Positions 1-42,839 of a DNA stretch of 42,839 nt are shown in pieces. A model generated the notes under the pieces. It made no database searches. It had not been told where the DNA came from and worked only from the letters and a program-made list of their open reading frames with translations. This DNA is from Kiritimatiellia bacterium (lineage in GTDB: Bacteria; Verrucomicrobiota; Kiritimatiellia; UBA8416; SLMC01), in contig SLKS01000064.1 of NCBI GenBank assembly GCA_007134465.1, forward strand, positions 1-42,839, in the 5' to 3' direction. How positions within the stretch are numbered: the first letter of the stretch is position 1; each line of letters begins with the position of its first letter. Position numbers and translations under genes: made by a program.

Positions 1-279
1 GCAAAGAAAGATAGTTGTGCAGTTTTATGGCCACACCAATCGGGTGTCAGGGCGCATCTCTGCAAGCTGTTCTCCATCTTTGTGTTCTCTGTGTTCTTTG
101 CGGTTATCTGCTCTTTCCAGGATTAATGCGGGCTGCGCCCGCAACCCAATTTGTTTTTCTACCACGGAAAACGCGGAATACCCGCCTTCGCAAAGCCTAC
201 AGCGAGGCAAGCACGGAAAAGATACACGCAAAAGCGTGTATCTTTTTGAAAAAGGCTCTCCCCCTATCTGTCCGCGGCG
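1..279. repeat. Intergenic repeat cluster at left window edge
   Basis: No gene is seen here. Positions 1-75 match 42765-42839 at 73 of 75 bases. They are followed by a reverse-orientation array of 9-10-base units of the type ctttgtgtt/ctctgtgtt/ctttgcggtt (about 79-115). Then come a G+C hairpin repeat (ggcgggct-N-cgcccgcaaccca type, about 126-153), an accacggaaaacgcgg unit array (160-180), and a hairpin at 217-247. All of these modules recur elsewhere in the window, so the short open frames crossing this stretch are repeat translations and not genes. Confidence 0.8.
217..247. terminator. Terminator-like hairpin, repeated at 31059
   Basis: GATACACGC (221-229), loop AAAA, GCGTGTATC (234-242), then TTTTT. 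Flanking A and T runs extend the stem to 217-246. It lies about 35 bases past the stop of the minus-strand UroD-like gene. On that strand the stem is followed by only four T, so it is at best a weak or bidirectional terminator. A near-copy at 31059-31088 sits in front of a glycosyltransferase gene, so it may equally be a dispersed repeat module. Confidence 0.4.
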
Positions 280-1350
280 TTACGCGTATGCGCCCAGCGT
301 TTTGGCCAGCTCGACGATGTGTCGGAAATCGTCGAGGCTGACGCTGGACGGCACGGAGTGGTCGGACGAGAAGATATAGCCGCCGTTTTCCTTGAGGGCG
401 GGAACGGTTTTCTCCATCTCGGCGCGAATCTCGTCGGGCCGATCCCACAGCACGGCATTGATGCCGCCGTGCAGCACGAGCTTGTCGCCGTACTGCTGCT
501 TCAGCCGGACCGGGTCCATGCCCGCCTTGACTTCGAGCGGGTTGAGCGCGTCGAGGCCGATGCCGATCAGCTCCTCGACGAACGGGTTGACGTCGCCGCA
601 GGAATGCAGATGGGCTTTGACGCCTTTGGCGTGCGCCCATTCGATGGCGCGCTGGTGGAACGGCTTGAGCAGTTCGCGATACATGTTCAGAGAGAAGAAT
701 TGCGTGCCTTTATAGCCCATGTCGTCGGGCCAGCGGACGGCGTCGAAACGGTAGCCGGCGTCCCAGACGCGGTCGTAGAGGGCGAGGTGCGTTTCGAGCT
801 GGTGCGAGAACATGTCCATGCACCATTCCGGGTCTTCGGCCAGCGCCATGAGCAGACGCTCGGTGCCGACCATCCAGGAGTGCGTGACGTCGAAGCCGAA
901 CCAGAGGCCGGCTTCGATCCAGAGCCCGTCCTTGATCCATTGGGGATATTCTTTTTCGAGCCGGGCCCAGGGGATGCGGTCGGCGGCGGGCGCCATGCGG
1001 GCCTTGGCCTGTTCCCAGCTTGGCCGGTCCACGATGGTGAAATCCAGGAAGTGCGGGGCGGACGCGGCATGTTTCCAATCCTGAAGCGTGACGCCCCAGC
1101 GTGTGGTCTTGACGATTTTGTCCTCGGTTTCTTCGAGTATCTTCTCTTCATAGCGCGGCGAATTGTCGCAGGAGAAGCGGGCGACGCGGTCTATGCCGAA
1201 AAATTCGGCGAAATGGACGTCCTCCGGCATGCCTTCGCGGCGCCAGCGTTCGATGGTGGCCGTCCACGGCTCGTCAATGATGGGGATGCGGTCGGCGTCC
1301 CGGTGCGCGAACATGCGTGCGAAACGTTCCTTGGAGGTCATGGCATTCAT
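280..1350 (-). CDS. Uroporphyrinogen-decarboxylase-fold (UroD/MtaA-like) protein
   Basis: 356 residues. The N-terminus (SKERF-R-FAHRDADRIPI) and the HLHSCGD motif near residue 245 are typical of the UroD superfamily branch that includes cobamide-dependent methyltransferases. In those proteins the H-x-C motif contributes a zinc ligand. True HemE enzymes have a different N-terminal signature, so a heme role is unlikely; the substrate cannot be read from sequence. The start is set by the ATGA overlap with the upstream Aas-like gene: its TGA occupies 1349-1347 and this ATG 1350-1348. That implies translational coupling as last gene of the envelope operon. UroD-like paralogues are often numerous in Lentisphaerota and Kiritimatiellota. 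Why one is coupled to a lipid-repair gene is unclear. Confidence 0.85.
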   Translation of the reverse strand: MNAMTSKERFARMFAHRDADRIPIIDEPWTATIERWRREGMPEDVHFAEFFGIDRVARFSCDNSPRYEEKILEETEDKIVKTTRWGVTLQDWKHAASAPHFLDFTIVDRPSWEQAKARMAPAADRIPWARLEKEYPQWIKDGLWIEAGLWFGFDVTHSWMVGTERLLMALAEDPEWCMDMFSHQLETHLALYDRVWDAGYRFDAVRWPDDMGYKGTQFFSLNMYRELLKPFHQRAIEWAHAKGVKAHLHSCGDVNPFVEELIGIGLDALNPLEVKAGMDPVRLKQQYGDKLVLHGGINAVLWDRPDEIRAEMEKTVPALKENGGYIFSSDHSVPSSVSLDDFRHIVELAKTLGAYA

Positions 1351-3989
1351 GCGGGGTTCTCCTGTGGCAGAGTTTTGAGTGCGCGATAATCGGTTTTGCC
1401 CGTGCCGAGAACGGGAATGGCTTCAACCCGGACGACGGCGCGGATGTTGTGCAGCGAGGAGAGGCCGGCGTCGCGAATGGTCTGGTTGGCTTCGTCCCGC
1501 GAAATGTCGCGGACGGCATAGAGCGTGATTTCGGGCGCGTCCTCGTCCGGGGATTCGACGGCCAGCGCCGGGCCGGAATCGGCTTGCGTGCCGAAACGTT
1601 CGGCGAGGACTTCCTCGATGGCGGGCAGCGAGATCATTTCGCCGCCCAGCTTGACGAAGCGTTTGAGGCGGCCTTGGAAGAAGAGCGTGCCGGTTTCGTC
1701 GGCCAGGATGCGGTCGCCGGTTCGATACCAGGTTTTGCCGTCGTGTTCGGCGAAGGGCGAGGGTCCGTCGTGGCGCAGGTATCCTTCGAAGATGCTGGGG
1801 CCGCGCACGAGCAGCATGCCGGTTTCGCCGGGCGCGCACGGGGCGCCGGTTTCCTCGTTGACGATGGCGTATTCGAGCGAATCCATGATGCGGCCGATGG
1901 AGCGGGGAACGGGGCGATCGGGGCGGTTGACGGAAACAACGGGCGAGCATTCGGTAATGCCGTATCCTTCCAGGACCGTCAGGTTCGGGCAGAGCTTTTG
2001 CAGGCCTTCGTACACGTGCGCCGGGCATTTTTCGGCGCCGGTCACCGCGAAGCGCAGCGTGGCCAGGTCGTCGGGCGCGGCGCCCTTGAGGATGCCGTTC
2101 AGGAATGTGGGCGTGCCAAGCATGATGGTGGCTTTGTAGCGATGAACGATACGGGCCAGCATGGCGCCTTCGGCGGGATTGGGATGGAAGACGGTGCGCA
2201 ATCCGACAAGCAGCGGCAGAATGGCGGTCATGCTCAATCCGAACGAATGGAAGGGGGGCAGAAAGCCGAGGACGACGTCGCCCGGATTCAGGGCGTTGAT
2301 GGCCAGCACATCGCGCGCGTTGGCCAGCAGGTTGCCATGGGTGAGCGGCACGGCTTTGGGCAGGCTTTCGGAGCCGCTGGTGAAGAGGACGACAGCCGTT
2401 CTGCCCACGGGAATGTCGCGCAGCGCGCGCCAGGAAAGGAAGCTGCCGAGCTTGGCGCGCAATTTGCGGAACAGGGAAACGCCGCCGGCCAGGTCTTCGA
2501 GGCAGGCGAAAGCCTGTTCGGCCTTGCCGAAGCGAACGCCTTGCGCGGCGAGCTTTTCGACCAGTTTGCGCGAGGTGAGGACGCGCTGGATGTCGAGCAG
2601 GGTTGTCATGTGGTTGATCTGGCGTTCGCCGACAGTCCAGTTGACCATGACAGGCGTTTTGCCGGCGAACAGGACGGCCAGCCAGACGAGACCGGCGGCG
2701 GGCGCGGCGGGCAGCATGATGCCGACATAATCGCCGGGCATGGCGGCGATAAGCGGGCGCAGCACGAAAAGGCCCGTGATCAGATCGCGATAGGTGCGGA
2801 CGCTGCCGGCGGAATCGGCCACGATAACGGCGTCCGGATGGGCGGCGGCAGCGCGCAGGAAGGCGTCGGTCAGAGTGGCGGCGTCGGGAATGCGCAGCGG
2901 CGCGGGCGGGCGCGGCGCCTTGGCGAACCAGCGGTCGGGCGCGGGCGACAGACGGTCGGCCTGCCCTGCCAGCCCCTGGCCGGCGGCGGCTTCGAACACG
3001 TCCGCGACGGTTTCGAGCATATCGGGGTTCGAGACGGAAAACCCGAATTCCTTTTCGATCCAGATGCACAGATCGAGCCGGGACAGCGAATCCAGCCCGA
3101 GATCGTTGGCCAGCGACTGGTCGGACCGAACATCCTGTTTGCCGGTGAGATCGGCGATTTTTTCGAGGACCAGCGCCTTGACGCCCGGCGCGACGGAATC
3201 CGGGGCGGAGGCCGTCGCGCGCGCGCCCGGTTCCGGCATGATGCGGACGCCGCCCTTTTCCCAGCGCACGTAGGGAACAAAGGTGTTGGGAGGGGCGTTG
3301 TCGTTGAAGAAAGATTCGATGAAAGGGTTGATGACGCGTCGGCCCTGATGTTTCGGGAAGTCGTCGGGTTCCCAGAGGACAATATCCACGGGTCGGCGCG
3401 GGGCGAAGAAGAGGGCGTTGCCCAGTACCGTTTTAACGATGCGTTTCGCCACTGTTCGGGGCGGCGGCGGATCGCCGCCGTTGCCGCCGCGCGAAAATAC
3501 GCTGCCCCACAGGCCGCGCGTGCGGATCAGCACGACGCGGGCCTCGGGCGCCGCCTGCAACAGCTTCTCGACGCCGCTGTTGCCGCCAAGCCGTTCTTCG
3601 CGGTCGCGCATGATGCGGCCGCCGGGATACACGAGCAGGTTCTGGCCGGAAGCCAGCAGCCGCCCGCATTCCTCGATACTGCGCCGCGCGCCGTCGCGCG
3701 CGGCCGAGCCGTACCGGGCCACATCCGGCAGCCGCACGACCCCGAACCAGTCCGCCCAGCGCCGGACAAACGGGCGCGACACCTGGTCTTCGTCGCCGAG
3801 CGCGCGCAGCCGGAAGCGGGGCCAGAGCCGGCTGTACAGGATAACGGGATCAATCATGGCCGGGTGCGTGGCCAGAAACAGAATGCCCGCCCCGGCCTTG
3901 GACGGCTTGATGCTGTCCAGGCCTTCGACCCGGACCTTGTAGCGCAGAGCGAGAATCCATTGTCCGATCAGACAGGCAAGTTTGCGCAT
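1347..3989 (-). CDS. aas: Aas-like acyltransferase / ACP / acyl-ACP synthetase fusion
   Basis: 880 residues in three parts. Residues about 1-220 are a PlsC-type acyltransferase with the HX4D motif at H42-D47 (HPAMID). Residues about 275-345 are an acyl-carrier domain with GLDSL, whose serine near residue 300 would carry phosphopantetheine. Residues about 360-875 are an AMP-forming synthetase with FTSGSESLPKAV (near 538), GYGITECSPVVS, YRTGD and GEMISLPAIEE. The order PlsC-synthetase and the motif wording match Aas (2-acylglycerophosphoethanolamine acyltransferase/acyl-ACP synthetase), which re-acylates lysophospholipid at the inner membrane. E. coli Aas lacks the internal ACP, so this version may carry its own acyl donor. 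The gene upstream is LplT-like, the usual Aas partner. A run of short CAGTAA-like repeats fills the 67-base gap to it. Confidence 0.88.
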   Translation of the reverse strand: MRKLACLIGQWILALRYKVRVEGLDSIKPSKAGAGILFLATHPAMIDPVILYSRLWPRFRLRALGDEDQVSRPFVRRWADWFGVVRLPDVARYGSAARDGARRSIEECGRLLASGQNLLVYPGGRIMRDREERLGGNSGVEKLLQAAPEARVVLIRTRGLWGSVFSRGGNGGDPPPPRTVAKRIVKTVLGNALFFAPRRPVDIVLWEPDDFPKHQGRRVINPFIESFFNDNAPPNTFVPYVRWEKGGVRIMPEPGARATASAPDSVAPGVKALVLEKIADLTGKQDVRSDQSLANDLGLDSLSRLDLCIWIEKEFGFSVSNPDMLETVADVFEAAAGQGLAGQADRLSPAPDRWFAKAPRPPAPLRIPDAATLTDAFLRAAAAHPDAVIVADSAGSVRTYRDLITGLFVLRPLIAAMPGDYVGIMLPAAPAAGLVWLAVLFAGKTPVMVNWTVGERQINHMTTLLDIQRVLTSRKLVEKLAAQGVRFGKAEQAFACLEDLAGGVSLFRKLRAKLGSFLSWRALRDIPVGRTAVVLFTSGSESLPKAVPLTHGNLLANARDVLAINALNPGDVVLGFLPPFHSFGLSMTAILPLLVGLRTVFHPNPAEGAMLARIVHRYKATIMLGTPTFLNGILKGAAPDDLATLRFAVTGAEKCPAHVYEGLQKLCPNLTVLEGYGITECSPVVSVNRPDRPVPRSIGRIMDSLEYAIVNEETGAPCAPGETGMLLVRGPSIFEGYLRHDGPSPFAEHDGKTWYRTGDRILADETGTLFFQGRLKRFVKLGGEMISLPAIEEVLAERFGTQADSGPALAVESPDEDAPEITLYAVRDISRDEANQTIRDAGLSSLHNIRAVVRVEAIPVLGTGKTDYRALKTLPQENPA

Positions 3990-4062
3990 GAAGATTCCTT
4001 GTTTACTGCTTACTGTTTACTGCTTACTGTTCACTGGCCACTGGTCATGTCACTGTTTACTG
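3990..4062. repeat. Short tandem repeats overlapping the lplT stop
   Basis: The stretch is built of imperfect units read on the minus strand as CAGTAAACAGT, CCAGTGAACAGTAAG and CAGTAAACAAGG. The TAA stop of the LplT-like gene (4059-4057) is inside the first unit. The array contains further TGA and TAA triplets after it. The aas start follows directly. Confidence 0.7.
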
Positions 4063-5424
4063 GACTCCGGTTCCCCTCTTCCCCTCCTCGCTCAGCGCCC
4101 AGCGCAAGCGGCCGTTCAGCCCGGCGGCGAAGACGGCGGTGAGCAAGCCCAGAATGCCGAGCGAGGTTGTGGGCAGGAACAAACGGTTTAGCACATACAG
4201 CAGGCCGGCGCCAAGCGTCATGCCGGCGAAAACGGCGAAATTGGCGGCGGCAATGACACGGCCTTTGTGATTGGCTTCCGGGCGGATCTGGATGAAGCTT
4301 TCGAGCGGGACAAGGATGGCGCCGCCCGCCACGCCGGCCAGGGCGACGAGCAGGGGAACGGCAACACGGACGGTTTCGCTGGGCAGCGCATAGGGCGTTA
4401 TGCCCACGAGCACGAGCAGACCGGCCATGCACCCGTAGGCCGGGATCAGCGCGCGGAAGAATTTCGGCCCTTTCGCGACAATGTTGCTGAGCAATCCGCC
4501 CAGCGCGACTCCCACAAGAAATACGATCTTCATGCCTGCCGTCAGGCGGGCGGGCATGGCGAACTGGGTTTCGCCAAGGTTGATCATCAGCAAGGTCATG
4601 ACGGTGGCCAGGGACCAGATGAAGATGTTGCCGCACACGCAGACGGCCAGCAGCGGATCGCGCCCGATGCGGACGGCTTCGCGCACGGATTCGACCGGCC
4701 CTTTCCAGGGAAACGGCGCGTTCATGGGCTTGGGACGGATGCGCGGCGCGCCGAAGGCGATCAGGAATCCGACCGCGGCCGCGATCAGCACCAGCGTTCC
4801 GACAAGAAAGACGCCCTGTTCCATGCCCCGCCAGGAAGGCTGGTGCAGGTCCATCAGCATGCCGGCCAGCGCCATGCCGAGCAGAATGGCCGTGGTGGAA
4901 AGAATGCGCACGGCAGTGTTGGCCGTGTGAACCTTGTCGGGCGGGTAGAGTTCGGGAATCGAGCCGTTCATGGACGGGCTGAAGACGGCCGACTGCGCGC
5001 CCATAAGGCCGATCATGGTCAGGACCAGCCACCAGTTTCCGAACCAGACGCCCAGCGCGCCGGCAAGCATGGCCAGCAATTCCACCGCTTTGGCCGCGAC
5101 AATGATATGGCCCTTGGCGAAACGGTCGGCCAGCCAGCCGCCGGGCGCGGCGCCCAGCATGTAGCAGAAGGTGAACAGGGCGGCGGCGGTGGCCTGTATG
5201 GCGACGTTGTCTTGCCGGACCGCAATGAACAAAGCGGCTTCCTTGTAGAAGTTGTCGTTGAACAGGCCCATGAAGTAGCTAACGGCTATGGCCGCGAAAC
5301 GGCGGGTGGGGCGCGGGGTGCGCGCGGCGGGCGGCGGACTGTCCGTCAAGGCTGGCGGGGGCGCGGTCATGCTCGTATTTCGTCCTCTCCGCATGGCTTG
5401 CTGGAGGCTATCGGCCATTCGCAT
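4057..5424 (-). CDS. lplT: LplT-like lysophospholipid transporter (MFS)
   Basis: 455 residues from the first ATG. It is a major-facilitator protein with about 12 hydrophobic segments. The N-terminal FMGLFNDNFYKEAALF motif is characteristic of LplT-type transporters (FFGAFNDNFFK-like). LplT flips lysophospholipids across the inner membrane for re-acylation by Aas. The adjacency to an Aas-like gene on the same strand, as in E. coli lplT-aas, supports the pairing. The start is uncertain: ATG 5424 lies 6 bases after the YkgJ stop, while an internal ATG at 5370 has GGAGAGG about 13 bases upstream and would remove a 17-residue, poorly conserved leader. The stop codon lies within a repeat array. Confidence 0.85.
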   Translation of the reverse strand: MRMADSLQQAMRRGRNTSMTAPPPALTDSPPPAARTPRPTRRFAAIAVSYFMGLFNDNFYKEAALFIAVRQDNVAIQATAAALFTFCYMLGAAPGGWLADRFAKGHIIVAAKAVELLAMLAGALGVWFGNWWLVLTMIGLMGAQSAVFSPSMNGSIPELYPPDKVHTANTAVRILSTTAILLGMALAGMLMDLHQPSWRGMEQGVFLVGTLVLIAAAVGFLIAFGAPRIRPKPMNAPFPWKGPVESVREAVRIGRDPLLAVCVCGNIFIWSLATVMTLLMINLGETQFAMPARLTAGMKIVFLVGVALGGLLSNIVAKGPKFFRALIPAYGCMAGLLVLVGITPYALPSETVRVAVPLLVALAGVAGGAILVPLESFIQIRPEANHKGRVIAAANFAVFAGMTLGAGLLYVLNRLFLPTTSLGILGLLTAVFAAGLNGRLRWALSEEGKRGTGVQ

Positions 5425-5430
5425 TTCGTA

Positions 5431-5859
5431 TTATTTCCGCGGTCGGCGTTTCCAGCGCCAGTCCACGCCTTTCTTGTCAAGATACCGTTCGAACTCTTCG
5501 GCGGAAGTGAACCGGGCGCGGTAGGGCGAGCCCGTGCCGAGCGTTTCGCACTCGTGCTCGTCGCCCTCGCCATGGTCGCGGCAAATTTGCGGGCGCTGCC
5601 CGTAGATGGCGCAGCGTCCGTCCGGCGCAATGGCCCGGCACGGAGCCAGGAACTCGACGAACCATTTGCCGTCGGGATCAATGAAGACGCATACGTTTTC
5701 GTGCAGAAGGAACCAGCGCACGTAGTCGTACTCCCGTTTCGTGCGCGGCCGGTCCCATTCCAGGGCGATATAGCGGCAGCATTGCGCATTGCACGCCTGA
5801 CAGGCATGGGCCAGGCTTGCGAAGGTCGGGGGTGCGGGTGCGGACTTAGACGCAGGCAT
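5431..5859 (-). CDS. YkgJ-family metal (Fe/Zn)-cluster protein
   Basis: 142 residues. The cysteine pattern CQACNAQCCR near residues 20-30, a central CRAIAPDGRCAIYGQRPQICR segment and a trailing conserved tail match the YkgJ (UPF0153) family. These are small cytoplasmic proteins thought to chelate iron or zinc; no reaction is established. The start overlaps the end of hflX by 14 bases (ATG 5859, hflX stop 5848-5846), so the two are probably co-translated. Confidence 0.85.
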   Translation of the reverse strand: MPASKSAPAPPTFASLAHACQACNAQCCRYIALEWDRPRTKREYDYVRWFLLHENVCVFIDPDGKWFVEFLAPCRAIAPDGRCAIYGQRPQICRDHGEGDEHECETLGTGSPYRARFTSAEEFERYLDKKGVDWRWKRRPRK

Positions 5860-7021
5860 GGGGCAGGCTCCGTTGGCTGGCTGGGTTGGGCGCGGCTTCG
5901 CCGGACCGGCGTGGCGCGACGACAGGCGGACAGGCGCCCGCGATGGCGCGTCGGATTTCGTCGAGTCCCGTTCCGCGCGCGGCGGACGCCAGCAAGGCGT
6001 CGGGCCAGCGTTGGCGGATGGTGTCGCGTCGGTCCGGCGAAAGCGTATCGCATTTGTTGAAAACCAGCAGGCGCTTCACGCGATCGGCGCCGATCTCGCG
6101 CAGCGTGTTATGGACCACGCGCAAGTGATCGTTCAGCCGCGCATGGCCTGCGTCGGCGACAATGAGCAGCAGCTCGGATTCGGCGGCTACGTCGAGCGTG
6201 GATCGGAACGAGGCGACCAGTCCGTGCGGCAGGCGGCGAATGAAGCCGACCGTATCGGTGAGCAGCGCGGCGTGGCCGCCGCCCAGATCGAGGCGCCGGG
6301 TTTTCGTGTCCAGCGTGGCGAAGAGAAGATCGTCCACATAGGCGGCGGAATCCGTAAGCGCGTTCAGCAAGGTGGATTTGCCGGCGTTCGTGTAGCCGAC
6401 CAGACTGACCAGCGGCCAGGGGCGGCGCATGCGCGTGCGCTGCCGCCGCGCCTGGACTCGTTCCAGTTTCCTCTTAAGTTCGCGAATCCGGCGGCGCATC
6501 GGTTCGTTGCGCAAACGCAACGGGCTCTCGCCGGGCCCGCGCATGCCGATGCCGCCTTGGAAGCGCTGCTGGGCTTCCGATACCGGGATGCGCGAAACCA
6601 AATACTGCCGCTGCGCCAGCTCGACCTGAATCTGCGCTTCGGCCGAGCGCGCGCGGCGCGCGAAAATCTGCAAGATCAGTTCCGTGCGATCAATGACCCG
6701 GATGCCGAGCGCGCGGTCCAGATTGTTGACCTGAATCGCATTGAGTTCGTTGTCGAAAATCACCACGTTGGCCTGGCCTTGACGGCAGGCCAATTGCAGA
6801 TCGGCCAGCTTGCCGGTTCCGATCAGGAATCCGGCCGTCGGTTTCATGCGGCGCTGCGTGACGCTGCCCGCCACCGCCACACCGGCCGTATTCGCGAGCC
6901 GCTCGAGTTCGGCCAGGGAATCTTCCGCCTCGGCCGGATCGAATCGGCCCAGCGCCACCTGGGCCAGCAGCGCGCGCTCGCCGGACGATGCGCTTTCCTC
7001 GGTTGTCCAAAGCTGTTTCAT
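5846..7021 (-). CDS. hflX: GTPase HflX
   Basis: 391 residues from ATG 7021. The N-terminal HflX domain has the expected GTGKLADLQ and FDNELNAIQVNNLDRALGIRV region and an Arg-rich linker (GGIGMRGPGES then RRRIRELKRKLE). The G domain follows, with G1 GYTNAGKST near residue 209, G3 DTVGFIRRLPH and G4 NKCD. HflX splits stalled or stressed 70S ribosomes using GTP. The start was chosen because its ATG overlaps the TGA of the upstream small gene (ATGA, 7021-7018). The longer open frame upstream has no conserved sequence. The short, poorly conserved C-terminal tail overlaps the next gene. Confidence 0.93.
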   Translation of the reverse strand: MKQLWTTEESASSGERALLAQVALGRFDPAEAEDSLAELERLANTAGVAVAGSVTQRRMKPTAGFLIGTGKLADLQLACRQGQANVVIFDNELNAIQVNNLDRALGIRVIDRTELILQIFARRARSAEAQIQVELAQRQYLVSRIPVSEAQQRFQGGIGMRGPGESPLRLRNEPMRRRIRELKRKLERVQARRQRTRMRRPWPLVSLVGYTNAGKSTLLNALTDSAAYVDDLLFATLDTKTRRLDLGGGHAALLTDTVGFIRRLPHGLVASFRSTLDVAAESELLLIVADAGHARLNDHLRVVHNTLREIGADRVKRLLVFNKCDTLSPDRRDTIRQRWPDALLASAARGTGLDEIRRAIAGACPPVVAPRRSGEAAPNPASQRSLPHACV

Positions 7022-7257
7022 TTGACCATGCGCGAATCCGAAGCGCGAAAGACGCGGCGCCGGAGTTCCTTGAGCGTTTTCACATCCGGTTCCTTCTGCG
7101 CTTCGCGGAAACGGGCGTAGACGGTTTCGTTGTTCAGGGCGCCGCAACGGCGCCCGTTGCGCCAGCGACCGCGCGGATAGCGATAGAGCCAGCAGCGGTC
7201 GCCCACATTGAGCAGACACGCATGACAGGCCCGTACCGGTTTAACGCTGGCGCGCAT
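7018..7257 (-). CDS. Small cysteine-containing hypothetical protein
   Basis: 79 residues from ATG 7257. It has CHACLLNVGDRC near the N-terminus and a further Cys in GRRCG, giving a possible C-x2-C...C...C metal site, and then a basic C-terminal half. No family is recognised. It is coupled to hflX by an ATGA overlap. A longer version starting at 7335 would read through a terminator-like hairpin, so the short start is preferred. The Cys arrangement and the position two genes from a YkgJ protein hint at metal binding, but this is only suggestive. Confidence 0.6.
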   Translation of the reverse strand: MRASVKPVRACHACLLNVGDRCWLYRYPRGRWRNGRRCGALNNETVYARFREAQKEPDVKTLKELRRRVFRASDSRMVK

Positions 7258-7267
7258 AGGCTGGCAC

Positions 7268-7293
7268 CAAAACAAGCGGATTTTTCCGCTTGG
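7268..7293 (-). terminator. Terminator-like hairpin after the WaaF-like gene
   Basis: An 8-base-pair stem (CAAGCGGA/TCCGCTTG) with a 4-base loop is followed on the minus strand by TTTT. It lies about 45 bases past the stop of the glycosyltransferase gene and just upstream of the small Cys gene. It probably separates, fully or partly, the tpr-lpxK-waaF transcript from the hflX group. Confidence 0.55.
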
Positions 7294-7338
7294 AAACAAT
7301 GAAAGAAAGGGCTTTTGTCCACTACTTCGCGACATTTG

Positions 7339-8358
7339 TCAAGTTCGGGCAAGCAGCGCGGCGACGGCTTCGACAACTTGCTCGGGCGCGATATTGCGCA
7401 AGGCGAGTTCCGCGGCATCGGAGCGGCGGGCGATATCGCGGTCGCCTGCGGCAAGACCGGGCGCGACGAGGAGATGGCTCGGGCCCAGAGGGCCGGTCTT
7501 GTTGGGATCGGTCAGACCGTAGACGGCGACGACCGGCGCGCCGACGGCGGCCGCCAGATGCATGCCGCCGCTGTCGTTGGCAACGACGGCCCGGCAAAGC
7601 GACAGAGCGGCGGCCAATTGCGGAAGCGACGTGCGGCCGCCCAGATCGAGGGCGGCCGGACCAATGCCGTCCGCCACCCGGCGGCACAGTTCGGCTTCGG
7701 CCGGCGCGCCCAGCACAAGCAAGCGCGCACGACGCGACGAGGCCAGCGCGCGGCCGACAGCGATGAAATGCTCCGGCGGCCAGCGTTTGGACGGCCCGCG
7801 CGCAGCGCCCGGAATCAGGCCGATTCGTTCCTCGCCTTCCGCTTGACCGAGCCGATCCCGCATTTCGCTCGCCGCCCGTTCGTCCGGAAACAGATAAGGC
7901 GGGGGCGGAAGCGCGTCGGGCACGGGCAGCCCGAGCAGGGAGAACGCTTCCGTCCACTGGTGCCGGCCCCGACGCGCGGACGAAACCGGCACGACCCGAT
8001 GGAGCATCCAGGCGCGGCCATGGTGGCCGCGAAACCCGATGCGTTCGGGAATGCCGGCCAGAAAAGGAATGAGCGCGGCACGAAACGAGTTGGGCATCAC
8101 AAAGGCCTGCGCGCAGCGCCGCTCGCGCAGGACGGCGCGCGCAGCCAGCGTGCCGCGAAAGGTCGGATCGTAGGCGAGAACCCGGTCCGTGTCCCTGTTC
8201 ATCGCCCACAGCTCGCATAACCGCCTCTTGCTCAGCAAGATCAGAGCTGCCTCGGGATGCGCCTTTCGGAAGAGGCGTATGGCCGGCATGCACATGACGG
8301 CATCGCCGAGCCAGTTCGGCGCGCAAATCAGAACGGAATGGTCGGCAGGAGTGGTCAT
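7339..8358 (-). CDS. ADP-heptose--LPS heptosyltransferase-like GT9 (WaaF type)
   Basis: 339 residues from ATG 8358. The N-terminal ICAPNWLGDAVMCMPAIR motif and the C-terminal ANDSGGMHLAAAVGAPVVAVYG followed by DPNKTGPLG are hallmarks of glycosyltransferase family 9 (WaaF/WaaC). They form the two Rossmann-like halves of a GT-B enzyme that acts at the inner leaflet on the LPS core. The start two bases after the lpxK stop is preferred over ATG 8388, which would add residues inside lpxK. The sugar donor is inferred from the family; no heptose-synthesis genes are in this window. Confidence 0.87.
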   Translation of the reverse strand: MTTPADHSVLICAPNWLGDAVMCMPAIRLFRKAHPEAALILLSKRRLCELWAMNRDTDRVLAYDPTFRGTLAARAVLRERRCAQAFVMPNSFRAALIPFLAGIPERIGFRGHHGRAWMLHRVVPVSSARRGRHQWTEAFSLLGLPVPDALPPPPYLFPDERAASEMRDRLGQAEGEERIGLIPGAARGPSKRWPPEHFIAVGRALASSRRARLLVLGAPAEAELCRRVADGIGPAALDLGGRTSLPQLAAALSLCRAVVANDSGGMHLAAAVGAPVVAVYGLTDPNKTGPLGPSHLLVAPGLAAGDRDIARRSDAAELALRNIAPEQVVEAVAALLART

Positions 8359-8360
8359 GG

Positions 8361-9536
8361 CTAGCGGAAGCAAATACGCGAGATGCACTGCTGAAAACTT
8401 TCGGCGCCGCTGAGAATGTCTATGTCCACGCGAAGATAGTAGACGGGCACGTCGCAGCGCTCCAGCTTCGGGAAGCGCACGGCGTCCTTCTCGGTGGTAA
8501 TGACGGCATCGGCGCCCTGTTTCCGGCTTTCGTTGACAATGTCAATGATTTCCTGCTGGCCATAGCGGTGATGGTCGGCGAAACGGCAGCGTTGCAGGAT
8601 GTGCGCGCCAAGCCTTTTCAATTCGTCCTCGAACCCGCCCGGCACGGCGATGCCGGATACGACCGTCACTTTTTTGCCGCGTATGGCCGCCAGTTCCATT
8701 CGATCGCCCCGGAACATGTCCTGGAAGTAGCGGGGGCAATGCTGGCATTCGATGATTTCCGCGCGCGGGTTGAGCTGCTCGAGCCGTTGCCGCAACGCGG
8801 CATCGCCGACCCGATCCGATTTCGTGATGAAAATGAAATCCGCCCGGCGAATGCTCCCGATCGGTTCCCGCAAAACGCCGCGCGGCAGCACATGTCCGTT
8901 GCTGAACGGATTGGTCCGGTCCACGAGCACGATTTCTACGCGATGCTTCAGGGCCATATACTGAAAGCCGTCGTCCAGGATCAGCGTGTCGCACCGCAGC
9001 TTGTTGATGGCGTAGCGCCCGCTCTTGATGCGGTTCTTGTCCACCAGAACGCATACGTCGGGCAGGTTGGAGGCGAGCATGTAGGGCTCGTCTCCGCTCA
9101 TTTCCGAATCGAGCAGCAGCTTGGAGCCGTCGGAAACGACGCGAGGCGGCTGACGAGCCTCGCGGAAGGTCAGCCGCCCGACAAGCCGCTGCAGGTAGGG
9201 CGGTTCCTTCTTCTTGTAGCCGCGGCTGAGAATCGCGACCTTGCGGCCTTCCTTTTGCAGCTCGCGTGCGAACACTTCGACGACAGGCGTCTTGCCCGTG
9301 CCGCCCACGGTCAGGTTGCCCACGCTGATGACCTGGCAGCCCAGCGTGTGATGGCGAAATATGCCTTTCGCATACAGGAACAGGCGAAGCTGAACAACGC
9401 CGCGGTAGAGGTGGGACATCTGCTTCAGAAAGAACAGGAACAGCTTCGCGCGCCGGCCCAGCTCCTTTTCCGGCCCGCTCCGCTGAATGAAGGCGACGAA
9501 AAAGGTCTCTATTTTCTCGGAAAAAATCCGTTTCAT
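8361..9536 (-). CDS. lpxK: Tetraacyldisaccharide 4'-kinase LpxK
   Basis: 391 residues. The P-loop [12 protein letters not shown] lies near residues 70-82. It is followed by [13 protein letters not shown], the LDDGFQ motif with catalytic Asp, and the [15 protein letters not shown] segment, all diagnostic for LpxK. It phosphorylates the 4' position of the lipid A disaccharide at the inner membrane, so the organism makes lipid A. The ATG (9536) directly follows the TAA of the TPR gene with no gap. Other lipid A genes are not in the window. Confidence 0.95.
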
Positions 9537-10922
9537 TTAACTGTAGACGTTTTCGACTTTGGAACGGATGTCGCGGAACCCGATGTCTACCGAATAGATT
9601 TGCTTGTAGTAGCGAGCGGCTTCCTCGCGTTTCTCGAGCAGTTCGTGGATTTCGCCCAGTTCGTACAGGATGTTTTTCTTGGTCGCGTCCATGCCTTCGA
9701 TTTCGGCGGCGGCCTGGTTCAACTGGTCTATGGCCAGATCGTACTGCTTTTTGCGGCGGAAACAGATGGCCATGTAATACAGCGACTTCTGGCGGTGCTG
9801 CGGGCTTCGCTGCGAGCGCTGGAATTCCTGGATGGCCTCGTCAAGATAATCGTTTTCGAAGAGGGCAAAGCCCCATTCGTAGCGGAGCTTGAGGTCGTTG
9901 GGATAGCGTTGAACGCGTTCCTGAAGGTTTTCGAAGGCGTACACCGTTCTTTCCCCGGCTTTCTGTTGCGCCCCCTGTTCGTCGCCGCTTTCCTTGAGTC
10001 GGGCGATTTCATGGTCGAACTGCTGCAAAGTGGCCGAACTGAGCGCCTGATCCAGCTCGGGATCGCCCGGACTGACCGTCAAGGCCTTTTGCAGGGTGGC
10101 GATTCCCTGGGCGAAATCCTTGTTGCCGATATGCAGGCGCGCCAGGGCGCGGTAATAGTTGATGTTGCCGGGTTCGGCCTCGATTTTGGCCTGGGTTTCG
10201 GCGATGAGCGCTTCGGTATCGCGATCCGACTTGACCGCCTTGGCCTGTTTCTCCAACATGACGGCCTCTTGCGAGTCCTTCATCATTTCACGGAAGGACT
10301 GGCCTTTATCGGACGCTTCTTGCCAGCCGTCCTTGGTCATGCTGTCCAGCGCCATGGCGTCCTTGACGGCTTTAAGGATTTCCGGGTCTTTCGGGCACAG
10401 CGCGCCCAGGCGCTCGTAAAGCGAGCGGGCTTCCTTGGTACGCTTGGTTTCCAGATAGAGCCGCCCCAAAAACCTCAGGAGCGCAACGTTGTCGGGAAAA
10501 TGTTCGCGGCCGATTTCAAGCGCCTGGATCGCCACCTCCGGCAACTCGAGGTTTTCCGCGCTTTGGGCGAAGAGAACGATCGTCTTCAGATCGAGCGGAT
10601 CGCGGTTGAGCATGGTGTCGGTCAGCAGGAAAGTTTTGGCGCTTTTGCCCGAGCTCAAATAGAGCGAAGCCAGAACGTAGGAGGGCAGGTTCTTTAGGGT
10701 GACCAGCATGCCGCCCACCTTGCCGCCCCCCTGTTTCTTCCTGTGCTGGAGGCGTGCCGCCCACAGAAACTTGCGCGCTTTCAGGAAGGCGGGCTCGGCC
10801 TTGAGGCAGGTGGAAAAGAGCGAGATGGCATATTCGGCATGTCCCCGCTCCAGGGTGCCGAGCGCCTTGTTGAACATTTCCAGCGCCTTGGGCGATACAG
10901 TATCCACGGCTTCTTCCGTCAT
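9537..10922 (-). CDS. TPR-repeat protein
   Basis: 461 residues from ATG 10922, which has GAGAGGG about 9 bases upstream. Several tetratricopeptide repeats are visible in the N-terminal third (for example ALGTLERGHAEYAISLFS) and in the C-terminal third (LRYEWGFALFENDYLDEAIQEF; YYMAICFRRKKQYDLAIDQL). There is no signal peptide or membrane segment, so it is probably a cytoplasmic scaffold. It is the first gene of the run into lpxK and waaF, which suggests an envelope-related role, but no function can be assigned. Confidence 0.85.
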   Translation of the reverse strand: MTEEAVDTVSPKALEMFNKALGTLERGHAEYAISLFSTCLKAEPAFLKARKFLWAARLQHRKKQGGGKVGGMLVTLKNLPSYVLASLYLSSGKSAKTFLLTDTMLNRDPLDLKTIVLFAQSAENLELPEVAIQALEIGREHFPDNVALLRFLGRLYLETKRTKEARSLYERLGALCPKDPEILKAVKDAMALDSMTKDGWQEASDKGQSFREMMKDSQEAVMLEKQAKAVKSDRDTEALIAETQAKIEAEPGNINYYRALARLHIGNKDFAQGIATLQKALTVSPGDPELDQALSSATLQQFDHEIARLKESGDEQGAQQKAGERTVYAFENLQERVQRYPNDLKLRYEWGFALFENDYLDEAIQEFQRSQRSPQHRQKSLYYMAICFRRKKQYDLAIDQLNQAAAEIEGMDATKKNILYELGEIHELLEKREEAARYYKQIYSVDIGFRDIRSKVENVYS

Positions 10923-11068
10923 AAGCGCAAACCCTCTCGTTGGCGTTTGGAACATTGAAACGAGGGCATTAATGCACAAAGGCATAGCGGCGTCAAGTCG
11001 CATTCGCGGCCGATCGCAACGAAATTGCCATTGCTTTTCGCCGGGAACGGCGCTAGACGTGTTCGCCC
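10923..11068. promoter_or_regulatory. Divergent intergenic region between TPR and amidase genes
   Basis: These 146 bases separate two divergently read genes and must hold promoters for both. An A+T-richer stretch (gcattaatgcacaaagg, about 10967-10985) is the likeliest promoter core. I could not define convincing -35/-10 pairs. Unlike most other gaps in this window it contains none of the recognised repeat modules. Confidence 0.4.
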
Positions 11069-12349
11069 ATGAAAACGAGCGGTGTTCAACGGCCCGTGGT
11101 TCGTCGTGCGCTCGCGCGCGCGCTTGGAGCCGTCTGGCTGGCGGCGGGATGCGCCGCCGCCGCGCCGGACGTGCCCTTGTCGGCGCTGGCTTCGCGACAC
11201 CGGCTCAAGCTGACGGTCGCGGACGGAGGCGCGGGAATCGCGCTGACGGGAGAGAACATCCTGCTGGCGCTGAAAGCCGACAGCCGCGAAGCCATGTTCA
11301 ACGGTGTGCGGGTCTGGCTGCACAAGCCGGTCCTGAAACATCGGCGCCGATGGCTCGTGTCCCATGCGGATGCCGACACAGTCATTAATCCGCTTTTCTC
11401 GGTCCGCAAAGCCCGGCCGCCGGCCGATTCCATGAACGTCATGCTCGACCCCGGCCATGGCGGAACGGATAGCGGCGCGATCGGCCTGTCCGGCAGCGAA
11501 GAAAAGACGTGGACGCTGGACATTGCCCGGCGGACCCGCCTCCGTCTGGAACGGGCCGGCGCGACCGTGCGCGCGACACGCGAGACGGATGTCGCCGTCG
11601 GGCTGCGCAAACGGGCGGCGCTGGCCAAGGAGTGGGGCGCGGACGTGTTTGTCAGCATTCATCTCAATGCGGCGACCAATCCCAAGGCGCAAGGCGTGGA
11701 AACCTATGTGCTGACGCCGGCCGGTCTGCCTTCGACGGCGAACGCGGCCACGGATCCCGCCGCCTATTCCGGGCATCGGCACGGGGCGGCCAACATGCGG
11801 CTGGCCTACAAAGCCCATCATCGCATGCTGGACCGAACCGGCGCGCCGGATCGCGGCTTGCGCCATGCCCGTTTCGAGGTTCTCAAGCATGCGCCATGTC
11901 CGGCAATTCTGGTGGAAGCCGGCTTTCTTTCCCATCGCGAGGAAGAGAAGAAACTGCTGGACGAAGCCTATCGCGACCGCATCGCCGACGCATTGGCGGA
12001 GGGTGTTATGGCCTATTTCGGGCGGCCTCTGCCGCCGGCCAGCGCGAGCACGAGCATGAGCGGGAGGCCGATGCCGCGCACGAGCAACGGGCTCCAGAAA
12101 CTGTTGACCGCAAAGCCGAGCATGGCCCCGAACGCGCCAAGCGCGATCCCGCGCTCGACAGGGTCGTGCGCTTGCGAAAAGGATTTCAGGGCGCCGATCA
12201 TGGCTTGGATCAGCAAGGCGACCAAGCAGAGCGCGCCGGGCAATCCAATCGTCGAGCCGACCACGAGATACAGGTTTTGCGAATCCGGTTCGGCCGGTTC
12301 GGCCTTGTCCGGCAGGCTGCCGAACCACAGTCCGATATTGCGCTGGTAG
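11069..12349 (+). CDS. N-acetylmuramoyl-L-alanine amidase (Amidase_3) with N-terminal Cu-amine-oxidase-N-like domain
   Basis: 426 residues. An export signal is likely at residues 1-34 (hydrophobic ARALGAVWLAAGCAAA; the Cys could be a weak lipobox). Residues about 40-115 resemble a copper-amine-oxidase N-type domain (ALKADSREAMFNGVRVWL). Residues about 125-325 are Amidase_3, with zinc ligands in MLDPGHGG, the later SIHLNA and the catalytic Glu in LVEAGFLSH. It cleaves peptide side chains from peptidoglycan in the periplasm. The catalytic domain ends near AYFGRP; the last 100 or so residues are low-complexity. They are encoded entirely opposite the O-antigen ligase gene, which the frame overlaps by 337 bases. 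The C-terminal extension may be accidental read-on after loss of a stop. Confidence 0.85.
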   Translation: MKTSGVQRPVVRRALARALGAVWLAAGCAAAAPDVPLSALASRHRLKLTVADGGAGIALTGENILLALKADSREAMFNGVRVWLHKPVLKHRRRWLVSHADADTVINPLFSVRKARPPADSMNVMLDPGHGGTDSGAIGLSGSEEKTWTLDIARRTRLRLERAGATVRATRETDVAVGLRKRAALAKEWGADVFVSIHLNAATNPKAQGVETYVLTPAGLPSTANAATDPAAYSGHRHGAANMRLAYKAHHRMLDRTGAPDRGLRHARFEVLKHAPCPAILVEAGFLSHREEEKKLLDEAYRDRIADALAEGVMAYFGRPLPPASASTSMSGRPMPRTSNGLQKLLTAKPSMAPNAPSAIPRSTGSCACEKDFRAPIMAWISKATKQSAPGNPIVEPTTRYRFCESGSAGSALSGRLPNHSPILRW

Positions 12350-13260
12350 TTGCCCAGCCCCACGCCCCGCCACGGTTGATCGCCGATCATGAACAGCGCC
12401 GCCTGCCATTCGGCATAGCGTTCGTGCATCATGGATTCGTCGTCCGGCTCGCACAGCATGACGGAACGATGCAGAATTTCGGCATTGTCGCGCGGGAGCA
12501 AGGGGCGCACCGCTCCGGCCGCCAGCAGGGCGACCGCCAGCAAAACCAGAAACGTGCGCGTTCCGCGTGTCAGCGCCAGGGCGGCGAACGCCAGGGCGAT
12601 GGCCAGAAAGCTGCCGCCGGCCAGCAAAACGCTTGCCCCCGCGACAATCAGCAGGCCGTATCCGGCCCGGCGCAGGCGATGCGGATCGTACAGCAGCAAT
12701 CCGAAGGCCAGCGGCAGCATCATCGCCAGATAGCCGCCGAACACGTTCCGGTTCCCGAAGGTGGCCCGCACGCCGAAATCGGGGACGGACGGCGTCCAGT
12801 AATGAACAAGGCCCAATCCGACGACCGCCGCCGCCATGCCAAGCAGGAGCCAGGCGATGCGGCGGCGCGGAACCAACAGGCCGCATACGCCGGAAAACAG
12901 GACAAACGCCATTAGCAGATATTCGATCCATTGAAAGAGATCCTTGGCGGCGAGCAGCCGGTCGCCCGCGCGCGGCACGGACAGGGCGGCGGCCGCGACA
13001 AGCAGCGCATGGAGCAAGGGCGGACTGATCGCGCGCCATCGCGCGCGCCAGAGCGAACCGGCCGGTTCGGACTCGGCTGCCGGCCGTTCGCCGAAACAAT
13101 AGACCAGCCAGGCGGCGAATGCCAGCCACACGAGCGGATCCGCAACGGACAGCGTCGCGCGGTCCAGAATGCGGATGCCGTACTGGGTCGGCGCTACAAC
13201 GGCAATGGCGACGGTTCCCCAGACGGCAACGCGACGCGCAATGGCAGGCACGGTTTTCAC
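12013..13260 (-). CDS. O-antigen ligase / Wzy_C polytopic membrane protein
   Basis: 415 residues, about 11-12 hydrophobic segments. The large periplasmic loop contains RYAEWQAALFMIGDQPWRGVG and GNYQ, then DSQNLYLVVGSTIGLPGALC. This is the typical Wzy_C/WaaL arrangement of Arg and His-region loop followed by helices. WaaL joins undecaprenyl-linked O-antigen to lipid A-core at the periplasmic face; a Wzy polymerase cannot be excluded. It starts with GTG (13260) preceded by GGAGGAG about 6 bases upstream. The 3' end overlaps the convergent amidase frame. Confidence 0.85.
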   Translation of the reverse strand: MKTVPAIARRVAVWGTVAIAVVAPTQYGIRILDRATLSVADPLVWLAFAAWLVYCFGERPAAESEPAGSLWRARWRAISPPLLHALLVAAAALSVPRAGDRLLAAKDLFQWIEYLLMAFVLFSGVCGLLVPRRRIAWLLLGMAAAVVGLGLVHYWTPSVPDFGVRATFGNRNVFGGYLAMMLPLAFGLLLYDPHRLRRAGYGLLIVAGASVLLAGGSFLAIALAFAALALTRGTRTFLVLLAVALLAAGAVRPLLPRDNAEILHRSVMLCEPDDESMMHERYAEWQAALFMIGDQPWRGVGLGNYQRNIGLWFGSLPDKAEPAEPDSQNLYLVVGSTIGLPGALCLVALLIQAMIGALKSFSQAHDPVERGIALGAFGAMLGFAVNSFWSPLLVRGIGLPLMLVLALAGGRGRPK

Positions 13261-13407
13261 GAAGCGCTCCTCCGCCGCCAGCCGCTCCCGCCCGCCGCCG
13301 GCAATCGCTGTTTCCGATTCTCTTTCATCCTGTTTCCCCGCTTGCGGAACCCGGTTGCCGTACCGCCCCGCGCGTTTCCCCGCCGCCGGATTCGGCCGAA
13401 AGCCGCC

Positions 13408-13860
13408 TCAGGCCTGACCGGACCGGCGCGCGGCCTTGCGCGGACAGGCGCGGCCGGTTGCCGCCTTCTTCCGCGAGGTCGTCGGCAGGAACGGCTTGAC
13501 GAATGCGTCGTAGAAATTGTAGCCGTCAACGAAATCGTCGCGCTGATCGCGCTCGGTCTTGCCGAGAATGCCGGCTTCCACCAAATGGAACACGATCGTT
13601 CCGAAGTCTTCGGTACGCGCAATGCCCCATGAATCGAGCACGGTGCGCGCCATCGGCCCGTACTCCTGCACCGCATAGGCGCGAATGCCCTCGAGCAGTT
13701 CCTGTCCCGTCACATGCCTGTGTTCGCCTTGGACGGGCTTCTTCAGCATGCGCGAAGTGAAATCCAGCGCTTCACGCACGAAAAAATAGGCGTCGGCATC
13801 GAAATGCGGATCCTTTTCGCGTATGCGCCCCACGATGTCGGCAAACATTCCCTCCTGCAT
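13408..13860 (-). CDS. Minf_1886 family protein (Planctomycete/Verrucomicrobia-restricted)
   Basis: 150 residues. The sequence YFFVREALDFTSRML, then RHVTGQELLEGIRAYAVQEYG and WGIARTEDFGTIVFHLVEAG, matches the conserved uncharacterised family known from Planctomycetes and Verrucomicrobia. No function is established. The extra basic tail after about residue 125 is poorly conserved. GAAGGAG lies 9 bases upstream of ATG 13860. It follows the HIT gene by 24 bases on the same strand. It is the best taxonomic marker in the window. Confidence 0.85.
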   Translation of the reverse strand: MQEGMFADIVGRIREKDPHFDADAYFFVREALDFTSRMLKKPVQGEHRHVTGQELLEGIRAYAVQEYGPMARTVLDSWGIARTEDFGTIVFHLVEAGILGKTERDQRDDFVDGYNFYDAFVKPFLPTTSRKKAATGRACPRKAARRSGQA

Positions 13861-13884
13861 GCGAGTTTCTCCTTCCCATAGAGG

Positions 13885-14310
13885 TTATTCCGCCTCCAGC
13901 CCCTGACGAATGCGGTCGGCAAAACTCGCCATTTCTTCCGGCTGTTCGTATTGGCGCGGCGTCCAGTTGAAGGAATGGCCGTCGGAAGCGAAGCGCGGTA
14001 TGACGTGAAAATGAACGTGCGGCACGATCTGCCCGGCGGATTCGCCGTTGGCCTGCGCGATATTGACGCCGCTGGCGCCCAGCCCGGCGAACTGCGCGCG
14101 GGCAATGCGCTGGACGACAACGATCAGCTCGCGCAACAGATCGGGCGGCGTCGTCGTGATCGGATCGTGATGGGCCTTGGGAATCACCAGCGTATGCCCC
14201 TTGACGACCGGACCTATATCCATGAAGGCCAGCGTGCGGGCGTCCTCGTACACGCGAGTGGACGGCAGCTCGCCGGCGACAATTTTGCAGAAAACGCAAT
14301 CCTTGTTCAT
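13885..14310 (-). CDS. HIT-family nucleotide hydrolase/transferase
   Basis: 141 residues from ATG 14310, preceded by AAGGAG. The N-terminal CVFCKIVAGELPS with its CxxC, the PKAHH segment and the HVHFHVIPR histidine triad identify the HINT/HIT family. The middle His of H-x-H-x-H is the nucleophile on nucleoside phosphoramidates or related substrates. The open frame continues upstream to 14574, but that part is the shadow of the divergent barrel gene. The C-terminal half resembles the common bacterial HinT form. Confidence 0.92.
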   Translation of the reverse strand: MNKDCVFCKIVAGELPSTRVYEDARTLAFMDIGPVVKGHTLVIPKAHHDPITTTPPDLLRELIVVVQRIARAQFAGLGASGVNIAQANGESAGQIVPHVHFHVIPRFASDGHSFNWTPRQYEQPEEMASFADRIRQGLEAE

Positions 14311-14331
14311 ACGCCACTCCTTGTTTTGCTG

Positions 14332-14360
14332 TTGCGTTCCGTCTAGCAATAGGGTATAAG
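14332..14360 (+). promoter_or_regulatory. Sigma-70-type promoter for the outer-membrane barrel gene
   Basis: TTGCGT (14332-14337), a 17-base spacer, then TATAAG (14355-14360). The predicted start of transcription is near 14367. AGGAG (14391-14395) lies 6 bases before ATG 14402. It fits the housekeeping sigma consensus well and lies in the divergent gap with the HIT gene. Confidence 0.6.
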
Positions 14361-14401
14361 TTGAGAAAAGTAAACAGCGAAAAACGATCAAGGAGCGGAT
14401 C

Positions 14402-15064
14402 ATGAGGACGAATACGGCCAGACTGTGGATCGTGGCGCTTTCGATGTCGGCCCTGCTGTCGGGCGGCGCGACGGCCGGACCCGTGGGCCTGTCGCTCAAA
14501 GCGAATACACTCGGAGTCGGCGCCGACCTTACCGTGAACATGGGCAAATGGTTGAACGCGCGAGCCGGAATCAATTACGGGCAATTCGATTTCGCGTTTT
14601 CCATGGACGAAGCGGATGTCATAGGCGAACTGCGCTGGCGCACGATCCCGGTTCTGCTGGACTGGCATCCGACCGGAAAACAATTCCGTTTCTCGCTGGG
14701 CGGCATGTTCAACGGCAACCGAATCGGCGTGTCGGCCGACCCCTACGAACCGATAAAATTTCAGGGAACGAACTATTCGATCGACGGGCTGGACGGCAGC
14801 ATCGAATTCGATCGGTTTTCGCCCTATCTCGGCATCGGCTACGGCAATGCGACCGGCGACGGCCGCTTCCACTTCGCTTGCGATATCGGCATCATGTATC
14901 ACGGCAAGCCGATCGTCCGCGCCACCGTGCAATCCAGCTTGCCGCCCGCTCTCCAGGAACAATTGGACCGCGATTTCGAACGAGAACTGGACGAATTCCG
15001 CGACAGCATCTCCGACTGGCGTTATTATCCGCTCGTTTCCATCGGTTTTTCGTTCTCGTTCTAA
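14402..15064 (+). CDS. Small outer-membrane beta-barrel protein
   Basis: 220 residues. A signal peptide (about 1-25, ending SGGATAG) is followed by alternating polar/hydrophobic strands, for example LGVGADLTVNMGKWLNARAGINYG and FSPYLGIGYGNATGDG. The last residues are FSFSF, a terminal Phe signature for assembly by BamA. No enzymatic motif is seen. The size suggests an 8-stranded barrel. The specific family is not recognised, although similar barrels are common in Bacteroidota and Proteobacteria. It has its own promoter and is probably monocistronic. Confidence 0.75.
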   Translation: MRTNTARLWIVALSMSALLSGGATAGPVGLSLKANTLGVGADLTVNMGKWLNARAGINYGQFDFAFSMDEADVIGELRWRTIPVLLDWHPTGKQFRFSLGGMFNGNRIGVSADPYEPIKFQGTNYSIDGLDGSIEFDRFSPYLGIGYGNATGDGRFHFACDIGIMYHGKPIVRATVQSSLPPALQEQLDRDFERELDEFRDSISDWRYYPLVSIGFSFSF

Positions 15065-15240
15065 AACAAATCCGCATCTGGACGGCATTCCGGAAACAGC
15101 GGCGCTGATTGCCGAACGAAGCCGAACGGTTGGGCTATGTCCCGGAAGAACCGCGATTTTCCGACCTGCCGTCCTTCATTCCGCGCTCCTTCAGGTTTCC
15201 TTCGTGCTTGGGCATTTCGTCATTCGGATTTCTCTTCCGG

Positions 15241-16017
15241 TTATCCCCCAAGAAATCCGGCAACGGCTTCGAGCATCTCTACCGAGAGCCGTTCGAAGAA
15301 ATCGCTGCCGAACTGCAAGGTGAACGCCAGCATGCCAATCCCGGCCAGCAGCCGGAACGGCAGGGCCAGGAACAGGATGTTGAAATCAGGCGCCAGCCGC
15401 CCGATCAGTCCGAACGAGGCGTTCACGATCAGCGCTGCGCCCATCACCGGCAGCGCCAGCGTCAAGCCCAGCGTAAACAGACGCGAACCGAGTCCGACAA
15501 TCGCCGCCGCGGCGGCGGTCTGGCCTGGATCGGGCAGGCGCGGACCGGCCTGAAAGCTCAGCGCCAGAATGCGCAACAGCGCCAGATGCCCGTCGAACAG
15601 CAGGAACAGGAGAATAAAGATCGTTTGCAGCAGTTGCGTTGTAAGAGGATTCGACGCGCCACCGATCGGGTCCACGCTGCGCGCCATCATAAGCGCGCTG
15701 GCCCGGCCCACATTCGCGCCGGCGAAGTCCAGGACGGCCACGAAAATGTTGCAGATCAGCGCCGTGCCGACCCCCAGAAACAGCTCGGCCCCCATCGCGT
15801 AGGCCAGCGTGCCGAAATCGTTCATGCCGCGCGCGGCCGTCATCCAGCTTTCCGGCAACGTAGGCAGAATCGCCACCGCCATGGCCAGCGCGAACGCCAC
15901 GCGCATGCGCGGCGACAACCGCGCTCCTCCGTAGAACGGAGTCAGTGCCACAATCCCCATGATGCGCGCGATCACCAGCAAAAGCACCTGCGGAAGATGG
16001 CCTAGAGAAAGGGTCAT
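15241..16017 (-). CDS. fliR: Flagellar export apparatus protein FliR
   Basis: 258 residues from ATG 16017. Hydrophobic throughout, with the FliR N-terminus LPQVLLLVIARIMGIVALTPFYG and the segment LDFAGANVGRASALMMARSVDPI. FliR forms the FliP5-Q4-R1 export gate at the base of the flagellar type III system. Normally it follows fliQ directly. Here it is separated from fliQ by about 2.6 kb holding the SprA-related gene, a small unknown gene and repeats. No flhB is found in the window. No clear ribosome-binding site precedes the start. A sigma-54 element lies 147 bases upstream at 16164-16180. Confidence 0.95.
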   Translation of the reverse strand: MTLSLGHLPQVLLLVIARIMGIVALTPFYGGARLSPRMRVAFALAMAVAILPTLPESWMTAARGMNDFGTLAYAMGAELFLGVGTALICNIFVAVLDFAGANVGRASALMMARSVDPIGGASNPLTTQLLQTIFILLFLLFDGHLALLRILALSFQAGPRLPDPGQTAAAAAIVGLGSRLFTLGLTLALPVMGAALIVNASFGLIGRLAPDFNILFLALPFRLLAGIGMLAFTLQFGSDFFERLSVEMLEAVAGFLGG

Positions 16018-16163
16018 GTCTTCGTTCGTTGTTCTTCGTTCGTTGTTCGTTGTTGGGCGGTTGCGCTCGCAGCTTTCTATGCCGACTGACCTTATTGACC
16101 GTATTGACCCTATGGACGGCGCGGGCAACATAACCGCTTGTTCTCACTCGTTACGCGCGCAGA

Positions 16164-16180
16164 AAGCAGTCGCGATGCCA
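16164..16180 (-). promoter_or_regulatory. Sigma-54 (-24/-12) promoter for fliR
   Basis: Read on the minus strand: TGGCATCGCGACTGCTT. GG and GC are separated by exactly 10 bases, as the RpoN consensus (TGGCAC-N5-TTGCW) requires. Predicted start of transcription is about 16154, giving a leader of about 137 bases to fliR. A pyrimidine-rich repeat array (minus strand) lies immediately upstream at 16181-16330. Confidence 0.7.
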
Positions 16181-16602
16181 TAGAGGGGATGAAGAGAGGG
16201 ATGAGGGCGGAAACCTGAAACCTGAAGAGAGGGATGCTTGCCCGCCGGCTTGTCCTGAGTCGCTGTTGCGCAGAAGGGAGCGCTCGGGCGGAGGCGGGAG
16301 GGCGGAAACCTGAAACCTGAAGGAGCGTGGAAGGCAAGCCCCGCTCCGTGTCACCCCGTCACCGGGCAAGCCACGCCGGAGGCTTCCCCCATCCTTGTCT
16401 CGATCATCGTCCCGATCGCTGTCGCCGACGATCAAGACAAGGATCGTGACAACGATGAAGACCGACGAAGATCGCGACAAGGATGAAGCCGACCCACCCC
16501 CCTTCCGGCATCATCTTTGGCCGAACGCTTCGTTCAATCTTCTCCCGGAATTGTCAAACTTCGGGAGTCCCCCGGCAGAGCCGGGGGCTTACCCTGTTCT
16601 GT

Positions 16603-16793
16603 TAGACGGCATCCGAAAAGAGTCTGCCTGCACAGGTTGTCATCCCGCGCGTCCCGCCGTAGTTTGTTGTTCACGAAGGCGGAAGCCTGCGAGGGATCTC
16701 GGCGGAACGCCGCTACACAAAGGGGTTTCGCGAAGCGAGATTCCTCGCAAGCTCGGAATGACAAACATACCCGACCCTTTTCGGATGTCGTCT
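16603..16793. mobile_element. MITE-like inverted-repeat element
   Basis: 21-base terminal inverted repeats (16603-16623 and 16773-16793, 19 of 21 paired; core gacggcatccgaaaag) bound a 190-base non-coding unit. Inside is a GAGATTCCTCG...CTCGGAATGACA core that recurs at 42629-42694. No transposase is encoded. The structure suits a non-autonomous element, though mobility is inferred. Confidence 0.5.
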
Positions 16794-17440
16794 AGTTAAT
16801 GACGTTGTGCGCGGCGAAAAAAAGGCGACAGGCTGCAGCATAGCGCTTGCTAATTGGCGCGGGATCGGGCAGGTTCCACCCATAATGCACGGGCACGGAG
16901 TGAGCCTTGACGGCCTGTGGAGCAACAACCACGAAGAGCGCGAAGAGCACGAAGATTTTGGCCCGCGAATGGACGCGAATGAAGAAGATTTAACCACGGA
17001 AAACGCGGAATACACGGAAGAAGATTAGGGCGAAAGATTACGGCGAAAGATTAGGGGTCGGGCATGCCACGCCGTAGGCTTTGCGAAGGCGGGCGGGTGG
17101 TGAAAAAAGAAAGTTTAACCACGGAGCGCACGGAGAACACGGAGGGCTATCAGGCGGACATACTAGGCCTGGAATAAGCGAGGGTTTCGTCGCGAGAGTG
17201 CGCAAACGTCTGCGGATGGGGTGCTTGAGACGGGGCGCGCGATTCTCGCATATTGAAATATGGGTGAAATGCGCGCCCCGCCTCAAGTGCCGCAGGCGTT
17301 GGCGTTGGCGTGCTCGTAGCAGAAAAACTCGCTTATTTTAGGACTAGGAACCAAGAACGAAGAACAACGAACACCCATCCGTTCGCCCATCCTCATTCAT
17401 CACTCATCATTCCGCACTCATCATTCTCTTCCCCGGTCGG

Positions 17441-18178
17441 CTACGCGATGGCGAAGAAATGCGGGGGATGGTCCGATTCGTCTTCCTGCAGCCGCCTTTC
17501 TTCCTGCTCCTGGCGGAGGGCTTCCGATTTTTCGGCGAGCGCTTCGGCTTCGATTTGGCTGGCGCGCGCGGCGATGGCGGCGTCTTCCGGCGAGGGATCG
17601 GCGGGAGCCAGCGCGGCCGCCCGCATGCGTCGGGCCTGCACGATCTTGCCGTCCGGATCGCCTGCGGGCGCATGAATGGATATGTCGGCCGAGCCGCCTA
17701 TGGCATAGGCCCGCCCGTCGGGCCCGATCTGGTATTCGTAGGTGACATTGGTCGCCCCGGCGGCGGCATGCGCCTGTTCGTGAGCGCGCACATGCGCATC
17801 GCGCTGCCGCAATTCCTCCACCTGTCTCTGCTCGCCCTCGCTCAACTCCCCTGCGCGAGGCTCGTCTTCCGCGCCGGCCGCCTCGCGACGGACGGATTCC
17901 TCCATCCGGCAACGCGAACAGACGCCGCAATAGCAAGTGCGCAAGGCAACGGAATCCTCCGCATCGCCCCGCACCGCGCGCGAACTCTCCAGCTCGGCCT
18001 GGCCCGTTTCGCGGCCCGATGGCGCATAGGTGTCTTCCGCGACTTGGCCTTGCGCATCCGGCTCTCCATACGCCCTGCCATCCGAATCCGGCATCGCGCG
18101 TCCGCGCAACGCTTCCGAAGCCCCGTAATACTCTTCGAGCCCTACAGGGACGCTTGTCGCCAGTTCCGATACCTGCAT
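17441..18178 (-). CDS. SprA-related (CJM1_0395-type) putative metalloprotease-family protein
   Basis: 245 residues from ATG 18178, preceded by GGAGGT at ideal distance. Residues about 120-215 match the SprA-related family: LRQRDAHVRAHEQAHAAAG contains an H-E-x2-H-like zinc motif (HEQAH). It is followed by YEYQIGPDGRAYAIGGSADI, then GDPDGKIVQARRMRAAALAPADPS. The N-terminal half is acidic with CYCGVCSRC, a second possible metal site; the tail is charged coiled coil. No signal peptide is seen. Members occur in many flagellated bacteria and are annotated as putative metalloproteases without biochemical proof. The placement between fliQ and fliR and the FliA promoter at 18199-18225 tie it to late flagellar expression. 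Confidence 0.85.
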   Translation of the reverse strand: MQVSELATSVPVGLEEYYGASEALRGRAMPDSDGRAYGEPDAQGQVAEDTYAPSGRETGQAELESSRAVRGDAEDSVALRTCYCGVCSRCRMEESVRREAAGAEDEPRAGELSEGEQRQVEELRQRDAHVRAHEQAHAAAGATNVTYEYQIGPDGRAYAIGGSADISIHAPAGDPDGKIVQARRMRAAALAPADPSPEDAAIAARASQIEAEALAEKSEALRQEQEERRLQEDESDHPPHFFAIA

Positions 18179-18198
18179 ATCGCACACCTCCAAAACCC

Positions 18199-18225
18199 TT
18201 ATCGGCGTTTCCGGGGATTTCTTAA
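18199..18225 (-). promoter_or_regulatory. Sigma-28 (FliA) promoter of the SprA-related gene
   Basis: On the minus strand TTAAGAAA (18225-18218), an 11-base spacer, then GCCGATAA (18206-18199). The -10 is identical to the sigma-28 consensus. The -35 differs in its second base and its last three (consensus TAAAGTTT). The spacing is exactly as expected. Transcription would start about 18192, just ahead of the GGAGGT ribosome-binding site. fliA itself is at 29413-30186. Confidence 0.75.
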
Positions 18226-18251
18226 GCGGAATTTCGGGTGCGATCAACTGC

Positions 18252-18290
18252 TTAAGGCGGGCTTCGCCCGCAACCCAATTTGTTGTTCTA
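18252..18290. repeat. GGCGGGC-hairpin repeat copy
   Basis: gcgggcttcgcccgcaaccc followed by aatttgttgttctac. The same module occurs at about 126-160 and 30938-30967 with changed loop bases. It forms a 6-base-pair GC stem. There is no T-run on either side, so it is not an obvious terminator. Confidence 0.65.
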
Positions 18291-18303
18291 CGGACGATGT
18301 CGC

Positions 18304-18495
18304 TCACAGAAAGTTGGCGGGGGGATTGGCGGGTTCGGCCAGATAATTGAACAGCGCGTTGTAATGGTCGTAGCGCATGTAGGAGGTTTTGCCTGCGCAG
18401 ATGCCGCCGCAGGCGCGGCTGGCGATCTTCTCGAGCACGGCCCGCTTGGCCTTGCGCGCGGCCACGGTCATTTCATGGCAAATGTCCGGATGCAC
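18304..18495 (-). CDS. Small hypothetical protein, start uncertain, possibly 5'-truncated
   Basis: 63 residues from GTG 18495, or 55 from ATG 18471. The sequence VAARKAKRAVLEKIASRACG, then GKTSYMRYDHYNALFNYL, has strongly coding-like G/C third positions up to the edge of a repeat at about 18529. That implies the reading frame once extended further or that the repeat landed at its 5' end. Four cysteines are present (YC, IC, AC, IC) if the upstream part is included. No ribosome-binding site is seen and no family is recognised. It lies between fliQ and the SprA-related gene on the same strand. Confidence 0.4.
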   Translation of the reverse strand: MHPDICHEMTVAARKAKRAVLEKIASRACGGICAGKTSYMRYDHYNALFNYLAEPANPPANFL

Positions 18496-18554
18496 GACAT
18501 AGACGATGCCGCAATAGACTTTTGGGGAAAGGCGGCGGGGCGGGCAGGCGAAGG

Positions 18555-18604
18555 ACGACGTTTTTTGCGGCCACACAGCGGCCGCAAAGAGGAGTGTAAA
18601 AAAA
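18555..18604. repeat. Dispersed hairpin repeat (tttgcggcc...ggccgcaaa), copy 1
   Basis: A T-run, then a 9-base-pair stem TTTGCGGCC/GGCCGCAAA with a 7-base loop, then gaggagtgtaaaa. The second copy at 21044-21093 has an 11-base-pair stem with compensating changes, and a half-copy lies at 20149-20175. Conservation of the stem with changed loop bases suggests a structured element. Confidence 0.65.
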
Positions 18605-18609
18605 CGGGC

Positions 18610-18656
18610 CTCCCGCCTTTCACTCATCATTCCGCATTCATCATTCTCTTCATCCC
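18610..18656. repeat. ATGATGAA-rich repeat at the fliQ stop
   Basis: On the minus strand the fliQ TGA (18652-18650) is followed at once by agagaatgatgaatgcgg and aatgatgagtg. This is the same module found at 17391, 19917, 20827, 21143, 23981, 26930 and 30178. Here it lacks a sigma-54 element. Confidence 0.75.
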
Positions 18657-18919
18657 CGCACGGCGGCGAACAGGCTGTACATTTCCTCGAAATAGCTGGA
18701 CATGGTCTGGATCATCCAGGGCAGGGCGAATCCGATGACGATAGCGGAGATAACAAGCTTGGGAACAAAAGTAAGGCTCATGTCCTTGATGGACGTGACC
18801 GTCTGGATAATGTTGATCAGCACGCCCACCACGATAGCCGTGATCAGCACCGGCGCCATCATCACGCCGGCCACAAAAATCGCCCGATAAGCCATATCCA
18901 ATGCCATTTGCGTGGTCAT
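18650..18919 (-). CDS. fliQ: Flagellar export apparatus protein FliQ
   Basis: 89 residues, the normal length. Two hydrophobic helices (YRAIFVAGVMMAPVLITAIVVGVLINIIQ and KLVISAIVIGFALPWMIQTM) surround the conserved TSIKDMSLTFVPKL. FliQ is part of the FliPQR gate. The gap to fliP (18920-19095) is filled with TTCGTCGTTCCTTG-type and GGTGACCC-type repeats, and I see neither a ribosome-binding site nor a promoter there. The stop codon is inside a repeat unit. Confidence 0.95.
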   Translation of the reverse strand: MTTQMALDMAYRAIFVAGVMMAPVLITAIVVGVLINIIQTVTSIKDMSLTFVPKLVISAIVIGFALPWMIQTMSSYFEEMYSLFAAVRG

Positions 18920-19095
18920 AGGGGTTCGTCGTTCCTTGTTCGTCGTTACTTGTTCGTCGTTCCTTGTTCTTCGTTCGTCGTTCTTTGTTCGCCGTTGTTC
19001 TGTTGGACCCGGTGACCCGATGGCCCGGTGACCCGCAGACTGATCTGATCACTGGTTACTGGTCACTATCTTCCCTCCTGGGCCCGATCCGCGCG
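18920..19095. repeat. Repeat-filled gap between fliP and fliQ
   Basis: About 80 bases of ttcgtcgttccttgttcgtc-type units (18924-19000) are followed by cccggtgacccgatggcccg (19012-19035) and actggttactggtcac (19049-19067). Related modules occur at 16021, 17346, 38088, 38926 and 3999. Nothing gene-like is seen. Confidence 0.75.
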
Positions 19096-19857
19096 TCAAG
19101 TCACGAAGCTGGAGACCAGACCGCGCACGAGCAGGGTCCAGCCGTCGGCCAGCACAAAAAAGAAAATCTTAATCGGCACGGAAATCATCATGGGCGGCAG
19201 CATCATCATGCCAAGCGACATAAGGCTGGATGCGATGACGAGGTCAATCACCAGAAACGGCAGATAGATGAGAAAGCCCATCTGGAAAGCGGTTTTAAGC
19301 TCGCTAAGCATGAAAGCGGGAATCAGCACATCGAGCGTGATCTCGTCCATGCTGTTCGGCGTGGGCTTGTTGGCCAGATCGAGAAAGAGGATCAGTTCCT
19401 TCTCGCCCGTCTGCGAGGCCATGAACTGGCGCAGCGGGGCCATGCCCCGGCTCCAGGCGTCGGTTTGGGAGATACGCTCTTCCATATAGGGCTGGATGGC
19501 GTCCTCGTGGACCGTGCGAAAGACCGGCGCCATGATGAAGAAGGTGAGAAACAGGGAGAGGGCGGCCAGTATCTGGCCGGGCGGACTCTGCTGCGTGCCG
19601 AGAGCCTGGCGCATGAACCCGAAGACAATCAGCAGCCGCGTAAAGGAGGTCATCATGATCACCGCCGACGGGGCAAGCGAGAGGGCGGTAAAGATGAGCA
19701 ACAACTGGATGGCGCGCGAGGTTTGCGCAGGCGAATCGCCTTCGTCGAACTGAATGCGCACGCCGGCGGGCGCCGGACCCGGCGCGGCGGCAGGCGCCTG
19801 CGCCCGCGCAAACCCGGCACAGCCCAGCGCCATCGCGCAGACCAGAAACAGAATCAT
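19096..19857 (-). CDS. fliP: Flagellar export apparatus protein FliP
   Basis: 253 residues from ATG 19857. A cleavable signal peptide (residues 1-21, ending FARAQA) is typical of FliP. It is followed by four hydrophobic segments with SRAIQLLLIFTALSLAPSAV, TSFTRLLIVFGFMRQALGTQ, then FLIYLPFLVIDLVIAS and SLGMMMLPPMMISVPIKIF. This is the pentameric FliP of the export gate. ATG 19857 is preferred over ATG 19875 because AAGGAAAGG precedes it and because a sigma-54 start predicted at 19877 leaves no leader for the longer form. Confidence 0.95.
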   Translation of the reverse strand: MILFLVCAMALGCAGFARAQAPAAAPGPAPAGVRIQFDEGDSPAQTSRAIQLLLIFTALSLAPSAVIMMTSFTRLLIVFGFMRQALGTQQSPPGQILAALSLFLTFFIMAPVFRTVHEDAIQPYMEERISQTDAWSRGMAPLRQFMASQTGEKELILFLDLANKPTPNSMDEITLDVLIPAFMLSELKTAFQMGFLIYLPFLVIDLVIASSLMSLGMMMLPPMMISVPIKIFFFVLADGWTLLVRGLVSSFVT

Positions 19858-19886
19858 GCCGCCTTTCCTTCGCATACGCGCGAAGA

Positions 19887-19903
19887 TAGCAGACAGGATG
19901 CCA
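19887..19903 (-). promoter_or_regulatory. Sigma-54 (-24/-12) promoter for fliP
   Basis: Minus-strand TGGCATCCTGTCTGCTA with GG-N10-GC spacing. The predicted transcription start is 19877, giving a 20-base leader with a ribosome-binding site before ATG 19857. The pyrimidine-rich array 19904-19985 sits directly upstream. Confidence 0.75.
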
Positions 19904-20190
19904 TGGGAAGGGGGAAGAGAATGATGAAGGCGGAATGATGAATGATGAGGGCGGAAACCTGAAACCTGAAGAGAAGAAGGCGATCCGTCATCGGGCATGC
20001 CACGCCGACTTGTCCTGAATCGCGTTAGCGAAGAAGGGCTTGTCCGCCGTAGCTGTTCTTGCGGAGGCGGAAGGCTTTGCGAAGGCGGGCAGGCCACGCC
20101 GTAGGCTTTGCGAAGGCGGGTCAACAAGTCACCGAGTCACCGAGTCGTGGCCGCAAAGGAGATGGTAAAAAGAGCGGCGAAGACGGACGA
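19904..20190. repeat. Upstream array of fliP and repeat cluster between fliO and fliP
   Basis: From the promoter outward on the plus strand: gggaagggggaagag, then aatgatgaaggcgg and aatgatgaatgatgag, then gcggaaacctgaaacctgaa (to about 19985). Beyond it are three imperfect copies of the catgccacgccgtaggctt/tgcgaaggcggg module (19996-20125), caagtcaccgagtcaccgag (20131-20150) and a half-copy of the gcggcc hairpin repeat (20149-20175). No gene is seen. Confidence 0.75.
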
Positions 20191-20778
20191 TCAGGCGGAA
20201 GTTGCCGGCGAGTCGGCGGGCGGTTCGTCGGGTGGGTCGAAGGTGGCGATGGAGACGACGCCGTCGCGGCCGGAACACAGCAGGGCGCGCCGATTGCCCA
20301 CGGCGACCAGCAGCAATCGGCGCCGATGATCGAGCGAGAGGCTGCCGATCAGGCTCATGTCGTCGTCTTCCTTGCGACCGGGAAAGGCCCCGCGCACGCG
20401 ACGGCGCAACACGATGTTGACCGCCACCAGCAGACCCAACACCAGCATGGCGGCGAATAAGGAACGCCAGGGACTGAGCTCGGATTGACGACCGAGCTTG
20501 GGAAGATCGTCTTCCGTTGACCCGGACTCGGGTTTCGTTCCGCTTTTCCGAAACAAACCGCTGACATCGCGCGGCGCGACAGGTTCGGACACTGCGGTGA
20601 CATCCGTCGGCTCCGGCACGGCGGTATCGGACTTGGCCATGGACGCCAGCGGACTTTCGCCCCCGTTATGCCGGGTCGGCATGCCCGACTCGTCGCCACG
20701 TACGCGCCCGTGCGCGCACCCCAGGAAGATCGCCGGGAAAACAAACAAAAACGCTTTGGTTTTGACGTTTCGTATCAT
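20191..20778 (-). CDS. fliO: Flagellar biosynthesis protein FliO
   Basis: 195 residues. A short N-terminal hydrophobic signal (AFLFVFPAIFLGCA) is followed by a disordered acidic stretch. A single transmembrane helix lies at about 112-130 (SLFAAMLVLGLLVAVNIVL). The FliO domain is then seen as SLSLDHRRRLLLVAVGNRRALLCSG. FliO is a chaperone for FliP assembly and is normally upstream of fliP, as here. Identification rests on position and the C-terminal motif, since FliO is poorly conserved. The predicted sigma-54 start (20782) leaves only about 4 bases of leader before ATG 20778. Confidence 0.85.
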   Translation of the reverse strand: MIRNVKTKAFLFVFPAIFLGCAHGRVRGDESGMPTRHNGGESPLASMAKSDTAVPEPTDVTAVSEPVAPRDVSGLFRKSGTKPESGSTEDDLPKLGRQSELSPWRSLFAAMLVLGLLVAVNIVLRRRVRGAFPGRKEDDDMSLIGSLSLDHRRRLLLVAVGNRRALLCSGRDGVVSIATFDPPDEPPADSPATSA

Positions 20779-20791
20779 GGCAGGCAAACGG

Positions 20792-20808
20792 TAGCAATCG
20801 GGATGCCA
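20792..20808 (-). promoter_or_regulatory. Sigma-54 (-24/-12) promoter for fliO
   Basis: Minus-strand TGGCATCCCGATTGCTA. This is the best match of the six in the window, with TTGCT at -12 and GG-N10-GC spacing. The pyrimidine-rich array follows immediately upstream (20809-20925). Confidence 0.75.
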
Positions 20809-21389
20809 CGGGAAGGGGGGAAGAGAATGATGAAGGCGGAATGATGAATGATGAGGAAAGGGAAAGGAAGAATGGTTGAGGGGGGTAAGAGAGGGATGAG
20901 GGAGGAAACCTGAAACCTGCTTGTCCCGCCGCAGCTGTTCTTTCGAAGGCGGGCATGCCACGCCGGCTTGTCCGCCGTCTTGTCCGCCGTAGCCGCGAAG
21001 CGCGAAGGCGGAAGCCGCGAAGGCGGGTCGGCGGGTGGCTGAAGACGACATTTTTTTGCGGCCACGCAGTGGCCGCAAAGAGGAGTGTAAAAGGCGGCGG
21101 GTGCGCCAGCGCGGCAAAGGCATGCGTTTGGCCCACCGCTTTTTCATCACTCATCATTCCGCATTCATCATTAAAATAGGCCCCCTGCCGCCTTGCGCGG
21201 CAGGAGCCGGAGATGGAAAAGTGCGCCCTTCCACTCCTGTCTCCCGTTCCCGCGTGCCCGCCTTCGCAAAGCCTTCCCCCTTTACCCTTCGCGGCTTCCG
21301 CCTTATAGCAAGGTCGCGGGGGACGGCGTCAGAATGCGAATTGCTGGCTTGCGTTCGGGCGGGCATGTCCGCTAGAGTGGCTTTTATTG
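20809..21389. repeat. Upstream array of fliO and repeat cluster before the kinase gene
   Basis: 20809-20925 is the promoter-linked array: gggaaggggggaagagaatg, aatgatgaatgatgagg, aaagggaaaggaagaatgg, gagagggatgagggagg and aaacctgaaacctg modules. Next come ttgtccgccgtagccgcg/gaaggcggg modules (20927-21035), hairpin repeat copy 2 (21044-21093, 11-base-pair stem), an atcattccgcattcatcat copy (21143-21173), a ctgccgccttgcgcggcag hairpin (21185-21203) and unremarkable sequence to the kinase start. No gene and no convincing kinase promoter are seen. Confidence 0.7.
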
Positions 21390-22961
21390 ATGAATAAGCA
21401 AAAGAACCAGGCAAGCGGTCGACAGCAGGGCGAGTTTCTGGCGTTTCAGGTACGGTTCCAGAAGCTGTTCGCGTCCATGCCGGCGGCGGTTTTCTCCCGG
21501 CACGGGCGAGTGACGCATCTTAATGCGGCGGCCGAACGCGTGCTGGGGCTGACGCTGGATGCGGTGCGCGACCGGACACTGTCGGCGGCAGGGTTCAAGG
21601 TTACGGACGAAAACGGGATGGCGCTCCCCGCGCGCGGGTTGCCGTGGCAGCGCGCGCGCCAGGAACAGACCGCGCGTGCGGAAGACGTGATCGGCCTGAT
21701 CCGGCCGGACGGCGAACGGCGCTGGCTGCAATGCGCGTGCGCGCCGTTCCGCGAAGACGCGCGCGGGCGAACGCAATCGGTCGTCGCGATTCTGTCGGAT
21801 TTGACTCGGTTCGCCCGGCTGCGCAGTCAATCGCTGCAGGCGCAAAAGATGGAAGCGATCGGCGCGCTGACGGGCGGGATTGCGCACGATTTCAACAACA
21901 TTCTTTCCTCGATCCGTTCCGCCGCGCAGCTTTCGCTGCTGGATGCCGGCTTGTCGGTGGCGGTACGCGAAGCGATTTTCGATATCGAAGCCGAAACCAT
22001 TCGCGGCGCGGAACTGGTCAAGCAGCTTCTTCTGTTCAGCAGGCCGGCGGAAACAAGGCGAAAAAGCACGGCCTTGAATGAGGCCGTCCGGCGACTGCGC
22101 CATTTGTTGCGCCGCACGTTTCCGAAGACCATCCGCATCGAAACGCATCTGCCGCCGCACCCGATTCGGGTCCAGATCGGGCCCACGCAGTTGGAACAGC
22201 TTGTGCTGAACCTGTGCCTGAACGCGCGCGACGCGATGCCCGCAGGCGGGGAACTGGTTCTTCGGGCGAGCCTGGTTCCCGCTGCGGATCTGGGCGAAAC
22301 GGAGCCGCGCGCGGCCCGCAAAACCTATGCGCGCCTGGACATATCGGATACGGGCGTGGGCATTCCGCCGGAAACGCTTCCGAAAGTGTTCGACCCGTTC
22401 TTCACCTCGAAGGAAGATCATGGCGGCACAGGCCTTGGCCTGGCGATCGTGGATCGGATCGTGCGGCAGGCGGGCGGCAAGATTCAGGCCGAAAGCGCAC
22501 CCGGCAAGGGCACAACCATGACCGTGCATCTGCCGGCCCGCAGAACCCGGGCGGACGCCAAACCCGGCGCGCCTGCGCGGACCGAGCCGATGGTGGCCGG
22601 ATACGAAACCGTGCTCCTGGCGGACGACGAGCCGGTCACCCTTAAATCCACCGCCCGCTTCCTGGAACGATACGGCTACCGGACCCTGACAGCGGGCGAC
22701 GGCCACGAGGCGCTCGACCTGTTCCGCCGGCATCGCCAAGACATCCGCCTGACGCTGATGGATTACGAGATGCCCGACATGACCGGCGCCGACTGCCTCG
22801 CGGCCATCCGTCAGGAAAAACCGTCCATGAAAGCCGTGCTGCTTAGCGGACACCCGCCTTCGGAACGTGGCGCCGCCGCCACAAACGCCGACGCGTTTCT
22901 CCAAAAACCGTTCGATTTCCAGCGGCTGCTGACGATCATACGGCAGGTTCTGGACGGCTGA
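21390..22961 (+). CDS. Hybrid sensor histidine kinase (PAS-HisKA-HATPase-REC)
   Basis: 523 residues; a TTG start 3 bases earlier is possible. A PAS-like domain (about 20-145) precedes HisKA with the H-box GGIAHDFNN (His near 164). The HATPase shows LVLNLCLNARDAMP (N box), DTGVGIPPE (G1), FDPFFTSK (F) and GGTGLGLAIV (G2). A C-terminal receiver domain has the acidic pair LADDEP, phospho-acceptor Asp near 458 in LMDYEMPDMTG, and the conserved Lys in LQKPF. No membrane segment is seen, so it senses a cytoplasmic signal. It lies between fliO and flgL. Given the sigma-54 promoters around it, it is a candidate FlgS/NtrB-like regulator; the matching NtrC-type activator is not in the window. Confidence 0.9.
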   Translation: MNKQKNQASGRQQGEFLAFQVRFQKLFASMPAAVFSRHGRVTHLNAAAERVLGLTLDAVRDRTLSAAGFKVTDENGMALPARGLPWQRARQEQTARAEDVIGLIRPDGERRWLQCACAPFREDARGRTQSVVAILSDLTRFARLRSQSLQAQKMEAIGALTGGIAHDFNNILSSIRSAAQLSLLDAGLSVAVREAIFDIEAETIRGAELVKQLLLFSRPAETRRKSTALNEAVRRLRHLLRRTFPKTIRIETHLPPHPIRVQIGPTQLEQLVLNLCLNARDAMPAGGELVLRASLVPAADLGETEPRAARKTYARLDISDTGVGIPPETLPKVFDPFFTSKEDHGGTGLGLAIVDRIVRQAGGKIQAESAPGKGTTMTVHLPARRTRADAKPGAPARTEPMVAGYETVLLADDEPVTLKSTARFLERYGYRTLTAGDGHEALDLFRRHRQDIRLTLMDYEMPDMTGADCLAAIRQEKPSMKAVLLSGHPPSERGAAATNADAFLQKPFDFQRLLTIIRQVLDG

Positions 22962-22972
22962 CGGAGGGGCGA

Positions 22973-23896
22973 CTACAGCCAGTGCAGGAGCGTGGACTGG
23001 TTCATGATGCCGGCCGTGACTTGCATGGCGGCTTCATAGGCCAGTTGCGACTGGGACAGGCGCGTGATCGCCAAGGCGATATCCACGGATTCCTCCTGTT
23101 CCAGGGCTTTTTGGACATTGGCCTGATGCTGGCCCAGCATTTCGACGCTCAACTGGATTCTTTGGCGGCGCGCGCCATTGGCGCCCAGCAAGTTCACGAC
23201 ATGGTCCAGACTCTCGTTCATGTCGGCCAGCGCGGTCGGATCGAGCGTGGTTTGGCCGGCCAGCAGCCGATCCCGCATGCGGATCAGATTGTCGAACAGG
23301 TCGAGGGCGCCCGTCTGGAATACGGCGTTGGGGCTCACGGCATCGGCGCCCGGCACATTGGCCTCGATATAGACGCCACGACTGACTTCCACAAAGCGGA
23401 TATCGGCATTCCCGACGTAGCTCACGGCCGAAATCAGGCCTTCCGCATCCGTCGTTGTCACGAACGGGGTCGCGAGCGTTTCCGTGCCGCCAAACAGATA
23501 GCGGCCGCCAATGCTGGTGTTGGCCAAATCGAGCAGGGCGCCTAGCAGTTCGTCCACTTCTTTGCCTATGGTCTCCAGATCGGCCGGCGTTTGCGCGCTA
23601 TTGCCGCCCATGACGGCCAACTCCGACCCGCGTTGAAACAGATTCAACATTTGCTGAAACACATTGTCGGCCACCAGCAGATCGCGATCCACCCGTTCGG
23701 CATTCAGCGCGTACTGGTCCATGCCGCTCAAATCCTTGCGCAGCCGCTGGATCACTTCGTACGAGCCGGGCCCGTCGGAAGGCACGGAAATTTTGCGGCC
23801 ACTGGCAATTTGTTCCTGCAGCTTGCGCAGGGAAAGCTGGTTGGACGCAATGTTCGTCCGCAACATCCGATAGGTCATTTCGTCGGTAATTCGCAT
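22973..23896 (-). CDS. flgL: Flagellar hook-associated protein FlgL (HAP3)
   Basis: 307 residues. The N-terminal flagellin-like D0/D1 domain is MRITDEMTYRMLRTNIASNQ with LRKLQEQIASGRKISVPSD. The C-terminal helix contains ALEQEESVDIALAITRLSQ and SQLAYEAAMQ. FlgL joins the hook to the filament and is exported without a cleaved signal. AAGGAG lies 8 bases before ATG 23896. The sigma-54 element at 23950-23966 gives a 44-base leader. It is convergent with the kinase gene, with 11 bases between the stops, and no flgK is adjacent. Confidence 0.93.
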   Translation of the reverse strand: MRITDEMTYRMLRTNIASNQLSLRKLQEQIASGRKISVPSDGPGSYEVIQRLRKDLSGMDQYALNAERVDRDLLVADNVFQQMLNLFQRGSELAVMGGNSAQTPADLETIGKEVDELLGALLDLANTSIGGRYLFGGTETLATPFVTTTDAEGLISAVSYVGNADIRFVEVSRGVYIEANVPGADAVSPNAVFQTGALDLFDNLIRMRDRLLAGQTTLDPTALADMNESLDHVVNLLGANGARRQRIQLSVEMLGQHQANVQKALEQEESVDIALAITRLSQSQLAYEAAMQVTAGIMNQSTLLHWL

Positions 23897-23949
23897 GGCA
23901 TGCACTCCTTCGGTTCGCGTTCGCAGAGAGATGGAGAACCGATTCCCTT

Positions 23950-23966
23950 TAGCAAGGGCCGTGCCG
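23950..23966 (-). promoter_or_regulatory. Sigma-54 (-24/-12) promoter for flgL
   Basis: Minus-strand CGGCACGGCCCTTGCTA. GGCACG and TTGCT are exact consensus and the GG-N10-GC spacing is met. The predicted transcription start is about 23940. Confidence 0.75.
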
Positions 23967-24226
23967 CAGGGAGGGGGAAGAGAATGATGAAGGCGGAATG
24001 ATGAATGATGAAGAAAGGGAAAGGAAGAATGGTTGAGGGTTGAAGCACGAATGAAGAAGATTAAACCACGGAGGGCATTTCCGTAGTCGTCGCCGTAGTC
24101 GTCCACCGAATCCTTTTGTTTTTTGCCGCAGCAATGCGGGATTAAGGCGCTAAAGCGACTCAGGACAACAAGCATCCCTCTCTTCCCCCCATCAACCATC
24201 AACCATTAACCATTCTTCCTCCCCTG

Positions 24227-24243
24227 CGGCATGTCGCTTGCTA
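24227..24243 (+). promoter_or_regulatory. Sigma-54 (-24/-12) promoter for the zinc-ribbon gene
   Basis: CGGCATGTCGCTTGCTA with GG-N10-GC spacing and TTGCT at -12. The predicted start of transcription is about 24253, which leaves a 38-base leader carrying AAAGGAGG. Confidence 0.7.
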
Positions 24244-24290
24244 ACAGAACATCGCATCCTGCGGAAAGAAAGCGCGAAAGGAGGCGCATC

Positions 24291-24488
24291 ATGGTCAAGA
24301 ATCTCAAAATCGCGATCCAATGCTGCGAATGCCATCGGGTTAAGGACGGAGCGGTCTGGCACGAGGAGCCGCACCGCGACGACGTCGCCTATTCGCACGG
24401 CTACTGTCCCACCTGCATGCGCAACGCGCTGATACGGTTCGGGTTGGAATCCAACATGGTCAACCAGGCGCTGGCGATGGCGCAATAG
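24291..24488 (+). CDS. Small zinc-ribbon protein (C-x2-C ... SHGxCPxC type)
   Basis: 65 residues from ATG 24291, with AAAGGAGG upstream. Two knuckles are present: QCCECHRVKDG and SHGYCPTCMRN. The CxxC...SHGxCPxC layout is like the small domain found at the C-terminus of some response-regulator and PAS proteins (CxxCkkIRd...SHgiCPeC), here as a stand-alone protein. Metal binding is likely; the role is unknown. It has its own sigma-54 promoter and lies upstream of flhA, so a flagellar function such as a chaperone or regulatory partner is a reasonable inference. Confidence 0.75.
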   Translation: MVKNLKIAIQCCECHRVKDGAVWHEEPHRDDVAYSHGYCPTCMRNALIRFGLESNMVNQALAMAQ

Positions 24489-24649
24489 GGCGCGCAGCCG
24501 GACAAATCGTCAGGGCGGGCCGATATCCGCAACCGGAAAGAATTGAACAGAAGGGAACGAAGAAGGGCGGGCACACTTCGTTTCCTTCGTGATCTTGCCG
24601 TAGAACCCGAAGACGCGGGAACAAGTCGATAATCAAGGGCCGGGGGAAC

Positions 24650-26767
24650 ATGGAAGCACAGAGCCAGAATCGTTTTGCGCGGGCGGATTTCATCATCGCG
24701 GCGGCGCTGACTTCGATCTTGGCGGTGCTGATCATTCCCATCCACCCGCGTCTGCTGGACCTGATGCTGGTGCTAAGCATCGCCGTGGGCGTGCTGATTC
24801 TGATTCTGACGACACAGATCAGCAATCCGTTGCAGTTGTCGTCGTTTCCGTCGCTTCTTCTGTTGCTTACGCTGTTCCGGCTGGCGCTGAACGTGGCGAC
24901 CACGCGCCAGATCCTGCTGCGCGCCTTTGCGGGAAACGTGATTCAGGCGTTCGGCCAGTTCGTGGTGGGCGGCAACTATGTGGTGGGCATTGTCGTCTTC
25001 CTGATTCTGGTGGTGATCAACTTCATGGTGATCACCAAAGGCGCGGGCCGGATCGCGGAGGTGACGGCACGGTTCACGCTGGACTCTATGCCCGGCAAGC
25101 AGATGAGCATTGACGCGGACTTGAGCTCGGGCCTGATTGACGAGGCCACGGCGCTGGCGCGGCGCGAAGCGTTGCGGCGCGAGTCGGACTTTTACGGAGC
25201 GATGGACGGCGCCAGCAAGTTCGTGCGCGGCGATGCGATCGCGGGGCTGATCATTACGCTCATCAACATTGCGGGCGGATTCGCGGTGGGCATGCTCCAG
25301 CGCGGCATGCCTGCGCATCACGCGTTGCGCACCTATACGCTGCTGACGGTCGGCGACGGGCTGGTGGCGCAAATCCCGGCGCTGGTCATTTCGACGGCGG
25401 CCGGCATGATGGTGACGCGCGCGGCGTCGGACGACACGCTGGGCAAGGACATTGCCGGCCAACTGCTGAAGCGGGCGAAGCCGCTAACGACCACCGGCCT
25501 CATATTGGCGGCCATTTCACTGGTGCCGGGCTTGCCGTTCCTGCCGTTCGTGGCGCTGGGCGGCACATTGACGGCGTTGGGTCTGGCGCGCAAGGCGGCG
25601 CCGGCGGAAGCGGAGGAAAAGCCGGAAGGAAAAACCGATGCCAGCGGCAAGGCGCTCGAGTCGGGCTCGGCACGCGGCGCATTGCCGGCTGCGGGCTCCG
25701 ACAAGCAGCCGCCCCCGGTTTCGCCCATGGATCTGGAGATCGGGTTCGGGTTGGTGCCGCTGGTGGATCCGGCGCAGGGCGGACAGTTGATCGAACGCAT
25801 CCGACTGATCCGCAACCAAATCGCCGAGGAACTCGGTTTCGTGCTGCCGCCGGTCAATGTGAAAGACAATATCCAATTGAAGAACACGGAATATTGCATC
25901 AAAGTGCGGGGTATCGAATTGGCGCGCGGCACGGTTCAGCCCGGCCGACTGATGGCCATCAACCCCGGCGGCGGCGCGCCGCTCGAGGGCTACAAGCCGG
26001 TGCGCGAACCGGCCTTCGGGTTCGAAGCCTATTGGATACCGAAAATCGCCCGCGAAAACGCCGAGTCCGCCGGCATGACCGTCGTGGACGATGCCAGCGT
26101 GATCACCACGCATCTGGCCGAGGAATCGAAACGGCATGCGGCCGACATCCTGACACGCCAGGACGTGAGCGACATGGTCGGCCGCCTCAAGCAAACCCAT
26201 CCGTCGGTCGTCGAGGAGCTGCTGCCGAACAAAATGACGATCGGCAAAGTGCATCGGGTGCTGCAAAGCCTGTTGCGGGAACGGGTCTCGATCCGCGATC
26301 TGCCCGCAGTTCTGGAGACGCTGGCCGACCAGGCCGACCTTACGCGCGATGTCGGGCTGCTGACGGAACATTGCCGCCGCACGCTGGGCGCGTCCATTTG
26401 CCACGGCCGCCTGACCCCCGACGGAACCTTGCAGGCGATCGGGCTGCACCCGGACCTCGAACAGATGATCCGCCAGCACACCAAACGCGACGGCGCCGAA
26501 ATCGGTCTGCTCGTCATGCCGCCAGCCCTGGCGCACGAGGTTCTGGTCCACATCCGCAAGGCGGTGGAAACCGCGCGCGCCAAAGGCGGCGACCCGGTTC
26601 TGCTCTGCTCGCCGCTGATCCGGCCTCAGGTGCGAAGGCTCACCGAGCACGAGTTCCGGGACATGCCCGTGATCTCCTTCGCCGAAACGCCCGACAATGT
26701 CAAAATAGACATTCTGGGCATGGCCGTCGCGCCCGCCGCCGGCAAAGCCGAAGAGATGGCGGCGTAG
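24650..26767 (+). CDS. flhA: Flagellar export apparatus protein FlhA
   Basis: 705 residues, standard length. About eight transmembrane helices fill residues 15-320. The conserved FHIPEP-region equivalents include PSLLLLLTLFRLALNVATTR, GAGRIAEVTARFTLDSMPGKQ and MSIDADLSSGLIDE. The cytoplasmic domain (about 350-700) has EIGFGLVPLVDPAQGG and ELLPNKMTIGKVHRVLQSLL. FlhA forms the nonameric ring that receives export substrates. A 161-base gap precedes it with no strong promoter. Read-through from the upstream zinc-ribbon gene is likely. Confidence 0.97.
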   Translation: MEAQSQNRFARADFIIAAALTSILAVLIIPIHPRLLDLMLVLSIAVGVLILILTTQISNPLQLSSFPSLLLLLTLFRLALNVATTRQILLRAFAGNVIQAFGQFVVGGNYVVGIVVFLILVVINFMVITKGAGRIAEVTARFTLDSMPGKQMSIDADLSSGLIDEATALARREALRRESDFYGAMDGASKFVRGDAIAGLIITLINIAGGFAVGMLQRGMPAHHALRTYTLLTVGDGLVAQIPALVISTAAGMMVTRAASDDTLGKDIAGQLLKRAKPLTTTGLILAAISLVPGLPFLPFVALGGTLTALGLARKAAPAEAEEKPEGKTDASGKALESGSARGALPAAGSDKQPPPVSPMDLEIGFGLVPLVDPAQGGQLIERIRLIRNQIAEELGFVLPPVNVKDNIQLKNTEYCIKVRGIELARGTVQPGRLMAINPGGGAPLEGYKPVREPAFGFEAYWIPKIARENAESAGMTVVDDASVITTHLAEESKRHAADILTRQDVSDMVGRLKQTHPSVVEELLPNKMTIGKVHRVLQSLLRERVSIRDLPAVLETLADQADLTRDVGLLTEHCRRTLGASICHGRLTPDGTLQAIGLHPDLEQMIRQHTKRDGAEIGLLVMPPALAHEVLVHIRKAVETARAKGGDPVLLCSPLIRPQVRRLTEHEFRDMPVISFAETPDNVKIDILGMAVAPAAGKAEEMAA

Positions 26768-27039
26768 AGACGAGAGCGATCAGGGGCCAGGGACCAATCT
26801 GCGGGTCATCGAGTCATCGGGTCACAATAAGAACGACAAAGCGACTCGGTGACTTGGTGACACGGTGATTCGGCCTTCTTCCCTTCAGGTTTCAGGTTTC
26901 CGCCCTCATCCCTCTCTTCCCCCCCTCCCCTCATCATTCATCATTCCGCATTCATCATTCTCTTCTCTGGCATCGGCCCTGCTAACGTGCGTGCGAGGGA
27001 TCGTTTCATGGCCGGGAGAGGCACAGGGGAAAGGCAACG
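26768..27039. promoter_or_regulatory. flhA-flhF intergenic region with upstream array
   Basis: After the flhA stop come gggtcatcgagtcatcgggt and gactcggtgacttggtgac units (26806-26870). The composite array cttcaggtttcaggtttccg, ctcatccctctcttcccc and catcattcatcattccgc (26875-26967) then leads directly to the sigma-54 element at 26968-26984. No gene is seen. Confidence 0.7.
26968..26984 (+). promoter_or_regulatory. Sigma-54 (-24/-12) promoter for the flhF-flhG-fliA unit
   Basis: TGGCATCGGCCCTGCTA with GG-N10-GC spacing. The predicted start of transcription is 26994, leaving a 46-base leader with GGGGAAAGG before ATG 27040. It would place fliA (sigma-28) under sigma-54 control. Confidence 0.75.
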
Positions 27040-28155
27040 ATGAAGATTCGCAGCTACAAGGGTACGAGCCTGGAGAAGCTACACGAGGCGATCGCCCGCG
27101 ACTTGGGTCCGCAAGCGATGATCGTGCATCGCGGTCAGGCCGGATTGAGCCGGTTTCTGGGCAAGCCGAGACACGAGCTGATTGCCGTGGCCGACGACGG
27201 GTCGGCGGACGCGCATTTGATCTCGCATGCGTCCGGGGCGCCGGAATGGAAGAAACTGCTGACGGTTCAAGACCGCAAGTTCGAGGCGCTGGAAGCCGCG
27301 CTGGAGAGAGTGGGTCGCGATGTGGAACGGCTGACGGCCTGCGGCGCGGGACGATCCGACGCGGCGATCGCAACGGCAGGCGCAAACCTGCCGGAACCGA
27401 TGCGGTCGTGGGATGCGCGTTTTCTGGAAAAGGTGCGCGGTCAGATTCCCGGTCTGTTCGCCGCCGAGCCGCCGCCCGATCTGGCGGAAGAGCTGGGCGA
27501 ATTCTTTCCGGTCCAGGAATCGTTTCGGGTGGGCGCGGACGGGCGCCGCCCGCGTATCGTGGCGCTGGTCGGCCCGACCGGCAGCGGCAAGACGACCACG
27601 CTGTCGAAGCTGGCGGCCAAATGGAGCCTCGAGGACCATCTGAACGTGGGTGTGATCACGGCCGACACCTACCGGATCGCGGCGGTGGATCAGATTCGCG
27701 AATACGCGACGCTGCTCGGCCTGGAAATGAAGGTGGTCTTCTCGGCCGGCGAAGCGCGCCAAGCGGTGGAATCGTTTCGCGACAAGGACGTCATCCTGGC
27801 GGATACGCCCGGCCGCAATTTTTTCGATCCGGTGGCCATGCGCGGCCTGAAAGGCATACTGCAAGCGATGAGCCCGCTGCGCACGCTCTTGCTGACGCCG
27901 GCCACGCTCGAGCGGCAAACGCTCCGCGCGGTGATTCGCCAGCACGCCCTTCTGGCGCCGGACGCGCTGGTGGTGACCAAAACAGACGAAACGCGCTCCT
28001 ACGACGCGTTTACCGTTCTGGCCGGCGAGACGGACTGTCCGGTCGCCTTTCTGACCAATGGCCAGCGGGTGCCGGAAGACATTCTGCCGGCCACGCGCAA
28101 GGCCATCGCCGAACTTGTGCTGTACGGCATGCGGGAAGAAAGGGCGGCGGCATGA
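27040..28155 (+). CDS. flhF: Flagellar SRP-like GTPase FlhF
   Basis: 371 residues. The N-terminus MKIRSYKGTSLEKLHEAIARD is typical of FlhF. The NG domain has GPTGSGKTTTLSKLAAKW (P-loop near 178), ITADTYRIAAVDQIREYA, DTPGRNFFDP (normally DTAGR; here Ala is replaced by Pro) and the guanine-binding TKTDET. FlhF sets flagellar number and pole placement together with FlhG. The stop overlaps the flhG start by 4 bases (ATGA at 28152-28155). Confidence 0.95.
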   Translation: MKIRSYKGTSLEKLHEAIARDLGPQAMIVHRGQAGLSRFLGKPRHELIAVADDGSADAHLISHASGAPEWKKLLTVQDRKFEALEAALERVGRDVERLTACGAGRSDAAIATAGANLPEPMRSWDARFLEKVRGQIPGLFAAEPPPDLAEELGEFFPVQESFRVGADGRRPRIVALVGPTGSGKTTTLSKLAAKWSLEDHLNVGVITADTYRIAAVDQIREYATLLGLEMKVVFSAGEARQAVESFRDKDVILADTPGRNFFDPVAMRGLKGILQAMSPLRTLLLTPATLERQTLRAVIRQHALLAPDALVVTKTDETRSYDAFTVLAGETDCPVAFLTNGQRVPEDILPATRKAIAELVLYGMREERAAA

Positions 28156-29132
28156 CGGAAGGCGAAGATCAGGCGGCCGGCCTGCGGCGCGCAAACGATT
28201 CGCAAACGGCCTTGCTGCCGCGCGGATTGCGCATTGTCGCGGTCAGCAGCGGCAAAGGCGGAGTCGGAAAGACGATGACGTCGATCGGACTGGCCTTTTC
28301 GCTGGCGCGCGCGCAACGCCGGACCTTGCTGATTGACGGAGACGTGGGCATGGCCAACGTGGACATTCAACTGGGCATTGATCCGGAAACGACGTTGCAG
28401 GACGTGGTCTTCGGCAATCGAACGCTGGCCGAGGCGATCGTGACCGTGGAACCGGGGTTGGACGTGCTGCCGTCGCCCTGCGGCGCGCCGGAGATGGCGG
28501 ATCTGGGTCGCGCGCGCCAGCGCCAGTTCGTGGATCAGCTTACGGCGTTTGCGGGCGGCTACGATTTTCTGATCATTGATGTCGGCGCCGGCATTGGCCA
28601 GAACGTGCTGTCGTTTCTGGCGACAGCGCCGGAAACGCTCGTGGTTGTCGCCAACGAGCCCACTTCGATCATGGACGCCTATGCCGTGGTCAAGGCGCTG
28701 CGCCGCCTGCCCGAGCCGCCGCACATCTCGCTGGTGGTCAACATGGTGCGCGATCTTGCCGAGGGCGATGCGCTGGCGGGGCGATTGAACGGGATCGTGA
28801 AACGTTTCCTCGGCGTCGAACTGCCGCTGGCCGGCACAATTGTCTTCGACGAACAGGCGCGGGCCGCCATCCGCGCGCGAAAACCGGTCATGAACTATGC
28901 GCCGCGCTCGCCGTCCGCGCTATGTCTGGCGGAGCTGGGCCGTTCCGTGGCGCACCGCAAGCCGGGCGCCGCGCGCCCGCCGCGCGCCGACGCGGGTCTG
29001 TTCGAAAGCTTGGCCGACATGAAACTGGCCTCGTTCAAAAAGACGGACGCGCCCGCAGCGCCGCCGGCGGCCGGCGGCAATGCCGCTACGCAGCCTGAAA
29101 CACCGTCGCAAACGGAGCGCGAACAGCCATGA
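28152..29132 (+). CDS. flhG: Flagellar MinD-like ATPase FlhG (YlxH/FleN)
   Basis: 326 residues. The deviant Walker A is SSGKGGVGKT (near 28-37). It is followed by LLIDGDVGMANVDIQLGI, DFLIIDVGAGIGQNVLSF and VVVANEPTSIMDAYAVVKAL. FlhG binds membranes and FlhF to limit flagellar number, and in some bacteria restrains a sigma-54 activator (FleQ). That fits the promoters found here. The last 50 residues are Ala/Pro-rich. ATGA overlaps couple it to the genes on both sides. A much longer frame opening upstream of flhF is only the shadow of that gene. Confidence 0.95.
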   Translation: MTEGEDQAAGLRRANDSQTALLPRGLRIVAVSSGKGGVGKTMTSIGLAFSLARAQRRTLLIDGDVGMANVDIQLGIDPETTLQDVVFGNRTLAEAIVTVEPGLDVLPSPCGAPEMADLGRARQRQFVDQLTAFAGGYDFLIIDVGAGIGQNVLSFLATAPETLVVVANEPTSIMDAYAVVKALRRLPEPPHISLVVNMVRDLAEGDALAGRLNGIVKRFLGVELPLAGTIVFDEQARAAIRARKPVMNYAPRSPSALCLAELGRSVAHRKPGAARPPRADAGLFESLADMKLASFKKTDAPAAPPAAGGNAATQPETPSQTEREQP

Positions 29133-29416
29133 GCAAGATTCTGGGCCAACTGGCGGTGGCGATTGGCGGGCTGTTGTTCATTGCGGCCATGACCACCGGT
29201 CTGGTCCGCGGCGTACCGTTGAGCACAACGTTGTTCCGCGCGCTGATCGTCTTCTGCCTTTCCTCCGTGGGCATGGCGCTCTTTTTCCGGTTCTTCTCGA
29301 AAGTGCTGTTCCAGTTCGCCGCCGAACAGATCATGCGCAACCGCGCCGCCAAGGGAACGCGACCGGGCGCGCCCGGCCCGGCGCTGCCGAAAGCCGAGGA
29401 AGGAAAATCTGAATGA
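29129..29416 (+). CDS. Small two-helix membrane protein between flhG and fliA
   Basis: 95 residues. Two hydrophobic segments are visible at about 7-25 (LAVAIGGLLFIAAMTTGLV) and 36-60 (FRALIVFCLSSVGMALFF), followed by a basic, Pro-rich tail. ATGA overlaps tie it to both flhG (29129-29132) and fliA (29413-29416), so it is clearly translated. No family is recognised. The location and strict coupling suggest a role in flagellar regulation, or in tethering of FlhG or FliA at the membrane. That is inference. Confidence 0.75.
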   Translation: MSKILGQLAVAIGGLLFIAAMTTGLVRGVPLSTTLFRALIVFCLSSVGMALFFRFFSKVLFQFAAEQIMRNRAAKGTRPGAPGPALPKAEEGKSE

Positions 29417-30186
29417 GCCCGGAATCTTCCACGTCTCCCATGCCGGCCCTGTGGCAAGCCTACTGGCGCGACCGCGATTCCGCGCAGGCGCTGGAACGGC
29501 TGGTCGAAGCCTGGATGCCGCTGGCGCAACGGGTCATGGAACGGTTCGCCATCCGGCTGCCCGCTCATGTGCAGCGCGACGATTTGTTCCAATGCGCCGT
29601 GCTGGGCCTGTGCCAGGCCGTCGAATCGTTCGATCCGAACAGGAACGGGGCCGCCTTCGAACCGTTCGCCACCCATCGCATTCGCGGGGCCATGCTCGAC
29701 GAGCTGCGCCAGAACGACCGGCTCACCCGCCATGCGCGCGTCCAGCTTCGCGCCGTGGAGAAAACGGCCGAACGCTGGATGCAAGACCATGGCCGCCCGC
29801 CGTCGGAATCGGAACTGGCCCGGGCCGCCAACATGACGACCGAAACGCTGAGCGATTTGCTCGGCCACGCCCAGCCCTGGCTGTCGCTGGATCAGGCGCA
29901 CACCGGCGCGCCCGACGGCCGGTTCGCGCGACTGCAAGACGTCTTGCGCGACGAAAGCGCCCCCACCCCCGACGAACAGGCCGCGCAACAGGAATTGCTG
30001 GCCGCCTTCCGCGCCTGCTTCCGACAACTGGACGAGCGCGAACAGAAAATCCTCTACCTCTACTATTTCGAGGAATTGCGCTTGAGCGAAATCGCGGAAT
30101 TGTATAGCTTGACCGAAGCGCGCATCAGCCAGATCCAATCCATGGCCATCCTGAAACTGCGCGCCATGATGCAGCGAAGAGAATGA
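29413..30186 (+). CDS. fliA: Flagellar sigma factor FliA (sigma-28)
   Basis: 257 residues. Region 2 reads QRDDLFQCAVLGLCQAVESFD and FATHRIRGAMLDELRQNDRLTR, region 3 RAVEKTAERWMQDHGRPPSESELA, and region 4 LDEREQKILYLYYFEELRLSE with EARISQIQSMAI. This is the FliA/WhiG class. It directs late flagellar genes; the promoter at 18199-18225 is a likely target. No FlgM anti-sigma factor is seen. The TGA stop (30184-30186) lies inside an aatgatgaatgcgg repeat unit. Confidence 0.95.
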   Translation: MSPESSTSPMPALWQAYWRDRDSAQALERLVEAWMPLAQRVMERFAIRLPAHVQRDDLFQCAVLGLCQAVESFDPNRNGAAFEPFATHRIRGAMLDELRQNDRLTRHARVQLRAVEKTAERWMQDHGRPPSESELARAANMTTETLSDLLGHAQPWLSLDQAHTGAPDGRFARLQDVLRDESAPTPDEQAAQQELLAAFRACFRQLDEREQKILYLYYFEELRLSEIAELYSLTEARISQIQSMAILKLRAMMQRRE

Positions 30187-30528
30187 TGAATGCGGAATGA
30201 TGAATGATGAGGGAAGGGAAGAAGTGAGTGGTAACCAGTGATCAGTGATCCGTGATCAGTTTGTCACTCGCGGGTCGCCGAGGCAAGGCGGGCATGGGCC
30301 GATCCGTCCGACTTGTTTGACTTGTCTGACCTGTCCGACTGTTTCGCTTCCGTCATGGGGAGAAAAGAGGGGAATCGCCCGGCTACGGGGGCGCAAACCG
30401 GCGCGAAGCGCGAAGGCGGGTCACCAAGTCACCAGCGGCAGGGCCGCTGCCGCCGGATGAAACGAGAACCACGAAGAGCGCGAAGAACCAGGAACGAAGC
30501 CGCGCCCTCGTTGAACGAGGAGGAGGCC
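30187..30528. repeat. Repeat-filled gap after fliA
   Basis: Contents in order: an aatgatgaatgcggaatgat unit continuing from fliA (30178-30215); accagtgatcagtgatccgtg units (30230-30260); a 10-base-unit array cttgtttgacttgtctgacc (30310-30342); gaagcgcgaaggcgggtcac (30402-30424); a GC-rich REP-like hairpin ggcagggccgctgccgccgg (30434-30457); and cacgaagagcgcgaagaacc (30475-30492). The next start at 30529 is preceded by gaggaggaggcc. No gene is seen. Confidence 0.75.
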
Positions 30529-30882
30529 ATGAACGAATCGCTGGACGCATTGGGGCCGGCAGCCTCGGAAAACGTGTATCGGGTCAATCCGATGGATCGC
30601 GACTCGGGCGGCAAAGGGCAAGCGCCGTTCGATTCGTTCACGAACACGGAGGAAGAGGAAGAGAGCGCCCGCAAGCGGCAGGAGCAGCAGGAGCGGCAGG
30701 AGCGGCAGCGCGAAGCCGAGCGGCTGGCGCAGGTCGCGGAGGATCGGCTGATCCTGAGCGGGCAGGCGCTGACGAGCGCGCGCGGCGTTCAGGCCGAGCC
30801 CGCGCCGAACGAGGCGCAGGCGCGCGCAGCGGAAGACGCCGCGCATCCCCCGCACCCCCCCCGCCTGCATTTGCAAGCGTAA
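30529..30882 (+). CDS. Acidic coiled-coil hypothetical protein
   Basis: 117 residues with a strong GAGGAGG ribosome-binding site. The centre (about 45-70) is an E/R/Q-rich coiled coil made of EEEEESARKRQEQQERQERQ-like repeats. The ends are Ala/Pro-rich, with PHPP near the C-terminus. There is no signal peptide or metal motif. The amino-acid style resembles the ends of the SprA-related protein, but I see no homology. It is not recognised. It follows fliA and precedes the glycosyltransferase on the same strand, so a late flagellar protein is possible. Confidence 0.55.
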   Translation: MNESLDALGPAASENVYRVNPMDRDSGGKGQAPFDSFTNTEEEEESARKRQEQQERQERQREAERLAQVAEDRLILSGQALTSARGVQAEPAPNEAQARAAEDAAHPPHPPRLHLQA

Positions 30883-31130
30883 GCATGTCTGCGCAAGACG
30901 CAATTTCTTCGAGCGACGAGCAACGGAATAGGTTATGGCGGGCTAACGCCCGCAACCCAATTTTATTGTCACCATGAAGGGCATGAAGAGCGTGAAGGAA
31001 GCCGAACGAAAAAAATCATATCTTCATGTCCTTCATGCTCTTCATGGTGCGCATTCCGAAAGATACACGCAAAAGCGCGTATCTTTTTGAAAAAGTCTCT
31101 AAAGGCTCTCTCATAGAAACGTCTCGCTTC
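30883..31130. repeat. Inverted repeat and hairpin cluster before the glycosyltransferase
   Basis: A GGCGGGCTaacGCCCGC hairpin with caacccaatttt tail lies at 30938-30967. caccatgaagggcatgaag (30970-31000) and its near-perfect inverse cttcatgctcttcatggtg (31022-31050) form a long imperfect hairpin around a 20-base A-rich centre. The terminator-like hairpin copy (31059-31088) then follows. No gene is seen. Confidence 0.7.
31059..31088 (+). terminator. Terminator-like hairpin, second copy
   Basis: aaagatacacgc, loop aaaa, gcgcgtatcttt, T-run. One A/C mismatch is present in the stem compared with the copy at 217-247. It lies 40 bases before the glycosyltransferase start, so it could terminate transcription coming from the fliA side or attenuate the glycosylation genes. 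Confidence 0.45.
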
Positions 31131-33329
31131 ATGAACGACACTGCGACATCCCATTGCGCCGCCGCCGGTTCCGAGGTTCTGTTCGCGCGCAATCTGGCGG
31201 CGCTGGCCGAACGGTATCCGGCCTTGCGCAAGCGAGCGCTTTCCTGCGCCGAACGCGACCGAATCGAGGTTCTGTCCACGCCGCAAGGGTTGGCCTATGC
31301 CATACGCGTGGACGACGGCTTGAGGCTGCTGAACGATCCGGCCGGCGATACGGCGCGGCTGCTGCGCAGCTTGGAGGCCGAGTCGGCGGCGCTGGCCAAT
31401 CTGCAAAAACCGGTCTGGCTGGCAGGACTGTCCCCGGGCGACGAGGCGCTGCACCTGTTCGAATATTGCGAACGCCAACCGCAGCCGCATCCGGAACAGC
31501 CGTTGCACGTATGCGCGCAGTCCCTGCCGGTTCTGATCGGGTTTCTGAAAGCGTTCGACGCCCGAGCGCTGCTCACGGCCAAGCGTGTGCGCCTTTTTCT
31601 GGCGGACGAGACGGATGCCGAGATCGCCTGGCTGGAACGGCGCCCCGATTTCCCGCATCAGTTCACGATCGTGAGCGGTCTGCCCGAGGCGGACGTCAAC
31701 GCGCAAACGACGCCGTTACGCGCGCTGGCCGCGCGCCGCGACCGTCAGGGCATGAACGATTGGCAGGAAAACGCGGAGTGGTACCGAAACCTGGACGACC
31801 GGCGGCTGGCCGCCATCCTGGCGGGCGCCGGCGAAGAAGCGCCGCGCCTGCTCATGCCGACCGCCGCCTGCTCGACCGTCACCCAGCACGCCGCGCGGTC
31901 GCTGCAAATCGCCATGACGGAACTGGGCTGGGAGGTGCGCCACCTGAATCCGGACTGGATGATTACCCCGCATTGGCTGATTGGCGAAATCCGCCGCTTC
32001 AAGCCGCACGCGCTGCTGTTCATTGATCATTTGCGCACGGAAGCCTTGCGCGTATATCCGCCCGACCTGCTGTTCGTGACCTGGGTGCAAGACGCCATGC
32101 CGGCGATCAACAGCCCGAGCGCGGCAACGGTTTGGAACGACATGGCTCGGCCGCGGCGGCGCGACTTGCTGGTCGGCTACACGGACCAGCTTCGTCCGTT
32201 CGGCTACCTGCCGGAGCGGCGGCTGCCCTTGCCCATGATCGTGGATCGCGCAACCTTCGCCGGACGCGAAGCGGATGGCGCCGAACCGGGCCCGTTCGCC
32301 TGCGATGTCTGTTTCGCGTCGAACTGCGGCCGCCCGCCCGCCGCCGAACTGGAGCGCAGCATCGGGCCTTCGCTGGCCAAGATCGCGCAGGACAGCGCCG
32401 CGCGGACCGGTTCGCCGTCGCCGCTGTCGGACGCCGACGCGACGGGGCTGGCCCGCATGCTGCACGATCATCTTTGGGCGCGCTATCGCGCCGGACGCAC
32501 ATTCATAACATATGCCGCGCTGGACAGCGAGCTGGCCGAAGCGTCGGCGCCGTTCACGCGCCTGCGCCATTCGCTCGACCCCGAAGGCCGGCATGCGCTG
32601 ACCGAATTTCTGTTCTGGTCCCTGAACGACCCGATCTATCGGCATACCGTTCTCGAATGGCTCGACGAACTGGGCGCGGACATGCGGCTGTACGGCGACG
32701 GCTGGGCGCAGCATCCGCGGTTCCGGCGTTACGCGGCCGGCAAGCTGGCGCATGGCGAGGAGCTGGCGCAAGCCTATCGCGCGGCTCGTTTCAGCCTGCA
32801 TCTGAACGCGGCCGAGGGCGGGCATCAGCGTATCGCCGAAATCCTGGCGTCGGGCGGGCGCGTGCTAACGCGCTACGATGCGAGCCGCATGGCGAACGCA
32901 AGCCCGGAATTGCAGCGCGGCTGGCGCTGGCTGGCACAACGCCTGCGCACCGGCGGCGCGAGCGATGCCGAGGCGTTCCGGCTCGAGACGCTGGACGATT
33001 CGCCCGCCCGCATGGCGCTCGCCGACTGGCTCTTCCAGCAGGCGCTGGCGCTGACGGCAACCGAATCGGATCAGGCTCCCGACCGGCTGGCCGCGCGGCT
33101 GGCTCAACGCGTCGAACAAGGCCTGACCGCCAGGCTCGATGTACTGGCTGCCGATGGCGGGGCAACGCTTTTCAACGACAGAGACTCGTTGACCGCCGCC
33201 CTCGCCGCGCTATCCGGAACGCCCAGTTCGGGCGCCACGTCCCCTGCCGGTTTTGCCCACCATGCGGAAGCGGGTTTTTCCTGTTGTAACGCCAAAGGTT
33301 CCAGAGTAGTCTTTAGGCCGCGAGAATAA
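31131..33329 (+). CDS. Maf-N-like / CgeB-like glycosyltransferase fusion
   Basis: 732 residues from ATG 31131. Residues about 15-190 resemble the N-terminal domain of Maf flagellin glycosyltransferases: FARNLAALAERYPALRKRAL, LLNDPAGDTARLLRSLEAES and VWLAGLSPGDEALHLFEYCE (compare Maf's LGxGLGYHL region). Residues about 235-640 look like a GT-B fold of the CgeB type, with PRLLMPTAACSTVTQHAARS, FIDHLRTEAL, LPLPMIVD, RLYGDGWAQHPRFRRYA and the nucleotide-sugar end AYRAARFSLHLNAAEGGHQR-IAEILASGG. It probably transfers a nonulosonic acid or other sugar to flagellin or surface glycan. The start is not supported by a clear ribosome-binding site. An earlier start would read through the upstream hairpin. 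Confidence 0.7.
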   Translation: MNDTATSHCAAAGSEVLFARNLAALAERYPALRKRALSCAERDRIEVLSTPQGLAYAIRVDDGLRLLNDPAGDTARLLRSLEAESAALANLQKPVWLAGLSPGDEALHLFEYCERQPQPHPEQPLHVCAQSLPVLIGFLKAFDARALLTAKRVRLFLADETDAEIAWLERRPDFPHQFTIVSGLPEADVNAQTTPLRALAARRDRQGMNDWQENAEWYRNLDDRRLAAILAGAGEEAPRLLMPTAACSTVTQHAARSLQIAMTELGWEVRHLNPDWMITPHWLIGEIRRFKPHALLFIDHLRTEALRVYPPDLLFVTWVQDAMPAINSPSAATVWNDMARPRRRDLLVGYTDQLRPFGYLPERRLPLPMIVDRATFAGREADGAEPGPFACDVCFASNCGRPPAAELERSIGPSLAKIAQDSAARTGSPSPLSDADATGLARMLHDHLWARYRAGRTFITYAALDSELAEASAPFTRLRHSLDPEGRHALTEFLFWSLNDPIYRHTVLEWLDELGADMRLYGDGWAQHPRFRRYAAGKLAHGEELAQAYRAARFSLHLNAAEGGHQRIAEILASGGRVLTRYDASRMANASPELQRGWRWLAQRLRTGGASDAEAFRLETLDDSPARMALADWLFQQALALTATESDQAPDRLAARLAQRVEQGLTARLDVLAADGGATLFNDRDSLTAALAALSGTPSSGATSPAGFAHHAEAGFSCCNAKGSRVVFRPRE

Positions 33330-33334
33330 GAAGT

Positions 33335-34576
33335 ATGAATGTTTTTTGCATAGGCGCGGGTATGGAACAAGCGCTCAGCATCGCAGAAGCGAAGCGGGCG
33401 GGGTTCCGGGTTGTCGCGGCGGACGGAAACCCCGATACACCCGGCCTTCGACTGGCGGACGAGGGGCTTGTCCTGGACATTGCCGACGAGGACGCGGTCA
33501 TCCGAGCGGCCCGCAACTGTGCGCCCGCCTTTCTCGTTCCTGCGCCTATCGGTCGGCTGCTGACCACGGTGGGAGCGGTCAATGACGCCCTGGGACTCCC
33601 CGGCATCAGCAGAAAAGCGGCCGAGGCTTGCACCGACAAAACAATCTTCCACGCCATGACGACCGCCCATGGTTTGGCGCGGCCCCGTCAAACGGCGCTC
33701 GTGGCGAAGGATCGAACCGCCTGCAGAAAAGCGATCTTGGACTTTGGCCTTCCCTGCATTGTCAAGCCCCGGCACGGGTCCGGGAAAAGAGGGGTGACTG
33801 CGGTGCGTTGCAAAGAGGATATCGAGATCGCCGCGGATCAGATCCTGGAAACCGGGGGGTCGGGGGAAGACGCGCTGATCGAGGAACTTGTGGAGGGAGC
33901 AGAATACGGCGTGGACGCTGTTATGACGAACGGGCGTTTCATGCCGGTGGCGGTACGCGCAAAAATCCTTACGCCGCTCCCATTCCGCCAGGAAATCGAG
34001 TATTATGCGCCCGCGCCACTTTCGAAGCCATGCCTCGAAGCCTTGACAACGGCTACGGCACGGTGCGCAATGGCTTTGGGAATTGACCATTGCTTCATCA
34101 ATGCCGATGTTATTTTGCGGCATGACGGCACTGCCGTGGTCGTCGAGATCGCGGGTCGGCCGGCCGGGCTCCTGATCATGCACAAGCTGATTCCCGTACT
34201 GACAGGAAGAAACATTCTCGGCGAAGTCATTGCCATGCTGGGCGGAGGCGCGCCCTTCCCGCCGGTCGGCGGGGCGCTGCGGCCAGCCGCATTGCGATTT
34301 CTCTCTTTGCCGCCCGGCATCCTGCAGCGTGTTCCAGAGCCAGCGGACGTACGCGCGCGAGAAGGCATCGTGGCGTATGCTTGCGATTTGGCAACGGGCG
34401 CGCGGATAGAACCCGTCACGTGCTGCGCCGACGTTCTGGCGCGCGGTCATGTCATCGCGACAGGAGGATCGGCGGAACAGGCGCGCGACAGGGCCGCCGC
34501 CATTCTGGATTTATTCACCGTCGCAACAAAGGAGCAGAAAGATGAACGATCAACACCGCGAACAACAAAACCGTAA
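33335..34576 (+). CDS. ATP-grasp ligase (carbamoyl-phosphate-synthase-like)
   Basis: 413 residues, beginning 5 bases after the glycosyltransferase stop. The pre-ATP-grasp Rossmann part is MNVFCIGAGMEQALSIAEAK with AADGNPDTPGLRLADEGLVL. The ATP-grasp part has CIVKPRHGSGKRGV (nucleotide-binding Lys and glycine loop), LIEELVEGAEYGVDAV and a metal-binding INADVILRHDGTAVVVEIAGRPAG. Such enzymes ligate a carboxylate to an amine or similar nucleophile via an acyl phosphate. The place in a pseudaminic-acid cluster suggests sugar or amino-acyl decoration. The substrate is unknown. Confidence 0.8.
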   Translation: MNVFCIGAGMEQALSIAEAKRAGFRVVAADGNPDTPGLRLADEGLVLDIADEDAVIRAARNCAPAFLVPAPIGRLLTTVGAVNDALGLPGISRKAAEACTDKTIFHAMTTAHGLARPRQTALVAKDRTACRKAILDFGLPCIVKPRHGSGKRGVTAVRCKEDIEIAADQILETGGSGEDALIEELVEGAEYGVDAVMTNGRFMPVAVRAKILTPLPFRQEIEYYAPAPLSKPCLEALTTATARCAMALGIDHCFINADVILRHDGTAVVVEIAGRPAGLLIMHKLIPVLTGRNILGEVIAMLGGGAPFPPVGGALRPAALRFLSLPPGILQRVPEPADVRAREGIVAYACDLATGARIEPVTCCADVLARGHVIATGGSAEQARDRAAAILDLFTVATKEQKDERSTPRTTKP

Positions 34577-35228
34577 AGCCTGGGGCAAAGAGATCGGCAA
34601 ACACCGCTTGCTGTATCCCGACGAGCGTCTGGTCTGCTTTCTGGCCGCCAACTATCCCAACCGTGAAGAAAACGGACAGCGCAACGCTCTCGACATCGGC
34701 TTCGGATCGGGCCGGCACCTGCAATTGCTGATGGACTACGGATTTCAAGCCTACGGCGTGGACTATGCGAAGGAAACCGCCGCCGTGGCGCGCAACGTGC
34801 TGAAAGACAACCCGCTGCTGCGCGACCTGAAAGTCGCCGACATGAAAGACCGACCGTTTTCAGGCATTCAGTTTGATGTCGTTATTGCATGGGGCGTATG
34901 TTTCCTGCGCACACCAGAGGAAACGGCTTGCGATCTTGTTCATCTGCGAAACTCGATGAAAGCGGGCGGGCGGTTGATTGTAAACTTCAGAAACAAGGAG
35001 AGCTGGTTCTGCGGCAAGGGGAAACAAATCGGCCCGAACACGTTTCTGCTCGACGAATCCGCCGGCCCCTATCAAGACATGTGCTACACGTTTCTGGAGC
35101 GGGAGGCGGCACACGACATTTTAACGGCAGCGGGATTCGAGATCGATAATTGCGAGCGCTTGGACCTTTGGAAAAACCATGTTTCCGAACACCATAGCTG
35201 GTGGGTATTTTGGGCTCGCCGAACGTAG
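34542..35228 (+). CDS. Class I SAM-dependent methyltransferase
   Basis: 228 residues from ATG 34542 (AAAGGAG upstream), overlapping the ATP-grasp gene by 35 bases. Motif I ALDIGFGSGRHLQLL is at about 50-64, followed by VDYAKETAAVARN (motif II acid), DVVIAWGVCFLRTPEE and LKAGGRLIVNFRNKES-like strands. Probably N- or O-methylation of a sugar or its substituent in the same pathway. The target is not readable from the sequence. Confidence 0.85.
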   Translation: MNDQHREQQNRKAWGKEIGKHRLLYPDERLVCFLAANYPNREENGQRNALDIGFGSGRHLQLLMDYGFQAYGVDYAKETAAVARNVLKDNPLLRDLKVADMKDRPFSGIQFDVVIAWGVCFLRTPEETACDLVHLRNSMKAGGRLIVNFRNKESWFCGKGKQIGPNTFLLDESAGPYQDMCYTFLEREAAHDILTAAGFEIDNCERLDLWKNHVSEHHSWWVFWARRT

Positions 35229-35301
35229 AACTGTGCCGCATCGGTCCGCCGAACAGAACGCAACGATGCGGCCACCAAGTCAGGCGTGGAGGACAAGGAC
35301 C

Positions 35302-36357
35302 ATGGCTTATTTTCGCATGGGCAAACGATGCGTCGGTGAAGCGGCGCCCGTTTATATCGTAGCCGAAATAGGCGCCAACCACAACGGCGACCCCGCTCTG
35401 GCGCGAGACATGGTGTCCGCCGCCGCCGCGACCGGGGCGGATGCGGTCAAGTTCCAAATGTACAGGACAAGCAGCCTGCTGGCGGACAGGGACCGCAAGA
35501 TCGTTTGGGGCCCTCCAGGCAAGGAGCGTCGCGAGCCCATCGGCGCCATGTTCGATCGGCTTTCCCTGCCGCTTTCCGCCTATGCTCCGCTTTTTCGGCA
35601 TGCGCGCTCTTTAGGCATTACGCCGTTCGCAACTCCGTTCAGTCCGTACGAAGCCCGGCGGCTTCTGCGTTTGGGCGTGCCCGGCTTCAAAATCGCATCT
35701 TCCGACGTCGCCTACGGCGATCTACTGCGCACGGCTGGCGGCTCGGGCAAACCCGTGCTGCTCTCCACAGGGAAATCTACTCTTGGCGAAATCGAGGAAG
35801 CCGTCGCCATGCTTCGGGCGGCCCATTGCCAAGACGTGGCGCTTCTCCATTGCTCTGCGCTGTATCCGGCGCCCGCGCCGGAAATCAACTTGCGCGCGAT
35901 GGTTACGCTCGGCAGGCAGTTCCCCGATTGCGTTATCGGCTATTCGGACCACTCCATTGGCATTGCAGCCTGTCTTGGTGCGACTGCCTTAGGCGCCCGC
36001 ATCATTGAAAAACACTTCACGCTCGACAAACGCATGGACGGCCCCGACCATTGGTTCAGCGCGGATCCGGCCGAAACGGCCCAGTTGGTCAGGGAAGTCC
36101 GCTTTCTGGAACAGGCGCTAGGCTCCACCCGCAAGGGCGTGTCCGACGAGGAAAAGAAGGAACGGAAGGTATCCACCCGTTCACTCGTTCTGAAAACCGC
36201 CTTGGAAGCGGGAACCGTTTTGCGACGGACCCATTTGAAAGCAGTACGGCCCGGTTGGGGTATTCATCCCGGGGACGTGGACAAAGTAGCGGGGCTTGCC
36301 CTCCGGAAAAGCTTGCCGGCAAACAGCGTGCTGACCTGGGAGCATTTGCGCGGATAA
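35302..36357 (+). CDS. pseI: Nonulosonic acid synthase (PseI/NeuB family)
   Basis: 351 residues, with GGAGGACAAGG before ATG 35302. The NeuB TIM barrel is seen as PVYIVAEIGANHNGDPALAR, GADAVKFQMYRTS, TPFSPYEARRLLRLGVPGFK-IASSD, LLSTGKSTLGEIEEAV, LLHCSALYPAPAPEINLRAM and GYSDHSIGIAA. It is followed by a C-terminal SAF/antifreeze-like domain (about 285-351). The enzyme condenses phosphoenolpyruvate with a 6-deoxy diacetamido hexose. The presence of pseB and pseC nearby favours pseudaminic acid (PseI) over sialic or legionaminic acid. Confidence 0.88.
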   Translation: MAYFRMGKRCVGEAAPVYIVAEIGANHNGDPALARDMVSAAAATGADAVKFQMYRTSSLLADRDRKIVWGPPGKERREPIGAMFDRLSLPLSAYAPLFRHARSLGITPFATPFSPYEARRLLRLGVPGFKIASSDVAYGDLLRTAGGSGKPVLLSTGKSTLGEIEEAVAMLRAAHCQDVALLHCSALYPAPAPEINLRAMVTLGRQFPDCVIGYSDHSIGIAACLGATALGARIIEKHFTLDKRMDGPDHWFSADPAETAQLVREVRFLEQALGSTRKGVSDEEKKERKVSTRSLVLKTALEAGTVLRRTHLKAVRPGWGIHPGDVDKVAGLALRKSLPANSVLTWEHLRG

Positions 36358-36402
36358 CCCCGACCAAAGCAAACAGAAGACACCCCCCGACAAGGAGACC
36401 CC

Positions 36403-37326
36403 GTGGCAGTCAACCTGCACACGCATTCGCTTTTTTCCGTGGACGGCTGGCAAACGCCGGAGGCTTTGGCCGAACAGCAGGCGAGCAAGGGTGCGACCGT
36501 CCTTTCACTCACGGACCACAACACGACAGACGGATTGCCCCGTTGCCGACGCCAGGCCGAACGGCTGGGCATGCGATTTATTAACGGCATGGAAGCGGAT
36601 GCATTCTGGCAAGGGGAATCGCTCCATTTTCTTGCCCTCGGTTTCGAACTTCCGCATGCGGGGCTAGAGGCCTTTTGCCGGAGCCAATGCGAGCAATACA
36701 CGGCGAACTACGACCGAATCCACCCGCTGCTGGAATCGCGCTACGGCGTGAGCCGGGCAACCCTGATCGCCGGGCTAGCCACCCGTTATCCAACGCATCG
36801 CTTCCCGATGCTCAACCAGTGGTTCGTTCTGGACCACATGGAAAACAGCGAACGTTTCGCCGACAGAAACTCCGCCCGCGCGGCTATGAACAAACTGATC
36901 GCCGAAGCCGAACGGGGAATGGCTAAACCTTTCGACTGGGCTTCGTTTCACACCGTTCGCGATGTTGTACACGCAGCCGGCGGGATACTCCTGCTCGCTC
37001 ACGTCGCCAGCTACAGACCCGGCGACTGGTCAGGCCAATCGTCCCTGATTGAATCTCTGCTGGATGCAGGTCTGGACGGATTCGAACTGTATCATCCGGC
37101 GAATACGCGAGAGCCGCACTTTCAAACGATGGTCTCGGCAGCCCGGCAATGGGGATGCGCGGTTAGCGGCGGAACCGACGATCACGGAGATTCCGAATAT
37201 CGCCGGGCATCCGATCCTGTCGTCGCTCCCGAGTGGTTGGTCGAAACACTCGACAATGCTCTAGCCAACCAACGAGCTTTCACCAGACCGTCCAGCCCCC
37301 GTCCACAACCAGCGTGTGACCGTTGA
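36403..37326 (+). CDS. PHP-domain phosphoesterase (TrpH/YciV-like)
   Basis: 307 residues, GTG start at 36403 with AAGGAG upstream. The metal-ligand series is NLHTHSLFSVDG, LSLTDHNTTDG, INGMEAD, LLLAHVASYRPG, and GFELYHPANTREPH with SGGTDDHGD. This is the full PHP set of His, Asp and Glu ligands for a trinuclear site. Relatives hydrolyse nucleoside 3',5'-bisphosphates or other phosphoesters. In this cluster a sugar-phosphate or nucleotide substrate is possible. Its 3' end overlaps the convergent SDR gene by 47 bases. Confidence 0.83.
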   Translation: MAVNLHTHSLFSVDGWQTPEALAEQQASKGATVLSLTDHNTTDGLPRCRRQAERLGMRFINGMEADAFWQGESLHFLALGFELPHAGLEAFCRSQCEQYTANYDRIHPLLESRYGVSRATLIAGLATRYPTHRFPMLNQWFVLDHMENSERFADRNSARAAMNKLIAEAERGMAKPFDWASFHTVRDVVHAAGGILLLAHVASYRPGDWSGQSSLIESLLDAGLDGFELYHPANTREPHFQTMVSAARQWGCAVSGGTDDHGDSEYRRASDPVVAPEWLVETLDNALANQRAFTRPSSPRPQPACDR

Positions 37327-38068
37327 CAAAACTGGCCGCATCCGAAAGAAGGAAGGCGACGGGTCCTGCGATTTCCTCCGGGCGTCCGACCCGGCGCAAG
37401 GGCACACGTTGCGCGAGCCGGTCGGCAAACTCCTTGTGCGCCTGAACCTCGGGGGCGGGGAAGGGACCGGGCGCGATGGCGTTCACGCGAATGCCGCGTT
37501 CGGCCCAATGACAGGCTGCGTAGCGGGTGAACTGGATGACGCCCGCCTTGGCCGCGCCATAGGCGGGCGGATTGTGGAATTCCTCGCAATCCCGGTACAG
37601 GTCCGGCGGCGGCGAAACCAGCCCGTACATGGAGGCGATGTTCACGATGGAACCACCCGCCGTCATGCGCCGCGCCGCAGCCTGCGCGGCCAGCATGACC
37701 TGCGACAGGCAGGCGTCGAGCGCCGCGCGCACGCCGTCCGGCGAAAGAGCGCCCAGCGCTTCGTTCCCGCCTGCGGCGGCGTTATTGACCCAGCCGTCGA
37801 GCCGGCCGCCCTGCCCCGCCGCGAAATCGAGAAAGGCGGCCAGCGAATCGGCATCCGCCACATCCAGGACTTGAAACCGAACACAACCCGCGCCGCCTTG
37901 ACGGGCCGCTTCCGCCGCCACAAGCGCCAGCGCCGATTCGGTCCGGCCGCCAATAGCGACATCGGCGCCCAGCGCGGCCAAGCCCAACGCCGTGGCCCGG
38001 CCCAGGTGCCCGCCCCCGCCGGTGATGCCCACCGTCGTGCCCGACAAATCCAATCCGTTCATTTTCAT
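37280..38068 (-). CDS. Short-chain dehydrogenase/reductase (PtmA-like context)
   Basis: 262 residues from ATG 38068, with CGGAG upstream. Classical SDR motifs are seen: GITGGGGHLGRA (NAD(P) loop), VNNAAAGG, SIVNIASMYG (catalytic Ser), AYGAAKAG (Y-x3-K) and the C-terminal GHTLVVDGG. The context with a cytidylyltransferase and nonulosonic synthase resembles ptmA in the Campylobacter flagellin-modification locus. The substrate is inferred only from that context. Confidence 0.85.
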   Translation of the reverse strand: MKMNGLDLSGTTVGITGGGGHLGRATALGLAALGADVAIGGRTESALALVAAEAARQGGAGCVRFQVLDVADADSLAAFLDFAAGQGGRLDGWVNNAAAGGNEALGALSPDGVRAALDACLSQVMLAAQAAARRMTAGGSIVNIASMYGLVSPPPDLYRDCEEFHNPPAYGAAKAGVIQFTRYAACHWAERGIRVNAIAPGPFPAPEVQAHKEFADRLAQRVPLRRVGRPEEIAGPVAFLLSDAASFVNGHTLVVDGGWTVW

Positions 38069-38166
38069 GCAGGCTCCGGGAGAATGTTTGGTGTTCGTTT
38101 TTCGTTGTTCTGGGTTCTGTTGACCTTCAGGTTTCAGGTTTCCGCCCTCATCCCTCTCTTCCTCCT
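38069..38166. repeat. Repeat gap between pseF-like and SDR genes
   Basis: gtgttcgtttttcgttgttc (38090-38110), then cttcaggtttcaggtttccg and cctcatccctctcttcctcc (38123-38165). The TGA of the pseF-like gene (38169-38167) abuts this module. This is the array seen upstream of the sigma-54 elements, but here no -24/-12 element follows. Confidence 0.75.
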
Positions 38167-38916
38167 TCATCCTGCCTCGACCGGTTTTTGTTGGATCTCG
38201 GCGTTGAGGGCAACAAGATCGGGTTGGGCATCGAGCGCGGCGACCATCTCGGGATACGAGATGGTTGGCCAGCGTTCGCCGAACAGCGCGAAGGCCTGAT
38301 CGGCCATGCGAGCGTCGGCGAGCGTATCCACCGTCCAGCGCCAGGCCGGCCGCGCCGGCCAATCGGCTGGCGGTTGAAAAGGCCAACGCCGACCGCAGGC
38401 AACGAGCCAGGACGTCACATGCGCACGATGATGCGGCTCGGCGTCCGGGATGGCCGCTTCGGCTTCCAGCAATGCTTCGGCTCGCACAATTTCCGGCGCA
38501 TAGCCGAGCGGCAAGGCGGCGTTCGTCCGATCTTCGGACAGGCAATCCGAAGATGCGGGCATTTGTTCGGTCTGCGCCAGCATGGCATCCACTACCGCAC
38601 CATCCGCAAAGGGGTTGTCGGCCGTCGCGCGGACAATCCAAGTGGGGTTGCGCTCGCGCGCAATGGCGACAAACCGGGACAGCACATCCTCGACGGCGCC
38701 GCTACACACCCGCAGCCCGAGCGCGGCGCCCCACCCTGCCGTCACCTCGTCGTCCGCCCGGTCCGTTGTGGCCAGCCACCATTCGTCCACGCGCGCCGAC
38801 CGGACAAGCCGTTGCGCCAGCACGGCCAGCAAAGGCCGCCCACCCAACGGGTATAGAATCTTGCCGGGCAACCGGCTCGATCCCATGCGCGCCTGTATGA
38901 TTCCGATCGTTTTCAT
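38167..38916 (-). CDS. pseF: Cytidylyltransferase, SpsF/PseF-like
   Basis: 249 residues. The N-terminal signature GIIQARMGSSRLPGKILYPL (nucleotide-binding loop) and the later RATADNPFADGAVVDAM and WTVDTLADA motifs define the SpsF family of CTP-dependent sugar activators. In this cluster it would convert pseudaminic acid to its CMP form. The SpsF-type identification is firm. The PseF role is inferred from neighbours, and enzymes of this family can be promiscuous or unassigned. Confidence 0.75.
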   Translation of the reverse strand: MKTIGIIQARMGSSRLPGKILYPLGGRPLLAVLAQRLVRSARVDEWWLATTDRADDEVTAGWGAALGLRVCSGAVEDVLSRFVAIARERNPTWIVRATADNPFADGAVVDAMLAQTEQMPASSDCLSEDRTNAALPLGYAPEIVRAEALLEAEAAIPDAEPHHRAHVTSWLVACGRRWPFQPPADWPARPAWRWTVDTLADARMADQAFALFGERWPTISYPEMVAALDAQPDLVALNAEIQQKPVEAG

Positions 38917-39041
38917 TGCGACCCGATGACAGGGTGACCCGGTGACCCGCAGGCAATCATTGCGGCGGCAGAGGCCTGCCGCCCTCCATTCTTCGCGACA
39001 CCCGAATCGTCATTCGTCATTTGCCATTCGTCATTCCCATG
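38917..39041. repeat. Repeat gap and REP-like hairpin at the aldo-keto reductase stop
   Basis: acccgatgacagggtgaccc and ggtgacccgcag (38926-38952) are followed by a ggcggcagaggcctgccgcc hairpin (38964-38983) related to the 41.2-kb tandem repeat. cattcgtcatttgccattcg units then run (39011-39035) into the reductase gene, whose last codons and TGA (39019-39017) they encode. Confidence 0.7.
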
Positions 39042-39931
39042 CTCGGCCACTGCGACGGGTCGAGCCAGCGGTCGTCGGGCCAGGCCAGCGTTTCCGGGTC
39101 GGGCAGGCCCTGCCCGCGCCGCACCGATGTCAGAATGGCATCGAGCTGTTCTTTCGAGCAAACGCCGAGTACAATACGATCTGCGCCCGCCGTGCGCAAG
39201 GCGAAATGCAGGCAGGCGTCCAGCGGAGCGATGGCGGCCTGGCGGCAGGCGTCTCGGAAAGCGGTCAGCCTCGGGCGCAGGGCCGCGAAACTCGACGGCA
39301 GCCGTTCAGGCTCGGTCAGAAGCGCTCCTTGCAGGAAAACGGAGCGGGCATGCGTTTCCACGCCGCGCTGCCGCAGGGCGGCCAGGCGGCCATCGCGCAG
39401 GCGGCGCTGATCGGCCACGTTGAGCGGAAGCTGAACGATGCCGATTTCGTAACGGTCCATGACGGCATCGAGCTGGGCGGCGGTATACAGCGAGACGCCT
39501 ATCTTTTGCACTGCGCCAGCGGCTTGCCATTCGCGCATGGCCGCGTAGAGCCGGTCTCCGCCCGGCACAAGCAGGTCGTCGGCATGATGCACCAGCAAGC
39601 CGTACACGGACGCACGACGCAGCCGCCGACGCGACTGCGCGAACGCGTCGGCAACAGCCTTAACGTCTTCAGCAGCAACTTTGGGCTTTTTGATCGCAAG
39701 CGTTTTTGTCACAACCTCACAGCCCTGTTGGGGCAAGCAGGCGCCGAGCACGGTTTCGGCTTCGCCGTAGGCGGGCGCGGTATCCACCAGGCGCAGGCCG
39801 GCATCGAAAGCGGCGGCAAGAATGGCCGCGACCTGCGGCACGGGAACACGACCGTCCGCATTGGACAGCCCGTAATCCATGCCGAACTGGGCGGAGCCCA
39901 GGCCGAGCCGGGCGACATCCGGCGCGTTCAT
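39017..39931 (-). CDS. Aldo-keto reductase
   Basis: 304 residues. The AKR barrel starts LGLGSAQFGMDYGLSNADGRVP. It is followed by LRLVDTAPAYGEAETVLG (catalytic Asp/Tyr region), VVTKTLAIKK (Lys), YGLLVHHADDLL (His) and GVSLYTAAQLDAVM. This subgroup is common beside SpsF-type genes in pseudaminic-acid loci. It may reduce a keto-sugar intermediate, but no defined step is established. The ATG overlaps the pseC stop (ATGA, 39931-39928). The terminal residues MTNGK are encoded by a dispersed repeat. Confidence 0.83.
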   Translation of the reverse strand: MNAPDVARLGLGSAQFGMDYGLSNADGRVPVPQVAAILAAAFDAGLRLVDTAPAYGEAETVLGACLPQQGCEVVTKTLAIKKPKVAAEDVKAVADAFAQSRRRLRRASVYGLLVHHADDLLVPGGDRLYAAMREWQAAGAVQKIGVSLYTAAQLDAVMDRYEIGIVQLPLNVADQRRLRDGRLAALRQRGVETHARSVFLQGALLTEPERLPSSFAALRPRLTAFRDACRQAAIAPLDACLHFALRTAGADRIVLGVCSKEQLDAILTSVRRGQGLPDPETLAWPDDRWLDPSQWPSMGMTNGK

Positions 39932-41094
39932 GAGAGCAGCTCCCGCAAACAGGCCACGACCCGATCCTGCTGCTCTTCGGTCAATTCCGGGAACAGAGGC
40001 AGCGTAAGAGCATCGCGCCCGTAGCGCACGGCTTCCGGACAGGACCCGTCGTCGCGCGCGCGGTGCCAGTCAAGCGCAAAGACAGGACGATAGTGCAGGG
40101 TGGCGCCGATCCCGCGCGCGCGCAGGCCGGCCAACAGCGCGTCGCGCCGTTCGGCGCTGTCCGCGCCGCGCAGGCGAACCACATAGAGGTGCCAGGCCGA
40201 CGTCCGATCGGCCCGCTGGACGAGCGGGGCAAGCGGCAGATCGGCCAAGGCGACATCGTAGCGTTCGGCCAGCGCGCGGCGGCGCGCCACGAAATCGTCG
40301 AGACGCGCCAGTTGACTGCGGCCCAGCGCAGCGTGGATGTCGGAAAGCCGATAGTTGAAGCCGAGCGCGATCTGGTCATAATCCCAGTCGCCTTCAGCCG
40401 CGCGGCCCATACAAGCCTGATCGCGCGTGATTCCGTGCGTGCGCAGCAGGGCCATGCGTTCGGCCAGTTCCGGATCGCGGGTCGTGGCCATGCCGCCTTC
40501 GCCGCAGGCGATGGATTTGACCGGATGAAAGCTGAACACGGCGATGGCGCTGTGTTCGCAGCCGCCAACCGGCCGGTCGCGATAGCTGCCGCCCAGAGCG
40601 TGCGCCGCGTCTTCGAGCAAATAAAACCCGTATTCGTCGGCCAGCGCCGCCAGCGCCGCCATGTCGCACGACTGGCCGGCCAAATGGACGGGCACGACTA
40701 TCTTGGGCAAAGCGCCCGACTGCCGCGCCGCCCGCAGCTTCCGCTCCAACGCCCGAGGACAAAGCAGCCCGGTCTCGGGCTCGATATCCACAAAAGCCAC
40801 CTTCGCGCCGCAATAAAGCGCGCCGTTGGCGCTGGCGGCAAACGTGACGGGCGACGTCCACAGCGTGTCGCCCGGGCCAAGCCCAAGCGCCAGGCAGGCC
40901 AGGTGCAAAGCGCTGGTGGCGGAATTCGTCGCCACTGCGTATGGCGCCTCGCATCGGTCGGCCAGCGCCTGCTCGAACGCAGGCGTTTCCCGACCCTGGG
41001 TCAGCCAGTCGGAACGCAAGACCCGCTCCACGGCCTCGATATCGCTTTCGGACACGCTATGCCGACCATAAGGGATGAGGCTGTTCGCATTCAT
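39928..41094 (-). CDS. pseC: UDP-4-amino-sugar aminotransferase PseC
   Basis: 388 residues from ATG 41094. It follows PseC closely: IPYGRHSVSESDIEAVERVL, SDWLTQGRETPAFEQAL, TNSATSALHLACLALGLG, WTSPVTFAASANGALYCGA, PVHLAGQSCDM, EDAAHALGGSY and FSFHPVKSIACGEGGM, with the PLP-binding Lys near residue 195. It transaminates the 4-keto product of PseB on the way to pseudaminic acid. It is separated from pseB by a tandem-repeat region and coupled to the aldo-keto reductase. Confidence 0.93.
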   Translation of the reverse strand: MNANSLIPYGRHSVSESDIEAVERVLRSDWLTQGRETPAFEQALADRCEAPYAVATNSATSALHLACLALGLGPGDTLWTSPVTFAASANGALYCGAKVAFVDIEPETGLLCPRALERKLRAARQSGALPKIVVPVHLAGQSCDMAALAALADEYGFYLLEDAAHALGGSYRDRPVGGCEHSAIAVFSFHPVKSIACGEGGMATTRDPELAERMALLRTHGITRDQACMGRAAEGDWDYDQIALGFNYRLSDIHAALGRSQLARLDDFVARRRALAERYDVALADLPLAPLVQRADRTSAWHLYVVRLRGADSAERRDALLAGLRARGIGATLHYRPVFALDWHRARDDGSCPEAVRYGRDALTLPLFPELTEEQQDRVVACLRELLS

Positions 41095-41457
41095 TCCGTT
41101 CTTCCATCGTTCCGGGCGACGCTTACGGATCACAATTCACTCGCGCCATTTCCTTCCGGATTCTTGCGCCATCATTGTCATAAACCCGGCGACGGAGGCC
41201 CGTCGCCCTCCAGACGCCAGAACCGGCACTGGAGGGCGGCAGGCCCCTGCCGCCGGATGGCGAACCCGGCGACGGAGGCCCGTCGCCCTCCAAACGCCAG
41301 AACCGGCACTGGAGGCCGGCAGGCCCCTGCCGCCGGATGGCGAACCCGACGACGGAGGCCCGTCGCCCTCCAAACGCCAGAACCGGCGCTGGAGGGCGGC
41401 AGGCCCCTGCCGCCGGATGGTGAACCCGGCGACGGAGGCCCGTCGCCCTCCAATGCG
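41095..41457. repeat. 80-bp tandem repeat region between pseB and pseC
   Basis: 41184-41452 holds three full and one partial copy of an 80-base unit (gacggaggcc recurs at 41191, 41271, 41351 and 41431). Each unit has two palindromes: GGCGACGG/CCGTCGCC with a 4-base loop, and GGCGGCAGG/CCTGCCGCC with a 1-3-base loop. Copies differ by single bases (for example ggcactgg/ggcgctgg). Single related hairpins occur at 30434 and 38964. It is REP/BIME-like. 41095-41183 has nothing recognised. Confidence 0.85.
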
Positions 41458-42462
41458 CTACGATGCGCGCATATCCCGCATCAGGGCGCGTAGCTCTTCA
41501 ACCGTCAGAAAGCGCTCGTTGCTGCCGCTGTTGTAGGAGAAGCCTTCGGGCACGCGACGGCCGGGCTTGCCGTTGCTTTCGCGAATGAACCGTTCCACGT
41601 CCCAACGCGGCCGTGCGGCAGGCAGAATCACGTAGTATTTGCCGAATTCGACCGTATTCAAAGCGTCCGTTTCCGTAATCATCTCCTCGTGCAGCTTCTC
41701 GCCCGGCCGAATGCCCACGATCTCGATGCGACATCCGCCATTGACGGCGCGCGCGACATCCATGATGCGATAGGACGGAATTTTTGGAACGAACAGCTCG
41801 CCGCCCCACATCTTGTCGAACGCCCACAACACAAGGTCTACACCTTCCCGCAAGGTGATATTGAAACGGGTCATGCGCTCGTCCGTCACCGGCAAGACGC
41901 CCGTCTTCTGCTTTTCGAGAAAGAACGGGATCACGGAACCGCGACTGCCCATGACATTGCCGTAGCGCACGACGGAAAAGCGAATGTCCTGGCTGCCACG
42001 ATAGTTGTTGGCGGCAACGAACAGCTTGTCGGAACAGAGCTTGGTGGCACCATACAGATTGATGGGGGCGGCGGCCTTGTCGGTGCTGAGCGCGACCACT
42101 TTACGCACACCGGCGGCCATGGCCGCTTCGATCACATTCTGGCCGCCGATGATGTTGGTCTTGACCGCCTCGAACGGATTGTATTCGGCGGCGGGAACCT
42201 GCTTGATGGCGGCGGCATGCACAACATAGTCCACGCCTTCCATCGCCATGGTCAAACGCGGCAAATCCCGCACATCGCCAAGAAAATAGCGCATGCAAGG
42301 CCATTCCGCTTGCGGAAACGCCTGCTGCATTTCGAACTGCTTCAGCTCGTCGCGGCTATAGACGATCAGCCGTTTCGGCCGATAGCGTTCCAGAACGGTC
42401 CGAATGAAACATTTGCCGAACGAGCCGGTGCCGCCGGTGACCAGAATAGACGCGTTATCCAT
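41458..42462 (-). CDS. pseB: UDP-GlcNAc 4,6-dehydratase (inverting) PseB
   Basis: 334 residues from ATG 42462, preceded by AGAGGG. The extended SDR motifs are LVTGGTGSFGKCF (NADP loop), VYSRDELKQFEMQQAFP, FLGDVRDLPRL, VHAAAIKQVPAAEYNPFEAV, LSTDKAAAPINLYGATKLC (catalytic Asp-Lys and Tyr-x3-Lys), SVVRYGNVMGSRGSVIP and GIRPGEKLHEEMI. It makes the 4-keto-6-deoxy sugar that starts the pseudaminic-acid pathway. PseH and PseG, the later acetyltransferase and hydrolase, are not in this window. Confidence 0.95.
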   Translation of the reverse strand: MDNASILVTGGTGSFGKCFIRTVLERYRPKRLIVYSRDELKQFEMQQAFPQAEWPCMRYFLGDVRDLPRLTMAMEGVDYVVHAAAIKQVPAAEYNPFEAVKTNIIGGQNVIEAAMAAGVRKVVALSTDKAAAPINLYGATKLCSDKLFVAANNYRGSQDIRFSVVRYGNVMGSRGSVIPFFLEKQKTGVLPVTDERMTRFNITLREGVDLVLWAFDKMWGGELFVPKIPSYRIMDVARAVNGGCRIEIVGIRPGEKLHEEMITETDALNTVEFGKYYVILPAARPRWDVERFIRESNGKPGRRVPEGFSYNSGSNERFLTVEELRALMRDMRAS

Positions 42463-42839
42463 GATATTGCCCTCTTTCCCGAACGTCACGTAGCGCCTTG
42501 TTCGCGTATTGCTGCGTCAAAAAACAAGAGGATTCGGTGGACGATCAAGGCCCAACTCGTTATCCGTTCTCGTCGCCGCTCTCGTTAACCGAAACTCTGG
42601 CCTTTCCCCTCCCTTGGATTGCAGGGGAAGCTTGCGAGGAATCTCCGCGAAGCGGCCTATGGCCGAGATTTCTCGCTGCGCTCGAAATGACACCTCGCTC
42701 GGATGTGTTACCCTGATTTTAACCTAAGTGGAGCAGTTGATTAACCGCAAAGAGCACAAAGATCGCAAAGAAAGACAGTTGTGCAGTTTTATGGCCACAC
42801 CAATCGGGTGTTAGGGCGCATCTCTGCAAGCTGTTCTCC
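42463..42839. repeat. Upstream region of pseB and right-edge repeats
   Basis: 42503-42543 (minus) is the second copy of the 43-base module found at 24098-24140 (tccaccgaatcctcttg plus ttttttgacgcagcaat). 42629-42694 shares the ggaagcttgcgaggaatctc and ctcgaaatgaca core with the 16.6-kb inverted-repeat element. 42740-42764 is a cgcaaagagcacaaagatcg unit array and 42765-42839 is the 75-base repeat also at 1-75. No gene is seen, and the pseB promoter is not evident. Confidence 0.7.

Follow-up and report, generated by a model that had tools for sequence, protein, structure and literature searches.

The window, that is, the whole stretch of 42,839 nucleotides (43 kb) analysed here, carries a set of flagellar genes together with a small zinc-ribbon-like gene and a hybrid histidine kinase gene (Table 1). 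The kinase gene has no sigma-54 element, and its product is a possible member of the regulatory circuit. The stop codon of the zinc-ribbon gene lies 161 bp from the start of flhA and both genes are probably cotranscribed; in relatives, an element is found 10 bp 5′ of flhA itself.

Table 1. Genes and sigma-54-type elements of the window, ordered by position.
Feature	Position	Strand	Basis or sequence
fliR	15241..16017	-	Pfam Bac_export_1, E 1.6e-45; ATG at 16017 picked by reading the sequence
Sigma-54-type -24/-12 element 5′ of fliR	16164..16180	-	TGGCATCGCGACTGCTT
fliQ	18650..18919	-	Identity from reading of the protein sequence
fliP	19096..19857	-	Pfam FliP, E 1e-78
Sigma-54-type element 5′ of fliP	19887..19903	-	TGGCATCCTGTCTGCTA
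fliO	20191..20778	-	Pfam FliO, E 2.9e-9
Sigma-54-type element 5′ of fliO	20792..20808	-	TGGCATCCCGATTGCTA
PAS-HisKA-HATPase-receiver hybrid histidine kinase, between fliO and flgL	21390..22961	+	
flgL, flagellin-domain hook-associated protein	22973..23896	-	Pfam Flagellin_N, E 4.4e-20
Sigma-54-type element 5′ of flgL	23950..23966	-	CGGCACGGCCCTTGCTA
Sigma-54-type element 5′ of zinc-ribbon gene and flhA	24227..24243	+	CGGCATGTCGCTTGCTA
Small CxxC...CxxC zinc-ribbon-like protein	24291..24488	+	No family match
flhA	24650..26767	+	Pfam FHIPEP, E 2.6e-252
Sigma-54-type element 5′ of flhF-flhG-(small gene)-fliA	26968..26984	+	TGGCATCGGCCCTGCTA
flhF	27040..28155	+	Pfam SRP54, E 5.3e-34
flhG, MinD-type ATPase	28152..29132	+	NCBIfam MinD-like matches under cut-offs; context
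fliA-type sigma-70 family factor (sigma-28)	29413..30186	+	Pfam Sigma70_r2/r3/r4

Searching both strands with the pattern YGGCAYSNNNNYTGCTW yielded exactly six matches in the window, at the coordinates given by an earlier sequence-only reading, while 100 dinucleotide shuffles gave a mean of 0.05 and a maximum of 1. All six are on the correct strand, 5′ of fliR, fliP, fliO, flgL, the zinc-ribbon gene (and then flhA) and flhF, and they have GG-N10-GC spacing with TGGCAY and TTGCW-like hexamers. The proposal of the sequence-only reading that six near-identical sigma-54 promoters mark a flagellar regulon is thus borne out in number, strand and targets, and so is its separation of fliO, fliP and fliR, since each of these genes has an element of its own. 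Start codons, taken from gene calls and from reading the sequence, follow the 3′ end of the element at a distance of 13 bases for fliO, 53 for flgL, 55 for flhF and 47 for the zinc-ribbon gene; for fliP the distance is 29, or 11 with an upstream ATG, and for fliR it is 146 to the ATG at 16017, or 32 to the start of a longer ORF. The distances of 4 to 137 bases originally given fit if they are counted from an inferred transcription start. No strict or relaxed match belonging to fliQ itself was found. A looser textbook pattern, TGGCACSNNNNTTGCW, with two mismatches allowed, gave hardly more matches in the window than expected (17 vs 14.7) and cannot tell signal from noise there.

Exact-pattern searches of the genome were run with the reversed pattern as control. 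The whole 3.99 Mb genome contains 14 matches, and the window, which amounts to about 1% of it, holds six of them. Nine of the 14 lie 5′ of flagellar genes, namely the window six (including the one for the zinc-ribbon gene preceding flhA) and those of motA, fliS and fliW; an equal number of hits in unrelated intergenic regions, which would have spoken against a regulon, is thus not seen. The remaining five precede rpoN2 (see below), a small gene without assigned role on the fliS contig and an Hsp20 gene, or have no clear target (two). In two relatives, 8 of 13 and 8 of 10 genome-wide matches fall within one 45 kb flagellar cluster. Moreover, in 45 sites located 5′ of genes in six genomes, two positions left free in the scan turned out to be strongly biased: a C stands three bases before the TGGCA box in 37, and a T, not an A, follows TGC in 44. 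Flagellar sites favour TGGCAT[C/G]-N4-YTGCT.

Such a pattern could arise by chance in GC-rich DNA, and the reversed pattern indeed matches 10 times genome-wide against 14 for the true one, which means that a single match elsewhere carries little weight. Yet in the window six matches stand against 0.05 expected, they are upstream on the right strand and conserved at orthologues, and the reversed pattern is absent both from the window and from the four further stretches checked, which hold flagellar genes or rpoN2. We therefore reject chance, which is barely conceivable as a general explanation, for the window and the flagellar contigs; it may still account for C338 and C63:139. The alike elements might also be copies of an intergenic repeat that carries them rather than products of promoter selection, given that pyrimidine-rich repeats (CATTCATCATTCCGCCTTCATCATTCTCTTCCCC and relatives) precede all six and end just before each. 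However, the repeat core has 12 copies in the genome and the eight located away from elements lack one, the rpoN2, fliS and motA elements have no repeat, orthologous elements elsewhere lie in unrelated sequence, and the likeness among the window elements ends 3′ of the element. In a genome of the same genus (G140), flhF, motA, flgF, flgB and rpoN2 each have an element 5′ of them, at a different distance from the gene and free of the repeats of the window. Orthologous elements with different spacings and no such repeats are neither chance matches nor repeat copies, and repeat-borne copying, a highly improbable explanation, is rejected on the evidence of the repeat-free orthologues and of the repeat copies devoid of element.

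The absence of rpoN would have undermined the regulon, but the genome contains two rpoN genes over the cut-off. The product of one of them, RpoN2, has the activator-interacting (AID), core-binding and DNA-binding domains and belongs, in trees of Verrucomicrobiota sequences only, to a single clade of one origin with support 100/100. Among the 193 genomes of the class, RpoN2 is present in 14 of the 15 that have the window's type of FlhA and in none of the 178 others. A genome picked by RpoN2 alone (G431) then proved to have FlhA, while G402, of the same genus and without RpoN2, lacks it. RpoN2 has been lost together with the flagellum in genus g57 and in families f1, f13, f30 and f48. A genome that is 89% complete (G060) has flagellar FlhA and the activator described below, and RpoN2 was not found in it. 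The second rpoN matches of G101 and G121 were considered as RpoN2 and rejected. In region I, a Leu-x-Trp motif distinguishes the two proteins, with Trp in all 15 RpoN2 and Ser at the same position in all 54 RpoN1, whereas the helix-turn-helix VHETTVSRA and the RpoN box are identical. An element is found 5′ of rpoN2 in 6 of 15 cases (in one of them 322 bp away) and 5′ of rpoN1 in none of 55; in G061, rpoN2 is inside the flagellar cluster.

The expectation of an NtrC-type activator also found support, the genome encoding about 18 strong sigma-54 activators (PF00158 proteins). The candidate for flagellar control has a receiver-AAA+-Fis architecture. Its gene is near rpoN2 in the window's genome and adjoins fliS in the Pontiella-like genomes of g57; the window elements, RpoN2 and the activator are on different contigs of this fragmented MAG. 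The activator is present in 14 of the 15 genomes with this FlhA type, G140 (79% complete) being without it, and in none of the 178 others, with orthologues scoring at least 526 bits and the next best protein 366. It falls under the cut-offs of both FlgR (NF049963, 317/750 bits) and FlbD (NF050807, 292/750 bits), and is hence a member of neither family; its best family match, AtoC, is likewise under cut-off. Two other activators, one beside a repeat copy on C382 and one on C452 of G140, were rejected as flagellar activators, neither being an orthologue of the Pontiella one. All 14 orthologues carry GAFTDA in place of GAFTGA, while 16 other activators of the genome read GA/GSFTGA. GAFTDA is not an exclusive flagellar mark, since two close non-flagellar paralogues have it and one has GSFTDA; a cell-division activator of Desulfovibrio also has it (PMC4641369), and it is listed in the literature as a variant compatible with activation. 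The L1 GAFTGA loop contacts region I of sigma-54 (PMC7057263), and the Leu-x-Trp of RpoN2 and the GAFTDA of the activator are class-specific changes on these two contacting surfaces. The co-occurrence of RpoN2, activator and flagellum is in part shared ancestry.

Altogether, a sigma-54 flagellar regulon is the likely explanation: the six elements would be its -24/-12 promoters, and RpoN2 with its activator the pair dedicated to it. This second sigma-54 and its own activator, both confined to relatives that retain this flagellum type, appear to run the flagellar set: the secretion apparatus (fliO, fliP, fliR, flhA), regulators (flhF-flhG-fliA, fliW), rod and hook, fliS and motA. Sequence comparison is the ground for the predicted promoters, their targets and recurrence, the two sigma-54 genes and the tracking of the flagellar type by RpoN2 and the activator. 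The RpoN2 holoenzyme would transcribe these promoters once they are opened by the activator (receiver-AAA+-Fis HTH), which a motility kinase probably phosphorylates. Sigma-54-type promoters would drive rpoN2 itself in at least some members, creating a feed-forward or bootstrap loop, and FliA produced from the flhF operon would then drive late genes. The matching substitutions in region I and in the GAFTGA motif may keep the pair apart from RpoN1 and from other activators.

The shared DNA-reading residues imply that RpoN1 could read the same promoters, in which case RpoN2 would be a paralogue linked to motility and more restricted in its role, as the lack of a detected RpoN2 in G060 also allows. 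Against this, the excess of the pattern over its reversed control tracks RpoN2 and not flagella in general: it is 180 vs 87 in 14 genomes with RpoN2, 13 of them showing the excess (G104, with 14 vs 17, does not), and 61 vs 69 in 12 genomes that have FlhA, of a distant clade, without RpoN2, which as a group show none. The joint losses of RpoN2 and flagellum also argue against it, and we regard control by RpoN1 as unlikely. A closer competitor, to which we give slightly less than an even chance, is that RpoN2 is dedicated but can be driven by any activator, GAFTDA and Leu-x-Trp being lineage markers and not an insulating interface. GAFTDA is indeed found in other activators, here and elsewhere, and the Trp marks a clade, which may be simple ancestry; on the other hand, both motifs are invariant in the clade, on surfaces known to touch (PMC7057263), and both genes co-occur almost perfectly. 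The dedicated RpoN2/activator pair can be extended to a class-wide insulated channel, which we propose tentatively, judging it not quite as probable as its contrary: both proteins would have co-evolved at their contact surface, would transcribe almost every flagellar operon, rpoN2 included, and would come or go with the flagellum as a single module. In other Verrucomicrobiota, a different RpoN paralogue is found in the flagellar operon, with rpoN between fliA and csrA (and fliW in between in one of two genomes), which suggests, as part of this proposal, that flagella of the phylum took up a private sigma-54 at least twice. Flagellar loci of other Verrucomicrobiota classes have few pattern matches, so that the evidence for this regulon does not extend to the whole phylum.

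Flagella-specific sigma-54 factors have precedents. In the fla1 system of Rhodobacter (Cereibacter) sphaeroides, one of several rpoN is flagella-specific and has its own activator, FleQ or FleQ-FleT (PMC11999139). The likeness to its RpoN2-FleQ pair is a functional analogy in another phylum: this alphaproteobacterium has four rpoN copies, not two, with RpoN1 and RpoN2 promoters that differ at -11, the activator of our genomes carries GAFTDA as well as a receiver domain and is not an evident FleQ, and our RpoN2 makes up a separate clade within the Verrucomicrobiota RpoN proteins. Xanthomonas campestris has a second rpoN in the flagellar cluster, required for flagella (PMC7280030), a location that recalls G061; it is a gammaproteobacterium, and the passages found on it report neither class-wide co-loss nor corresponding substitutions in region I and the GAFTGA motif. 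Campylobacter FlgR and Caulobacter FlbD, which drive flagellar sigma-54 promoters, are response-regulator AAA+ proteins like the activator described here, but it matches both families far under their cut-offs. Promoter matrices predict sigma-54 motility regulons in Opitutia (Verrucomicrobiota) and Planctomycetia in a 2025 survey (PMC12316311), whose available text does not mention Kiritimatiell- and discusses multiple rpoN for R. sphaeroides. Sigma-54 control of motility had hence already been predicted in this phylum or one next to it; the second sigma-54 devoted to flagella, with its activator, goes beyond the sequence-only reading. Pontiella agarivorans (Kiritimatiellales), a probable class-mate, is described as having a complete flagellar gene set with no flagella or motility seen, and the passages found in that paper report no regulator or promoter for these genes (PMC10880615).

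The host group, probably Kiritimatiellota and, at class level, Kiritimatiellia, is little studied. Conditional control by sigma-54 would fit the non-flagellated state described for P. agarivorans, and a signal for the activator that was missing in the culture used is a possible reason why this cultured Pontiella species with a full gene set showed no flagella. Natural test cases of how cross-talk is avoided where a bacterium has several sigma-54 factors and activators by the dozen are few and nearly all from Proteobacteria. The present one lies outside that group, and would offer precise candidate residues in RpoN2 and in the activator, along with joint losses across the class that amount to a natural experiment.

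The sequence-only reading had placed six sigma-54-type -24/-12 promoters (YGGCAYS-N4-YTGCTW) before flagellar genes of the window, and our scan bears this out: the window holds six exact matches, at those same six sites, against 0.05 expected. All are intergenic and on the correct strand, 13 to ~146 bp 5' of start codons, and Pfam supports the genes downstream (FliR, FliP, FliO, FlgL-type flagellin domains, FlhA, FlhF and FliA). The zinc-ribbon-like protein encoded before flhA had no match in a family search and is a possible motility regulator. Pyrimidine-rich intergenic repeats, of CATTCATCATTCCGCCTTCATCATTCTCTTC and CAACCATTAACCATTCTTCC types, stop directly 5' of all six elements; the genome contains 12 exact copies of their 15-base core, 4 of which adjoin an element. 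These repeats occupy the region in which activator binding would normally be expected.

Across the genome, which comprises 3.99 Mb on 409 contigs and is 85% complete, the exact pattern occurs 14 times, six of them in the window, compared with 10 for the reversed control, so that most of the excess falls in motility loci. The possibility, raised with the original proposal, that matches are equally common at unrelated sites does not hold. Outside the window, exact matches precede rpoN2 (by 179 bp), fliS (215 bp), motA (38 bp), fliW (61 bp), a small gene of no known identity on the fliS contig, and a gene for an Hsp20-family protein with an N-terminal hydrophobic stretch (45 bp); two have no clear target. 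A site similar to the Hsp20 one is found in G140, a genome of the same genus, 5' of a gene beginning MTDTGNRKLTALTVLVAVLLAAV. Slight relaxation of the pattern brings in two further targets, a flgF-type gene and one more gene of the fliS contig; it also reveals an additional rpoN2 site, 34 bp 5' of rpoN2.

The elements recur in relatives. In the Pontiella-like genomes G061 and G146, 8 of 13 and 8 of 10 genome-wide matches, respectively, fall inside one 45 kb flagellar cluster, where the targets, near-matches included, are fliD, fliW, fliS, fliO, flhA, flgB, flgD, flgF/G-type and flgL-type genes. An asparagine-synthase-like gene in these clusters has its own element 25 bp upstream, and its coding end contains the fliW element. 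G140 carries the element 5' of flhF, motA, flgF, flgB and rpoN2, with different spacer letters and with flanks unrelated to those of the window. Furthermore, 45 sites from six genomes share features at positions that the scan left free or half-free: a C three bases 5' of the TGGCA box (37/45) and a T after TGC (44/45). Some elements lie so close to start codons (10-13 bp) that leaders would be ~1-4 nt, and leaderless flagellar mRNAs are therefore possible.

Absence of rpoN, which would have counted against the sequence-only reading, is not what we see: the genome has two complete rpoN genes and ~18 strong sigma-54 activators. In an unrooted tree of Verrucomicrobiota sequences, the 15 proteins of the second type, RpoN2, group as a single, fully supported clade apart from RpoN1, whether from the class or from elsewhere in the phylum. 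Nearly every genome of the class, probably Kiritimatiellia in the Verrucomicrobiota, that carries two rpoN genes is flagellated. FlhA, present in 26 of 193 class genomes, falls into two far-apart clades, one of 15 genomes including that of the window and one of 11 genomes without RpoN2. RpoN2 is present in 14 genomes of the former clade, missing only from G060 (89% complete), and absent from the remaining 178 class genomes. Within the Pontiella-like genus g57, five flagellated genomes have RpoN2, whereas the thirteen that are non-flagellated carry just one rpoN each; the same contrast is seen in families f1, f13, f30 and f48. One genome, G431, was picked up through RpoN2 and afterwards proved FlhA-positive, and G402, of the same genus and without RpoN2, is FlhA-negative. 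RpoN2-positive genomes yield 180 pattern against 87 control matches; FlhA-positive genomes without RpoN2 yield 61 against 69, hence no excess. An element lies within 350 bp upstream of rpoN2 in 6 of 15 cases, and of rpoN1 in 0 of 55. The second, very distant FlhA clade (L079-L089; families f24, f38, f41 and f45) is possibly another flagellar or secretion system within the class.

Near rpoN2, the window genome encodes an activator with receiver, AAA+ and Fis domains, orthologous (57% identity) to the one whose gene immediately precedes the fliS promoter in both G061 and G146. Of the 15 genomes in the window's FlhA clade, 14 have an orthologue scoring >520 bits, whereas the 178 others of the class have none and reach 366 bits at most. 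Their sigma-54 contact loop reads GAFTDA in 14/14, and 16 other activators of the window genome have GAFTGA or GSFTGA; a few more activators encoded in class genomes carry the D as well. Sigma-54 region I is the part touched by the GAFTGA loop (PMC7057263). This region reads APQLLxWL in 15/15 RpoN2, and the Trp position is Ser in 54/54 RpoN1. Such matched changes, one on each of two surfaces known to touch, suggest that RpoN2 and the GAFTDA activator may be a private pair. The hybrid kinase gene following rpoN2 probably belongs to the rpoN2 operon, and its product is a candidate partner of the activator.

Coordinates of features in the window, its genome and related genomes
Feature	Location	Remark
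Pyrimidine-rich repeats	window 16181-16320, 19904-19975, 20809-20930, 23967-24040, 24130-24226, 26870-26967	
Pyrimidine-rich repeats	C78 (L061), C382 (L062), C9 (L063)	outside window
Zinc-ribbon-like protein, CxxC...CPTC	window 24291-24488	65 aa, before flhA
Element at Hsp20-family gene	L047 1175-1191 (C353)	
Similar site in G140	L277 6565	
Hybrid kinase, HisKA-HATPase-receiver	L041 14244-15851 (C7)	begins 94 bp after rpoN2
Elements 10-13 bp from start codon	L261 12508, 15770; L262 4834; L264 19419; L265 8468, 11730; window 20792	L stretches from G061, G146
Asparagine-synthase-like gene	L261 1067-3028, L266 1206-3170	Pontiella-like clusters, directly before fliW
Divergent RpoN paralogue	L339 12724-14127 (G411), L350 9981-11396 (G391)	other Verrucomicrobiota classes

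We found no paper pairing Kiritimatiell- with sigma-54 or RpoN in the open-licence literature; a 2025 promoter survey predicted that motility genes are under sigma-54 in Opitutia and Planctomycetia (PMC12316311). A divergent RpoN that falls outside the RpoN2 group is encoded in a flagellar operon (flhB-flhA-flhF-flhG-fliA-rpoN-(fliW)-csrA) in two genomes from other classes of the Verrucomicrobiota. Compared with the FlgR and FlbD families, the activator did not reach the cut-offs. By functional analogy, the proposed arrangement would resemble that of Rhodobacter sphaeroides, where RpoN2 works with FleQ (PMC11999139), and Xanthomonas RpoN2 (PMC7280030). In the mechanism we propose, RpoN2 would transcribe the flagellar set, with the activator opening its promoters once the receiver is phosphorylated; RpoN2 or RpoN1 would start rpoN2 transcription from that gene's own sigma-54 promoter, and FliA from the flhF operon would serve the late genes.
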